Shown here piece after piece: positions 1 to 46,648 of a stretch of 46,648 nucleotides of DNA. The DNA comes from a virus. Numbering within the stretch: the stretch's first letter is position 1; the number at the start of each line of letters is the position of its first letter. The notes under the pieces are model-generated. The model was not told the DNA's origin. It saw only the letters and a list, made by a program, of their open reading frames with translations, and did no database searches. Both the position numbers and the translations under genes were made by a program. The stretch lies in the IMG/VR virus record IMGVR_UViG_3300035701_006853, positions 1-46,648 of that record. One strand, given 5' to 3'.

Positions 1-746
1 CTTACGTAAAATCTGTGAACACCTCGCGCCTGGACGTGGAAATTCGGACGTCCGCGATCGCGGCGGCTCTGGACCACATTGTCACTGCGGGCACTGCGGT
101 TACGATATATTTTAAGGCCGCTCTTTCACTGGACGACACCGCGGCCCTTTCTGCTCTTGTTGCAGCGCACGTCAACACTCCTCTGCCCTACGCGACGCCT
201 CCTTCCGACAATGAAGACGCGCCGATCGTTCGCCTTAAAGCAGCAGCTCCTGGTTGGTATTTTCAGATCCACTCGGTCGAGTTCACGACAGCTAAATATG
301 GCGGCTTCTACAGTAAGAAGGTCGATGCGGCTACTGGTGTGGAGACAGATACGGGTTTCTGCACTCATAAGATCTACGACGCGGCCGGCGCTGAAATAAC
401 CTCGGGAGCTGGCGAAGGCAACGCCGTCCATACTCGGATGGATTGGCAAGTCAGCCACGATATGGAGATCCGAGGCTCGATGTTCACCCAAGCAGTGAGG
501 CCTCTTGTGGATTGTCGTCTGTGGGCTTTTGCTGCGCCTGGTATCGTGAACATACCCTTCACCCAAGGCGGGCTCAATCTCAGATATTTGCCGAGTGAGG
601 AGGCATTCACAGCTGAGGGCGGAACGGCAAAATTTCTGAGTGCTACTGTCCCTATGCCAGGCATCAATAAGTTTCGGCTGCTTTTAAAACACCCTGTTGG
701 CCTTCAGCATACGGCGCAGGTTCACTTTATGTTGTACAAGGCATGA
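1..746 (+). CDS. Phage structural-type protein, 5' end outside the window
   Basis: The reading frame is open to the left edge of the window: codons from position 3 read Y-V-K-S before a GTG at 15. The gene therefore probably starts upstream and about 245 residues are visible. There are no membrane segments or catalytic motifs I recognise. The protein is rich in beta-type segments and small residues, and it ends in a hydrophobic strand pattern (VHFMLYKA). Its stop overlaps the start of the next gene as ATGA, so it belongs to the same transcript as the peptidase-like protein and the fibre. By position it is probably a tail or fibre-associated structural protein, but that is inference from context only. 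Confidence 0.7.
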   Translation, partial: YVKSVNTSRLDVEIRTSAIAAALDHIVTAGTAVTIYFKAALSLDDTAALSALVAAHVNTPLPYATPPSDNEDAPIVRLKAAAPGWYFQIHSVEFTTAKYGGFYSKKVDAATGVETDTGFCTHKIYDAAGAEITSGAGEGNAVHTRMDWQVSHDMEIRGSMFTQAVRPLVDCRLWAFAAPGIVNIPFTQGGLNLRYLPSEEAFTAEGGTAKFLSATVPMPGINKFRLLLKHPVGLQHTAQVHFMLYKA

Positions 747-1228
747 TAAAAATACTGTACTCCAGAAACCGACTGCCCTTCTCTCAGCTCATCTGCTGGG
801 CTACCAAAAAGCCTGTGAGCCATGTTGTTGTCGTATTTGACGATAGAATCGTCTACCACTCCAATCCTATGGGCGTGCATCTTAATAGCTACCCATGGTT
901 TTTAAAACACAACACAGTGGTTTATGAAAAGAGGATCGAGAGAAGTCTCGAGGAAGAGGAAGCGGCTTACCTCGCCATCACACTTATCGAAGGCAGCCTC
1001 TACGATTTTGGTAGCATTATCTATTACGGATGCCGCCTTATTCTGCTCGGCCTGTTTGGCAAGCCGCTACCAAAGAAGAATCTCTGGGCCTCAGGCAAAG
1101 CGTACAGCTGCGTCGAAGTCCTGGGCGAACTGCCTCCCTGGATCTGGCCGGATTCCAAGCCGCCGGGTAACCCGCTGGCCACCTACGAACCTTACGAACT
1201 CGCGAAATATATGGGGGCCACTGCATGA
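743..1228 (+). CDS. Permuted papain-fold (YiiX/NlpC-P60-like) hydrolase
   Basis: 161 aa. The order of motifs is His first, Cys later. SHVVVVFDDRIVYHS places His27 at the start of a beta strand with an acidic pair behind it, and AYSCVEVL places Cys123 at the N-terminus of a helix. That order is typical of circularly permuted papain-fold proteins (the YiiX/DUF830 branch of NlpC/P60), which cleave amide or ester bonds, often in peptidoglycan or lipids. A hydrophobic helix lies between the motifs (about residues 90-105). The gene overlaps both neighbours by ATGA, between a structural gene and the giant fibre gene, so a tail-borne enzyme acting on the cell envelope is plausible. Catalytic assignment rests on motif pattern only. 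Confidence 0.6.
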   Translation: MIKILYSRNRLPFSQLICWATKKPVSHVVVVFDDRIVYHSNPMGVHLNSYPWFLKHNTVVYEKRIERSLEEEEAAYLAITLIEGSLYDFGSIIYYGCRLILLGLFGKPLPKKNLWASGKAYSCVEVLGELPPWIWPDSKPPGNPLATYEPYELAKYMGATA

Positions 1229-4200
1229 GCCTAATTAGTGTTGGCGCAACGTTGCCTCTTGGCTACCAGCTCCACGACGGGGCAACGGGAAAGTTCGTCC
1301 GGGCCCACGTCCGAGACCAGGCAAACACTGCTGTCACGGGATCTCCTTTTGCACTGACTCACGTCGCGCAAGGGTTCTATTCGAACACCGCCTACACGGT
1401 GCTTATAGCCAACACTAAGCTCAAAGCTACCTTCATTGTCTATGACGATGCCGGTTTTACAACGGAGTCCGTATTCCATACGAGGGGCTCTGCTGAAACA
1501 GACGTAGAAACGCAGGTAGAAACTGCAAGGACTGACGTCCTGACCAGACTTGGGACCCCAGCGGGAGCCTCTGTCTCCGCAGACATGGCGGCAGTGAAAG
1601 CCGATACTGGAACGCTGATTACACGGCTTACCTCCGGCCGCGCAACGAACCTAGATAACCTTGACGCTACCGTGGGCTCACGCTCCACGCAAACTTCCGT
1701 CAATGCGATTCAAGCTGATACGGATGACATTCAGCTGAAGATCGGGACTCCCGTCGTAACGCTCGCAGCGGATATTGCCGGTGTGCAGACGACTGTCAAC
1801 ACCATCAACACCAGAGTTGGAGCCCCCGTCGGCGCCTCGATTTCTGCAGATATAGCTGCTGTGCAGACCACGGCGAACGCAGTCAACACTAAACTTGGAA
1901 CTCCTGCCGGGGCTACCGTCTCCGCAGATATCGCCGCGATCAAAGCCGACTCCGGTACGCTGGTCACGCGCCTCACAGCAGGCAGGGCTAGTAACCTTGA
2001 CTTCCTTGATGTGCTACTGTCTACCAGAGCAACGCAAACTTCGGTCGATGCATTGCAGACCACTGCCAATACCATCAATACCAGGATCGGCGCCCCTGTC
2101 GGTGCATCCATCTCAGCAGACATCGCGGCCGTGCAGACAACTGCCAATACAATCAATACCAGGGTCGGTGCCCCTGTCGGCGCTTCGATCTCAGCAGACA
2201 TTGCCGCCGTGCAAACCACCGCCAGTGCGATTAATACTAAGCTCGGTACTCCAGTCGGTGCATCAGTTTCGATAGATATTGCGGCCGTACAAACCACGGC
2301 TACTGCGATTGATACCAAGCTCGGCACTCCAGCGGGTGCTTCCGTCTCAGCGGATATCGCGGCAGTGAAAGCCGATACTGCTACCTTGACCTCGCGCCTT
2401 ACTTCCGGTCGCGCGAGCAATCTTGACTTCCTCGATGTGCTCTTATCGACGAGAGCAACGCAAACTTCGGTTAACTCGGTTCAGACCGATACGGACGATA
2501 TCCAAGCGAAGATCGGAACTCCTGTCGGTGTCTCTGTTTCTGCAGATATTGCAGCGGTGCAGACTACCGCCACAGCACTGGACACCAAACTTGGAACCCC
2601 AGTTGGGGCTTCGCTCTCCATAGATATCGCAGCGGTGCAAACTTCCGCCACAGCACTGGACACCAAACTTGGAACTCCAGCAGGTGCTTCCGTCTCAGCG
2701 GATATCGCGGCCGTCAAGGCTGATACTGCTACCCTGACTTCGCGTTTGACCTCGGGCCGCGCAACGAACCTCGATAACCTGAACGCTACTGTTTCCAGCC
2801 GCGCGACACAGACTTCGGTCGACGCAGTGCAGGCCGACACAGATGACATTCAGGCGAAGATTGGTACTCCCGTCGGAGCATCGCTGTCCGTAGACGTTGC
2901 GGCCGTACAAACCACAGCTACCGCAATCAACACCAAGCTCGGTACTCCAGTCGGGGCATCGGTTTCGATAGATATCGCAGCCGTACAAACCACAGCTACC
3001 GCGATCAACACTAAGCTCGGCACTCCAGCAGGAGCTTCGGTATCCGCAGATATCGCGGCAGTGAAATCTGATTCCGGTACACTCATTACGCGCCTCACCG
3101 CAGGCCGCGCCAGCAACCTCGACTTCCTCGATGTGCTGCTATCGACGAGAGCAACGCAAACTTCCGTCAACGCGGTACAGGCCGATACCGACGATATCCA
3201 GGTGAAGCTCGGTACTCCTGTTGGGGCTTCGCTCTCCGTAGATATCGCAGCCGTGCAAACGACTGCCAGTGCAGTCAATACCAAGCTCGGCACTCCGGCA
3301 GGAGCTTCCGTCTCTGCAGACATCGCATCGGTCTTCTCGCGCATCGGTGCTCCTGTCGGCGCCTCGATCTCCGTAGATATCGCGGCAGTCAAGACGCAGC
3401 TCAATAGCATCGAAACCAAAGTAGATGACCTCAGCAGTGCTTCGGATAGTGCAATCAGCATACCGTCGACCTTCCTAGTGCCTACAACCGGGACCAACGT
3501 CTTCCGCATCTACTGGCGGCACTTTGCGGCAGGGATTCCAGACAATCCATTCTCTGGTCCAGACATCACCATAGAAAGGTCGAACGGAACCGATATCGTA
3601 GCGTCCACGGCGATGACCCTGGAAGTTACCGGGGTCTACTACTACGACTACTCGGTGCCCGATACTGCGGATAATGGGATTCAGGTGATCGTTAAAGTCG
3701 ACTACGTGAACGACTCCGGCGGACCGACGTTCCAAGCGATTGCTACCGCTAACCAAACGAGCTCGGCCAGTGCCATCGACGATATTCTCACGATTCTCGG
3801 CACACCAGCGGGCGTCTCTGTGTCGGCGGATATCGCGGCACTGCAAACGACCTCCAACACTATTAACACGAAGATTGGAACTCCTGCCGGGGCTTCGCTA
3901 TCGGCAGACGTTGCAGCGATCTTCTCGCGCATCGGCGCTCCTGCCGGCGCAAGTGTCTCAGCGGATATCGCAGCTGTGAAGGCCGATACTGCTACCCTGA
4001 CTTCGCGTTTGACCTCGGGCCGTGCAACGAACCTTGATAACCTTGACGCTACGGTTTCCAGCCGAGCTACCCAGACTTCCGTGGATGCGGTACAAGCGGA
4101 CACAGATGATATCCAAGTGAAGATCGGTACCCCGGTCGGGGCTTCGCTCTCCGTAGATATCGCAGCTGTGCAAACTTCTGCTACTGCACTGGACACCAAG

Positions 4201-7200
4201 CTCGGCACTCCTGCCGGCGCAAGTGTCTCGGCGGATATCGCAGCTGTGAAATCCGACACAGCAACCCTGACTTCACGCCTCACTTCGGGCCGCGCGAGCA
4301 ACCTTGATAACCTGAACGCTACGGTTTCCAGCCGAGCTACCCAAACCTCGGTCGATGCGGTTCAAGCAGATACCGATGATATCCAGGTAAAACTCGGGAC
4401 TCCTGTTGGGGCTTCGCTCTCCATAGATATCGCAGCTGTGCAAACCACGACTACCGCGGTCAACACCAAACTTGGAACTCCAGCAGGTGCTTCCGTCTCA
4501 GCGGATATCGCAGCCTTGCAAACGACTGCTAATACAATTAACACCCGGATCGGTGCCCCCGTGGGTGCATCCATCTCTGCAGACGTTGCAGCGGTGCAAA
4601 CTACTGCAAACGCAATCAACACCAAACTGGGTACTCCAGCCGGTGCCTCAGTTTCGGCAGATATTGCAGCAGTGAAGGCTGATACCGCTACCTTGACCTC
4701 ACGTCTGACTTCTGGCCGCGCCAGCAACCTCGACTTCCTCGATGTATTGCTCTCAACCAGAGCCACACAGACTTCGGTCAACGGGATCCAGTCAGACATC
4801 GACACGCTTGAGCCGACCATTGCAGGGATCGCCTCTGACACGGCTACTCTTATTCTGCGCCTCACAGCAGGTCGTGCTACAAACCTTGACTTCCTTAACG
4901 TCTCGGTTTCAAGCCGCGCGACACAGACTTCGGTCGATGCAGTGCAGACCACCGCAAATACTATCAACACCAAGCTCGGCACTCCAGTCGGCGCTTCTGT
5001 TTCTGCAGACATCGCAGCAGTTAAAGCCGATACCGCCGCCATCCTTGATGATACCGGAACATCCGGTGTGCTCGTGGCCTCAGCAGAAAAAGATAGCATC
5101 GTGGACCGCGTGTGGGACGAGCTCCAGTCAGGGCATACTACAGCGGGAACCTTCGGTAAGCGTCTCGATGCGGACATGACCACCCGTGAGCCTGAGGCTT
5201 CCGCCCTCTCTCGCTTTAACACGACCTCCTCGGCTCTTGCGGCACTCCAGCTAGATACCGACGATATCCAGTCCAAGATCGGAACACCAGTCGTCAGCGT
5301 CTCTGCAGATATCGCAGCCAATCGAGTGGATCTTTTGGCAGTTCGCGCTCAAACGGATCTCATCAGCTTCGATGGCGGCAATCGCGTAAACGTCCACGTG
5401 ATCCTCAACGACGATAAGTCCAACTACGCACTCTCAGCCGCGTCCCGTGCCTCGGTATCAGATGACGTCTGGGACGAGGCTCTCAATGGTCATTTGATCC
5501 CAGGGTCGACTGGATTTGCCCTGAACAATGTCGGCGGCATCTCCCTTGCTGGCATCGCCGCGGCCGTCTGGGATGAACAAGCAGCCTCGCATAGCATCGC
5601 GGGGAGTTTCGGGATACTTACTCAAGTCATCCACCAATCTAGTCTCGTTACAACGGGCCAGTTGACTAACGGATCCTTCGGCCTTGCTGCGCTGTCGGCG
5701 ACTGTGACGAACTCAGCGGCAGCAACAACTGCTGCGGTCTTGGCGCAAAATCCGAACATTGCTGCGATCATCCCGGCAATCAACGCAAGTAAGATTGCGG
5801 TTATCGCCGAGGTGGACCAGAACCAGATCCTTCTGGAGGCTCTTGCAAACCAGCTTACTTCTGCCGAAGCTGACATCATCGCAGAGGTAGCGATCGTTAG
5901 CGGGAAAGTCGACGCTGTCAGCGCCCAGGTCGGTGCGATCCAGAACAACACAACCGTGCGGTTCATCGTGCCTGAGCGCATCTCCAAGCCTCTCAGCGGA
6001 AACAAGAACTACCAGATCCACCTGCGGCTCTACGATGACGTGGGCGTCCCAGAAGCGCCTGACTCGGCACCAACGATCCGTATTCGCCGGTTGGATACCA
6101 ATGTCGATGTTGTGCTGAATGTGCCCATGACCCAGGACGGGGTCAAGGTCGGGGCCTACTTCTACAACCTTATTATCTCGGCGGGCTCGGACATTTACCC
6201 GGCGCTGGTCGAGGCTACTGTTGTTGAAAACGGCGCCACTCGCTACGTGCCTGCTGTCACAGAGATTACCGAGTTCGATTCCGATCTGGACGCTATCCAG
6301 GCCCAACTCACTGCAGTCCAGAACACTGTGGATGCAACCCAGCTGTCTGTGGATAGCGGTGTCTATGGTCTCGCAGCTCTCAAAACTGGACAGACAGGCA
6401 TTGTTACCGAGATCAATCAGAACGAGACCCTGATAAATCTCGTCAAAGCCAAGACGGATACCATCCCTGTTGACCCAGCGACCCTGGCTTCGGTGGCTGC
6501 GGTAAATGCTACAGTACTGACTCGGCCAGACATCGCGGCTATCCAAACCCGTTTGGATCTTCTCCGTGATGCAATCCGTGGGACTGCAAATAGAACCAAC
6601 ACCCAGGTCTACGATAAGATCGACTTCACAGGTGTTATGCAGACGAGCGACCCTCGTCTCAACTTCCTGGATGCCGCGGTTTCTTCGCGCAGCACTCTGG
6701 ATGCAGCCACCGTCTGGGCCTACGCAACGAGAACCCTGACAGCGTCCTCGCTCTCAGCCGCCTCGATCCAGGCTATCTGGGACTTCCTGACCTCGGCTGC
6801 GACGGTCCCTGGCTCCTTTGGGCTCCGCATCGGAACCAACCTGGACGCAACAGTATCGAGCCGCGCCACAGCTGGCCAGGTAACCTCCCTACTCGTCGGC
6901 GTAGCGCAAGAGGCAAGCCTTGGCGCCCTCAGCACCCTCGTCAGCACAGAAGCCAACGAGAACGAGTTCAAGCTCAATGCCCTTCAGGCAGATGTCACGC
7001 TGATAAAAGCCAAAACGACGAACCTTCCTGCTGACCCGTCCTCCGCGTCGGCAATGTCGGCCGGCTTTAACGCCAACACCATTGCGGTGGCGAATGTGGC
7101 CCTCAACGTCACCGGAATCAAAACTAAGACTGACAATCTGCCAGTCGACCCCGCAAAAGAGAGCTCGGTCCTTGCAAGGCCGACCAACCCTGTTCTGACG

Positions 7201-8022
7201 AGCGATATCCGGCTCAACCGGCTCGATGTTAACGTCTCAACACGGAGCACCTTGACCACAGGTGACTTGGCTTTGCTGGCTACCACCGCACAGCTGAATG
7301 CAGGGAATGCCACGACTGTAGCCGAGATCAACGCCAACCAGGTGGATATCGCTGCGGTCCAGACCACGGCGAACCTGATTAAGGCGAAAACAGACCAGCT
7401 GGTCTATACCTCTGGGCGCGTGGATGCGGTCATCTCCGGCGCTCAAGAGGATGCGATTGTCGACAAGGTTTGGGACGAATCCAACGCGGCTCACGTTGCG
7501 GTTGGGTCCACGGGTGAGAGCCTTAGCGATGCCGCTGGCGGAGCGTCGCCGTCCGTTATTGCTGCTGCGGTATGGAACGAGGCCACAGCTGGGCATGTAG
7601 CTGCCGGCTCGTTCGGCAAGCTGACTGAAGATACCAAGGCCGATACCGGTACGATCAACACGAAGATCGGCACTCCAGCAGGCGCGTCGGTCTCGGCAGA
7701 TATCGCTGCAATTACCGAGTCGCATAGAACCTGCCGCATGTCGACAACCCTGACAGCGGGCGGCACTGCACAGGAAGTCATCGTTTGGGCGGAGGAGGCT
7801 GGGGAGCGGATCACAGTATCCAGTGCCTGCACTATCACTATCAAGACGGCTATCGGAGCAACGGTATGGACAGCAACGCTGGCGAGTCCGAACGCGGATG
7901 GCGTCTTCCGCTTTACAAACGCATTTGTGGCCGTGGCCGACGTCAACTACTACATTCTGATGTCGATTACCGTCGCGGGCCAGCCGGTCGTAACTCAGCA
8001 GGCGTTTATAACCGTGGGGTGA
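1225..8022 (+). CDS. Giant repeat-containing tail fibre protein
   Basis: 2265 aa; its ATG overlaps the previous stop as ATGA. Residues 1-95 form a beta-rich N-terminal domain. From about residue 95 to 740 and 850 to 1280 the protein is built from reiterated units with signatures LGTPAGASVSADIAAV, TLTSRLTSGRA, NLDNLDATVSSRATQTSV and QADTDDIQ, alternating heptad-like alpha segments and short turns as in trimeric coiled-coil fibres. Two related beta-sandwich-like inserts interrupt it, at about 744-843 and 1575-1682. A second repeat family, VWDE-x(4-5)-H-x(3)-GSFG, occurs about six times between 1290 and 2140. A Thr/Val-rich beta domain closes the C-terminus (about 2166-2265). This is the pattern of a long tail or side fibre. 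The receptor-binding end cannot be identified from sequence alone. Confidence 0.85.
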   Translation: MSLISVGATLPLGYQLHDGATGKFVRAHVRDQANTAVTGSPFALTHVAQGFYSNTAYTVLIANTKLKATFIVYDDAGFTTESVFHTRGSAETDVETQVETARTDVLTRLGTPAGASVSADMAAVKADTGTLITRLTSGRATNLDNLDATVGSRSTQTSVNAIQADTDDIQLKIGTPVVTLAADIAGVQTTVNTINTRVGAPVGASISADIAAVQTTANAVNTKLGTPAGATVSADIAAIKADSGTLVTRLTAGRASNLDFLDVLLSTRATQTSVDALQTTANTINTRIGAPVGASISADIAAVQTTANTINTRVGAPVGASISADIAAVQTTASAINTKLGTPVGASVSIDIAAVQTTATAIDTKLGTPAGASVSADIAAVKADTATLTSRLTSGRASNLDFLDVLLSTRATQTSVNSVQTDTDDIQAKIGTPVGVSVSADIAAVQTTATALDTKLGTPVGASLSIDIAAVQTSATALDTKLGTPAGASVSADIAAVKADTATLTSRLTSGRATNLDNLNATVSSRATQTSVDAVQADTDDIQAKIGTPVGASLSVDVAAVQTTATAINTKLGTPVGASVSIDIAAVQTTATAINTKLGTPAGASVSADIAAVKSDSGTLITRLTAGRASNLDFLDVLLSTRATQTSVNAVQADTDDIQVKLGTPVGASLSVDIAAVQTTASAVNTKLGTPAGASVSADIASVFSRIGAPVGASISVDIAAVKTQLNSIETKVDDLSSASDSAISIPSTFLVPTTGTNVFRIYWRHFAAGIPDNPFSGPDITIERSNGTDIVASTAMTLEVTGVYYYDYSVPDTADNGIQVIVKVDYVNDSGGPTFQAIATANQTSSASAIDDILTILGTPAGVSVSADIAALQTTSNTINTKIGTPAGASLSADVAAIFSRIGAPAGASVSADIAAVKADTATLTSRLTSGRATNLDNLDATVSSRATQTSVDAVQADTDDIQVKIGTPVGASLSVDIAAVQTSATALDTKLGTPAGASVSADIAAVKSDTATLTSRLTSGRASNLDNLNATVSSRATQTSVDAVQADTDDIQVKLGTPVGASLSIDIAAVQTTTTAVNTKLGTPAGASVSADIAALQTTANTINTRIGAPVGASISADVAAVQTTANAINTKLGTPAGASVSADIAAVKADTATLTSRLTSGRASNLDFLDVLLSTRATQTSVNGIQSDIDTLEPTIAGIASDTATLILRLTAGRATNLDFLNVSVSSRATQTSVDAVQTTANTINTKLGTPVGASVSADIAAVKADTAAILDDTGTSGVLVASAEKDSIVDRVWDELQSGHTTAGTFGKRLDADMTTREPEASALSRFNTTSSALAALQLDTDDIQSKIGTPVVSVSADIAANRVDLLAVRAQTDLISFDGGNRVNVHVILNDDKSNYALSAASRASVSDDVWDEALNGHLIPGSTGFALNNVGGISLAGIAAAVWDEQAASHSIAGSFGILTQVIHQSSLVTTGQLTNGSFGLAALSATVTNSAAATTAAVLAQNPNIAAIIPAINASKIAVIAEVDQNQILLEALANQLTSAEADIIAEVAIVSGKVDAVSAQVGAIQNNTTVRFIVPERISKPLSGNKNYQIHLRLYDDVGVPEAPDSAPTIRIRRLDTNVDVVLNVPMTQDGVKVGAYFYNLIISAGSDIYPALVEATVVENGATRYVPAVTEITEFDSDLDAIQAQLTAVQNTVDATQLSVDSGVYGLAALKTGQTGIVTEINQNETLINLVKAKTDTIPVDPATLASVAAVNATVLTRPDIAAIQTRLDLLRDAIRGTANRTNTQVYDKIDFTGVMQTSDPRLNFLDAAVSSRSTLDAATVWAYATRTLTASSLSAASIQAIWDFLTSAATVPGSFGLRIGTNLDATVSSRATAGQVTSLLVGVAQEASLGALSTLVSTEANENEFKLNALQADVTLIKAKTTNLPADPSSASAMSAGFNANTIAVANVALNVTGIKTKTDNLPVDPAKESSVLARPTNPVLTSDIRLNRLDVNVSTRSTLTTGDLALLATTAQLNAGNATTVAEINANQVDIAAVQTTANLIKAKTDQLVYTSGRVDAVISGAQEDAIVDKVWDESNAAHVAVGSTGESLSDAAGGASPSVIAAAVWNEATAGHVAAGSFGKLTEDTKADTGTINTKIGTPAGASVSADIAAITESHRTCRMSTTLTAGGTAQEVIVWAEEAGERITVSSACTITIKTAIGATVWTATLASPNADGVFRFTNAFVAVADVNYYILMSITVAGQPVVTQQAFITVG
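1540..5080 (+). repeat. Tandem degenerate repeats within the fibre gene
   Basis: At DNA level the stretch consists of many near-identical blocks, for example those encoding GTPxGASVSxDIAAVQTTA and KADTATLTSRLTSGRA, repeated dozens of times with mostly synonymous or conservative changes. A unique beta-domain segment (about 3457-3754) splits the array. Such arrays can change length by unequal recombination, and they are also prone to misassembly, so the exact number of copies here should be treated with caution. Confidence 0.85.
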
Positions 8023-8026
8023 TGGG

Positions 8027-8284
8027 ATGGATCTTTCCGGGCAGATAGGGATACTAAGCCGTTACTCGGTTAACGAGATATCGGGCATCCTGACAATCAC
8101 CCTTCGTGACAGCCAGGATACTACGACGCTCGGCACTATCGAGATCGAGGACACTAAAATGCGGGCCTTTTTTGAAGCGATGACCCGCATCGCGGAGGCT
8201 CGGTGGCCGAACAATTTGGCTAGAAACGGTCACCGCACGGTCTACACTCTTCGCACGGACGAAGGTAAGACGGAGTTTACATGA
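8027..8284 (+). CDS. Small protein of unknown function in the structural operon
   Basis: 85 aa, starting 4 bases after the fibre stop, with a GGGTGATGGG stretch as ribosome site. The N-terminal half alternates hydrophobic and polar residues (ISGILTITLRD), suggesting beta strands. A central helix (MRAFFEAMTRIAEARW) and a short C-terminal strand follow. No family is recognised. Its stop overlaps the next start as ATGA. The position between fibre and portal suggests a minor structural or assembly role, by context only. Confidence 0.65.
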   Translation: MDLSGQIGILSRYSVNEISGILTITLRDSQDTTTLGTIEIEDTKMRAFFEAMTRIAEARWPNNLARNGHRTVYTLRTDEGKTEFT

Positions 8285-8442
8285 AAATTCTGCCATTCGG
8301 GGTTATCCCCATGTTCGTTGATGGTGCAGGAATTGGCGATAACTTCGGGGCCATCGGCGCCCAGATTCGCTACTTCGATGTTTTCTACGTAAACCCTCCT
8401 GTGGTTGGTTTTCAGGTCACAGGCTCACCGGAGGAACCTTGA
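8281..8442 (+). CDS. Very small ORF (53 aa) in the structural operon
   Basis: Starts MKILPFGVIPM and ends TGSPEEP, 53 aa. The ATG overlaps the previous stop (ATGA), and the following TTG start comes directly after its TGA, so it fits the coupled layout of the operon exactly. The protein is hydrophobic and glycine-rich with alternating strands and no recognisable domain. The evidence for being real is the coupling at both ends and the absence of an alternative gene in this gap. Confidence 0.6.
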   Translation: MKILPFGVIPMFVDGAGIGDNFGAIGAQIRYFDVFYVNPPVVGFQVTGSPEEP

Positions 8443-9282
8443 TTGAACATTCTCAAGTTCGCACCGTTTCCCTCTTCGGATGTGGCCCATTACCGTATCT
8501 ATAGAAGCATCATTGGCTTCACCGCCACCAATGCGCTCCCCGCAACGGTCTCAGGTAAGACGCTCCAGCTAAAAATGAATGGCACCGCACTCCAAACGAT
8601 TACGTTTTCCGGCGTGGCTACCGTTCCCGACCAGATCAATCTTGTGCTCACGGGCGGACGGGCCTACCCAAACACAGCTGACCTGGGGGCTACTTTTCTG
8701 CTCCGAAGCGATATCAGGGAGGCGCCTGGATCCGTGGAGATCGTCGGCGGATCTGCTCTCGTCGACCTCGGAACGACCGCGCGTGTCATAACGGAAACCT
8801 CTGAAGACGTGCTTCTCGTCACCATCCCCGCGCTTTTAGACCCGGAACTGCTCGTTGAGTTTCAAGATGACGACGGTGCCCTGCAGGATTTCTATGCAGT
8901 CCAGACCATAGACAGTTTTGGGAACCTTAGCTTCAAAACGGGCTACAGGAAAGCCGTCCAATACACCGGAGACATCTGCGTCGTCGAAGGGATTGTTACA
9001 GACCTTCAGGGTGTGCGGTACGTCGATGCGGAAGTGAAGGTGCGTCTGATTAAGTTCCCGCACTCCCCGGAAAAGGCTTCCCAAGTCACTCTTGGCGAGA
9101 TAACGACTCTCACAGGCCCGGACGGGCGTTTTTCACTGCCCCTTTTGCAGGGCGCGCTGGTACAGTTCGAAATACGAGTTGTTGGCTTTAACCGCAACAT
9201 AACTGTGCCGCTCAAAGCGTACGAGTTCATAACGGACATCCTTGTTGACCTCGACTATCGCTACCCTCTGGAGTTTGTCTGA
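8443..9282 (+). CDS. Structural protein with C-terminal carboxypeptidase-regulatory-like beta domain
   Basis: 279 aa. I chose the TTG start because a strong GGAGGAACC lies 6-12 bases upstream and the TTG follows the previous stop directly. The sequence is almost wholly beta-type. Residues about 180-265 (VEGIVTDLQGVRYVDAEV, then GPDGRFSLPLLQG) match the G-x-V-x-D-x-x-G-x-x-V / D-x-x-G-x-F pattern of carboxypeptidase-regulatory or Ig-like domains found in phage decoration and baseplate proteins. The stop overlaps the portal start (TGATG). It is likely a tail or fibre-connected structural component; the exact place in the virion is unknown. Confidence 0.6.
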   Translation: MNILKFAPFPSSDVAHYRIYRSIIGFTATNALPATVSGKTLQLKMNGTALQTITFSGVATVPDQINLVLTGGRAYPNTADLGATFLLRSDIREAPGSVEIVGGSALVDLGTTARVITETSEDVLLVTIPALLDPELLVEFQDDDGALQDFYAVQTIDSFGNLSFKTGYRKAVQYTGDICVVEGIVTDLQGVRYVDAEVKVRLIKFPHSPEKASQVTLGEITTLTGPDGRFSLPLLQGALVQFEIRVVGFNRNITVPLKAYEFITDILVDLDYRYPLEFV

Positions 9283-11231
9283 TGACCGCAAATTTAGAGC
9301 CCAGTCTGTCCTTGAGTGACTCCCGGAGCCAAAGGTACCCGAATCAGTTCTTTGACCTTGCGCAGCAGTACATGCCGCCTACGATCAAAGAGCTTTTCAG
9401 GTGGTGCACATTTTATTTTTATAACTCCCCCCTAATCGGCTCGGCGATGAAAAAGGTCAGCCGCTATCCGATTACGGACCTTATCTTCGAAGACGGGCTC
9501 GAGGCTAATCGCAGCGTGTGGAATACCATCTTGCTGACAGACCTCAAGATGAAAGACAGGATGATGGAGGTGAACCTGGACTACCATGTCTACGGCAACG
9601 CCTTTGTCTCACTGCATTTTCCTTTCATCCGGTTTCTCATTTGCCAGTCTTGCAAATTCCGCGCGCCTATCAAAAATTGGGATTGGCAGTTTCGGGGCAG
9701 CGACTATAACTTCGCTGGAACCTGCAGCCAGTGCGGTAGCAACGGCGCGGTTGAGGTCAAGGATGTGCCCTATAAGAACAGGAAAGAGCTGCGGATAATT
9801 CGCTGGAATCCTGAGAACATCCACATAAAATTCAACGAGTACACCGGCCGCTACATCTACATGTACTCGGTCCCTGGCAAGCTCCGAAATATGATCCAGC
9901 GCGGTGACAAAGACATCCTTGAGGATCTGCCGATCATTGTCCTTGAGGCCCTCAAAAAACGCCGGATGATTCGCTTCAGCTCTGACAGCCTCAAGCATCT
10001 GAAGCAGCCGACCCTCGCAGAGCAGGATCAAGGCTGGGGCAAGCCTGCGATCCTCCACGTTCTCAAAGACATGTTCTACCTCTACACCCTTCGTCGGGCG
10101 CAGGAGGCTATTGCGCTCGAGCACATTGTCCCCTTCGATCTGATCTACCCGCTGCCCAATGCGCAGCAGGATCCTTACATCCATACTGACCTGTCGAGTT
10201 GGCGAATTCAGATCGAAACGGTAATCAATAAGCACCGACGCGATCCGAACTTCAAGGCTGTAATACCTATCCCCATTGGGTTTGGTAGGCTTGGTGGTGA
10301 TGGCAAGGCTCTGCTGCTCGCGCCTGAGATTAACTACCTCACGCAGACCATAGTAGGCGGACTTGGCTTACCTCAAGAGTTCCTTTTTGGCGGGCTTAAT
10401 TGGACGGGGTCTAGCGTCTCTCTGCGAACTCTCGAGAACGACTTTATCCAAAACCGCAGTCAGATGCTGGATTTGACGATTTGGATCAAAGACAAGATCC
10501 GCATTTGGCTCACGCTCCCCGACATCAAAACCATCCGCATGTCTGATTTTAGGATGGCGGACGACATTCAGAAAAACCAACAGCTCATTGGGCTTAATGC
10601 GCAGCGCAAGGTTTCCGATCAAACCCTTCTTACAGAGCTTGGCTATGACTACGACCAGGAAGTCAAGAAGATGATCGAAGAGCAGCACGTTCAAAACTAC
10701 CTGACCGACCTGCAGACCAAAAGCAGCGCGCGGAGTCAGGGCGAGGCTATGCTTATCCAGTCCAACTACCAGCGGACTCTGCAGGAAAACGTGGAGAAGG
10801 CTCAACTGGCTACGCAGGAGCGGGCTTCGCGGTTGGGCATCACGATGCCAGGGCAGCCGGGGATGGACCCTAATGCGGCGGCAGCCCAAGGCGATCCCGG
10901 CATGGATCCTTCGGGCGGCGGGCAGCAGCCGGAGAAGCCTATGGACGAGCTGGTTATGGCGAAAGTCGATAGCTGGGCAAGTCAGTTGGCAAAGATGGAT
11001 CCAGGGCAAGCGGCTATGACCCTCTCCGAGATAAAAACTAAGATGCCGGAGATCGGCATTCAGATTGAGCAGCGGATGAGCGAGATGCAAGCCGGATCCA
11101 CAGGCGGGCAGGCACCGGCAGCTCAGGTTCCTCAGACCCAGGTTGCAGCGCCTTCCGGAGAGCCGCCAGCTGGCATTAATATGAATCCTTTGCCTGAGCG
11201 GTCGGCCCCAAGAAGGCAGGGAGCTGTTTAA
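9282..11231 (+). CDS. Portal protein with an inserted four-cysteine zinc ribbon
   Basis: 649 aa. The overall pattern is that of phage portal proteins, the dodecameric ring through which DNA enters and leaves the head. There is an N-terminal clip/wing region, a long central part containing GGLGLPQEFLFGGLNW and the helical run up to ENDFIQNRSQMLD (the family's stem and crown region), and a C-terminal Gln/Ala/Pro-rich low-complexity tail (about 550-649). Cys121-x2-Cys124 and Cys148-x2-Cys151 form a probable zinc ribbon inserted near residue 120, which is unusual for portals. The start overlaps the previous stop (TGATG) and the stop overlaps the next start (TAATG). The call rests on overall resemblance and position; I could not run a profile search. 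Confidence 0.75.
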   Translation: MTANLEPSLSLSDSRSQRYPNQFFDLAQQYMPPTIKELFRWCTFYFYNSPLIGSAMKKVSRYPITDLIFEDGLEANRSVWNTILLTDLKMKDRMMEVNLDYHVYGNAFVSLHFPFIRFLICQSCKFRAPIKNWDWQFRGSDYNFAGTCSQCGSNGAVEVKDVPYKNRKELRIIRWNPENIHIKFNEYTGRYIYMYSVPGKLRNMIQRGDKDILEDLPIIVLEALKKRRMIRFSSDSLKHLKQPTLAEQDQGWGKPAILHVLKDMFYLYTLRRAQEAIALEHIVPFDLIYPLPNAQQDPYIHTDLSSWRIQIETVINKHRRDPNFKAVIPIPIGFGRLGGDGKALLLAPEINYLTQTIVGGLGLPQEFLFGGLNWTGSSVSLRTLENDFIQNRSQMLDLTIWIKDKIRIWLTLPDIKTIRMSDFRMADDIQKNQQLIGLNAQRKVSDQTLLTELGYDYDQEVKKMIEEQHVQNYLTDLQTKSSARSQGEAMLIQSNYQRTLQENVEKAQLATQERASRLGITMPGQPGMDPNAAAAQGDPGMDPSGGGQQPEKPMDELVMAKVDSWASQLAKMDPGQAAMTLSEIKTKMPEIGIQIEQRMSEMQAGSTGGQAPAAQVPQTQVAAPSGEPPAGINMNPLPERSAPRRQGAV

Positions 11232-11446
11232 TGTTCACGACGCGGAACAAGACGGCCCAATTCGATATGAACACCGATAAGGATCTCGCCGCGTATGATG
11301 CGATTCTAAATAACCCTCTGGCGTTTATAGTCCGCGAGATCAAGGAAAAACTTGTGGATAAGCATTTTGACGAAGAGGGTAACTTTACTGGACAAACTGA
11401 ACGCCTTGTATTGGTGGTGACATGGCAAACGAAAGTGCTATCGTAA
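11231..11446 (+). CDS. Small acidic/helical protein after the portal gene
   Basis: 71 aa, with its start overlapping the portal stop (TAATG). The sequence is soluble and charged: helix around DLAAYDAILNNPLAFIVREIKEKLVDKHF, then a short C-terminal strand. It overlaps the next gene by 25 bases in another frame. No family is recognised. By position it may be a small head or portal-associated protein. Confidence 0.6.
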   Translation: MFTTRNKTAQFDMNTDKDLAAYDAILNNPLAFIVREIKEKLVDKHFDEEGNFTGQTERLVLVVTWQTKVLS

Positions 11447-11844
11447 GAGGTTTTCTAGCAAAGCACGCTAGTGTTGCAAGTGGCGTGATGGCCGCAAGAC
11501 GCGCGGGAATAAAAACTATGGGTAGCGGCCCGGGTACGGCTATCAGGCGAGCGCTTACTACGCGAGCCGAGAACACCGCGGGTACTGCTGCCGCCGCTGC
11601 CAATGCTGCAAGCACGGCTGCTGGTGCGCCTGCCCGTGCTGCATCGGAGGCCGGCAAGGGCCTTATGATGCCTTTGCACTGGTACAAGAAAACCCAACAG
11701 AGTCCGCTGTTCCAACTAAAGCGGACGGCTGCTATTGGCGCTGGGGCGCTTGGTGCGGGGGCCTACGGTCTCAGCAAGATCACCGAGGCGCCAGAAGCCA
11801 AGCGCATTGACGCCGGTGCCGCACCTGTGGGCGGGTACTACTGA
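11422..11844 (+). CDS. Ala/Gly-rich protein with weak N-terminal GF-x-x-K motif
   Basis: 140 aa. The N-terminus reads MANESAIVRGFLAKHA, a degenerate relative of the FWxGFxKxA motif seen in proteins around the polymerase. The middle is a long Ala-rich helix (about 45-75), and a Gly/Ala hydrophobic stretch (AAIGAGALGAGAYGL, about 105-120) could enter a membrane. No catalytic motif is present. It overlaps the preceding gene by 25 bases and is followed by a strong SD for the next gene. It may be an internal head or membrane-active protein; function is unknown. Confidence 0.6.
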   Translation: MANESAIVRGFLAKHASVASGVMAARRAGIKTMGSGPGTAIRRALTTRAENTAGTAAAAANAASTAAGAPARAASEAGKGLMMPLHWYKKTQQSPLFQLKRTAAIGAGALGAGAYGLSKITEAPEAKRIDAGAAPVGGYY

Positions 11845-11854
11845 GGAGGTCTTC

Positions 11855-12475
11855 ATGCTGAGGTTTTTTGAGCAGCTGCAGCAGAAGCTCGAACTGGCTT
11901 TGCCGCTCAGCATAGCGATTTTCGCTGCCGCGCTGGGGATTAATGATCTGTTGTCTGGCAACTATGGGGCCGACGAAATCAAGCTAAGCAACCTGCGCAA
12001 CAACAGCCTGCAATGGTACCAGAGCAAGGGCATCAAGGGGACTATTGTCGAGGGGCAGGCGGATCTTGTTAAAGTCCTAATCAAATCGGGCAGCACCGCT
12101 CCTGACAAACGCGGCCATATGGCAGAACTTTTGCGCCAACTGCAGAGCAAGGTCAACCGTTACGACAGCGAGAAGCGTGAAATTCTGATGGGCTCACGGC
12201 AAATTCCTGCGGAGCAGTGGACTCAGGAAGTGGACGGAAAACTGGGGCAGCTGGTCGGCGCAAAGGAATACGAGCAACAAATAGACCAGCTCGCGGGTGC
12301 TGGTGATTGCTTTGACCTTGCCTCCATGCTCTTTCAGCTTTGTCTGGTGACAGGCGCAGTGGGCATTGTGGTGCCACAGGCTTCTATGAAATGGGCCTTC
12401 TTCCAGGCCACCGTTTGCATTGGGTTAGTGGGCATAATCCTTGGCGGCCAAGGTCTCTACCGTGCCCTCGGATAG
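11855..12475 (+). CDS. DUF4337-like membrane protein
   Basis: 206 aa. The ATG at 11855 is preferred because of GAGGAGG 6-12 bases upstream; an earlier in-frame start would lie inside the previous gene. There is one N-terminal hydrophobic segment (about 14-33). Then comes the signature SLQWYQSKGIKGTIVEGQ, which matches the W-x-Y-Q-x-K-x-I-K core of DUF4337 proteins. A soluble helical middle follows, and two C-terminal membrane segments (about 150-172 and 178-200). DUF4337 proteins are small membrane proteins without a defined reaction. It is the last gene of the operon before a terminator, a place where phages often keep membrane or lysis genes, but nothing here proves that role. Confidence 0.65.
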   Translation: MLRFFEQLQQKLELALPLSIAIFAAALGINDLLSGNYGADEIKLSNLRNNSLQWYQSKGIKGTIVEGQADLVKVLIKSGSTAPDKRGHMAELLRQLQSKVNRYDSEKREILMGSRQIPAEQWTQEVDGKLGQLVGAKEYEQQIDQLAGAGDCFDLASMLFQLCLVTGAVGIVVPQASMKWAFFQATVCIGLVGIILGGQGLYRALG

Positions 12476-12477
12476 CT

Positions 12478-12507
12478 AAAAAAACCCGAGCACCTGGGCT
12501 CGGGTCA
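12478..12507 (-). terminator. Rho-independent terminator between convergent genes
   Basis: ACCCGAGC and GCTCGGGT form a perfect 8-bp stem around a 6-base loop (12484-12505). On the plus strand seven A residues precede it, so on the minus strand it is a classic stem followed by a U run, ending the transcript of the 12542-13021 gene. It may also stop plus-strand transcription after 12475, though there it lacks a T run. Confidence 0.8.
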
Positions 12508-12541
12508 AAACTCGCGGTCTGACCGCTAGTTTACCACAGTA

Positions 12542-13021
12542 TTACCTCCAACTGCCTGGCGTGTTTGGGCGATTAGGAGAGGACGGTGTGGGCTGTGTGA
12601 ACTCATTACCTCGGTACGTGGGGGCTGCAGCAAAACCGTTGTTGAACCCGGCGCTTGGTCCACCATGGGCTACATGGGGATAAGCACTGGCTTGTGGCGC
12701 AGACGGTTGTGTCTGCCTTTTAAACTTAGGGTCCCCAGTTTCTGCGCTGGTTTGCAAAAACCGCCCACCGAAAGAGTACATGATCGCGCTAACAGCGTCA
12801 CGTAGCGCGTTCTTGATCAAACTAACCCAGAACTGAGGAGACAGGAGCTGACCGACAACTTCCTTGGTGAAGCCCGCAATCGCTCTCCAGATGCGAACTG
12901 GTAGGGATGGCTTTACTACAGCCAGTGGCTGTCGGTCGTTATCCTCATCATCAGAAAAAGAGAACGGGTTTTCTAGTTGCCTCTTATCGCTAGCTTCGCT
13001 TGTAGAGTGGAATTCTGACAT
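12542..13021 (-). CDS. Unknown protein, disordered flanks with an amphipathic core
   Basis: 159 aa from the ATG at 13021, which has a strong AGGAAGG 5-11 bases upstream. A GTG at 13090 in the same frame would add 23 basic residues but has a poor ribosome site. Residues 1-35 are polar and acidic. About 40-90 is an amphipathic to hydrophobic helical region (RIWRAIAGFTKEVVGQLL, then SPQFWVSLIKNALRDAV). The C-terminal 65 residues are Pro/Ser/Asn-rich and probably disordered. It is the only minus-strand gene between the structural and polymerase blocks, divergent from the polymerase gene. I recognise no family. Confidence 0.6.
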   Translation of the reverse strand: MSEFHSTSEASDKRQLENPFSFSDDEDNDRQPLAVVKPSLPVRIWRAIAGFTKEVVGQLLSPQFWVSLIKNALRDAVSAIMYSFGGRFLQTSAETGDPKFKRQTQPSAPQASAYPHVAHGGPSAGFNNGFAAAPTYRGNEFTQPTPSSPNRPNTPGSWR

Positions 13022-13171
13022 TGGTGCCTTCCTGGAACGGGTCCGCTTGGTTGTGCTAGAATACTTGGTAAAGACTGGGTGATTTGTCACAAGTTATCTT
13101 CTACATTAGTGCGATGACACCCCCTTTCTCTTGAATGTAAACGCCATACTAAAAGGCTTATACCACTACAT
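13022..13171. promoter_or_regulatory. Divergent intergenic region upstream of the RNA polymerase gene
   Basis: 150 bases separate the divergent starts of the minus gene (13021) and the polymerase gene (13172). Promoters for both must lie here or further away. I see TTGAAT at 13131 and AT-rich stretches but no well-spaced -35/-10 pair. The polymerase start has only a distant AAGG (about 13154) as a ribosome site, so its translation signal is weak. Confidence 0.35.
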
Positions 13172-16100
13172 ATGAGAAATTTTGACGCCACCCAGCAATC
13201 GCAATCAGTGAAAACATCGGCAGTGGACGCCGTGAAAAGCATCTTTCCCGTGGTCGGCAAGATCCGAACGATGCAGCTCGATAATGTGTGGGTAGAGGAA
13301 AAGGCTGATCTGAATGACTACGCCGCCCAGGCAAAGACCAAAACGCAGGAAGGCACTTGGGGCGTCCCTGTGTATGCAAGCCTCTCGCTTATTGAAAACC
13401 AGAGCGGAAAGGTGGTCGACAAAGCCCCGAAAATCAGGCTGTTCCTTTTGCCTATGGTCACGGATCGCTCCAGCTACATCGTGGCTGGCAACGAATACCA
13501 AGTTAATAACCAACTGAGACTGAAGACCGGGGTTTACACGGTCAGGAAGCAAAACGGTGAGCTCAAAACTCAGGTTAACCTCGCGAGAGGGAAAAACTTT
13601 GACCTCGGTTTTAATGAGGCAAGTGGTATCTTCACCCTACAAAAGGTCGGCGGCGGCCAAACGAACATTCCTCTTTATCCTATTCTTACTCATCTCGGCA
13701 TATCTCCTTCTCTCATTGCACAAACCTGGGGGTCTAAACTGGAGGCCGTGAACCAGCGGGGCGATCCTAAGTCGGTAGCGCGCGCGGAGACGGCTTTTGG
13801 GGCGCAGAAGGCTGGGCTCTCTGAGTACTTCAAGAAGACCGAGATCTCCAGTGCGACAACCAAAATGGTGCTGGGAACGGGATACGATAAAGTGGACGGA
13901 CCTATGCTCCTGGCCTGCTCGAAAAACCTCCTGGAGGTGCAGCTCGGAAAGAAGGAGGCCGTCGACCGCGACTCCCTTGCTTTCAAGGAGCTGCACAGCA
14001 TTGAAGACTTTATCAAAGAGCGGCTTGAGAAGAATAAGAAGGACCTGGCCTATAAGATTCAGCGGCAGATTGATTCCTTGCGCCGAACCAAGGTGACCCA
14101 AATCGTCAACCCTGGCCTCTTCAGCGGAGTCGTGCAGAGTTTCTTTACGCAGGATGATAAATCGTCCACCCCCGAGCAGACCAATCCCTTGGAAATGCTC
14201 TCCGGTGCATACAGGGCTAGCTTCATGGGTTCAGGCGGGATCACCTCGCAACACGGAATCAAAGACGAGACGCGGCAGATCCATCCTTCGCACTACGGGT
14301 TCATTGACCCAGTGCATACGCCAGAAAGTCAAAAAATCGGCGTAAACCTGCATTTACCAATGGGTGTGGTGAAAGACGGCAAGGACCTAAGAGTCCAATT
14401 GGATAACGCCAAGTCTGGTAAAAGAGAGCTTTTAACCCCTGTCGAAAGCTGGGAGAAGTACGTGGCCTTTCCTGGGCAGACAGGCGATTCGCTAAAGGTT
14501 ATGCACCAAGGCGCAATCCAAACTGTGCCCCGCTCAAAGGTGGACTTTTACACGCCGAGCGCCACCATGCTGTTCTCACCGTCGACCAACCTTGTCCCGT
14601 TTCTGCCGGCGAATCAAGGCAATCGGGCTATGATGGCTTCCAAAATGCTCGAGCAAGCGATCGGTCTCAAGCATCGTGAGGCCCCGCTTGTTCAGGTGGG
14701 CGTCGCCCCCGATGTTTCCATGGAGCAGCTGGTAGGGCATAATATTGCGGCACATGCGCCGGATGCGGGGACCGTTAAAAAAGTGACTGCAGACGGTATC
14801 CTGCTTGCGACAGCCAAGGGCGACGTCAAGGTCAACCTCTACAACAACTTCACGCTGAACAGGAAGTCGTTTCTTAACCATACCGCACTCGTCAAAGAGG
14901 GCGACACGGTAGCCAAAGACCAGCTTCTAGCTGAGAGCAACTTCACCAAAGACGGCACTCTTGCGTTGGGCATAAACCTCCGCACAGCCTACATCCCTTA
15001 TAAGGGCTACAACTTTGAGGACGGTATCGTCATCTCACAGTCCGCCTCTGAAAAGCTGACAAGCGAGCACATCTATAAGAAAACCTACGAGATTTCCAAG
15101 AACTCCATAATGAAGCTGCCTTCGTTCCGCGCGTTCTACCCCAACGCAATCACTGCCGCAAATGCGGCCAAGCTCGATTCGGATGGGGTTATAAAGAAGG
15201 GTCAGCGTGTTAAAACAGGTGAGGTGATCATCGCCGCTCTGCAAAAGAGAAACCCAGACGCACGCATCGCGGTCATCAGCAAGACACTTGCAGAAAGGCC
15301 AAAAGATGCCAGTATCTACTGGACTGCTGAGGACGAAGGGACTGTCACAGAAGTCCAAAGAGGGACTGGCTCGGTCTCCGTTTTCATAAAAACTGAAGAA
15401 GCTGCGAGAATTGGCGATAAGCTCTCTGGCCGGATGGGCAACAAGGGGATCATTACTAAGATCCTTCCGGATGCCCAGACGCCCCGCGATGGAAGCGGAA
15501 AGCCGGTCGATATCCTACTCAACCCTCATGGTGTTATCGGCCGGATCAATATCGGGCAAATCTATGAGTCAGCCGCCGGAAAAGCCGCACTTAAAAACGG
15601 TGCCCCCTACAAAGTCGAGAACTTCACAGGGCAAAATTACCTTGGGACAACTCGAAAGTTTCTCAAGCAGTCAGGCATTAAGGATAAAGAAGAACTCTTC
15701 GACCCTGAAACAGGTAAGAGTCTCGGCGATGTCCACGTTGGAAACCCATATATACTTAAGCTCTTTAAACAATCCGCAGGTAACTTTTCAGCTCGGCAAG
15801 GGGGACCTGGAGCTACTTACGACGCAAATATGCAGCCCGTTAAAGCTGGAGGAGAAGAAGGCTCAAAAAGCCTAGATCTTCTGACGATGTACTCCATGCT
15901 CTCGCACGGGGCAAGGGCTAACCTGCAAGAGATGTCGACGCTTAAAAGTAATAAGAACGATGAGTATTGGACGGCTCTACGTGGGGGCCAGCAGCTGCCG
16001 CCGCCTAAAGCGCCCTTCATCTACGATAAGTTTATCGCCTACTTAAAAGGCGCTGGTATAGACGTTACCAAAGACGGCACCAAGTCCACACTTGGGCCGC

Positions 16101-19100
16101 TTACCGACAGTCACGCACTTGAGATGTCTTCGGGTGCGGTCATGAAGCCTCACTTTTATCATGCAAAAGATTTTCAGCCGGTTAAGGGCGGGTTCTTTGA
16201 TACCCGGACTTTTGGTGGTATCGCCGGTAAGAAGTGGGGGCATCTGGACCTGAAGGAGCCCGTAGTCAATCCAGTCTTTGAGGACGCTGCCCGAAACCTT
16301 CTTGGCCTTGCTGGTAAGTTTGACGAAGTCGTCGGCGGGAAGCTCTTTGTGCAAAAAGATGGCTCCCTTAGCAAAGGCAGTGCTGGCGGCCTGACTGCCG
16401 GTGCCGGCATTGAGCGCCTATTAAAGAACGTGGATGTCGATACGCAGCTGGAGAGCCTGACGAAAAAAGCCGCGGGCTTCACTGGCACAAAGCTGAATGA
16501 TGCCAACAAAAAACTTCGCTACCTTACTGCGCTCAAGACGCTGAACATGAAACCCCACGAAGCGTATATCCGCCGCAATGTGGCTGTGCTGCCGCCGATT
16601 TATCGGCCCATCTACCCGCTTCCAGATGGGAGCATGGCCAGCTCGGATGTGAACACCCTCTATCAAAAGCTGGGCGTCGTCAATTCGATGATGCAGCTGC
16701 CCGTCATGTCTCTTCTCCCGGAAGAGGAAAAGGCCAATATCCGGCAGGATCTCTACAACCATGTGAAAGGTGTAGCGGGCCTGATGGACGTGACCACAAA
16801 AGGCAAAGTTAAGGACGGCCTCATCGCGCAGATTAAGGGCGGCACGGGCGGTCAGCCCAAAGAGGGCCTTTTCATTAGTAAGCTCCTAAGCAAGCAGCAG
16901 GATTTTGTGGGGCGCGGCACTATTATTCCCGAGCCCTCCCTTGGCATCGACGAGATGGCGATGCCTGAGGAGATGGCCTGGAAACTCTTTGAGCCATTTG
17001 TCGTCCGTGAGCTTAAAAGCATGGGAAAAAATCCGCTGCAGGCAAAAGAGGAGATCAAAAAGAAATCAGCGCTTGCCAAGCGAGCTCTGCAAATAGTCAT
17101 GAGCACGCGGCACGTTCTTCTGAACAGGGCGCCGTCACTTCATAAGTTTTCGATCATGGCGTTTAAGCCGAAGATCACCGATGGCAAGGCGCTGAAGATC
17201 CCGCCACTGATAGTGAAGGGATTTAATGCAGATTTCAATGGGGATTCCATTGATATTACTACCATTATTAACGTCAGGTATAATAAAAATGAGTTGACTC
17301 AAGAGCCCCTTTGGGTTTATTACTCTCTCGTTGCCGGCAATCTTTTTGAAATGGTCACGGGTAAAACTATCGACGAGATGGTGGCTGAGGCCCGTGGTTT
17401 TACAGCGATCTACGAGATTGCTGGGGGGAGGTTGCAGACAATGTCAATGATAGATGGAAGCCCAGAATGGACCGATGTTCAGCGCCTTACTGTCCACACG
17501 TCTCACGGGCCTTGCTATGAGGTACTGACTCATACAGGAACCCGCGTGATCACGACCGAGCACCACAACTTCAGCTATATCAATGAGGCGTTCGATCTGT
17601 GCTGCGTAAAAACCGAGGTGATGCGGCCTGGGGTGCTGCTGCCGAAAGCATTGCCCAACATAGGCTCTAGCAACATCCAAACTCTAAAGATCTCGAACGT
17701 CACGCATCGACTTGACGAGGAGATGGCGTGGGTTCTTGGCTTTTACGCAGGAGACGGGTCCGCGTCGGACGCGACGGTTTCTTTCTGCGACACGGACCCA
17801 GTCGTCATGGAGCATATCTGCGGCATTCTGCGTCGCCGCTTTAATTTCGGAACAAAGCTCCAAGGTACAAAGCTCCATAAGGATTGCATTGCGAGGCTCT
17901 ATAGCAAAGAGCTTTGCAACTGGTTTACGGAAAACTGCGGTGCTGGGTTTGCCGGCGTAAAAATTCCGACGGAAATCTTCAACAGCCCACACGCAGTCAG
18001 GCTCGCCTACGTACGCGGAGTATTTCAGGCGGAAGGCAGCGTTGGCCCAGACGCGTACGGTAACTACCAAGCTCGGCTTGAGATGTGTAACTTCCCATAT
18101 GTCGAGTCCCTTCGCTACCTCATGTCTTCTGTTGGCCTTGACGCGTACCTCGCTGAATGCCTCCACGAAGGCCGGCAGACCGGCCACCTTCTGAGGCTGC
18201 GAAAGTCCTGTATGGCTACACTCCAGCCGGTCCTAAGCAAAAAACAGGAAAAGTTGGCTGAGGCGGTGCGGGTGAAAGATAGCCGCCGGCACCGGGACGA
18301 TTACGATATTGTGCCGTTCTCAAAAGCACTGCTCGACGAAGTCGTCGCCATAGGCCATAGGCACAAAAGCCTTTCAAAAACTGATAAAGCAGCAGTCGCC
18401 GAATGGAGGGCGAAAAACCCTGGCAGGAAAATCTCCGCCATGGATCATTTTAAAGGTAACCAAGAGTTTGTCTCGCGCCATATAGCTTTTGATGTCATCC
18501 ATACTTACGGAGCTCTGGCCTCACCCTACTTTTTGAAGTGGGCGGGTCTTGTCAAGGACGAGCGTCTTCGCTGGGAACAGGTGCTGAGCATCACGGAGGT
18601 TCCGAGGAAAGAGGTTATGTTTGACTTTACGGTCCCGCGTGGCGAGATGTTTCTCGTGCAGAATGGGCTTTTCACCCACAATACCATGACTGTGCACGTT
18701 CCTGTCAGCGAGGACGCAAACAAGGAGGCCGCTCGGCTTTTGCCTTCTAGAAACCTGTTTCAACCCGGCACAGGCTCGCTCATGATCCAACCTTCTCAGG
18801 AAGCGCAGATCGGGCTTTTCTACCTCTCGCAGACCCCAGCGGGCAGGCAGAGAATAAATGTTCTTCTGCCCGATAAGTATAAGATTTCGGCCATGCTGGA
18901 CAAGAAAGCTACGGGCACGCTGACGATGGCGCTTGCGAAAGAATTGCCCGCAAATCAATACGGCACTATCGTTGCGGCGCTTAAGGCTGAGGGTGAGAAG
19001 CACGCTTTTGAGCGGGGCTTTACTCTCGGCATGGATGATATCGCCCAATTTGGTGCGACACGGGACCGGATTGTGGATGCTGCGGATAAGGCTGCGAAGA

Positions 19101-20638
19101 AGGCCAAGACCCCAGAAGAGCTGATGTCGATCAACAAGCGCGCGTCCTCCCTCATTGATAAGATGATTGACCATAAGCTGGTAGGAAAGGACAACCCTCT
19201 CTACGACATGGTTCAGTCTGGTGCGCGCGGCAACAGCAGTCAGCTCAGGCAGATCATTGCCTCTCCGCTATTTATGTCTGATGAGAAGGGCCGGATTGTC
19301 CCAACAGCGATCAAGAAGTCTTACGCCGAAGGGCTGGATATCGGGGACTATTGGATCTCCATGTACGGGGCTCGTCGCGGAATGATGGATCGCGCAATCC
19401 AGACTTCGCTGCCGGGGGCATTCTCCAAAGACATAATGGCGACCACGATCAACAACGTGGTTTCCATGGAAGACTGCGGAACCCATGAGGGGGTTACCCA
19501 TAAACTGGACGACAAAGATGTGTTCGATCGGTACATGGCCGGCGACCAGGGCGGCTACTCGCACAATACGCTAGTGGACGCGCGTGTCCTCTCGGATCTA
19601 AAAAAACACGGGCTCTTGCAAGTGAAGGTGCGAAGTCCGCTGCGTTGCCGGGCACCAAAGGGCACTTGCGCCAAATGCTACGGCATAGACGAGCATGGTG
19701 GGGCGCCGTCGGTTGGCGACAATATCGGCTCGAAGGCAGGGCAGACGATGTCCGAGCCATTAATACAGATGGTGATGCGAACGTTCCATACTGGCGGGGC
19801 TGCGGGCACAGGCGCTGATGCTCAAGGCTATGCGCGAGTCAATCAGCTCCTGCAGATGCCGAAGATTGTGGTGGGCGCTGCACCTCTTGCGGCCAAGGAC
19901 GGCAAGGTCTCGAAGATTACCAAGGGCCTCGGCGGCGGATTTGATGTGACGCTTGAAGGTTCTGTCTACCATGTGCCTGCAGGCAAGCCGCTCAAAGTTT
20001 CTGTGGGCAGCAGGGTAGCTATCGGCGATCCGCTCTCAGAGGGCGTGGTGAAGCCACAGGACCTCGTGAAGCTCAAGGGGATGGACGCGGCGCAAGACTA
20101 CATCGCTAGCGAGCTGCAGAAGTCCTACGCTGGACAGGGCATTCATTTGCACAGAAAGATCTTTGAGACGGTCGTGCGCTCCTTGGGCAATACGACTCAG
20201 GTTCAGAACAACCCCAAAGACACGGGCTATCTGCCGGGGGATATTATCCCTTACACCGTAGCTCAGGACTACAACCGCAATCTTGAGGTCACTAAAACCC
20301 CAGAGGACGCGGTCGGCTATAAGCTCAGCAAGGCAACGGAGGGCATGCGTGAAGGCCATACCGTAACGCAGGCCGATGCTGATGTTATGAGAGCTCGTGG
20401 CATTAAAGAGCTCACGATTAAAAAAGACCCATTGATCCATGCGCCTTTGCTAAAATCCCTCAAAACGCTGCCGCTCCTCAGTAAGGATTGGATGGGCTCG
20501 CTTGGCTACCAGCAGCTTCAGAAGGCGCTGACTCTCGGCGCTGGCCAAGGCTGGTCTACGGATACTTCTGGATATCACCCTATCCCGGCATTTGCGCAGG
20601 GCGTGGCGTTCGGCAAAGGAAAGGACGGTAAGTATTGA
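13172..20638 (+). CDS. Single-chain RNA polymerase: beta fused to beta', interrupted by an intein
   Basis: 2488 aa as translated, 2009 after intein removal. Beta motifs come first: HYGFIDPVHTPES (374-386), GYNFEDGIVIS (from 612), GDKLSGRMGNKG (from 748) and the beta C-terminal-type segment near MYSMLSHGARANLQEM. Beta' motifs follow: GGFFDTRTFGG (about 1005-1015), the switch/rudder region VLPPIYRPIYPL, VGRGTIIPEP, LLNRAPSLHKF (from 1316), the Mg-binding loop NADFNGD (1352-1358), MVHVP-type sequence after the intein, four zinc cysteines (2102, 2159, 2166, 2169), and trigger-loop MRTFHTGG (from 2202). The order and completeness are those of cellular rpoB-rpoC joined in one chain. The middle catalytic Asp is Asn1356. 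It lies between phage structural genes and heads a plus-strand module with a helicase. It probably transcribes phage genes; whether it is packaged in the virion is inference. Confidence 0.95.
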   Translation: MRNFDATQQSQSVKTSAVDAVKSIFPVVGKIRTMQLDNVWVEEKADLNDYAAQAKTKTQEGTWGVPVYASLSLIENQSGKVVDKAPKIRLFLLPMVTDRSSYIVAGNEYQVNNQLRLKTGVYTVRKQNGELKTQVNLARGKNFDLGFNEASGIFTLQKVGGGQTNIPLYPILTHLGISPSLIAQTWGSKLEAVNQRGDPKSVARAETAFGAQKAGLSEYFKKTEISSATTKMVLGTGYDKVDGPMLLACSKNLLEVQLGKKEAVDRDSLAFKELHSIEDFIKERLEKNKKDLAYKIQRQIDSLRRTKVTQIVNPGLFSGVVQSFFTQDDKSSTPEQTNPLEMLSGAYRASFMGSGGITSQHGIKDETRQIHPSHYGFIDPVHTPESQKIGVNLHLPMGVVKDGKDLRVQLDNAKSGKRELLTPVESWEKYVAFPGQTGDSLKVMHQGAIQTVPRSKVDFYTPSATMLFSPSTNLVPFLPANQGNRAMMASKMLEQAIGLKHREAPLVQVGVAPDVSMEQLVGHNIAAHAPDAGTVKKVTADGILLATAKGDVKVNLYNNFTLNRKSFLNHTALVKEGDTVAKDQLLAESNFTKDGTLALGINLRTAYIPYKGYNFEDGIVISQSASEKLTSEHIYKKTYEISKNSIMKLPSFRAFYPNAITAANAAKLDSDGVIKKGQRVKTGEVIIAALQKRNPDARIAVISKTLAERPKDASIYWTAEDEGTVTEVQRGTGSVSVFIKTEEAARIGDKLSGRMGNKGIITKILPDAQTPRDGSGKPVDILLNPHGVIGRINIGQIYESAAGKAALKNGAPYKVENFTGQNYLGTTRKFLKQSGIKDKEELFDPETGKSLGDVHVGNPYILKLFKQSAGNFSARQGGPGATYDANMQPVKAGGEEGSKSLDLLTMYSMLSHGARANLQEMSTLKSNKNDEYWTALRGGQQLPPPKAPFIYDKFIAYLKGAGIDVTKDGTKSTLGPLTDSHALEMSSGAVMKPHFYHAKDFQPVKGGFFDTRTFGGIAGKKWGHLDLKEPVVNPVFEDAARNLLGLAGKFDEVVGGKLFVQKDGSLSKGSAGGLTAGAGIERLLKNVDVDTQLESLTKKAAGFTGTKLNDANKKLRYLTALKTLNMKPHEAYIRRNVAVLPPIYRPIYPLPDGSMASSDVNTLYQKLGVVNSMMQLPVMSLLPEEEKANIRQDLYNHVKGVAGLMDVTTKGKVKDGLIAQIKGGTGGQPKEGLFISKLLSKQQDFVGRGTIIPEPSLGIDEMAMPEEMAWKLFEPFVVRELKSMGKNPLQAKEEIKKKSALAKRALQIVMSTRHVLLNRAPSLHKFSIMAFKPKITDGKALKIPPLIVKGFNADFNGDSIDITTIINVRYNKNELTQEPLWVYYSLVAGNLFEMVTGKTIDEMVAEARGFTAIYEIAGGRLQTMSMIDGSPEWTDVQRLTVHTSHGPCYEVLTHTGTRVITTEHHNFSYINEAFDLCCVKTEVMRPGVLLPKALPNIGSSNIQTLKISNVTHRLDEEMAWVLGFYAGDGSASDATVSFCDTDPVVMEHICGILRRRFNFGTKLQGTKLHKDCIARLYSKELCNWFTENCGAGFAGVKIPTEIFNSPHAVRLAYVRGVFQAEGSVGPDAYGNYQARLEMCNFPYVESLRYLMSSVGLDAYLAECLHEGRQTGHLLRLRKSCMATLQPVLSKKQEKLAEAVRVKDSRRHRDDYDIVPFSKALLDEVVAIGHRHKSLSKTDKAAVAEWRAKNPGRKISAMDHFKGNQEFVSRHIAFDVIHTYGALASPYFLKWAGLVKDERLRWEQVLSITEVPRKEVMFDFTVPRGEMFLVQNGLFTHNTMTVHVPVSEDANKEAARLLPSRNLFQPGTGSLMIQPSQEAQIGLFYLSQTPAGRQRINVLLPDKYKISAMLDKKATGTLTMALAKELPANQYGTIVAALKAEGEKHAFERGFTLGMDDIAQFGATRDRIVDAADKAAKKAKTPEELMSINKRASSLIDKMIDHKLVGKDNPLYDMVQSGARGNSSQLRQIIASPLFMSDEKGRIVPTAIKKSYAEGLDIGDYWISMYGARRGMMDRAIQTSLPGAFSKDIMATTINNVVSMEDCGTHEGVTHKLDDKDVFDRYMAGDQGGYSHNTLVDARVLSDLKKHGLLQVKVRSPLRCRAPKGTCAKCYGIDEHGGAPSVGDNIGSKAGQTMSEPLIQMVMRTFHTGGAAGTGADAQGYARVNQLLQMPKIVVGAAPLAAKDGKVSKITKGLGGGFDVTLEGSVYHVPAGKPLKVSVGSRVAIGDPLSEGVVKPQDLVKLKGMDAAQDYIASELQKSYAGQGIHLHRKIFETVVRSLGNTTQVQNNPKDTGYLPGDIIPYTVAQDYNRNLEVTKTPEDAVGYKLSKATEGMREGHTVTQADADVMRARGIKELTIKKDPLIHAPLLKSLKTLPLLSKDWMGSLGYQQLQKALTLGAGQGWSTDTSGYHPIPAFAQGVAFGKGKDGKY
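17246..18682 (+). mobile_element. LAGLIDADG intein inside the polymerase catalytic loop
   Basis: 479 codons, residues 1359-1837. It starts at Ser1359 directly after NADFNGD and ends at His-Asn (FTHN), with Thr1838 as the first C-extein residue. Removing it rejoins NADFNGD to TMTVHVPVSEDA, the normal continuation of this beta' motif. Splicing blocks are visible: a block-B-like TGTRVITTEHHNF (about 1453-1465), and block F/G EVMFDFTVP, then VQNGLFTHN. The endonuclease part has two LAGLIDADG-type helices, LGFYAGDGS (1522-1530) and VRGVFQAEGS (1614-1623), each with its acidic catalytic residue. Block A (SIDITTIINV) is divergent. Both splicing and homing functions therefore look intact. The product must splice for the polymerase to work. 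Confidence 0.92.
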
Positions 20639-21135
20639 TGGATTATGTAATTTTTTACCACGGCACCTGGTCTGAAGCCTCGCGCAGCGTGAAGCAGAAG
20701 CTGGACAGGCACAAGGGTGCCGATAGCGTTGAAGTCCGGGAAGTCGATGTAGATAAGGCCACAACGCCTCCGACTTATGATGGTCAGCTTATCCGCTCTC
20801 TTCCCTTTTTGGTGCGCTATGAGAACGGTCGTCCTGTCGATCACCTAGTGGGTGACGTTCCTGAGGATGCGGTGCGCCGCTTTATTGCCAGGACTCGGAC
20901 GAAGACGGCCTTCTGGGACGGGTTCGAGAAGGCCGCAAGAAAGCTGACAAGCAAGGCGCGTAATGCCTTGACCGATGACAGTTTCGTCTTCCCTGGCGAA
21001 CGACGCTACCCCATCCACGATATCAATCATGCGCGAAATGCGCTGGCCCGAGTAGCTCAGAATGGGAGCCCCTCTGAGCAATCCGCTGTGCGGTCTGCTG
21101 TGCATCAGAAATATCCCGAGCTGAAAGAGGATTGA
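20638..21135 (+). CDS. Redox-dead thioredoxin-like protein with FWDGF motif and C-terminal phage domain
   Basis: 165 aa; the ATG overlaps the polymerase stop (TGATG). Residues 1-85 have a thioredoxin-like pattern: strand VIFYHGTW, then a cis-proline strand SLPFLVRYENGR with Pro56. The expected W-C-x-x-C is W11-S-E-A-S, both cysteines being serine, so disulfide chemistry is excluded. Residues 89-100 carry KTAFWDGFEKAA, the motif shared with neighbouring genes. Residues about 110-165 (FVFPGERRYPIHD, then HARNALARVAQNG) match a small domain I remember from many phage structural proteins (DUF6582-like). Three modules in one small protein suggest an adaptor. The following gene starts 1 base after its stop. 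Confidence 0.75.
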   Translation: MDYVIFYHGTWSEASRSVKQKLDRHKGADSVEVREVDVDKATTPPTYDGQLIRSLPFLVRYENGRPVDHLVGDVPEDAVRRFIARTRTKTAFWDGFEKAARKLTSKARNALTDDSFVFPGERRYPIHDINHARNALARVAQNGSPSEQSAVRSAVHQKYPELKED

Positions 21136-21136
21136 A

Positions 21137-22567
21137 ATGAACGCATTTTGGCGAGGCTTTCTGAAGCAGGCAAAGCTCCGTGAATCCACGAAACTAGAGC
21201 CGCACCAGCTCAGAGTTCAAGAGCGCCTCAAGAAAAAACCGGGGCTGCTCCTCTACCACGGCCTCGGCAGCGGCAAGAGCCTATCAGGAATTGCGGCTTC
21301 GCAAGGCGAAAAAACCGACGTCGTAGTGCCTGCCAGCCTTCGCGGAAATTTCCAGAAGGAGGTGCAAAAGCACACGACCGGCTACAAGCCCAATATCATG
21401 AGCTACGATAAGGCGGTAAAGACTCCTGCAACGGGCGATACCTTGATCGTGGACGAAGCGCATATGCTCGGCACGCCTGGCTCGATGAGAAGTCAGGAAC
21501 TGCTCAGAAAAGCCCCTGAGTACAAAAAGAGGATTCTGCTGACAGGTACCCCAATCCGAAACCACCCATACGAAATCGCCCCGCTGCTCAGAATGGTGCG
21601 CGGCGACGATGCGGTGCCGACCGACCCAAAGGCGTTCAACGAGCAATACATCTCCGAGCAGAAAGTGAGTCCCGGAATCTTGGCCAGGATCTTTCACGGC
21701 GCCAAGAACGGGGTGGAGTACAAGATCAAAAACCCGGACAAGTTCTCCTCACTCGTCCAGGGTTACGTCGACTACCACGCGCCGGCCAAAGAGAATTTCC
21801 CGGCCGTCACCCACGAAAGCATCGACGTCCCCATGAGCAGTGAGCAAATGAAGTACTATGACTTTGTCATGAAAAAGGCAGGGCCTGCGCTCAAATACAA
21901 GATTCAGCGCGGCCTCCCCCCATCGAAAGCCGAGGCTACCCAATTGAACGCGTTCCTATCCGGAGCGAGGCAGGTAGCCAATAGCACCAAGTCCTTTGGC
22001 GGGACGGAGACCTCTCCTAAGATCCAGAGGGCGGTGACGGCTCTTCAAGATTTGAACGCTAAAGACAAGAACTTCAGGGGGCTTGTCTATTCAAACTACC
22101 TTGACGCAGGTGTCCGCGATTACGCCGACCAACTCAAGTCGTCTGGGATTCCCCATGCGATCTTTGACGGGAGCCTCTCCGATTCCAAGCGAAAAGCCAT
22201 GATTCACGACTATAACACTGGCAAAGTGAAAGTCTTGCTCATCTCCGGCGCAGGGTCCCAGGGCCTGGATCTGAAAGGGACTAAACTCATCCAACTGCTA
22301 GAGCCGCACTGGAACAATGCCAGACTCGAGCAGGCCGAGGGTCGGGGAATTCGCTACAAAAGCCACGACCACCTTCCAGAGGCCGAGCGGCACGTGCTGG
22401 TGCAAAGATTCCAGTCGACCATACCCAAGTCATTTACCCAAAAGATTCTGGGTCAAGAGGCCAATATGGGGGTCGACCAATATCTCAGCATGCTCTCCGG
22501 CAAGAAGGATGCGCTGAACGCGCAGTTTCTGGATATTCTAAAACAGCAGGGCAGCAAGCCTGTATAG
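21137..22567 (+). CDS. SF2 helicase/ATPase, Snf2- or viral D6/D11-like
   Basis: 476 aa. Helicase motifs in order: Q-motif-like HQLRVQ (23-28), Walker A GLGSGKS (42-48), DEAH box VDEAHM (105-110), motif III LTGTP (135-139), motif IV GLVYSN (315-320), motif V GAGSQGLDL (371-379), and motif VI QAEGRGIR (399-406) with its arginine finger. A complete ATP-dependent translocase is therefore expected, acting on duplex DNA or on nucleic acid-protein complexes. The first residues, MNAFWRGFLKQAK, are the FWxGFxKxA motif at the very N-terminus. It follows the polymerase and thioredoxin-like genes with almost no spacing, so it may assist transcription, as Snf2-family and poxviral D6/D11 ATPases do. Confidence 0.88.
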   Translation: MNAFWRGFLKQAKLRESTKLEPHQLRVQERLKKKPGLLLYHGLGSGKSLSGIAASQGEKTDVVVPASLRGNFQKEVQKHTTGYKPNIMSYDKAVKTPATGDTLIVDEAHMLGTPGSMRSQELLRKAPEYKKRILLTGTPIRNHPYEIAPLLRMVRGDDAVPTDPKAFNEQYISEQKVSPGILARIFHGAKNGVEYKIKNPDKFSSLVQGYVDYHAPAKENFPAVTHESIDVPMSSEQMKYYDFVMKKAGPALKYKIQRGLPPSKAEATQLNAFLSGARQVANSTKSFGGTETSPKIQRAVTALQDLNAKDKNFRGLVYSNYLDAGVRDYADQLKSSGIPHAIFDGSLSDSKRKAMIHDYNTGKVKVLLISGAGSQGLDLKGTKLIQLLEPHWNNARLEQAEGRGIRYKSHDHLPEAERHVLVQRFQSTIPKSFTQKILGQEANMGVDQYLSMLSGKKDALNAQFLDILKQQGSKPV

Positions 22568-22576
22568 GAGACTGCG

Positions 22577-24241
22577 ATGGGCCCCTTTCTAGTAGGCTTT
22601 ACGAAAAAAGCGAAAAAAGAAAAGAAAAGAGAGCCTCTAAACATCTGGGGCCGGTCGGCAAATGCCCTTGGTACAATTGCGACTGGGAACCTCTTTGGAT
22701 ACCTGGGCGCCGTAGGCGCAGTGGGCGCGATGAATCAATTAGAAAAGCTCGACTCGCGACTCTCACCAGAAGAGGCGGAGAGCTTTATGAAGAATGTTAG
22801 CCGCGACAAAGGCCTAACCACTAGTTATAGGCCCAACTTTCGGGCGAGTGGGGCGTTCATGCCGCTCGAAAACGCTATTCAAACGGAGCTCTCGCCTACT
22901 GCCGGAACACTCGCTCACGAGTTGGGGCATGCTACCTCTATGCGCGGTTTCACTGGGGGCGGTGAAAAATTAGAGGGCCCTCTTAGACAGTATCTCAGCG
23001 GCACTCTCACGAACCCAGCGGACAGAAAACGCGCGCGGTCTGCGTTGCTCAAGCTCGGACCTATGTTTGCAGGGAGGCGCTTGATGGTTCCTGCGCAGGC
23101 TGGGTTGCTCCTCGCCAATAGCGAGACTGGGGACAAGATAGCCCCGTATGTGCCGTTTGTTATGCATGCACCGAACCTTATCGAAGAGGGCGGGGCTTCG
23201 TTACGGGCTCTCGGGATGCTGGCAAAGCACAGGGGCGGGGCTAAGGCCGCACTCCGGGCTGCGCCAGGTCTTGCTGCCGCATTTGGGAGCTACTTAGCTG
23301 CACCGCTAGCGATGACCCTGGCCACGGCTGGGTACTTGAATAGGAAAAAGGACCGCCTGGAGAGGGAGAAAAACGCGATGACTGAACCAAGCAAATCCGA
23401 TCTGAAAGCTCTCTTGCAAAAACACGAGGACAGGGAAACACCAGAGCAGGAGAGTGCTGAGTCCGAAGAAGAGCAGAAAGAGGAGCGGGCTGCCGGCCTT
23501 CATGAGAAGAGTGCCTTTTGGGATGGCTTCGAGAAAAGAGCGCTCAACCTCGCGACGGCTCGCGCAGCTATGGGGAGGTTTAAGGACAAACTTATCAGAC
23601 GGGCCCCGAAACTCAACACAGAGTCCGTTAACGCGCACATAGAGGGTAGGACACCGAAGGAAAAATTTATAAGTCTTAGTAAAGACAAGCTAAGCGCTGG
23701 GGGCGATCCGCTCCGGAGGGCGGGGCATATGATGAATGCTCAAGGCACGGTATCTTCACACCCACAGGCGAATCTAAAAACTTTCGCCAAAGGCGACATG
23801 CTTGAGGTACTTGCACCCGGAATGAAATTGCCTGCTGCTTGGAACCCGAAAAATAGAGAGATGACGAACCGGATAATGCATCTACATGAGCAGGCAGAGA
23901 GGAAAAGTTTTGGCAAAGCCAAAACCCTGTGGGCAGGTTCTCATGCCGACCCCAGAGTCATCCTAGAGGAGAGTAATGCACTGGCATCTCTCCCAAAAAA
24001 GGGGTACAGCCCAACAAAGAGGCTGTTCCATGGACTGCGTGAGGCGGACAATACGAAGCACCTCCTGGAACATGCAGTACCTAAATTCCGGTACGGTAAA
24101 ATGAGACTAAGCAGACATGGTGTTAAGCACATGCGCAGGATTCTGGAGGAGAAAAATATGCAGGCGATACCCTTCCCGGGCACAGAAATCAAAAAAGTTG
24201 CGTTTTGGGATGGGTTCTCGACACGTAGTCTAAGGTCTTAG
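22577..24241 (+). CDS. HExxH metallopeptidase-like membrane protein with repeated FWDGF motifs
   Basis: 554 aa. It starts MGPFLVGFTKKAKK, a degenerate FWxGFxKxA. A hydrophobic Gly/Ala segment (about 31-52) follows, then TLAHELGHAT with the zinc-binding HExxH at 114-118, and IEEGGAS (about 202-208) as a possible third zinc ligand in gluzincin style. A second hydrophobic region is at 225-253. An acidic Glu-rich linker (about 288-305) leads to KSAFWDGFEKRA (312-322), and a second, basic helical module runs to the C-terminus, which ends in KVAFWDGF-x(7) (543-547). It looks like two modules joined, each with the motif at its edge. An SD (GGAGACTGCG) precedes the ATG. The last 12 bases overlap the convergent minus gene. 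Peptidase activity is inferred from the motif only. Confidence 0.7.
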   Translation: MGPFLVGFTKKAKKEKKREPLNIWGRSANALGTIATGNLFGYLGAVGAVGAMNQLEKLDSRLSPEEAESFMKNVSRDKGLTTSYRPNFRASGAFMPLENAIQTELSPTAGTLAHELGHATSMRGFTGGGEKLEGPLRQYLSGTLTNPADRKRARSALLKLGPMFAGRRLMVPAQAGLLLANSETGDKIAPYVPFVMHAPNLIEEGGASLRALGMLAKHRGGAKAALRAAPGLAAAFGSYLAAPLAMTLATAGYLNRKKDRLEREKNAMTEPSKSDLKALLQKHEDRETPEQESAESEEEQKEERAAGLHEKSAFWDGFEKRALNLATARAAMGRFKDKLIRRAPKLNTESVNAHIEGRTPKEKFISLSKDKLSAGGDPLRRAGHMMNAQGTVSSHPQANLKTFAKGDMLEVLAPGMKLPAAWNPKNREMTNRIMHLHEQAERKSFGKAKTLWAGSHADPRVILEESNALASLPKKGYSPTKRLFHGLREADNTKHLLEHAVPKFRYGKMRLSRHGVKHMRRILEEKNMQAIPFPGTEIKKVAFWDGFSTRSLRS

Positions 24242-24622
24242 CGGTGGTGGGATGTTGATCGGCTGCAGCGGGTGCCACAGTGTCACAGCCTGCTGCTCTG
24301 TAGGGCTTGTGCTGCTAGAGTGCACGATTATGGATAGGCGATGGCCGAAGACTGCTTTCCGCGCGTAGGCGACGTCGGCAAACGAAGGCGGCTCAGGGGT
24401 TTTCTTGATCACAAGGCAGATCCAGCGGGAGTCTTTGTCGCTATCTACGAGGCTGACAGTCAACGTGGTGAGCTTGCCTCCGTGCCTGAGATCAAAGAGA
24501 AGGCTACCCTCTGTGCCTATCACGGCCCTAAACCCGTAGTGCTCGGGGTAGCAGCCCATCTCGACAAGCATAATCTCAATCGGAAGCGGCTTTCTCTGCC
24601 AATCACCGAGAAGTCTTACCAT
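24230..24622 (-). CDS. Unknown protein, minus-strand cluster
   Basis: 130 aa; the ATG at 24622 has an excellent GGGAGG five bases upstream, and it overlaps the preceding minus gene by 20 bases. The N-terminal half is a beta/alpha mix (PIEIMLVEMGCY, then TLTVSLVDS), the middle is SRWICLVIKK, and the C-terminus is Pro-rich. No family is recognised. It is the last gene of the minus cluster that begins with SSB and HU, and it converges on the metallopeptidase-like gene. Confidence 0.6.
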   Translation of the reverse strand: MVRLLGDWQRKPLPIEIMLVEMGCYPEHYGFRAVIGTEGSLLFDLRHGGKLTTLTVSLVDSDKDSRWICLVIKKTPEPPSFADVAYARKAVFGHRLSIIVHSSSTSPTEQQAVTLWHPLQPINIPPPLRP

Positions 24623-24845
24623 GGGTGCCTCCCGGCTTCTCGTTCGCGTACCGAACGGAAAGGCAGCAGCGGCAGATTTCGATTCGCTTTACCGTTTCGA
24701 GGGGCACTGTGCCTCGCATCCACGCGTCCTCATCCCCCTCCCCAAGGCGGCGCCATTCATGGGAGGTGATGCGGCACTTGCAGCGGCAGGCGAAATCAGC
24801 CAGCCGACCGCAAACATTCATGAGCGTCATCGTAATTCCAAGCAC
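24603..24845 (-). CDS. Small cysteine-rich protein
   Basis: 80 aa from a GTG at 24845 with GGGAGG close upstream; an internal ATG six codons in is possible. Six cysteines occur (near residues 12, 20, 22, 24, 58 and 60-61) in pairs such as CRCKC and ICRCC, suggesting metal binding. The C-terminus is basic. It overlaps the following minus gene, whose ribosome site lies inside it. Function is unknown; a small nucleic-acid-binding or adaptor zinc protein is possible. Confidence 0.55.
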   Translation of the reverse strand: MLGITMTLMNVCGRLADFACRCKCRITSHEWRRLGEGDEDAWMRGTVPLETVKRIEICRCCLSVRYANEKPGGTHGKTSR

Positions 24846-24960
24846 AACGCCTCCCGTAAGTAGACTGCCTACTCGCCCATGCGCACTTCGTAAGGAGATT
24901 GGTTCTTATTCAGCATACCGCTGGAGGCAGGATCGTTCTACTGCAATCGGGCCGAAGATT

Positions 24961-24983
24961 AGCCGGGCAAGCCGGGCCCGGCT
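24961..24983 (-). terminator. GC-rich hairpin after the HU-like gene
   Basis: AGCCGGGC (24961-24968) pairs with GCCCGGCT (24976-24983), and the right part also forms the 14-base palindrome AGCCGGGCCCGGCT (24970-24983). It lies 8 bases past the stop of the minus-strand HU-like gene. There is no U run on either strand, so it may be a weak terminator, an RNA-stabilising hairpin or a protein site. Confidence 0.35.
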
Positions 24984-24990
24984 TTCGTGA

Positions 24991-25284
24991 CTACTTACGT
25001 TTTTTTGGTGTGTTGCGGACCAGGTCTCTAAATTCTTTTCCGGCCTTAAATCGGGGCACAGTCGCTGCAGCGATCTTGACTTCACTGCCTGTTTGGGGAT
25101 TGCGTCCGACACGGGCGCGGCGAACGGTCGGGTGAAACGAGCCGAAGCCCACCAGCGAGACCCTGCCTCCGTGAACGACTTCCAGTTGAATGGCTTGGGT
25201 GGTCAGCTTGATGATTTCTCGAACAGTGGCCTTTGGGATGCCAGCACCTTGTGCGACGATCGAAGTCAGTTCTGCTAGATTCAT
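24991..25284 (-). CDS. HU/IHF-family DNA-binding protein
   Basis: 97 aa, starting MNLAELTSIV at 25284 with an AAAGGGAA ribosome site. The length equals the family norm (about 90-100). The DNA-inserting arm motif GRNPQTG is at 60-66 with the intercalating Pro63, preceded by LVGFGSF (45-50) and followed by PRFKAGKEFRDLV. The C-terminus is basic (KKRK). HU-type proteins bend and compact DNA as dimers and assist replication, recombination or packaging. It is 94 bases downstream of SSB on the same strand, probably co-transcribed. Phage HU homologues are known; the role here is inferred. Confidence 0.93.
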   Translation of the reverse strand: MNLAELTSIVAQGAGIPKATVREIIKLTTQAIQLEVVHGGRVSLVGFGSFHPTVRRARVGRNPQTGSEVKIAAATVPRFKAGKEFRDLVRNTPKKRK

Positions 25285-25378
25285 GGGGTTCCCTTTCTTT
25301 GGGTAAAAGACAAACACTATTGAGTGCCTGTGAAAATTGCAAGGGCCAGTGTTTACAACGGGTGATCGGAGGTGTCAC

Positions 25379-25891
25379 CTAGAACGGAATATCGTCCGTA
25401 GAAGCATCAAATTGAGCTGTGCTATTGGGTTTTGCCGCTGTGTTCGGCTTGATCACGGGCCCTTTGCCCACGGTTCTTGGCGCAGCCCTTTCCTGGGGAG
25501 ACGGCTGGCGGGCTTCCTCAGCTACCTGCCCTATCACACTCTTCTCCGCTTCGCCGTAGCCTTCCAGATACTTCAGCCCAAAGGGGTCCACCTGGATTTG
25601 CTTTTCCGCGCGCTCCTCGCCGGCAGTTGTCGTGTACTTTCGGGTTTTCGTTCTTCCCTCTATATAAACCGTACTGCCCTTGCTGAGATACTTGGCTGCG
25701 TTCTCTGCGACCTTTTCCCAGACGATGGCTTTGTGCCACTCGACCTCTTTGTGCCGCTCCCCGCTATGGGAGGTCCACTCTTCGTTCGTGGCCACACTTA
25801 GCACGCAGTAAGCCTTGCCTTCGGTGGTGTAGCGCAGCTCAGGGTCCTGCCCAAGGTTGCCTAGGATAATAGCCTTGTTTACGGATGCCAT
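25379..25891 (-). CDS. ssb: Single-stranded DNA-binding protein
   Basis: 170 aa. The N-terminal OB fold (1-105) carries MASVNKAIILGNLGQDPELR, AVATNE-like VATNEEW, EWHKAIVWEKVAENAAKYL and GSTVYIEGRTKTRKY, all in the usual bacterial SSB order. A Pro/Ala-rich linker follows, and the acidic tip DDIPF is at the extreme C-terminus, the known docking peptide for replication and repair enzymes. The start is supported by TAGGAG. It is divergent from the baseplate spike gene and heads the minus cluster. It acts on exposed single-stranded DNA during replication and recombination. Confidence 0.96.
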   Translation of the reverse strand: MASVNKAIILGNLGQDPELRYTTEGKAYCVLSVATNEEWTSHSGERHKEVEWHKAIVWEKVAENAAKYLSKGSTVYIEGRTKTRKYTTTAGEERAEKQIQVDPFGLKYLEGYGEAEKSVIGQVAEEARQPSPQERAAPRTVGKGPVIKPNTAAKPNSTAQFDASTDDIPF

Positions 25892-25958
25892 GGATGCTCC
25901 TATATTGCCAGTGTATACTCAGCCCAATCACCTTCTCGACTATCGCCGGAGGCCCAAG

Positions 25959-27260
25959 ATGTTCAGGGACCGCTCGCTCTACGAAATGGACCACCCCAAC
26001 CGCATTGAGCAGGCTTTTGGCATCGCCTTCGGACGCGTTGTCGACGTCGACGCGAAAGCGCGCACATGCACAGTTGTGACTTTTCACGGTAAGGGTACTC
26101 TTGATGACCAATATATACCGGATGCGCAGTGGATCAACATGGATTCCAATCCTGAGGGAGATGAGAGCACTTCTATTCCCAGGCCTAATTCACTAGGGTT
26201 AGTGTTTTGGGTGCAGGGCGAGGCTTTTATCTTCGGCTACTTCAAGCCGATGTCACGAAACGGGTCGCTTGTTACCGGCAACGAGCCGACGAAACTGATC
26301 GCGGGCGACAAGATTATCGCGACTGTTGCCGGCAACAGAATCACGGTCAAGGCCAGCGGGGCCATCGAGATCTATTCCGCGACCACGCTGCAGCGCATCA
26401 TGATCCCAAAAGGCGGCGCCATTTTCGATCTGTGCCAGCGCTACCAGTTAAAGGCTGACGGCGGTTTTCAGGACTGGAGGATCGACCCGCTTACTCAGTT
26501 GACCGCGCACAAGGCCGAATATAGAAGGGATATCATTCGCTCCATTGTGATGACAGAAGCCCGCGGAGGCGTTGACCTGACCACGATCTACAAGCGTCAG
26601 GTGGGTCCGGGCATACCTGGCGTCGAAGGGGTCACACTTCCGTCCTACACAGAAACGATATCCAATCTCGGCGTTGTGGAGACCCACGTTACGCCGCCAT
26701 TGCCGCTGGGCAGCCCTATCGGTGTCCACACCAAAACCGGCCCAGATGGCTCATACAGTTTTAAATCTGGCCCCATCCCTAACTTTGAGCTTGATATTTC
26801 CCCCACAGGTGCGGCTAAAGTAAGCGTAAATAAGTTAATCACAATCGAGCTCAGTGCTGCAGGCGCGTTTACTTTTAAGAATCCGACGATAGATATCAGT
26901 GCGTCGGTGACCGGGGATTTCCAGCTTAAGAATCCTTTGGTAAAAGTGGATGTGAAGGCGACGGGGGCCATCATTTTGGAGGGACCGGGGGGGACCGTTT
27001 CGATCTCGAACTCCGGTGATATGAAGTTCACCGCACTTACCAAGATCACGCTCGATGCCAAAGCTGGCGTCGATATCAAATCCATGGGTCCTGTTAAGAT
27101 CGAAGCTCTCGGCCCGGTCGACATTAAAGCAAAGGGTGCCGTTAATATTGATGCGGGTCCAGGAGCAACCGACAACGTGCTCTGCTACCCCACTACCCTC
27201 TCCCCCTTCACGGGAGCGCCCCTCGTCCCCTTCTCCACAACCGTAAAGGTATCAAAATAA
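25959..27260 (+). CDS. Baseplate spike/hub protein (gp5/VgrG-like OB fold plus beta-helix)
   Basis: 433 aa. The ATG at 25959 is chosen because of GGAGG 6-10 bases upstream; a longer form would run into the divergent ssb gene. Residues 10-110 resemble the OB-fold domain of phage spikes (AFGRVVDVDAKARTCTVV, then SLGLVFWVQGEAFIFGYFKP). From about 300 on the protein has short alternating repeats (FQLKNPLVKVDVKATGAI, SISNSGDMKF, ITLDAKAGVDIKSMG, VDIKAKGAVNIDAG), the pattern of the triple-stranded beta-helix needle in T4 gp5 and VgrG. I see no lysozyme domain. It would form the membrane-piercing tip below the tail tube. Its stop overlaps the next start (TAATG). Confidence 0.78.
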   Translation: MFRDRSLYEMDHPNRIEQAFGIAFGRVVDVDAKARTCTVVTFHGKGTLDDQYIPDAQWINMDSNPEGDESTSIPRPNSLGLVFWVQGEAFIFGYFKPMSRNGSLVTGNEPTKLIAGDKIIATVAGNRITVKASGAIEIYSATTLQRIMIPKGGAIFDLCQRYQLKADGGFQDWRIDPLTQLTAHKAEYRRDIIRSIVMTEARGGVDLTTIYKRQVGPGIPGVEGVTLPSYTETISNLGVVETHVTPPLPLGSPIGVHTKTGPDGSYSFKSGPIPNFELDISPTGAAKVSVNKLITIELSAAGAFTFKNPTIDISASVTGDFQLKNPLVKVDVKATGAIILEGPGGTVSISNSGDMKFTALTKITLDAKAGVDIKSMGPVKIEALGPVDIKAKGAVNIDAGPGATDNVLCYPTTLSPFTGAPLVPFSTTVKVSK

Positions 27261-27946
27261 TGCCGGCACCAAGTGGAGCACTTCTGGCAAAGCAAGCTGT
27301 CGCTGCCTATGGGATGCCGCTAGGCCCTGAGGCGCTTAAGTTTGTTGAGGATCTGATGAAGGCCGTGGAGAAGGCCTGGAAGACCTGGCAAGACTCCATC
27401 CAGTTCGGGACTCTTGTGATCAACGGTGCCGGGGTCGGCGCGTGGGCAGGCATCGGGGGCGGCGGGATCATGACGGGCGGGCCGTTCATGCTAGAGGCCC
27501 CGAAGGTAGGCAAGGACTCCCCCGAACTAAAGCAGTTTGTCGCGGGCCTGACCTCGACGCTGTCGACTAAATTTGGAGCGTGGCCGCCGACCTATAAATT
27601 TTCTGCTCTCAACTATACCGGCACCAGCGGTGCCACCCCTGTAGCTCCAGGACCAGTCTCGGCTCAGAATATCCCAACGCAACTGGCAGCAGCCGGGGCC
27701 GGTGGGCCTATCTCTGGCATTGCGGACATGTGGGCGCTGACCCTGACTCCGCCGGCCTGGAAACTGGACGACCCCATGGCCAAATCCAAACCGCTAATTA
27801 AATCTATTTCCAAGGCGATAGAGACTGCATTCCAATCCACGTGGCTGGCTACGACGATGGCCAACGGCAGTGCGATCGCCACAGTCGGGGCTCCGGGCGG
27901 CGTTGTGGCTGGTATTCCTAGTCAGCCCGGTGGCAAACTAGTATGA
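27260..27946 (+). CDS. Probable tail/baseplate structural protein
   Basis: 228 aa, with the start overlapping the spike stop. It begins with a helix (residues 25-45). A glycine-rich region follows (NGAGVGAWAGIGGGGIMTGGPF, about 54-75), and the rest is Pro/Gly/Ala-rich. No catalytic motif or signal peptide is visible. Tight linkage to the spike gene suggests a baseplate or tail-tip component, possibly a spike-associated assembly protein. I do not recognise the family with certainty. Confidence 0.6.
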   Translation: MPAPSGALLAKQAVAAYGMPLGPEALKFVEDLMKAVEKAWKTWQDSIQFGTLVINGAGVGAWAGIGGGGIMTGGPFMLEAPKVGKDSPELKQFVAGLTSTLSTKFGAWPPTYKFSALNYTGTSGATPVAPGPVSAQNIPTQLAAAGAGGPISGIADMWALTLTPPAWKLDDPMAKSKPLIKSISKAIETAFQSTWLATTMANGSAIATVGAPGGVVAGIPSQPGGKLV

Positions 27947-27979
27947 TTAAAAAGAATTTCATGTAATGGAGATCAAATC

Positions 27980-29968
27980 ATGGTAATGCCTGCAAACCTG
28001 TTCATAGATGCGCCAGACGTCCAGGATGTTTCCCTCTCTCAGCTGTCCAACGAAATGGAGGTCTGGCCCGAGGAAATCATCCAAAAATTCAAGGAGCGGA
28101 TCCCCGAGTCGACCGACCTGAATATTATGGTCAAATTTATGAAGAAGGACGAAGAGAACGGGACGGCGACCGGCTCTATCATCGTCAACGGCGCAGACCG
28201 TGCCGCAATCATTCCGCTTATAATCAAAGACTTCATGCTGTTCCCACTCGACGTGATGATTGCAAAGGGCAGGCTCTTGCCACTGACACCTACCTTCTTT
28301 GCTGCGGTCTTCCAAAAGGGCGAGCTCTTTCAAGCAATCGAAGAGTACCCCACCTACGGCGGCCTTGGTCGTTTCGAGGACGCCAACCTTTGGAACGCGA
28401 CCTATCCGCCATCACTCGGCCGTTACGCCTACGCAAGCGCCAACTACCCGATCCTCGATTCCATAGCCGACACTATCAAGAACGCTTCCGAGCTTAAGAC
28501 CTGGCTTGTGGCTAACCCCACCCACTATGTCGCCTTCCGCAAGCACGGGCACGTCGATCTTCTGCAGAAGCTCGCCAACCTGCAAGCTGTGAACATGAGC
28601 GAATACGCCCAGGGTAAGGAGAGCCTGATCCCGAGAAACATCGCAGTTCTGCGAAGGGAGGGTCCTGACAAGTACACGATCCTCCGCAACTCGGATACGG
28701 TTTTCAGTCCTGCCATTACCCCCGACGTCAGCTACCACGACTGCATGAGCTTTGTCTCCAAGATCACAGGGGATGTAGGCTGCAGCGCTATGAACGAGGT
28801 CGACCGCAATGGCGAGAAATTGCTTATGCTGCCCGCGCCAAAGGACAACGTGGTTCTTGCGCGAACGGACTCTGAGATTGCAGAAAGCGCCGACTCCTTC
28901 GACAGCTATGCGGTCATGTCGAACACCGGCGTGACCGTTCTAGGGCAAGTGATTCCCAAGGTTATCGACTTTGATCAGAAGGCGGTGAACCTGAAGATAT
29001 TTCTCGGCAAGACCATGCAGACCATGCAGCCGGAAATCTGGGGCATTCGCTTGAAAAATGGGCCGGTCAAGATTCAGGGGTCAATGCCTGCGATTGGCCA
29101 GACGGGGACGTTTGTCTACCAACCCGAGGAAAGTCACGCACTCTGCACAATCCCGGTGACTGTGGTCATGGTCTCCTCACACGGACCTTGCGCGCTTACG
29201 CTGAAGGTCACAGACCTTATGGGGCGGCCTTTGCGGCTCCGTCTTTCTCATGAGATGGATGTGCACCGTATCGCGCTGCTGAACGGCGAATATATTCTGC
29301 CAGGCGGAATGAAATGGGTGCCCATGAGCGGCTTTTCTCCTGTCAGTTCTTCTGCAGAGTCCTATGCCGTGAAAATAGCCGGGGCCAAGATTACCGATCG
29401 TCCCGTGAGTCTTTTATCCACAGGTTTTGGTCAATTCTCGATGAAGGGTGTGGACAAGTATGCGTCCGCGTTGGGCTGGGACCGCACAAATCTGCACAGC
29501 TACCAAGCAAAGTTTCTTCTCGCCTCTCTCGGATGCGGTGAGAAGCAGATCGCGGGCGCGATCAAGCACGCCCAGGTGCAAGGCAAGGCCGAGCTGCACA
29601 ATTTGAATTTCCCGCCCCTCATGGCCGAAAAGCACGCAGAGAAAGTGCCCACCGCCGAGAAACTCGTGAAACTGGCGAAGCTCCTGCGGCGCAACCTCTT
29701 CAAGGAAGCCAGCTACATTGATAATGCGCAGACAGTGGACGCCCTGCTCGCTTTGAACTTTGTAAATCCTGACAACATTGCTAAGTTCATAGGAAAGATC
29801 CCGCAACTGAAGTCCGCTATCTCTACGCTCGCCAGCTGTATTCTTGCGAGCCGTGTAGGGATGAAAGAGATTCCTGAAGAGGCGGCCTCGACTGCGATGC
29901 ATCGCTTGATCGAAGTTGTCGAAGGTCTTGAGAAACTGCGTGCTGCCAAAGAGATTGCTCCGAGCTGA
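27980..29968 (+). CDS. Large unidentified virion-type protein
   Basis: 662 aa; the ATG is preceded by GGAG at suitable spacing. The N-terminal 150 residues are mixed alpha/beta (VWPEEIIQKFKERIPESTDL, then AIIPLIIKDFMLFPLDVMI). The centre (200-470) is beta-rich with repeated DFDQKAVNLKIFLGK- and SFDSYAVMSNTGV-like strands. The C-terminal 150 residues are helical (AEKLVKLAKLLRRNLFKEA, then LIEVVEGLEKLRAAKEI). There are no nucleotide-binding or protease motifs. It lies between spike genes and the terminase and is followed after 12 bases by a motif-bearing thioredoxin-like gene. A structural or internal virion protein is the most likely role, by context. Confidence 0.55.
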   Translation: MVMPANLFIDAPDVQDVSLSQLSNEMEVWPEEIIQKFKERIPESTDLNIMVKFMKKDEENGTATGSIIVNGADRAAIIPLIIKDFMLFPLDVMIAKGRLLPLTPTFFAAVFQKGELFQAIEEYPTYGGLGRFEDANLWNATYPPSLGRYAYASANYPILDSIADTIKNASELKTWLVANPTHYVAFRKHGHVDLLQKLANLQAVNMSEYAQGKESLIPRNIAVLRREGPDKYTILRNSDTVFSPAITPDVSYHDCMSFVSKITGDVGCSAMNEVDRNGEKLLMLPAPKDNVVLARTDSEIAESADSFDSYAVMSNTGVTVLGQVIPKVIDFDQKAVNLKIFLGKTMQTMQPEIWGIRLKNGPVKIQGSMPAIGQTGTFVYQPEESHALCTIPVTVVMVSSHGPCALTLKVTDLMGRPLRLRLSHEMDVHRIALLNGEYILPGGMKWVPMSGFSPVSSSAESYAVKIAGAKITDRPVSLLSTGFGQFSMKGVDKYASALGWDRTNLHSYQAKFLLASLGCGEKQIAGAIKHAQVQGKAELHNLNFPPLMAEKHAEKVPTAEKLVKLAKLLRRNLFKEASYIDNAQTVDALLALNFVNPDNIAKFIGKIPQLKSAISTLASCILASRVGMKEIPEEAASTAMHRLIEVVEGLEKLRAAKEIAPS

Positions 29969-29980
29969 GGTGATGAGGGT

Positions 29981-30304
29981 ATGCGGTACTTTTGGCAAGG
30001 CTTTCGTAATAAAACGTCTGCTGCCGTGCAGTTTAAAAAACACGTGCTGGTTCTCTACTGGGAGAAATCAGATGCACGCAGTGAGCAGGCTAAGGGAAAT
30101 ATGAGCCGTCTTGCAAAGAGATACCCTACCGTCCGGGTGAAGCTCATCGAAGTCCGCAAAGACCCGATGAAGCCTGTAAGGCAGGGGGTGTCTGCGTTTC
30201 CTACCGTAGTTTTGCTGAAGGACGGTCGCGAAGTGGACAGACTTGCTGCCGAGACGGATGGCGCTACGCTTCTCGAGCAGCTTTTTCGAAAAGCGCAGAC
30301 GTGA
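29981..30304 (+). CDS. Redox-dead thioredoxin-like protein with N-terminal FWQGF motif
   Basis: 107 aa. It opens MRYFWQGFRNKTSA, the same tag-like motif as in the helicase gene. From residue 20 it has a thioredoxin fold pattern: HVLVLYWEKSDARS, a helix (EQAKGNMSRLAKRY), strand VRVKLIEVRKD, then SAFPTVVLLKDGREVDRL with the cis-proline at 74. The active-site Cys pair is absent (W27-E-K-S-D), so it cannot act as a disulfide oxidoreductase. A second thioredoxin-like protein without cysteines is encoded next to the polymerase, with the motif placed after the fold instead of before it. A structural or processivity role is possible. Confidence 0.72.
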   Translation: MRYFWQGFRNKTSAAVQFKKHVLVLYWEKSDARSEQAKGNMSRLAKRYPTVRVKLIEVRKDPMKPVRQGVSAFPTVVLLKDGREVDRLAAETDGATLLEQLFRKAQT

Positions 30305-30310
30305 CGGGCA

Positions 30311-31180
30311 ATGGCATTACCTTACGACAACTACATCCGGTTCTTAGCAACGAAAGGTCATGTGGATCTCGATGAGGTCAATGACTTGCTAGGGAACTTC
30401 TCGCTGCCGCCAATCAAACAGGCGACCCTTGACGACCAGTGGGCTCTGATCCACTCTTCTCTGCCGCTAGGGGTCAAGTCTCAGCTGGAGAATAAGAGCC
30501 AGGGCGGCGACGAGTTCCTCCGCTGGATGGGGTTTTTGGAGGTCCGCGACTACTGGCTGGCCGAGAAGCCCTACGCAACTGCCGAGCGGAGGTCAGCGGT
30601 GCGGGTTATGGAGAGCATCCATGACGACCAGATGCTGAGGCTGGCCATCAACGCGCTCTTTATCAAAGGGGTCCAGCCCAAGGAAATGCTGCAATCCTTA
30701 GCGACAAAGTACCCGACGCCTCTGCGCGACAATCACCTCGAAACTTACCGTGACATGTTTTGGAACACCAAACGCATGCACCGCCGCGACTGGAAATCTT
30801 ATTTAGGTCTCGTCAGCACGCGCGAACAGTCCGTGTATTTCCTGGCTTTGACCGATACGCTGGACGTCGTAAAGACCGAGCTGGAGCTGCCCTCGAGCGT
30901 ATCGGTCAGCAACATGCTGCAGTGGCTTCTCTCCAAGTCCTTCCAAAAAGCCAAGACCCTGATCGACGTCAACTCTCCCGATGCTGCCAAAGAGGCCAGG
31001 CTGTGGATTGATAAGGCAATCGTTTTGGCTGACAAGTACGAAAAGTACAGGTCCACTGACCAAGCCGATCTGTCGCAGTCTCTGCAGATGGAGTTCGATT
31101 TCGTGGACACTGAGTTCGCGGCTCCCGACGATGAGACGCTCCGTGAAGTCACCGAACGGATAAAAGCCAAGACCACATAG
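30311..31180 (+). CDS. Unknown helical protein, possible small terminase subunit
   Basis: 289 aa, nearly all helical, acidic at the C-terminus (EFDFVDTEFAAPDDETL). Around residues 115-135 (MLRLAINALFIKGVQPKEMLQSLATKY) there is a helix-turn-helix-like pattern, and helices rich in charged residues follow, as in small terminases that recognise the packaging site. It is the last gene before the hexamer-rich region and terL, the usual place for the small subunit. The length is on the long side. The assignment is from position and secondary-structure pattern only. Confidence 0.45.
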   Translation: MALPYDNYIRFLATKGHVDLDEVNDLLGNFSLPPIKQATLDDQWALIHSSLPLGVKSQLENKSQGGDEFLRWMGFLEVRDYWLAEKPYATAERRSAVRVMESIHDDQMLRLAINALFIKGVQPKEMLQSLATKYPTPLRDNHLETYRDMFWNTKRMHRRDWKSYLGLVSTREQSVYFLALTDTLDVVKTELELPSSVSVSNMLQWLLSKSFQKAKTLIDVNSPDAAKEARLWIDKAIVLADKYEKYRSTDQADLSQSLQMEFDFVDTEFAAPDDETLREVTERIKAKTT

Positions 31181-31635
31181 GCCGCATTGACATGCCCCAC
31201 ATCCATTTTCGGGTGGCGGGGTCGGCTGGTTGCGAGAGCTTTGTTACAAATCGCCTAAAAACTGTAACAAAACTGTAACGCCCCCGTGAGGGTCGTGAAA
31301 GGAAGAAAGTGCATATAATATAATAACTTAGTCTCAAGAAGTCAGTTGTTGTTACATTGTTACAGATGTTACAGCTAAATCCAACTACGCGTATGAGGCT
31401 TTTTATTTTTCTGTACTTTTATATACGCCATAACGACGTTATGAAATATTGTTTTTTCTCTATACATAGCTCTGTTTTTCACAATTTTCTGTAAGCTGTA
31501 ACATTTGGCTTGAAACCGTTGGTGTAAAAGACGTTCACTCGTTACGGAAACGTTACAGAAAAAAAGCAAAATGTAACGGATTTTATGGCGTGTCTTTTAA
31601 CTATCTAATTACAATAAGTAAATCAGGAGTGGCCT
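31181..31635. repeat. AT-rich non-coding region with clustered GTTACA/TGTAAC hexamers
   Basis: This 455-base stretch has no convincing gene. The hexamer GTTACA or its complement TGTAAC occurs at about 31243, 31263, 31274, 31351, 31359, 31368, 31497, 31552 and 31572, with one more just inside terL at 31657. Three copies (31351-31373) are spaced 8-9 bases in the same direction, and two (31263, 31274) are spaced 11 in the opposite direction. Variants such as GTTACG (31541) occur as well. The arrangement resembles binding sites for one dimeric or multimeric protein: a packaging (pac/cos) site, an origin, or an operator for terL. Confidence 0.75.
31310..31319 (+). promoter_or_regulatory. Candidate -10 element upstream of terL
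   Basis: TATAAT at 31314-31319 is a perfect sigma-70 type -10 box, with TG four bases upstream, close to an extended -10 arrangement. No good -35 box lies 17 bases upstream (GGTCGT). It sits between two groups of GTTACA hexamers, so a bound protein could control it. Confidence 0.4.
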
Positions 31636-33438
31636 GTGAAAACCGAGATTTCAAACTGTAACACTGAGGGCGAAGATGAGGACGAAGAGACGGCCTACCA
31701 CGACAGTCCGGCGCTACCGGACGAGAAATCAGTCGCATGCGTCACAAGGGCAGTCAATAAGAACGGAACTCTGCGGGAAATCTTCAAGGCCAAAAAGTCG
31801 GACTTCGTCAGAAACCTTATTTTCTTGGATGGGGCCAAATTCGATTTCACTGGAAGAGGCTATCTAAGGCCACTCTACGACTCGAACCATAAGCGAGTCC
31901 TTCTTAAGACCGCGAGACAGGTAGAAAAAACGACGTACCTCGCTAACAACCTGACGATCACCTCTGTCGTCACCCCGTACAACAAGAGCCTCTACGTCTC
32001 CCCGTCCCACACACAGACGAGACAGTTCAGCAACGAGAAACTCAGACCATCCATAGAGCGCAGCCCCTACATCAAAAAATACTTCCAGGACAGCTCCGTC
32101 TCCACCCAGGTCTTCGAGAAGGGTTTCACCAACGGCAGCTACATCTTCCTTCGGTCAGCATTCAGGTCTGCGGATAGAACTCGCGGGATTTCAGCCCGGG
32201 TGTTGGCTTTGGACGAGATTCAGGATTTCCTGACTACAGAGATCCCCGTTATCATGGAATGTACCTCCCATTTTCCGGATGCCAGTAACCTTATGGCGGG
32301 GACCCCCAAGTCCCACGACAACCCGATCGAGCTCTACTGGAACTCGACAACCCAGAACGAGTGGATGGTGCCTTGCCAGAGCTGCGGAAAGTGGAATTTC
32401 CTGGACGAGACCAATGTCGCCCCTACGGAGCTCTACACCTCCTACAAGCTGCCACCAGGGCCCGTGTGCAAACGCTGCGCGAAGCCCATACACCCGCCGC
32501 TAGGGCAGTGGGTCTCCTTTCAGAAGGGTCAAGCCATTCAGGGATACCGCATCCCCCAGCTCATGGTGCCTTGGATTACGGGCATCGACGCCCAATGGCA
32601 GAAGCTGCTCTGGAAGCGGGACAACTACCCCTTTGGCCAGTTCAACAACGAGGTCCTGGGCCTGTCCTTTGACAGCGCGAGTAAGCCAATAACGCGTGAT
32701 GAGCTGATGGAGGTCTGCGGCGACTACGGACTTTGGGACCTGAGGACCCAGGCCGGAACCGAGCAGGCCATCCACGAGGCCGGAAGATATGCTCTGACGG
32801 GCGGGGTGGATTGGGGCGAGGGAAATGACGGCGCCGAGAAAAGTCCCTCTGGGAAGGTCAGGAACGCGTCCTACACGGTACATACAATTGGCGGGTATGT
32901 GAATCAGAAGAAGTGGAAGGTCCTCTACATCCGCAAATACGAGGGGCGCGATATTGACCCAGACTTCGTCGTGCGGGACATTGCCCGGGTCACAAACCTC
33001 TTAGGCGTCAAGGTGACAGGCGTAGACTGGGGCCATGGCTGGGGCGTGAACAACGTGCTCGTCCGCATGCTCGGCGTCAGCCGGGTCGCCCAGTTTCAGT
33101 ATTTGCCAAAACTCAAGCAACGGCTTAAGTGGGATCCGCTCGGGCAGCGGTTCCATCTGCAGAGAAACTTCATGCTCTCCGAGCTCTTCTTTGACATCAA
33201 GCACGGACTGGTGGAATTCCCGAGATGGAAAGACTTCGAGTACTTCGCCAGGGACATTCTCGGCATCTACACCGAATACATCGAGTATCGGCGCGAGGTG
33301 AAGTACGACCACCGCCCGTCGGACCCGGACGATTTCTTTCATTCTTTGCATTATGCAAAGCTGATGTCCGATATCTATGCCGGTAAAAGCCGTCGGTATA
33401 CGATTGATGCGGTTGACGTCGGAGGCGGATACTCCTAG
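31636..33438 (+). CDS. terL: Terminase large subunit
   Basis: 600 aa. The GTG start is supported by AGGAG seven bases upstream. The ATPase half has a Walker A-like TARQVEKTT (92-100, with Glu97 where Gly is usual) and Walker B RVLALDE (188-194). A four-cysteine zinc ribbon follows: Cys247/Cys250 and Cys278/Cys281. The nuclease half (RNase H fold) shows GGVDWGEG (Asp392), TGVDWGHG (Asp464) and SDPDDFFHSLHYA (Asp565/566), the usual three acidic clusters. The N-terminal 30 residues are acidic. It cuts concatemeric DNA and pumps it into the prohead through the portal. The combination with a zinc ribbon recalls GpA-type terminases. It ends convergent with a minus gene, both stops lying in one CTAG. 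Confidence 0.93.
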   Translation: MKTEISNCNTEGEDEDEETAYHDSPALPDEKSVACVTRAVNKNGTLREIFKAKKSDFVRNLIFLDGAKFDFTGRGYLRPLYDSNHKRVLLKTARQVEKTTYLANNLTITSVVTPYNKSLYVSPSHTQTRQFSNEKLRPSIERSPYIKKYFQDSSVSTQVFEKGFTNGSYIFLRSAFRSADRTRGISARVLALDEIQDFLTTEIPVIMECTSHFPDASNLMAGTPKSHDNPIELYWNSTTQNEWMVPCQSCGKWNFLDETNVAPTELYTSYKLPPGPVCKRCAKPIHPPLGQWVSFQKGQAIQGYRIPQLMVPWITGIDAQWQKLLWKRDNYPFGQFNNEVLGLSFDSASKPITRDELMEVCGDYGLWDLRTQAGTEQAIHEAGRYALTGGVDWGEGNDGAEKSPSGKVRNASYTVHTIGGYVNQKKWKVLYIRKYEGRDIDPDFVVRDIARVTNLLGVKVTGVDWGHGWGVNNVLVRMLGVSRVAQFQYLPKLKQRLKWDPLGQRFHLQRNFMLSELFFDIKHGLVEFPRWKDFEYFARDILGIYTEYIEYRREVKYDHRPSDPDDFFHSLHYAKLMSDIYAGKSRRYTIDAVDVGGGYS

Positions 33439-33722
33439 TGGTCCTGAGACGCGTCGCGCGGGTTCATGGTTTCTTCAAGCGCGTCGAGCCGCTTGGAGAT
33501 CTCCAGCGCGAATGCTTCTCGCGGCTCTGGGGCATCGACTCCGAAGAGGCAGGAAGCTAGCATGCCGTGCAGGTATATGAATCTGAGGTATGCTGCCCCA
33601 TCGTTCCAATCCGCTCCTTGACTGCCCGACAGCTGCACTATCGCCTCATCGAAGTTGTCGATCAGCTCCCCCATAAAAGCAGGAATTACCACGGTGATCG
33701 TAAGCGGGTTTTTAAAGCTCAT
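33435..33722 (-). CDS. Small unknown protein convergent with terL
   Basis: 95 aa; ATG preceded by GGAGAACGCACC. It has an N-terminal strand (LTITVVIPAFMGELIDNF), a central hydrophobic helix (AAYLRFIYLHGMLAS) and a C-terminal charged helix (EISKRLDALEETM). No family is recognised. Its stop codon and that of terL share CTAG at 33435-33438. It starts 136 bases from the divergent accessory operon. Confidence 0.6.
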   Translation of the reverse strand: MSFKNPLTITVVIPAFMGELIDNFDEAIVQLSGSQGADWNDGAAYLRFIYLHGMLASCLFGVDAPEPREAFALEISKRLDALEETMNPRDASQDH

Positions 33723-33799
33723 GGTGCGTTCTCCGAGTTGGCCGATCCTTTTAGTTTACGTGCCCCCTTTTGCCGCAGCAAGTTTCTGCTGAATTTCCC

Positions 33800-33824
33800 G
33801 TAAATTACTGTTAACGGTATTTAC
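33800..33824. promoter_or_regulatory. Dyad between divergent genes
   Basis: GTAAAT and ATTTAC form inverted arms 13 bases apart with a GTTAAC palindrome between them. It lies 35 bases before the GTG of the first accessory gene and 78 bases upstream of the divergent minus gene, a natural place for an operator or promoter. No confirmed -35/-10 pair. Confidence 0.35.
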
Positions 33825-33858
33825 AGCATCTTGAATATTTTACCAGAGTGGGGTTGAC

Positions 33859-34281
33859 GTGAGCGTCGAAGTCGGAGGCGTGTATAGGCATTATAAGCAG
33901 GGGCATCTTTACCGGGTCACTGGTATTGCCAGAAGCGGTAACGGGGAGGGCCGCGATTTGGTTATCTACCGGCGCGTCGATGGCGAGGATCAGACGCAGT
34001 GGTACCGCACGGTGGTTGATTTTGATTCCACGATTTCACCCGGCAAAGAGCGCTTTGAGGAGGTCCCGCAAGGAGCTCTTCCATCCGGCCGGGTTAGTTT
34101 CGGGCCACCGGGGAACACTCGATATAACTTCCAAATGCCCGGACATAGCCTTGTCTTTAGCAGCGACGGGCAGTGTACCTACAACGGAAAGACAGTCTCG
34201 AGCGATGCTGACCTGCAGGAAGCGGTTCGTGCGTTTGTGATGATAAAAAGCGAAATCAATCGCGCAATGGAGATCAAATGA
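33859..34281 (+). CDS. DUF1653 domain protein
   Basis: 140 aa from a GTG. Residues 5-70 match DUF1653: G-x-Y-R-H-Y-K-x-G (VGGVYRHYKQGHLYRVTGIA), then DLVIYRRVDGEDQTQWYR, and an F-x-E-x-V close. The C-terminal half is unrelated and ends in a helix. DUF1653 domains are small beta-rich modules without an assigned reaction, common in phages and bacteria. It is the first gene of the long accessory operon, and its stop overlaps the next start (ATGA). Confidence 0.75.
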   Translation: MSVEVGGVYRHYKQGHLYRVTGIARSGNGEGRDLVIYRRVDGEDQTQWYRTVVDFDSTISPGKERFEEVPQGALPSGRVSFGPPGNTRYNFQMPGHSLVFSSDGQCTYNGKTVSSDADLQEAVRAFVMIKSEINRAMEIK

Positions 34282-34580
34282 GCACCCACTACTTTGTCTG
34301 CAGAAACCATGAACCCGAGCCAGGACAGTTTTTCGGAGATGTCGTACCCATCGACGAGATGAAAGCATCGACCAACGATCGGCGCGTGGCTGAAAAGTTC
34401 GCCTTGAAGAAGTTTCTTGAGGCAAAGGGCGTGGATCCGTTCTACGTTCTTGAGGCTAAGATCGTGTTTCAGCCAGCGATTAAGAATATTGTTGGCGAAG
34501 GCGGCGACATAGACATATCGGGCTCTCTTGTCGCCTCGCCAAAAGCAAGTAAGAGCGATGTAGGGGCATTACGGAAGTAA
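34278..34580 (+). CDS. Small unknown protein
   Basis: 100 aa, translationally coupled to the DUF1653 gene by ATGA. The middle contains a charged helix (RRVAEKFALKKFLEAKG) followed by a strand (FYVLEAKIVFQPA). The C-terminus is Ser/Gly/Lys-rich. No recognisable domain. Confidence 0.6.
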   Translation: MSTHYFVCRNHEPEPGQFFGDVVPIDEMKASTNDRRVAEKFALKKFLEAKGVDPFYVLEAKIVFQPAIKNIVGEGGDIDISGSLVASPKASKSDVGALRK

Positions 34581-34604
34581 TCAGGCACTTTTCGAGGAGA
34601 GAGT

Positions 34605-35090
34605 ATGCGAACTAGAATTATCTCAGCTTTTCCGGGAACCGGCAAGACAACCTTCGTTGAGGAAAACCCCGATATAGCACTGGACTCAGACTCCAGCAAG
34701 TTCTCTTGGTGCAAGGGTCCGGACGGCTTGCCGACGAAGGAGCGCAACCCTCTGTTCCCCGAGAACTACATTGCACACATCAAAGAGAATATCGGCAAGT
34801 ACGAGTTCATCTTTGTCTCCACACATAAAGAAGTGCGAGACGCGCTGCTCGACAATTGCCTGTTCTTCTATCTGATCTACCCCGACGAGGGGCATAAGCA
34901 GGATTACCTGCAAAGATTTGCCATGCGAGGGAATGCTTCCGCCTTTGTGAATCTTGTGGCAGAAAACTGGAGCAACTGGTTGCACGAGCTGACCTTTTGC
35001 GGCCCTGGCTGCAAGCGCATCGAAATGGTATTCCCGTACCTTGAAGAAGAGATTGGGCACATTGTAAGATCTGAGAACGGCGAGCGATAA
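34605..35090 (+). CDS. P-loop NTPase, kinase-like
   Basis: 161 aa. RIISAFPGTGKTTF places a Walker A loop at residues 8-16. A strand then Asp (IALDSDSSKF) follows, and later FIFVSTHKEVRDAL and YLIYPDEGHKQDYLQRF with Arg residues in a lid-like position. Size and motif order resemble small nucleotide or polynucleotide kinases and related P-loop phosphotransferases, which transfer phosphate from ATP. The substrate cannot be named. The SD GAGGAGAG is strong. Confidence 0.7.
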   Translation: MRTRIISAFPGTGKTTFVEENPDIALDSDSSKFSWCKGPDGLPTKERNPLFPENYIAHIKENIGKYEFIFVSTHKEVRDALLDNCLFFYLIYPDEGHKQDYLQRFAMRGNASAFVNLVAENWSNWLHELTFCGPGCKRIEMVFPYLEEEIGHIVRSENGER

Positions 35091-35105
35091 TTGGAGGAGA
35101 GGGGC

Positions 35106-35309
35106 ATGTTGAACAAAAAACTACTGGACTCCATCAAGGCTGAGATGGCGGACGGGTGCAACATCAGTCACAGCGACATCAAGGATCTAATCGACCACAT
35201 CCTCTTTGCGGATCGAGGGTTGAAAGCCATCGCAAGCTGCCCTGACATGGGTTGCAAGGGCTGCAAGGAAGTGGCAGAAGTGTTGACCCTCTCCGAGAGC
35301 GCACATTGA
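35106..35309 (+). CDS. Small protein with C-terminal Cys cluster
   Basis: 67 aa from the ATG at 35106 (GGAGGAG upstream). The helical N-terminus contains SHSDIKDLIDHILFADRGL, followed by CPDMGCKGCKEV, three cysteines in C-x4-C-x2-C that could bind metal. The stop overlaps the next start as TTGA. Function is unknown. Confidence 0.6.
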   Translation: MLNKKLLDSIKAEMADGCNISHSDIKDLIDHILFADRGLKAIASCPDMGCKGCKEVAEVLTLSESAH

Positions 35310-35929
35310 GTAAGAGAGAGACAGACCCTTATAACAAGGCTTACCGTGAAGCGAACAAGGATCGAATCGCAGCTTACCGCAGAGCAAAGAGAGAAAAGCT
35401 AGCCGCTCAAGATAAAGAGTACGCTGCTAAAAACAAAGACAGGATCGCTGCGCGTAAGAAAGAGCACAATGAAGCGAACAGGGCTGCTATTGCCGCTCGG
35501 CTAAAGGCCTATCGGGAAAAGAACAAAGAGGTTATAGCCGCTAAAAGAAAGGCTCGCTATGAGAAGACGAAGTCTGAAATTAAAAAGAAATCAAGGGCAT
35601 ACTACCTTGCCAACAGGGAGCGGCTTTGCGCTCAAAGCAGAGCTTACGGACAGAAGAACCGAGCTAAGAAAGCGGCTAGAGCCAAGGCGTACAACGAGGA
35701 CAATAAAGAGAAGATACAAAAGAGGAGCAAAAGCTACTACAAAACCAATAGAAAGAGGATCACCGCACAACGCGTGAAAACCGCAGAAAGCAGAACCGAG
35801 TACCAAAGAGAGTACTACAAAAGAAACAAAGACCGGCTATTGGCCGCTCAGAAGTTAAGGCGGGATAAGGAAGCTCATGACCGAAAAGAAAAGGCGCGTT
35901 TGGGATCAGACGTACAAGGAAAAGAATAA
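35306..35929 (+). CDS. Highly basic repeat protein (first of a pair)
   Basis: 207 aa from a TTG overlapping the previous stop (TTGA). The whole protein consists of about ten units of roughly 18-20 residues of the type Y-R-E-x-N-K-D-R-I-A-A-x-R-K, very rich in Lys, Arg, Ala, Asn and Tyr, and should be one long charged helix. The regularity breaks in the last 20 residues, where a second gene with the same repeats starts in another frame. Such proteins occur in large phages and may bind nucleic acid. No domain is assigned. Confidence 0.6.
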   Translation: MSKRETDPYNKAYREANKDRIAAYRRAKREKLAAQDKEYAAKNKDRIAARKKEHNEANRAAIAARLKAYREKNKEVIAAKRKARYEKTKSEIKKKSRAYYLANRERLCAQSRAYGQKNRAKKAARAKAYNEDNKEKIQKRSKSYYKTNRKRITAQRVKTAESRTEYQREYYKRNKDRLLAAQKLRRDKEAHDRKEKARLGSDVQGKE

Positions 35930-36233
35930 GGATACAGCGGCTGCGAATCGAGAGGCTTATAACGAGAAGAACAAAGAGGTTCTAGCTGCCTACCAGCGCA
36001 CCTACTACCAGAAGCATAAGGAAAGAAAGATTGCGTACAGCAAGGAGTACTACAGGCGCAACAAGGAGACTATGGCCCACAAGTCCGCCGGGTATAGCAA
36101 GAAGTATAGAGAGCGCAACAAAGAGGTCTTGGCTGCCAGAAGAAAGGCTGCCCGCCTAAGAAGGTGCGGGGAGCAGAAGAATCCCGCAAACCAAATCAGC
36201 CCAGCAGAGGAGACCGTCAATGAGAACTGGTGA
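35877..36233 (+). CDS. Highly basic repeat protein (second of a pair)
   Basis: 118 aa; the ATG lies inside the previous gene, 53 bases before its end, with AAGGA five bases upstream. Repeats continue in phase with the family: YKEKNKDTAAANREAYNEKN, then VLAAYQRTYYQKHKER and YRERNKEVLAARRKAARL. A short non-repeat tail follows. Either it is a separate gene or the C-terminal part of the preceding one after a frame change, since the repeat pattern stops in one frame just where it starts in the other. Confidence 0.6.
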   Translation: MTEKKRRVWDQTYKEKNKDTAAANREAYNEKNKEVLAAYQRTYYQKHKERKIAYSKEYYRRNKETMAHKSAGYSKKYRERNKEVLAARRKAARLRRCGEQKNPANQISPAEETVNENW

Positions 36234-36444
36234 TGACGATAAATTTAACAACTGTGGGATACATGGCAAGGATCCGTATTGGGTGAAAAGCAAAATTGTC
36301 AAAGGGGAGATCTGCATCGAGTGCGTTGCGGCAGGCTATTACCGCGACGACATAAGGGAAGAGATCAGAACGGGATTCCCTGGCCCGTATCTCGCTGCAA
36401 AAGCTGGCACACTAGTCAAAGCCGGACTCAGAAAGAGCCGATAA
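36220..36444 (+). CDS. Small protein with paired cysteines
   Basis: 74 aa; its ATG overlaps the previous gene by 14 bases, with GGAGACCG upstream. NNCGIHGKD and GEICIECVAAG give C-x2-H and C-x2-C pairs about 20 residues apart, a plausible zinc site. The C-terminus is basic. A transcription terminator follows. Confidence 0.6.
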   Translation: MRTGDDDKFNNCGIHGKDPYWVKSKIVKGEICIECVAAGYYRDDIREEIRTGFPGPYLAAKAGTLVKAGLRKSR

Positions 36445-36466
36445 AAACTCTGCAAGGAAGGTATAA

Positions 36467-36508
36467 GGTTATTGGATTAGATACTGTATCTAACCATAAC
36501 CAATTTTT
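36467..36508 (+). terminator. Rho-independent terminator
   Basis: GGTTAT...TTAGATA pairs with TATCTAA...ATAACC (36467-36501) around a CTG loop, with a small bulge, and is followed by AATTTTT. It closes the first part of the accessory operon, 23 bases after the last stop. Confidence 0.7.
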
Positions 36509-36522
36509 GTCAGGATGCTGCC

Positions 36523-36813
36523 ATGCCAGCAACTCTCACCCTAGCAATCAATCCCAGGTTACAATTTCAACTCCGCAGCGGCGTCCTCTGGCACTGCGAT
36601 ATCGGTACCACGTTAGGATGGGTGCCGACGGAGTTCCTGTTTGCGGGCGAGGAAAACTATGATCTAAAGGTCATCCAAGAAATTGAACGCTTTTTCGAGC
36701 TGACGGTGCTTGGCGTCGAAAAGGTTCATGGGGGCTACATCTCTGATTTCACACTTATACACGAAAGGACGAAAAATGGGCGAAGACCCAAGCAAAGAAG
36801 ACCCGATACTTGA
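36523..36813 (+). CDS. Small unknown protein
   Basis: 96 aa; starts MPATLTLAINPRLQF, with AGGATG upstream. It is beta-rich, with a helix at about 48-60 (DLKVIQEIERFFEL). No family. It is the first gene after the terminator and overlaps the next by 38 bases. Confidence 0.55.
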   Translation: MPATLTLAINPRLQFQLRSGVLWHCDIGTTLGWVPTEFLFAGEENYDLKVIQEIERFFELTVLGVEKVHGGYISDFTLIHERTKNGRRPKQRRPDT

Positions 36814-37150
36814 GGCCGAAGCCACGGCGCTCTTTTACGGCTTCAAAAGCTCCTGCGGGATCCAGCTAGCAGAAGAGGCCCCAGGCGTTGGTGGGTTTGT
36901 CGGTGGTTGGCTGGTCACCTACAAGCGGGAAATGTTCGGCGGAAAGCTGCAGCCGGTAGTGGGTTTTTCTCTGGCAGACCAATCAGGCCCCCCAGTACAG
37001 ATGACCGTACCTCTTCCGCTTCAAAAGGCTTGCATCGCTGTGTTTGGTGAGCCTCAGGCAGGGATAGGAGTAGCTCGTTTTCCCGGGCGCGGGGAGACGC
37101 TGCTTCTCCAAATGCAGCCAGAATTGCTGGGGCCTCATGCGTTTCTTTGA
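36776..37150 (+). CDS. Unknown protein
   Basis: 124 aa from the ATG at 36776 (AAAGGA eight bases upstream). An acidic N-terminus is followed by alternating strands (VGGFVGGWLVTYKREMF, then LQPVVGFSLADQ). No recognisable motif. It overlaps the HicA-like gene by 14 bases. Confidence 0.55.
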   Translation: MGEDPSKEDPILEAEATALFYGFKSSCGIQLAEEAPGVGGFVGGWLVTYKREMFGGKLQPVVGFSLADQSGPPVQMTVPLPLQKACIAVFGEPQAGIGVARFPGRGETLLLQMQPELLGPHAFL

Positions 37151-37913
37151 GATGCACAAGTACCTGCAAGAGCACGGGTTCACGCTGCACCGCCAAGGAG
37201 CGAAGCACGCGATCTACAATAACGGCGATGAAAACATAACGATTCCGCGCGGCCGCACCGTGGATAGGAGGTTATCCAAGCACATTAAAGTCGTGGTTAG
37301 GAAGGCGTGCGCGAGAAAGAGTGAAGGTGGTATACAATCCGTAAATACTGCGGCAGAGGATTTACAGAACGATTGCACTATACAGGAGGACTGTTTGATA
37401 AGTAAAAAGAAGGCGACGATATACGAGCGTGTGCTTGAGTGCTGCTCAAAGAACAGCGACACCGCCCCTCAACTCGACATCAGCGATATTATGTCGGAGA
37501 TAGGCGCGCGGGAGCCTGACTTCATGGCGCTGGTTACGGCGATACGAAAGGCAGATGACATTGAAAAGCTCTTTGGCCTGAGAGATGCTCTGGATCTCGT
37601 TGGGATCAAATACAAGAGAATCCAAAAGGGTATTGATGAGTACGAACGTGCTACGCGGCCTGCAGTGGAGATCAAAAGGGTAGAGGAGAAAAAAGTGGAA
37701 GAGATAGCAGTGGTCGTGCAAAGAGCAGAGGTAAGACCCCCAGCAGCACAGGTACAGATGGCAACAGGAACGGTCATAAAAAGCCGCGGACTAGCACTGT
37801 CAGAAAAGCAAATAGCTGCCTTGGACATCATAAAGATACTGGGAACACTGCCCGATACCGATGCCAGACAAGAAGTCATGGAATATGTTCGGGGCTTTAA
37901 CAATATGAGGTAA
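37137..37913 (+). CDS. HicA-like domain fused to a C-terminal extension
   Basis: 258 aa. Residues 1-60 have the HicA mRNA-interferase pattern: LQEHGFTLHRQGAKHAIY with the catalytic-type His24, then ENITIPRGRTVDRRLSKHIK. HicA toxins are about 60-80 aa double-stranded-RNA-binding-fold RNases that cut mRNA and are normally paired with HicB. Here the domain is extended by nearly 200 residues containing helices (about 95-165), a charged linker (KRVEEKKVEEIAVVV) and a C-terminal helical part. The following gene is not HicB-like, so this is an orphan or repurposed domain. Activity is not assured. Confidence 0.6.
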   Translation: MRFFEMHKYLQEHGFTLHRQGAKHAIYNNGDENITIPRGRTVDRRLSKHIKVVVRKACARKSEGGIQSVNTAAEDLQNDCTIQEDCLISKKKATIYERVLECCSKNSDTAPQLDISDIMSEIGAREPDFMALVTAIRKADDIEKLFGLRDALDLVGIKYKRIQKGIDEYERATRPAVEIKRVEEKKVEEIAVVVQRAEVRPPAAQVQMATGTVIKSRGLALSEKQIAALDIIKILGTLPDTDARQEVMEYVRGFNNMR

Positions 37914-37917
37914 TCCC

Positions 37918-38097
37918 GTGAAGCATGTAAAGAGGAAGACCAAGAGAGAGCTCGAGATCGAACAAATCTCGGCCCGACTTAAGGAACAAGGGTACCACAC
38001 GATCACGGCAAAGGAGGCGATAGTCTTGGGGTTCGAGGATCGGGAGGATGCCGTCGAGGAGTTTACGGACTGCGGGTTTATGGAAAGAGAGTACTGA
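37918..38097 (+). CDS. Short basic/acidic protein (59 aa)
   Basis: GTG start with GAGGTAA just upstream, 4 bases after the previous stop. It begins MKHVKRKTKRELEIEQISAR and continues with a helix and a short TAKEAIVLGFEDREDAV segment, a possible helix-turn-helix-like pair. Reading is open for 59 codons in the usual frame spacing of the operon and is followed by the GAGGAGG of the next gene, so it is probably real. Confidence 0.55.
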   Translation: MKHVKRKTKRELEIEQISARLKEQGYHTITAKEAIVLGFEDREDAVEEFTDCGFMEREY

Positions 38098-38109
38098 GGA
38101 GGTGGCCGT

Positions 38110-38445
38110 ATGAGCATGATCGGAGACGAAGTTATTGTCATGGAATGCGCCAGAATTAAAGAGTGGCCCACAGCATTGCACATGATTGCCATGAAGCGCG
38201 TTTTGGGGGTCCCGTGGCGATTTGGGTTTATGTTTAAAGACGAGCGTGATGCGATATACCAGCACCCCACCTTCACAATGGGGGAGGCTTCGGATTATGC
38301 GTTTCATTATAGCGAAGGCGGCGTTGTGGATATCTTCATGAAGCCAAAGAAAGGCTTTGTTTACCCGCCTAAAGAAGAGTTTACGCGGATCCATAAGTTT
38401 CTCAACACGATGGACATGCTGAGTAACGGCTGGTTTTCAGATTAA
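38110..38445 (+). CDS. Small unknown protein
   Basis: 111 aa, GAGGAGGTGG upstream of the ATG. Mixed alpha/beta: VIVMECARIKEWPTALHMI, VPWRFGFMFKDERDAI, then YPPKEEFTRIHKFLNTMDML. No family is recognised. It overlaps nothing and is spaced 9 bases from the next gene. Confidence 0.6.
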   Translation: MSMIGDEVIVMECARIKEWPTALHMIAMKRVLGVPWRFGFMFKDERDAIYQHPTFTMGEASDYAFHYSEGGVVDIFMKPKKGFVYPPKEEFTRIHKFLNTMDMLSNGWFSD

Positions 38446-38454
38446 GGAGTATTC

Positions 38455-38763
38455 GTGTTTATTTTGTATTTGAACGACATGCGCAGCAGCAATATAGAGA
38501 TCTTAACAAGAGTCGCCAAAGCCGACGACCCTACGACACTCCATAACCTTATGACTGATTGCGAAGGGCCATGGGTGGATGGGCAGTGGCGAAAGTACTA
38601 CAAAAAGGATTCGCCGCTCGAATGGTGCAACCCACCGTACAATCCAGGTACTGACGGGGTTATCGAAGTCCTCTCCATCGAGAAGTACGTCGAGGACCAG
38701 AGAAAACGCTACCAAGAGTTGCTCGATAGCGTTCCCACCAGATATCCGGAGGAAAGAGTTTGA
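38455..38763 (+). CDS. Small unknown protein
   Basis: 102 aa from a GTG (AAGGAG upstream). It contains RVAKADDPTTLHNLMTDCEG and a YNPGTDGVIEVLSIEKYVED segment, then a charged C-terminal helix. No recognised domain. The stop overlaps the next start (TTGA). Confidence 0.55.
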   Translation: MFILYLNDMRSSNIEILTRVAKADDPTTLHNLMTDCEGPWVDGQWRKYYKKDSPLEWCNPPYNPGTDGVIEVLSIEKYVEDQRKRYQELLDSVPTRYPEERV

Positions 38764-38987
38764 TAGGCGACGTTCTTAAGCCAGCAGAGGCTACAGTTTA
38801 CATTGAGAACCTGCGCGTAAGGCCGGAGGATTTAGGGAGTGCGGTTACGTTTGTCTACCCGCACGGTGAGAGACAGCACGGCTACATATCGAGTTTTGGA
38901 AGGCATGAGGGCTCTCTTTTCGTGAGGTTCTCAGGCCCTAATGGCGAGCGGTGTACTGGTGAACAGTTAAAGTGGGGACACGTGTGA
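38760..38987 (+). CDS. Small beta-rich protein
   Basis: 75 aa from a TTG overlapping the previous stop, with CCGGAGG upstream. VTFVYPHGERQHGYISSFG followed by LFVRFSGPNGERCT suggests a small beta-barrel, as in many short phage proteins of unknown role. The stop overlaps the next start (GTGA). Confidence 0.55.
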   Translation: MIGDVLKPAEATVYIENLRVRPEDLGSAVTFVYPHGERQHGYISSFGRHEGSLFVRFSGPNGERCTGEQLKWGHV

Positions 38988-39292
38988 GAAATTCTAGAAA
39001 ACTTTTGCAGTTCTGCATGAGCTGCGGTGGTAATGCCTTCCTCGAGGGGCTTTTTGTGGTCGACGAGAGTGGTTGGGAGACTATCCAGGATATTATTCGT
39101 GATGGAATGGAAATCAATTATGGAGAGGCTTTGGGCAAGTACTCAGAGATAAATCAAGTGCTTACTGAAGGCGACATAAAGGTGCTCTCCGTAGATCAGG
39201 AGTTCATTGACGACTTTCAAACGTATGTAGGAAAGAGTTTTGGGCACAACCCGCTAGAATATTACCAGGAGGAGGATAGTGACAATGAGTAA
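38984..39292 (+). CDS. Small protein with CxxC and GEALGKYSEI pattern
   Basis: 102 aa. GTG at 38984, overlapping the previous stop as GTGA, is preferred over a GTG four codons earlier. FCMSCGGN gives a C-x2-C near the N-terminus. YGEALGKYSEINQVL resembles a segment I remember from small phage proteins with G-E-x-x-G-K-H-S-E. The C-terminus is acidic. No function is known to me. Confidence 0.55.
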   Translation: MRNSRKLLQFCMSCGGNAFLEGLFVVDESGWETIQDIIRDGMEINYGEALGKYSEINQVLTEGDIKVLSVDQEFIDDFQTYVGKSFGHNPLEYYQEEDSDNE

Positions 39293-39515
39293 CATTACAA
39301 GCAGAAACACTGCTGAGCGAGTGCAGCTGGGCCTAGGTCTTCTGCAGGCGACCGCGATCTCTAGGAATGACGAAGTCTTGATCGGCGCCAGCCACGATAG
39401 AATTCACGCAAAACTGGCTACAACAGAGACCTACGACTTGGAGTTAAAGGCGATGATGGAAAGTTTGGGTTGGCAGAAGGCGGTGATGGATGATGGATAC
39501 GACATCAGTGTATAG
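39285..39515 (+). CDS. Small protein, first of a paralogous pair
   Basis: 76 aa from the ATG at 39285 (GGAGGAGG 9 bases upstream). It shares LGLGLLQ near the N-terminus and a C-terminal SLGWQKAVMDDGYDISV with the protein at 39728 (LGLGMLM, and DLGWRRDGDYGYEIAV), so the two are tandem paralogues separated by one gene. They probably fold alike; function is unknown. Confidence 0.6.
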   Translation: MSNITSRNTAERVQLGLGLLQATAISRNDEVLIGASHDRIHAKLATTETYDLELKAMMESLGWQKAVMDDGYDISV

Positions 39516-39735
39516 GTTTGAGCCCGGTAAAACCTATTGGACAAGGAGCGTGTGCAATCACGACTGTATTTTCAAGATTATGGTGGCACGCCGCACGGCG
39601 AAGACTATCGTACTTGGCGACGGTAAAAGGCTGAAGATATTCGTCTGGGAAGGTCATGAGCATGTGAAACCTGAGGGCACCTACAGTATGTGTCCTGTAA
39701 TACGAGCTGAAGAAAGGCCTGTGCCTAATGGATGA
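39490..39735 (+). CDS. Small unknown protein between two paralogues
   Basis: 81 aa from the first ATG; a GTG at 39508 (giving MYRFEPGKTYWTRS) is an equally good start. It is beta-rich, with FKIMVARRTAKTIVLGDGKR and a Cys/His pair (CNHDC). It overlaps both neighbours. No family is recognised. Confidence 0.5.
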   Translation: MMDTTSVYRFEPGKTYWTRSVCNHDCIFKIMVARRTAKTIVLGDGKRLKIFVWEGHEHVKPEGTYSMCPVIRAEERPVPNG

Positions 39736-39973
39736 ATTAATCAAAAGAGCGAAAGAGGACACGAGCAATCTAAGCACGGCGGAGGGCATCTACCTAGGGC
39801 TTGGGATGCTTATGGGGTATCCGGGTCCGATGGACCGCTGCGTCAGCACTTGGATCGTAGACAACTGTTTTGGGGCAAGCTGCTCGATCAAGCTATCGGA
39901 AGAAGACGCGTGCTTTATGGAGGATCTTGGGTGGCGCAGGGACGGTGATTATGGATACGAGATTGCTGTGTAA
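39728..39973 (+). CDS. Small protein, second of a paralogous pair
   Basis: 81 aa. It is similar at both ends to the protein at 39285 (LGLGML, then MEDLGWRRDGDYGYEIAV), with a central Cys-containing segment (CVSTWIVDNCFGASC). The stop codon lies in a GTGTAAAT element that recurs upstream of two later genes. Confidence 0.6.
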   Translation: MDELIKRAKEDTSNLSTAEGIYLGLGMLMGYPGPMDRCVSTWIVDNCFGASCSIKLSEEDACFMEDLGWRRDGDYGYEIAV

Positions 39974-39993
39974 ATGGGTACAAGCTATTTAGA
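39968..39993 (+). repeat. Copy of a recurring GTGTAAAT...GCTATTTAG element
   Basis: GTGTAAAT (39968-39975) and GCTATTTAG (39984-39992) flank about 8 bases; the AAAT/ATTT arms can pair. It precedes the gene at 40027 and includes the upstream stop codon. Related, better-paired copies are at 41222 and 41921. Confidence 0.45.
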
Positions 39994-40026
39994 GCAATTT
40001 AGTTTGTTAGTAGAAGGAGCATAGCA

Positions 40027-40677
40027 ATGTATACAGACGCGTATCTAGAGGCAAACCCAACGCTTAAGACGGCGAAGGAGATGGTAGATCGGGTGATGGG
40101 GGTTGACTACCCTGGCCGGTACCTCGCCCGCTTTCTAGAGGATTTCCTTGATCCGGCAAAGGCGCACACTCTGTTCTGGGAGGAAGAGCGCATCACGCTT
40201 ATCATTAAGCTGATCGTTGCGGGCGAGATCACCCCAGAGTATTTTGCAAGTGCGCTCAACAACGGGATGGTAACAGGATGGGGCTTTGGCATCAAGGTGA
40301 CAGAGGAGCAGCCGGATCCGGCAGACCAAGCACTCCTCCAGCTTATTCTAAGCGGCGGTGCTTCAATCGTCGGGGCTAACAGTAAGTTTACGGTGGAGGA
40401 TAGGCAGGTAATCGGCTGCTGGAACCCTAAAAATCCTAGGCAAATCTACTTCTACCCTTCGTCGACGATCCAGTTGGAAGCTGATAAAGTCGACGATAAA
40501 TCAGGTCTCCTTGTGCGCAAGGTCTTAGGGCAGTGGTTGATCCGCAGAGGTCTCGTGGAATGCGGTCAGTATGGTTTTACCGAAGTCGTGCGGATTGACG
40601 GGATGCCACAGCGCGTGATGGTGGTCGATGCTGTTAAACTCGGCCTTATGAGCGACAGTGACTATGACTTAGCGTGA
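40027..40677 (+). CDS. Unknown protein of 216 aa
   Basis: Starts after AGAAGGAGCATAGCA. It has a helical N-terminal part (about 1-80, TAKEMVDRVMGVDYPGRYLA), a middle with SGGASIVGANSKF, and a C-terminal strand-rich part (LLVRKVLGQWLIRRGLVE). Acidic overall, no membrane segments or catalytic motif. It is the last gene before a strong hairpin. Confidence 0.6.
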   Translation: MYTDAYLEANPTLKTAKEMVDRVMGVDYPGRYLARFLEDFLDPAKAHTLFWEEERITLIIKLIVAGEITPEYFASALNNGMVTGWGFGIKVTEEQPDPADQALLQLILSGGASIVGANSKFTVEDRQVIGCWNPKNPRQIYFYPSSTIQLEADKVDDKSGLLVRKVLGQWLIRRGLVECGQYGFTEVVRIDGMPQRVMVVDAVKLGLMSDSDYDLA

Positions 40678-40703
40678 CCCGTTAAAAATTCGTAGAGCAA
40701 ATC

Positions 40704-40733
40704 ATCATAGCCGGATTTAGGTCCGGCTATGAT
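40704..40733 (+). terminator. Strong 12-bp hairpin, probable terminator
   Basis: A perfect 12-base stem (ATCATAGCCGGA / TCCGGCTATGAT) with a TTTAGG loop, 26 bases after the preceding stop. The T run that follows is delayed (CATTAAACCCCCTTTT), so termination may be partial or the hairpin may protect the RNA end. Confidence 0.65.
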
Positions 40734-40817
40734 CATTAAACCCCCTTTTCGTTAGCAAGCACCTTGTTTATTAACGGTTCGGCAGCATTGCAAGACTGTC
40801 CAATAAAGAGATGATTA

Positions 40818-41201
40818 ATGATCATTCAAACTAGCCAACCATGCAAATTAGGACACCATACAATGAGTGGATCAGACGAAACAACCGATCTTCAGGACTT
40901 CATCGACTATGTCTGGAGCTTCTTTGGCCCCGGAGAGATCTATGGGTATTTCTTCAACCATAAGCTCACCTACGAGGAAGTCGCAGCTGCTGCAAAGAAG
41001 CGGATGGAGGACTCGCAGAAGATGTACGGAGGGTTTGACGGAGGCTCCGAGGATAGGGAGGCCGCGCGCGACATGATGCTCGCGGGCAGTCCCCTCGGCG
41101 CAGAGGATCTCACATTTGAATGTCGCGGGTGCGCTAAGATTACCAGCAGAGTAGGGGGCTCACCTTTTGAGGAGTGCCCAGAATGCGCTATGAAAGAATA
41201 G
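40818..41201 (+). CDS. Small protein with C-terminal zinc ribbon
   Basis: 127 aa from the first ATG; an ATG 15 codons in (MSGSDETT, AGGA upstream) is as likely. The N-terminal part is acidic and helical. The C-terminus has FECRGCAKITS and EECPECAMKE, two C-x2-C knuckles about 14 residues apart, a typical zinc ribbon. Such small proteins often bind nucleic acid or partner enzymes. No family name is certain. Confidence 0.6.
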   Translation: MIIQTSQPCKLGHHTMSGSDETTDLQDFIDYVWSFFGPGEIYGYFFNHKLTYEEVAAAAKKRMEDSQKMYGGFDGGSEDREAARDMMLAGSPLGAEDLTFECRGCAKITSRVGGSPFEECPECAMKE

Positions 41202-41221
41202 TAGCCATGGCACCCTACGAT

Positions 41222-41253
41222 AAGTGTAAATAGCCATGATGGCTATTAGGAGG
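41222..41253 (+). repeat. Leader hairpin element, copy 1
   Basis: AAGTGTAAATAGCCATGATGGCTATT, then AGGAGG. AATAGCC pairs with GGCTATT around a five-base loop, directly upstream of the ribosome site and ATG of the gene at 41258. The same order of blocks is found at 41921 before another gene. Confidence 0.6.
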
Positions 41254-41257
41254 TTTT

Positions 41258-41920
41258 ATGCCGCTATCAAGAAAAGAACCAATGACTGTTAGGGAGAATC
41301 AAACGATTCCTGAGTTAAAGACTGATAAGCGTGACATCTTTGAGGCGCAGTTTGCCTCTCACACCATTCACGCTCAGTCCGTTACCGCTGACGGCAAGGT
41401 CGGTTCGTTTCTTATTAGCAAGCACTATGAGGATGGTTCATTCAGGTCGGACTATTCCTTTCGAGTAACATTTGCTCCAAGTTTTCTGGCCTTGTCGGGG
41501 GACATTGGGGAGCTTATCTTCCCCTTCCACGGAGTCAATTGGCTTATAAAATGCCTGCCTGGCAATGACAGACGTTATATCTTTGAAAAGCTATCCAGGG
41601 ATATCTACGAGTCTGTTCGTTGCTTTGATATCCAGAGAGCAAAGGAATTTGTCACAGAGCTGCAAAATGACAAAAGCGAATTGACCGAAGATAACGCCGA
41701 AGCTCTGGTTGATATCATGAGTTTTTTGAATGGCGTTGAAAGCCGTAGCGATACTTACGAGGATCATGATTGGCCCCATGTGAAGCAGGAGTTTTTTACA
41801 AAACTGTACGAGACTGGCCTTGTTGATGAAATGCCTGGATGCGGGGCAACGTCGACTTCAGGTTTAGTCAGGCTGGCAGCGTTGCGGTGTTTTTGCCGAT
41901 TGTATCTGGCACAGTTATGA
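41258..41920 (+). CDS. Unknown protein of 220 aa
   Basis: AGGAGG lies 6-11 bases upstream. The protein is mixed alpha/beta, with a central hydrophobic part (SFLALSGDIGELIFPF, then GVNWLIKCL) and an acidic helical C-terminal half. No recognised domain. It is preceded by the leader hairpin and followed by a second copy of it. Confidence 0.6.
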   Translation: MPLSRKEPMTVRENQTIPELKTDKRDIFEAQFASHTIHAQSVTADGKVGSFLISKHYEDGSFRSDYSFRVTFAPSFLALSGDIGELIFPFHGVNWLIKCLPGNDRRYIFEKLSRDIYESVRCFDIQRAKEFVTELQNDKSELTEDNAEALVDIMSFLNGVESRSDTYEDHDWPHVKQEFFTKLYETGLVDEMPGCGATSTSGLVRLAALRCFCRLYLAQL

Positions 41921-41952
41921 AGTGTAAATAGCCATGAGGACTATTTAGGAGA
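41921..41952 (+). repeat. Leader hairpin element, copy 2
   Basis: AGTGTAAATAGCCATGAGGACTATTT followed by AGGAGA, nearly the same as the element at 41222, at the same distance from the start codon at 41959. The two copies differ by a few bases in the right arm, and the hairpin is a little weaker here. Confidence 0.6.
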
Positions 41953-41958
41953 CTGTAC

Positions 41959-42726
41959 ATGACCAAATTACTCTTTCCAGAACTAAAGGGCGTGTATATC
42001 GTGGAAGCACGGATCCTGAAAAGGAATCCAAAAATGCTCACGGCCATGTTTAACCTTGGCCGGTTCAAGTCATACGGTTATGAGTGGTCATCCGAGCTGT
42101 TCGCTGGGGCTACTGAGCGATACGACAAGGAAGTCCACATTATCCGCGATGCCTTATCCGATGAGCTTGCGCCAGGTGACCATTACTTTCTAGCAGTGGC
42201 AGAGCACTTCATAGGTAATAGCTGTGTCTATCGCGGCAGCAAACGCTACCAGATGATGCGCCCGAAGAACTTCATGCGGGCGTTTAAAGGCCCCTCTATA
42301 AGCTACTGCCCTCCGTCCCCAAATTGCTGGTTGGACTCTCGTGCACTACAACTCGTGGGTGCCCAAACTGCACAGGGTTGGGTTTTTCCTGAGCAGGTGT
42401 CTGTTTTAGCTCAAAGGCTTGTAGACACACTTGAGAGCAGCACTGTTTCTGTCGAAATCGAAGCCCAGTCAGAGATTAGGCTTCTCAGTGGACCCGTCAC
42501 TTTTATGGGCTACCCGGTAGTTCAGGCCCGCGTCGGCCTGGACGAGCCCGGTGTGTATGTATACCCCGGGGTATCCATGACAGCAGGCACTCTACGGCCA
42601 GCAAAATGGAGGCAGCCCAAGAAGGTGGAGCAGGGGAGCCGCTTTCGCCTGGAGGTCCCAAAAGCACTCTTGGCTTTGTATAACGAGAACCTGGAAAGTC
42701 GTTGGAAAGTTGTAGGCTGTACCTAG
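41959..42726 (+). CDS. Unknown protein of 255 aa
   Basis: Starts after AGGAGACTGTAC. It opens MTKLLFPELKGVYIVEARIL, then has an aromatic-rich middle (YCPPSPNCWLD) and a beta-rich C-terminal half (TFMGYPVVQARVGLDEPGVYVYPG). No recognised domain. The 3' end (AGCACAGTTATAA) resembles the end of the previous gene (GGCACAGTTATGA), suggesting a duplicated unit including the leader. Confidence 0.6.
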   Translation: MTKLLFPELKGVYIVEARILKRNPKMLTAMFNLGRFKSYGYEWSSELFAGATERYDKEVHIIRDALSDELAPGDHYFLAVAEHFIGNSCVYRGSKRYQMMRPKNFMRAFKGPSISYCPPSPNCWLDSRALQLVGAQTAQGWVFPEQVSVLAQRLVDTLESSTVSVEIEAQSEIRLLSGPVTFMGYPVVQARVGLDEPGVYVYPGVSMTAGTLRPAKWRQPKKVEQGSRFRLEVPKALLALYNENLESRWKVVGCT

Positions 42727-42762
42727 CACAGTTATAAAAATTGAGGGAGAGAGAGAGAGAGT

Positions 42763-43068
42763 ATGAGGAAGTTTATCGTCGACGAAGAGACCTTGGATTG
42801 TTGCAATAATGACAATCATATTATTCGCGAGCGAATGATTGCGGAGTGCAAGAAGACGGACATCCACGCGCTTCCACGCGAACTGATCTCGCATTTGGTC
42901 GAGGAGTTTTTAAGGACAAAGACAAAGATAGACGCCTTTGACGGCGTCCAGTGCACGGTGACCCTTTCAAATCTGGCAAAGCTCGAAGGCTGCGATTTGC
43001 GCATCACAATCGGGCCTGCCGGAAGTCTAGATAGCAAAGAGGAGGACGGTGATGACACTAGTAAGTGA
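42763..43068 (+). CDS. Small acidic protein
   Basis: 101 aa; a GA-repeat (GAGGGAGAGAGAGAGAGAG) supplies the ribosome site. The N-terminus has CC within LDCCNNDNH; then two helices (HALPRELISHLVEEFLRTK) and a strand region, and a highly acidic C-terminus (SKEEDGDDTSK). No domain is recognised. It overlaps the next gene by 17 bases. Confidence 0.55.
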   Translation: MRKFIVDEETLDCCNNDNHIIRERMIAECKKTDIHALPRELISHLVEEFLRTKTKIDAFDGVQCTVTLSNLAKLEGCDLRITIGPAGSLDSKEEDGDDTSK

Positions 43069-43585
43069 AACGCGCCTAAGCGAAGCCAGCATTGAGTCCC
43101 GGTGCCTACATAGGCTGTTTGTAGACCTCGTGGCTGTGGCTTCGAGGAAGAAAGTCACATACTATACCGACCACGTAAAGCGCCTTGACGTAGTTTTCCA
43201 CCGGGGCCTCCTAGCAGAGCAGCTTGGCCGTGAAAGCTACCCCTACCATAGAATGCTTGGCAGAGTCGTCCACATCGAGCTCGCTGCAGGGCGACCGCCG
43301 ATCACATCGGTGCTTTTGTATACGCCAGACTCAAATAAAGCCTATGTCGGTAACCCTCTCGGAGGAGACTACTTTACTGCGCTTGAGGAGTTCTATGGGA
43401 GCCCAATTCCAAAAAAACTCCGTACGGATCGCTGGATCAGGGATATTAACAGCACCTATTCCTACTGGGGCGGGCTTACGGGCGCGCAGAGAAAGAGGGT
43501 CCTGTGGCAGTGGGCCAGGGCAAACATCGTAACCGACTTTGAAAAACGGTCTGCCAACCAAGAAACAGAGGGAGCCCACGAATGA
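43052..43585 (+). CDS. Unknown protein of 177 aa
   Basis: The ATG at 43052 has AGGAGGACGGTG upstream. It has a basic N-terminal helix, then VTYYTDHVKRLDVVFHRGLL, VVHIELAAGRPPITSVLLYT, and a C-terminal helical part with TGAQRKRVLWQWARAN. Mixed alpha/beta, no catalytic motif I can name. The stop overlaps the next start (ATGA). Confidence 0.55.
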   Translation: MTLVSETRLSEASIESRCLHRLFVDLVAVASRKKVTYYTDHVKRLDVVFHRGLLAEQLGRESYPYHRMLGRVVHIELAAGRPPITSVLLYTPDSNKAYVGNPLGGDYFTALEEFYGSPIPKKLRTDRWIRDINSTYSYWGGLTGAQRKRVLWQWARANIVTDFEKRSANQETEGAHE

Positions 43586-43926
43586 GCGATTACACACTTG
43601 AGAACGCGTGGGCGCAAGCGGAGAAGTACCCAGATACTTTCCACCTGCCGGACAAAGAAGATATAGAAGCTCTGGGGACAGGGGACTATGCAAAGCTCTG
43701 TTTTCTGCATACCGACGGATCAATGGGCGAGAGGATGTGGGTGGAGGTAAAATTGCGATCGGGCAGCACCTTCAGAGGCGTTCTTGCAAATAACCCCGTG
43801 AAAATCATGCTAGGGAGGCCCGGCGATCCCGTCGCATTTAGGGAGGAGAATATCTTGGAAGCCGTGAGCCTGTCCGAGATGAAAGAACGGGCGCTCTGCA
43901 GGGCACTGGGTGCGCTCAAGGTTTAA
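43582..43926 (+). CDS. DUF2314-like protein
   Basis: 114 aa, coupled by ATGA to the previous gene. GDYAKLCFLHTDGSMGERMW followed by VEVKLRSGSTFRGVLANNP and then GDPVAFREENI follows the DUF2314 pattern (G-D-x-x-K, M-W-V-x-V, G-x-L-x-N-x-P, V-x-F). DUF2314 proteins are small beta-rich proteins of unknown reaction. It ends before a hairpin. Confidence 0.65.
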   Translation: MSDYTLENAWAQAEKYPDTFHLPDKEDIEALGTGDYAKLCFLHTDGSMGERMWVEVKLRSGSTFRGVLANNPVKIMLGRPGDPVAFREENILEAVSLSEMKERALCRALGALKV

Positions 43927-43931
43927 CAGCG

Positions 43932-43955
43932 CACCCCTGGCTTAGGCTAGGGGTG
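43932..43955 (+). terminator. Hairpin between operon genes
   Basis: CACCCCT (43932-43938) pairs with AGGGGTG (43949-43955) around a 10-base loop, followed by TATTTAG. It lies 6 bases after the DUF2314-like stop, before the ribosome site of the next gene, so it could be a weak terminator or an mRNA processing or stability element. Confidence 0.5.
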
Positions 43956-43972
43956 TATTTAGCGGAGAGACT

Positions 43973-44203
43973 GTGCAAACAGATACCGAGGGAATGCCAG
44001 AATACGTAACCATCCACTACGCAAGTAGATTGCTTGGATGCTCGAGCTCGCAAATCCGGCGGCTAATTAAAGATGGGGTATTTGACACTCACGTCGTCAG
44101 CAAACATATGGTGGAAGTCAAGACCGGCATGCCCCTCAAGGTCACAGCAATCAAGCTGACGGATGTGCTCGCGTATAAGGAGCCAAAGGCCAGTGCAGAA
44201 TAG
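43973..44203 (+). CDS. Excisionase/MerR-like small DNA-binding protein
   Basis: 76 aa from a GTG (GGAGAGACT upstream). YVTIHYASRLLGCSSSQIRR then LIKDGVFDT is the winged helix-turn-helix pattern of excisionase and AlpA-type proteins (A-A-x-x-L-G-x-S-x-x-x-I-R-R-L-I-K-x-G). The C-terminus (TAIKLTDVLAYKE) fits the usual last helix. It likely binds DNA as a regulator. No integrase lies nearby, so a directionality role is not implied. Confidence 0.72.
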   Translation: MQTDTEGMPEYVTIHYASRLLGCSSSQIRRLIKDGVFDTHVVSKHMVEVKTGMPLKVTAIKLTDVLAYKEPKASAE

Positions 44204-44582
44204 CCAGAAAGAGACCATCACGCTCCTACCAACGCATTCATGTTTTGACGATATGCTGTACTACTTCCATGCGCTCGCAGCGCACGGCAAGCAGGACGCG
44301 CACAGACTTGTGCACGGCATAATCCTCTACGAGGGGCGTGAAATGTCTCATGCGTGGATATTAAAGAACGGCGTTGAGGTGCAGCAGACCTTTATGAAAG
44401 AGGGGCAGAAGGTGCTCGTGGGCATGCCTCTTAAGATGTTTGTGGTTACTGCTGCGCCCATAACAGAGACCCGCTACACCTGGGAAGAGGCGAAGGAGCA
44501 GAACAGGGTGCACGGCACCTTTGGTCCCTGGGTAGAGCGGTACCTGAAATTATGTGGAGATCACAAAGGAGATGTGAAATGA
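44193..44582 (+). CDS. Unknown protein of 129 aa
   Basis: GTG at 44193 with AAGGAGCC upstream, overlapping the previous gene by 11 bases; a more upstream ATG lies deep in the previous gene and is less likely. LPTHSCFDDMLYYFHALAAH and LVHGIILYEGREMSHAWILK suggest an alpha/beta fold with His residues, though I can assign no activity. The overlap region supplies the next gene's ribosome site. Confidence 0.55.
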   Translation: MQNSQKETITLLPTHSCFDDMLYYFHALAAHGKQDAHRLVHGIILYEGREMSHAWILKNGVEVQQTFMKEGQKVLVGMPLKMFVVTAAPITETRYTWEEAKEQNRVHGTFGPWVERYLKLCGDHKGDVK

Positions 44583-44830
44583 GCTACGACCTTTGTCATG
44601 GCCATTTAGGGAATGGACTCACGGTGTGGAATCGTGCGAAAGAAGAGCATGGGGACTACCAGACGATTGCCCATATAGGGCCAGACAGGCAGATTACCTG
44701 GCGAAGCAAGAACCTTCCGATTGAGGTTGTAGAGTACGTGATGGATATCGCTGCAGGCACTAATTCGGCAGTCTCTGTGACGCAACCGTGGATAAAAGTT
44801 TTTCATGACAACAGTGGAGACGCAGAGTGA
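44579..44830 (+). CDS. Small conserved phage-type protein (YDLCHGHLGNGLTVWNR family)
   Basis: 83 aa from the ATG at 44579 (AAGGAGATGTGAA upstream). SYDLCHGHLGNGLTVWNRAK, then YQTIAHIGPDRQITW, is a pattern I remember from many short phage and bacterial proteins of unknown function. Overlaps ATGA upstream and GTGA downstream. Confidence 0.65.
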   Translation: MSYDLCHGHLGNGLTVWNRAKEEHGDYQTIAHIGPDRQITWRSKNLPIEVVEYVMDIAAGTNSAVSVTQPWIKVFHDNSGDAE

Positions 44831-44997
44831 AGCCTTTGCCAAAGTTTAACGCCGACTTTAGGATCGGCACAAAAGTATTGATTGGCGAATTCTGGTGCAA
44901 GGTTACAGAGGTCCATGAGACAAGGCAGTGGATCAAAGTGGACAGGCTCCAGGGCAGTTTTCAACGGAGTCAAGTACTCCAATACGACAGATTTTAA
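44827..44997 (+). CDS. Small beta-barrel-like protein (56 aa)
   Basis: GTG overlapping the previous stop as GTGA. It reads MKPLPKFNADFRIGTKVLIG and ends QVLQYDRF. The pattern of short strands (TKVLIGEFWCKVTEV, RQWIKVDRL) suggests an SH3-like barrel, similar in style to the next gene. A longer reading frame on the same strand overlaps it but lacks start-codon coupling, so I prefer this one. Confidence 0.55.
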   Translation: MKPLPKFNADFRIGTKVLIGEFWCKVTEVHETRQWIKVDRLQGSFQRSQVLQYDRF

Positions 44998-45007
44998 AGG
45001 GGGAAGG

Positions 45008-45190
45008 GTGAAGATTCCAATTGGACCAGAAGACATCGGAAAGCGCGTAGTGATCATACCACTCAATAAGCTCGGAATCGTTACCAGCTTCACCGCTGAC
45101 TATGTGTCGGTACGGATGCCGAGCGAGAGAATCAGCACGCGCTACAAAAGGGAAGACGTAAAGTACTACAAGCCGGATTTACGACATTAG
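45008..45190 (+). CDS. Small beta-barrel-like protein (60 aa)
   Basis: GTG at 45008 with AAGGGGGAAGG upstream. IGKRVVIIPLNKLGIVTSFT, then YVSVRMPSERIS, gives the same strand pattern as the previous 56-aa protein, so the two may be diverged tandem copies. Function is unknown. It is followed by AGAAGGAG for the next gene. Confidence 0.55.
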   Translation: MKIPIGPEDIGKRVVIIPLNKLGIVTSFTADYVSVRMPSERISTRYKREDVKYYKPDLRH

Positions 45191-45203
45191 AAGGAGCTTG
45201 CTG

Positions 45204-45743
45204 ATGAAAGTAGAATTGAACATTGACGCTGGAAATATCGGTGAGACTGTTATTGAGATGTTTCAGAACCTCACGACCGAGCAAAAGGAAGCCATCTCTC
45301 TTCAGGTCCTGAAGGACTGGCTCACTGAGCCGGACGCTATCCATAGGCAGGCGCTGCACATGCGAGCAATGGCTCACGTCAGGGAGAGGGGCTATAGGAG
45401 AAGTGAGACAGACCAGGAAATGATGGCTAGTAGGGAGTACAAAGAATTCATAACGGCTAATGCGACTGCGAAGACGCGGATGGTCGAGGAGATTACCAAC
45501 GCGACGATTGCCCACCAGAAGAAGGTTATCGAACAGCATATCAAGACCGACCCTGAGATGAACCGCATCATGAGTGCGACTCTTGAAACCATCAAAGAGA
45601 ACTTCCCTAAGATTGTGAATGATGCAATGATCGCATGGTTTTGCGGCAACATGTCGACTATGGCAAATGGCGTTCAGCAAGCTATGATGCAGTCTCAGAG
45701 CACACAGGAAGTGGTTCGGCAAATCCAAAACCGTTTGGGCTAA
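45204..45743 (+). CDS. Unknown helical protein of 179 aa
   Basis: ATG at 45204 with AAGGAG at good spacing. It has a short strand (VELNIDAGNIGETVIEMF), then almost entirely charged helices (EQKEAISLQVLKDWLTE, then MVEEITNATIAHQKKVIEQ and NRIMSATLETIKENF). Gln-rich C-terminus. Coiled-coil assembly is likely; no known family. Confidence 0.6.
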   Translation: MKVELNIDAGNIGETVIEMFQNLTTEQKEAISLQVLKDWLTEPDAIHRQALHMRAMAHVRERGYRRSETDQEMMASREYKEFITANATAKTRMVEEITNATIAHQKKVIEQHIKTDPEMNRIMSATLETIKENFPKIVNDAMIAWFCGNMSTMANGVQQAMMQSQSTQEVVRQIQNRLG

Positions 45744-45754
45744 TGAGGTCAAAG

Positions 45755-46042
45755 ATGAGTCAAGAATTGGATGAGTACATCGAGTCGCTGTCGGATCCAA
45801 AAGTGGTGCCGGCCCAGGATACCGTACCAGACGATACGGAGATCACGTTTCGGGTGATGCCCCCTGGCGGCGATGAGATGGTGGAGCTTATTGGGATGAG
45901 AGCAAACGGTGATTTCTATTATAAGGGGAAGCTGATTGCCAACGACCTAGAGGTCTTCCATGCTTTCCGCGAGTTTCTGCTCGCCTCGGGGCATCTGAAA
46001 AGGCCAGCAGAGGCGGAGGAGGCGAATAGTGGTGCGCTATAA
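45755..46042 (+). CDS. Small acidic protein
   Basis: 95 aa from the ATG at 45755 (ATGAGGTCAAAG upstream). Acidic N-terminus (DEYIESLSDPKVV), a beta hairpin (ITFRVMPPGGDEMVELIG, then GDFYYKGKLI) and a C-terminal helix. No assigned family. It overlaps the next gene by 14 bases. Confidence 0.6.
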   Translation: MSQELDEYIESLSDPKVVPAQDTVPDDTEITFRVMPPGGDEMVELIGMRANGDFYYKGKLIANDLEVFHAFREFLLASGHLKRPAEAEEANSGAL

Positions 46043-46538
46043 GCTGACAGTTAAAAATGAGCTCGCGCGAGCGAAGCTGGCTGACCTGGAGATGGAGAAT
46101 AAGAAGGTGTTCGACTGGCTGCTGAACGGCGAGCCGAAATACTCCGAAGAGTTTGTCCCCGAGATATCTGGCTATAAGATCCTGCTCCCGCTAGGAGGCT
46201 TGCTCAATGCCGATACGGTTTTCCTGGCTGCGACTTTGGTGACTGCTGAGGCGTTTGAGGAGGCAAGCCCTGGACGAAGGCGAGGTCATGTCATCGAGGA
46301 AATGTGGGCCTTCTGCACAGTGGACCCCAACGATGGTTGCGAGGGTATCATGGGAGGCGTACTGAACGGCATTTCTATGCCTCTCGTAGGTTCAGACAGA
46401 GCGCGCTTTCTCTCGCTCATTCCTGTGGCCAAAGAGCTTGTAAAAGCCTCAGGACTCAAGGTCACAATTAAACACTTCACGCTCTGCCACGCGCACTCGT
46501 TGGAACAGGACTCGGGGCATACGCATGACAAAACTTGA
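46029..46538 (+). CDS. Unknown protein of 169 aa
   Basis: GTG start (a second GTG follows directly) with GGAGGAGG upstream. Helical N-terminus (AKLADLEMENKKVFDWLL), a hydrophobic beta/alpha centre (GYKILLPLGGLLNADTVFLA), and a C-terminus with several His and Cys (FTLCHAHSLEQ). No recognised family. It overlaps the last gene by 14 bases. Confidence 0.55.
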   Translation: MVRYKLTVKNELARAKLADLEMENKKVFDWLLNGEPKYSEEFVPEISGYKILLPLGGLLNADTVFLAATLVTAEAFEEASPGRRRGHVIEEMWAFCTVDPNDGCEGIMGGVLNGISMPLVGSDRARFLSLIPVAKELVKASGLKVTIKHFTLCHAHSLEQDSGHTHDKT

Positions 46539-46648
46539 GGAGCTCAAGACCTTGGTAGATGCGGCTCGGGCGAAGAAACTGACTAGCTTTCAGTTTGTGG
46601 CGATGTACGAAGAGAAGCTGCAGGCTGCGAAGGCCGCCTACCACGCAG
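46525..46648 (+). CDS. Small helical protein, 3' end outside the window
   Basis: The ATG at 46525 opens MTKLEELKTLVDAARAKKLT and the frame stays open to the window edge (41 codons). This is the start of a type of Ala/Lys-rich helical phage protein I remember in many accessory regions. No function is known. Confidence 0.6.
   Translation, partial: MTKLEELKTLVDAARAKKLTSFQFVAMYEEKLQAAKAAYHA

What the first reader, a model, noticed from the sequence alone, without database searches (positions are those of the whole stretch)
13172..20638. Complete beta-beta' RNA polymerase fused in one chain inside a phage structural region
All main motifs of cellular RpoB then RpoC appear in order in one ORF, including the four zinc cysteines and the trigger loop, with 2009 residues after intein removal, against about 2750 for E. 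coli beta plus beta'. Known phage multisubunit-type polymerases are mostly split (phiKZ type) or strongly reduced (YonO, crAss-like). A near-canonical fused form between portal and baseplate genes looks unusual. Its place among structural genes suggests, by inference, that it may travel in the virion.
Basis: partly seen in the sequence, partly recalled or inferred. Interest (0 to 1): 0.9.

Follow-up and report, generated by a model that had tools for sequence, protein, structure and literature searches.

The report
Single-chain phage RNA polymerase with intein
This virus fragment encodes a cell-type RNA polymerase with its two big subunits joined in one protein, a member of a widespread phage family whose cultured relative carries the enzyme inside the virus particle; unusually, this copy has a self-splicing insert in the active site and an asparagine in place of one of the three catalytic aspartates.

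Summary
The ORF is real: 2488 aa, of which 2009 remain after removal of a 479-aa intein, with beta then beta' motifs in order. It is not a host gene or a misassembly. At least 65 phage loci encode the same one-chain enzyme, and 46 more a derived form with beta' cut in two; where neighbours are visible they share one portal-RNAP-structural-terminase block. A tree separates them from bacterial RNAPs (support 100). Each of 28 long relatives has exactly one such RNAP and no alpha subunit; 24 of 28 have a sigma-like protein related to Arash gp10. In cultured Salmonella phage Arash the homologous polymerase, this sigma and the neighbouring SNF2 helicase are prominent virion proteins (published proteome). 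This Asn occurs in three diverged lineages, always with one intein family, and in none of about 70 relatives without it. The gene is under strong purifying selection, so the enzyme seems functional. How is open: Asn may be tolerated, or Asn-Gly may deamidate to Asp.

The parts
13172..20638 (+). single-chain beta-beta' RNA polymerase gene, 2488 aa precursor, 2009 aa after splicing
   Evidence: 65 one-chain relatives
13172..16066 (+). beta-like half (about residues 1-965)
   Evidence: family profile vs E. coli RpoB E 7e-137; AlphaFold model of residues 1-1199, pLDDT 85, matches bacterial beta chains E 1e-71
16067..17245 (+). N-terminal part of beta' (about residues 966-1358): clamp and active-site barrel, no zinc ribbon
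17225..17245 (+). catalytic metal-A motif, here NADFNGD instead of NADFDGD
   Evidence: codons
17237..17239 (+). codon AAT for Asn in place of the middle catalytic Asp (E. coli beta' D462)
   Evidence: same in L005, L008, L006, L174
17246..18682 (+). 479-aa intein (Ser1 ... His-Asn | Thr+1) with LAGLIDADG homing endonuclease
   Evidence: Pfam Intein_splicing 1.5e-10, LAGLIDADG_3 4.6e-6; absent from L012/L007; alignment
18683..20635 (+). C-terminal part of beta' (residues 1838-2488)
   Evidence: AlphaFold pLDDT 81, PDB match bacterial beta' E 7e-38
19340..19447 (+). bridge helix region
   Evidence: alignment
19475..19678 (+). stretch holding the four Zn2-site cysteines (E. coli beta' C814, C888, C895, C898 equivalents)
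19739..19816 (+). trigger loop with conserved M-R..H (E. coli M932, R933, H936)
9282..11231 (+). portal protein
   Evidence: 29-31% identity to Arash gp204 and D69 counterpart; upstream of RNAP in 63 of 63 loci where found
21137..22567 (+). SNF2-family helicase/ATPase, orthologue of Arash virion protein gp217
   Evidence: 38.6% identity, E 4e-101; SNF2 and Helicase_C domains
27980..29968 (+). conserved protein of the same block (homologues in Arash and D69)
   Evidence: downstream of RNAP in 65 of 65 loci where placed
31636..33438 (+). terminase large subunit, gpA type

Best explanation
The gene encodes a one-chain DNA-dependent RNA polymerase of an old phage lineage (very probably mReC). Shown: sequence, domain order, gene order, intein. 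Inferred: the precursor splices itself; the 2009-aa product folds into both jaws of the enzyme without alpha, the fusion doing the assembly work that alpha does in bacteria; a phage sigma-like protein (present in 24 of 28 relatives, not on this fragment) gives promoter choice; the enzyme is made with structural proteins, packaged with the sigma and the SNF2 ATPase, and enters the cell with the DNA to start early transcription. It is the only RNAP of this type found in its long relatives.
For: Pfam and E. coli alignment; predicted folds match bacterial beta and beta'; 65 one-chain and 46 split loci; portal upstream on the same strand in 63/63 and terminase downstream in 46/46 loci where found; one RNAP and no alpha above cut-off in 28/28 long records; gp10-like sigma in 24/28 including L012, the closest relative with a long contig; Arash virion proteome: gp206 128 unique peptides, gp216 40, sigma gp10 24, helicase gp217 38, against 2 for primase and 2 for DNA ligase (PMC10585845); exteins window vs L005 dN 0.007, dS 0.219.
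Against: No virion data for any one-chain member: Arash belongs to the split-beta' branch and its RNAP is only about 34% identical. The Arash list also holds enzymes that look like carry-over, as its authors say. No sigma gene lies on this 46.6-kb fragment. The Asn at a metal-A position would by precedent harm catalysis: a metal-A Asp-to-Asn allele disrupts plant Pol V (PMC2605557).
Confidence: 0.7

Rival explanations
1. The enzyme is a one-chain RNAP but not a virion RNAP: it is expressed with the late block and transcribes late genes; presence in Arash particles is carry-over.
For: Late-type genomic position also fits a late polymerase; the Arash authors name carry-over as an option and some replication enzymes appear in the list.
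Against: Unique-peptide counts of gp206, gp216, gp10 and gp217 are an order of magnitude above those of most replication enzymes; only one RNAP per genome, in the portal-terminase block.
Confidence: 0.2
2. The window's polymerase is catalytically dead or very weak because the middle metal-A aspartate is Asn; the gene is kept for another role.
For: Motif NADFNGD in window, L005, L008, L006 and L174; metal-A aspartates are described as invariant and one Asp-to-Asn allele disrupts Pol V function (PMC2605557).
Against: All other catalytic residues checked are kept; strong purifying selection; Asn found only together with one intein family, which is not how random decay would look.
Confidence: 0.12
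3. A recent bacterial rpoBC gene or a host-phage chimera of assembly.
For: High similarity to bacterial RNAP motifs.
Against: Phages and bacteria separate with support 100 and a branch of 0.81; same gene order in dozens of contigs; near-identical contigs from two other metagenomes (L005, L008).
Confidence: 0.01

Closest known systems
mReC RNAPs (multi-subunit RNAP-encoding Caudovirales; Weinheimer and Aylward 2020, PMC7481178)
   Same: cell-like, alignable beta and beta' in phage contigs with portal, terminase and tail genes; a branch apart from bacteria
   Different: the paper's main text speaks of beta and beta' subunits and uses 'fused' only for crAssphage; this copy would fail its NADxDGD filter. 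Its supplements could not be read here.
Salmonella phage Arash gp206/gp216 and Vibrio phages D69/D148/D181
   Same: beta fused to the N-terminal part of beta', same portal-RNAP-structural order, about 32-34% identity
   Different: there beta' is cut after the catalytic barrel into a second gene; no intein there; Asp at the catalytic site (AADYDGD)
phiKZ/AR9-type virion and non-virion RNAPs
   Same: phage-encoded beta/beta' homologues; one set travels in the virion
   Different: split into four or five polypeptides and two sets per genome (PMC7598289, PMC13282480); here one chain and one set
Cobetia phage Carin-5 and Yersinia phage YerA41 RNAPs
   Same: phage beta and beta' homologues, about 26-29% identity
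   Different: separate genes in a replication block; only weak tree support (67) that they lie outside the family
crAss-like RNAP and YonO
   Same: one-chain phage enzymes with two-barrel RNAP motifs (literature)
   Different: so diverged that beta/beta' profiles do not find them (PMC7481178); the present protein matches Pfam beta/beta' families far above cut-off

Membership tests
two-barrel (multi-subunit type) DNA-dependent RNAP | beta and beta' core domains in order | tested here: met
two-barrel (multi-subunit type) DNA-dependent RNAP | three metal-A aspartates (NADFDGD) | tested here: not met
   NADFNGD in window, L005, L008, L006, L174; all other relatives read keep DxDGD
two-barrel (multi-subunit type) DNA-dependent RNAP | RNA synthesis activity | not testable with these tools
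   needs purified protein
mReC RNAP lineage | bacterial-type beta and beta' on a tailed-phage contig | tested here: met
   Pfam/phmmer hits, portal and terminase; the COG profiles of the paper were not at hand
mReC RNAP lineage | branch apart from cellular RNAP | tested here: met
   bacteria vs phages support 100; archaea were not included
mReC RNAP lineage | groups with the published mReC sequences | tested here: inconclusive
   contigs of metagenomes 3300017989 and 3300000786 were not among the loci found
mReC RNAP lineage | motif NADxDGD used as filter | tested here: not met
   relatives such as L012 meet it
phiKZ-type RNAP | split subunits and two RNAP sets per genome | tested here: not met
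   one chain; one set in 28/28 long relatives
virion RNAP | protein present in the mature particle | tested here: inconclusive
   by homology only: Arash gp206/gp216
class 1 LAGLIDADG intein | Ser/Cys1, TxxH block, terminal His-Asn, nucleophilic +1, LAGLIDADG domain | tested here: met
   intein-free alleles L007/L012
crAss-like / YonO RNAP | strongly diverged, not found by beta/beta' profiles | tested here: not met
   no direct comparison with crAss or YonO sequences was made

The most novel reading that the evidence does not exclude
The Asn at the catalytic position is functionally tied to the intein: the spliced enzyme is made with an inert NADF-N-GD site and becomes active only when the Asn-Gly step deamidates to Asp, giving a polymerase that matures with time, for example inside the virion.
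Probability: 0.1. Interest if true: 0.9.

Novelty: new variant of a known kind. Interest (0 to 1): 0.6.

Why it matters
It shows that a near-cellular RNAP is encoded as one chain, with no alpha gene, in a large and little-studied phage lineage, and that splitting of beta' came later within it. That gives natural compact RNAPs with phage sigma factors for structural work and for asking how old phage RNAPs are. The Asn at a metal-A site, kept in three lineages with one intein family, is an exception to a motif described as invariant in cellular RNAPs and gives a direct test of whether all three aspartates are needed, or can be made after translation.

Tried and rejected
Host gene or chimera: rejected by tree, synteny and sister contigs. 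Split intein as the cause of the two-gene form in Arash/D69: rejected on reading the ends: gp206 continues past the catalytic motif with ordinary beta' sequence and gp216 starts without intein blocks; the break lies about 50 residues downstream. Linking to the published mReC contigs by metagenome number failed. An archaeal outgroup was not obtainable, so the depth of the phage branch rests on the paper. A scan of bacterial genomes found one phage-type relative, in a deltaproteobacterial MAG contig (L130); no host can be named for the window. A paper on E. coli metal-A mutants (NAR 2005) is not held.

Full report
Observation. The window (a virus record of 46,648 bases) has one ORF at 13172-20638 of 2488 aa. 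Pfam places beta domains, then beta' domains, with an intein splicing domain and a LAGLIDADG domain between Rpb1_2 and Rpb1_4. The intein spans residues 1359-1837, right behind the catalytic motif, starts with Ser, ends with His-Asn and is followed by Thr. Intein-less relatives L007 and L012, 73% identical, read NADFDGD-TMTVHVP straight through. Spliced length is 2009 aa.

Completeness. In a MAFFT alignment with 14 relatives and E. coli RpoB+RpoC, the catalytic lysines of beta, the beta' R425, N458, D460, D464, R731, the trigger-loop M-R..H and the four Zn2 cysteines are kept. The N-terminal zinc ribbon is missing in all members shown, as are the large inserts of the E. coli enzyme. Position D462 is Asn. 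AlphaFold models of residues 1-1199 (pLDDT 85) and 1838-2488 (pLDDT 81) match bacterial beta (E 1e-71) and beta' (E 7e-38) chains in the PDB.

Relatives. IMG/VR gave 78 loci with the window protein and 44 with a split relative, with some overlap. Where both ends are seen, 65 loci have one chain and 46 have beta' cut about 50 residues after the catalytic motif. The split members form one branch inside the family (support 86), so the cut looks derived from the fused form, subject to modest backbone support. Cultured relatives are Salmonella phage Arash and Vibrio phages D69, D148 and D181. A tree of 913 columns separates all bacteria from all phages (support 100, branch 0.81); the family is monophyletic against Carin-5/YerA41 with only 67.

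Neighbourhood. Homologues of the window's portal lie upstream on the same strand in 63 of 63 loci where found, those of 27980-29968 downstream in 65 of 65, terminase downstream in 46 of 46. The helicase at 21137-22567 is a SNF2-type ATPase and orthologue of Arash gp217. Of 28 long records, each has one beta core, none has alpha above cut-off, and 24 have a homologue of the Arash sigma-like gp10, including L012. gp10 carries sigma-70 region 3 (E 9e-9). It is not on the window.

Virion. In the published Arash proteome (PMC10585845) gp206 has the most spectra of all (3516; 128 unique peptides), gp216 1210 (40), gp10 467 (24), gp217 1148 (38). Divided by length, gp206, gp216 and gp10 give about 2.3, 2.0 and 2.0 spectra per residue, which would fit equal copies (my arithmetic; spectral counts are rough). 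Replication enzymes in the same list, such as primase and DNA ligase, have two unique peptides. This supports, by homology, a packaged RNAP-sigma-ATPase set. It is not shown for one-chain members.

Inteins and the catalytic Asn. L005 and L008, 98-99% identical to the window, carry a second intein in beta (HTPE|SQKIG) that the window lacks; other members have inteins at this site, at the catalytic site and at three further sites. At the catalytic site several strongly diverged inteins occur. The window's is shared with L006 (54% identical) and L174 (50%). These, with L005/L008, are the only ones read with NADFNGD; L012 (no intein) and L009 (another insert) lie among them in the tree and keep Asp. 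L006 and L174 inteins are 71% alike while their exteins are 59% alike, which suggests transfer of the intein; the Asn, a few bases upstream of the joint, could have moved with it by co-conversion. That would explain the link but not how the enzyme works. dN/dS of the exteins between window and L005 is 0.034, so the protein is under selection. Metal-A aspartates are described as invariant, and a metal-A Asp-to-Asn allele disrupts plant Pol V (PMC2605557). Three readings remain: Asn is tolerated here; Asn-Gly, a sequence prone to deamidation (own knowledge), becomes Asp; or activity is lost. I cannot decide between them.

Known or new. A phage lineage with deep-branching beta/beta' (mReC) was published in 2020 from IMG/VR and other metagenomes. 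The present family meets its description, but I could not match its named contigs. Its main text does not say the subunits are fused; its supplements were not readable here. I therefore call this a new variant of a known kind: one-chain, without an alpha gene, probably virion-borne, with an intein and an Asn in the active site. Natural beta-beta' fusions in Helicobacter and Wolbachia (own knowledge) show that fusion itself is compatible with activity.

Noticed in passing
L005, L008 (beta, ...HTPE|SQKIG...): Near-identical alleles of the window gene carry an extra 352-aa intein in the beta fork/Rif region that the window lacks: presence/absence of a mobile intein at 98-99% identity.
   Followed up: partly
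L060, L043, L050/L082, L080, L009 at the NADFDGD site: Other, strongly diverged inserts sit at the same catalytic site; some start with Gln or end with Asp, unusual for inteins.
   Followed up: partly
L130 (JAKPDW010000082.1): A one-chain phage-type RNAP on a contig binned in a deltaproteobacterial MAG; possible phage or prophage of that host.
   Followed up: partly
window 37137-37913: 258-aa protein with a HicA-toxin-like N-terminal 50 residues (Pfam E 2e-4, below cut-off).
   Followed up: no
window 743-1228: 161-aa protein similar to phrog_1128 (enoyl-CoA hydratase-like, E 8e-9).
   Followed up: no
window 1225-8022: 2265-aa protein with fibritin/neck-whisker-like stretches, probably a tail fibre.
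   Followed up: no
window 20635-21135: 166-aa ORF overlapping the RNAP stop by 4 bases, kept in L005/L008; matches phrog_16160 of unknown function.
   Followed up: no
L002 8492-9529 (Arash gp196): Arash has a second, separate sigma factor that is not listed in its virion proteome.
   Followed up: no

Follow-up and report, generated by a model that had tools for sequence, protein, structure and literature searches.

Inteins have been described in archaeal RNA polymerases, namely in Mja rPol A', Mja rPol A'' and Nph rPol A'' (PMC1635734), and homologues of the beta and beta' subunits are encoded by phages such as the mReC phages (PMC7481178) and jumbo phages (PMC7598289), in papers where the word "intein" does not occur. 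The catalytic triad motif has been termed invariant across all multisubunit RNA polymerases (PMC4982682). The locus presented here is a phage polymerase gene with a LAGLIDADG intein directly behind the metal-binding loop, in which one of the three Asp residues is Asn. It shares with the archaeal cases the location of the intein in conserved sequence of a largest-subunit homologue, while the hosts of the latter are cellular and not phages. To our knowledge, no linkage with a replacement of catalytic Asp by Asn has been reported for those archaeal inteins, and our search of the open literature found no paper linking an intein to the NADFDGD motif.

The intein-split polymerase gene

The window, by which we mean the whole stretch of DNA analysed, is a 46.6-kb virus fragment from IMG/VR (46,648 nucleotides) whose genes include a portal-like protein, the large terminase subunit and a helicase; the host of its polymerase is a tailed phage. 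An open reading frame of 2488 amino acids, free of stops, contains an insert of 479 residues, the flanks of which match the Rpb2 and Rpb1 core domains of multisubunit RNA polymerases in Pfam and NCBIfam. Since the left part resembles bacterial beta and the right part beta', the polymerase is a fused beta-beta' chain, with the following features.

13172-20638, plus strand: fused beta-beta' RNA polymerase gene, split by the intein (open reading frame; Pfam/NCBIfam RpoB and RpoC matches flanking the insert)
13172-17245, plus strand: N-extein, comprising beta and the start of beta' up to and including NADFNGD (RNA_pol_Rpb2_6, E 4e-57; RNA_pol_Rpb1_2, E 2e-21)
17207-18699, plus strand: tract of low divergence from sister phage L001, the intein with 39 bases upstream and 17 downstream (mismatch map)
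17225-17245, plus strand: catalytic metal-binding loop NADFNGD (sequence; three Asp in each of 71 aligned, readable intein-free relatives)
17237-17239, plus strand: AAT (Asn) codon replacing the middle catalytic Asp, position -3 of the intein (sequence, alignment, scans)
17246-18682, plus strand: family-A intein of 479 residues with LAGLIDADG endonuclease (in-frame insert; Pfam/NCBIfam; family alignment)
17246-17248, plus strand: Ser1, N-terminal splicing nucleophile (invariant in family A)
17555-17566, plus strand: block B, TEHH (TxxH; invariant in family A)
17732-17761, plus strand: first LAGLIDADG motif (LGFYAGDG), acidic D170 (Pfam; family alignment)
18008-18037, plus strand: second LAGLIDADG motif (YVRGVFQAEG), acidic E263 (Pfam; family alignment)
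18620-18682, plus strand: C-terminal splicing blocks FDFTVP...LFTHN, ending in His-Asn (TIGR01443 intein_Cterm; family alignment)
18683-20638, plus strand: C-extein, the rest of beta', beginning with Thr+1 (TMTVHVP) (RNA_pol_Rpb1_5, E 5e-22; rpoC_TIGR, E 6e-87)

An earlier note, made from the letters of the window, had placed a LAGLIDADG intein with intact splicing ends and two intact endonuclease motifs exactly behind the loop, and its coordinates turned out to be exact to the base. The insert matches Pfam Intein_splicing (E 7.6e-12) and LAGLIDADG_3 (E 1.2e-7), both above the curated cut-offs, the Hint splicing domain PF14890 scoring 45.7 bits against a cut-off of 35.8 and PF14528 matching in two stretches; NCBIfam intein_Cterm (TIGR01443) is likewise above its own cut-off. 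Ser1, T104-E-H-H107, D170, E263, D460, H478 and N479 are invariant in all three distinct members of family A, in each of which N479 is followed by Thr. The residues characteristic of class 1 inteins (Ser1, TEHH, His478-Asn479, Thr+1) are thereby identical in three lineages, and the two motifs with acidic D170 and E263 are those of a LAGLIDADG homing endonuclease. Judged by its residues, the insert is a complete class 1 intein with predicted splicing. An AlphaFold model of the intein, built from three input sequences, had a mean pLDDT of 39 and was discarded.

Scanning viral contigs with the N-extein returned 135 related stretches, from which 79 loci were retrieved. In alignment across the insertion site, 71 readable intein-free relatives read through without interruption, so the 479 residues form an in-frame insert at a precise site that is absent from these homologues, as is characteristic of class 1 inteins. 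The nearest intein-free relatives, L008 and L015 (73% identity over the joined extein), read NADFDGDTMTVHVP at the site and are ungapped there; NADFNGD joined to TMTVHVP, which the earlier note had proposed, is hence the expected spliced reading.

The same site is occupied in other relatives. Family A is present beyond the window species in L010 and in L211/L119, with 49-71% identity mutually and to the window intein; a divergent group B lies at the identical position in L011, L046, L082/L085, L083 and L220, and a type C intein in L062. By these sequences the catalytic-loop site is a hot spot of intein invasion, used by at least three divergent intein types. Group B includes odd splice ends, such as Gln1 (L083), Asp1 (L011) and a terminal Asp ahead of Thr (L046, L082, L220). 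Additional inteins of relatives interrupt beta near residues 386, 763 and 788 and beta' near 1728; that at beta 386 is a second intein of 352 residues in the sister phages L001 (2553-3608) and L002, beginning with CYDEE after HTPE and ending in CGN before SDKIG, while the position is empty in the window and carries allelic inteins in L011, L062 and L073.

Two other observations concern the surrounding genes. Positions 1225-8022 encode a protein of 2265 residues, mostly repeats of the GTPAGASVSADIAAVK type, for which a family search gave no significant match. Moreover, several proteins that are otherwise unrelated share the motif [AS]FW.GFEKRA close to their N- or C-terminus, both in the window (20635-21135, 21137-22567, 22577-24241, 29981-30304) and in L008, L010, L015 and L211, for example as AFWDGFEKAA, MNAFWRGFLKQA and SAFWDGFEKRA; it possibly serves as a tag for virion targeting or binding.

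Asparagine in the catalytic triad

The earlier note had taken the Mg-binding aspartates as intact, which is not the case: Asn stands at the position of E. coli beta' D462. The loops of the intein-free alleles vary (NADFDGD, SADFDGD, GADFDGD, NMDFDGD, AADYDGD or NADVDGD), yet all three Asp are present in 71 of 71. The window polymerase lacks the three-Asp motif DxDGD while its homology is otherwise clear, and it is therefore a deviant member of the multisubunit RNA polymerases, the spliced product of which differs from every intein-free relative examined.

How widespread is this change? Among the matches listed for a scan with DNA encoding bare NADFNGD, nearly all belonged to an unrelated repeat protein, so IMG/VR was scanned with a degenerate DNA pattern for PL[VIM]xx[GA][FY]NADFNGD; this and the control scans used exact patterns in a single sequence context. 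The pattern was found in four contigs, those of the two sister phages, of L010 and of L119/L211, representing three phage lineages that all carry a family-A intein at the site. A control scan for NANFDGD in the same context gave zero matches, and one for NADFDGN matched three contigs, all from a single phage, with a group-B intein directly past the loop. Thus every viral RNA polymerase allele found with Asn in the triad has an intein at the site; these inteins belong to two divergent groups, and the Asn stands at -3 or -1, the two triad positions closest to the junction. Across four phage lineages, with two certain origins, the linkage has a p value of about 0.01 when counted by origins and of 1.6e-4 by lineages. 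Among 84,980 bacterial and archaeal genomes, the NADFNGD pattern occurs in one short contig of a metagenome-assembled genome labelled Salinibacterium (L209), within an ordinary RpoC that has no intein; this Asn is perhaps a sequencing error. Conversely, Asp is retained in L046, L062, L082 and L083, which have inteins at the same position; an intein there does not in general require Asn.

Ways of recovering Asp were also considered. A shifted splice boundary is excluded for family A by the positions of Ser1 and His-Asn/Thr; for NADFDGN, Asp would be regained if the boundary lay one residue further upstream, but this would require Asn1 and Asp+1, a chemistry that is not known. Editing of AAT to GAT by A-to-I conversion is disfavoured by the lack of a TadA-like UACG context. 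Nor did we find, among the few contrasts available, an acidic residue specific to family A near the loop that might compensate for the change.

The remainder of the polymerase is conserved. Between the window and L001 the extein dN/dS is 0.034, part of which may predate the arrival of the intein in one of them. At 99-100 near-invariant columns the family-A alleles deviate about as rarely as relatives with Asp, the triad Asn being the sole family-specific deviation common to all members, and L220 has four further deviations that are mostly conservative. The exteins are uninterrupted over 2009-2100 residues. The contigs of L010 (118 kb) and L221 (178 kb) yielded no second multisubunit polymerase, nor did a backup polymerase turn up on the possibly incomplete contigs of relatives (74-185 kb).

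Mobility of the intein and persistence of the asparagine

Spread by homing, which the earlier note had suggested as a gene drive, is visible in the comparison with sister phage L001: The exteins differ at 302 of 6027 bases (5.0%) and the inteins at 6 of 1437 (0.4%; Fisher p = 2e-21), the nearest extein mismatches lying 40 bases upstream and 18 bases downstream of the insertion. Recent transfer with short co-conversion is a pattern known from phage homing (PMC2988022), and the divergence map bears the signature of such a transfer, leaving the sequence footprint of site-specific spread that a homing endonuclease produces. The Asn codon falls within the co-converted tract. Family A has probably moved between the lineages of the window, L010 and L211 too, because the inteins of L010 and L211 are more similar (71%) than their exteins (60%), whereas the order is reversed between the window and L010 (intein 53%, extein 60%). 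Long co-conversion flanks are not visible between these older lineages, the sequences of which have diverged.

In the six-member clade around the window, the tree requires at least three changes between Asn and Asp, all tracking the presence of family A: L008 is intein-free and has Asp, and L011, whose sister L211 carries Asn, combines Asp with a group-B intein. Over 40 codons around the site, the three Asn lineages differ pairwise at 17-21 synonymous positions; the flanking synonymous sites have thus largely changed, and Asn is not a fresh passenger in these lineages, even if a single transition would revert it to Asp. On this sequence record, Asn and intein travel and persist jointly in an otherwise conserved polymerase.

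Origin of the linkage and known systems

Why should a selfish element be tied to the loss of a catalytic Asp? The explanation that we consider probable is a mobile LAGLIDADG intein residing at the catalytic-loop site, with the Asn codon as part of the mobile unit and Asn kept to suit the junction. During mixed infection, the endonuclease would cut the conserved NADFDGD-coding DNA of intein-free phages, and the intein would be copied in during repair of the break, along with tens of bases on its flanks. Lying 7 to 9 bases ahead of the insertion, the Asn codon would effectively fall within the mobile unit and be transferred and retained with family A. The Ser1/His-Asn/Thr+1 intein would then excise itself, joining NADFNGD to TMTVHVP; that splicing and DNA cutting both work is what the intact residues and the transfer footprint lead us to infer. 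Asn might suit the family-A junction by reducing metal chelation or side reactions in the precursor, for instance, its cost in polymerase activity being tolerated or repaired later. This last step, retention for the sake of the junction at such a cost, is the least certain and only tentatively held. Against the whole scheme stand the four inteins that keep Asp at the same site, the small number of lineages and certain origins, and the intein-free Asn of L209. Still, the most economical reading would have Asn in the mobile unit, fitting the splicing junction, with a spliced enzyme that copes.

A simpler account, which we regard as unlikely, makes Asn a mere passenger of homing that arose once in a donor allele, spread by co-conversion and is tolerated by the spliced enzyme. 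It agrees with the location of the codon in the recently transferred tract and with the RNA polymerase of Nanoarchaeum, in which natural acid-to-amide changes at the metal site are compatible with activity (PMC8204694). However, Asn has outlasted extensive synonymous change in its flanks when one transition would restore Asp, a second and different intein group is tied to another Asp-to-Asn change (NADFDGN), and no Asn is present among the intein-free viral alleles found. Doubtful to us is also a stricter version of the mobile unit, in which intein and Asn are co-adapted and an inactivating Asn is tolerated, or converted by a process such as deamidation, only via the intein-bearing precursor; activation of the polymerase would then be delayed and loss of the intein costly.

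Rather improbable is the related possibility that the gene encodes Asn as a forerunner of the catalytic Asp. Spontaneous deamidation of the Asn-Gly pair, perhaps faster in the intein-bearing precursor, would then yield NADFDGD with a delay, as in a chemical timer. Asn is a residue able to become Asp after translation, Asn-Gly is by far the fastest dipeptide in model peptides, reacting within days (PMC4682632), and the rest of the polymerase is conserved, while YonO, a distant homologue, loses its activity when all three Asp are replaced by Asn (PMC5467207). Days are nevertheless long relative to an infection, and the Asn-Gly pair follows automatically from the Asp change, as the Gly is invariant. 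The usual product of Asn deamidation is, moreover, isoAsp. Asn followed by Thr deamidates slowly, so that the NADFDGN lineage, which gives Asn-Thr once spliced, fits this chemistry poorly.

Very unlikely, in our judgment, is the regulated switch of the earlier note, by which the intein would time the activation of the polymerase. With the insert in place, the catalytic loop is cut off from the rest of its domain, and the unspliced precursor can therefore reasonably be expected to be inactive; conditional splicing is also described for other inteins (PMC5790916, PMC6195587). Yet no regulatory feature was found, most relatives lack an intein here, and its presence varies among close phages as for a parasite. 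Least credible is a dead or non-catalytic polymerase with a drifting loop, which would account for the replacement of one catalytic Asp in four of four lineages but not for the low dN/dS, the conserved near-invariant sites, the unbroken exteins and the lack of a second polymerase on the 118- and 178-kb contigs.

The mobile unit carrying Asn thus remains our preferred reading. A selfish element beside the triad that brings an Asp-to-Asn change constitutes a natural test of how much the triad is needed, and bears on whether active sites are remodelled by the inteins that invade them and on Asn as a possible encoded precursor of catalytic Asp; a hot spot with several divergent inteins is also useful for studying competition among phage inteins.

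Among known systems, the top solved-structure matches to the endonuclease part are the PI-PkoII intein (PDB 2cw7) and V-ATPase inteins (7qsu, 7qss; E 2e-11 to 7e-7), with low similarity and different host proteins. The RPB2, RPA2 and RPC2 inteins of eukaryotes and viruses (PMC1635734) are equally mobile and placed at most conserved sites near the active centre, but they reside in the second-largest subunit, at other sites that do not adjoin the metal-binding triad. As for the polymerase, the nearest annotated records are those of Salmonella phage Arash and Vibrio phage D69, with about 33% identity. In both phages the polymerase is split about 90 residues past the catalytic loop, and the remaining beta' is encoded by a separate downstream gene; in Vibrio phage D181 the beta part is broken by DNA annotated with a homing endonuclease, which its close relative D69 lacks. 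Like the mReC and jumbo phages, these phages encode beta and beta' homologues as the window does, whereas in the window the two form a single chain.
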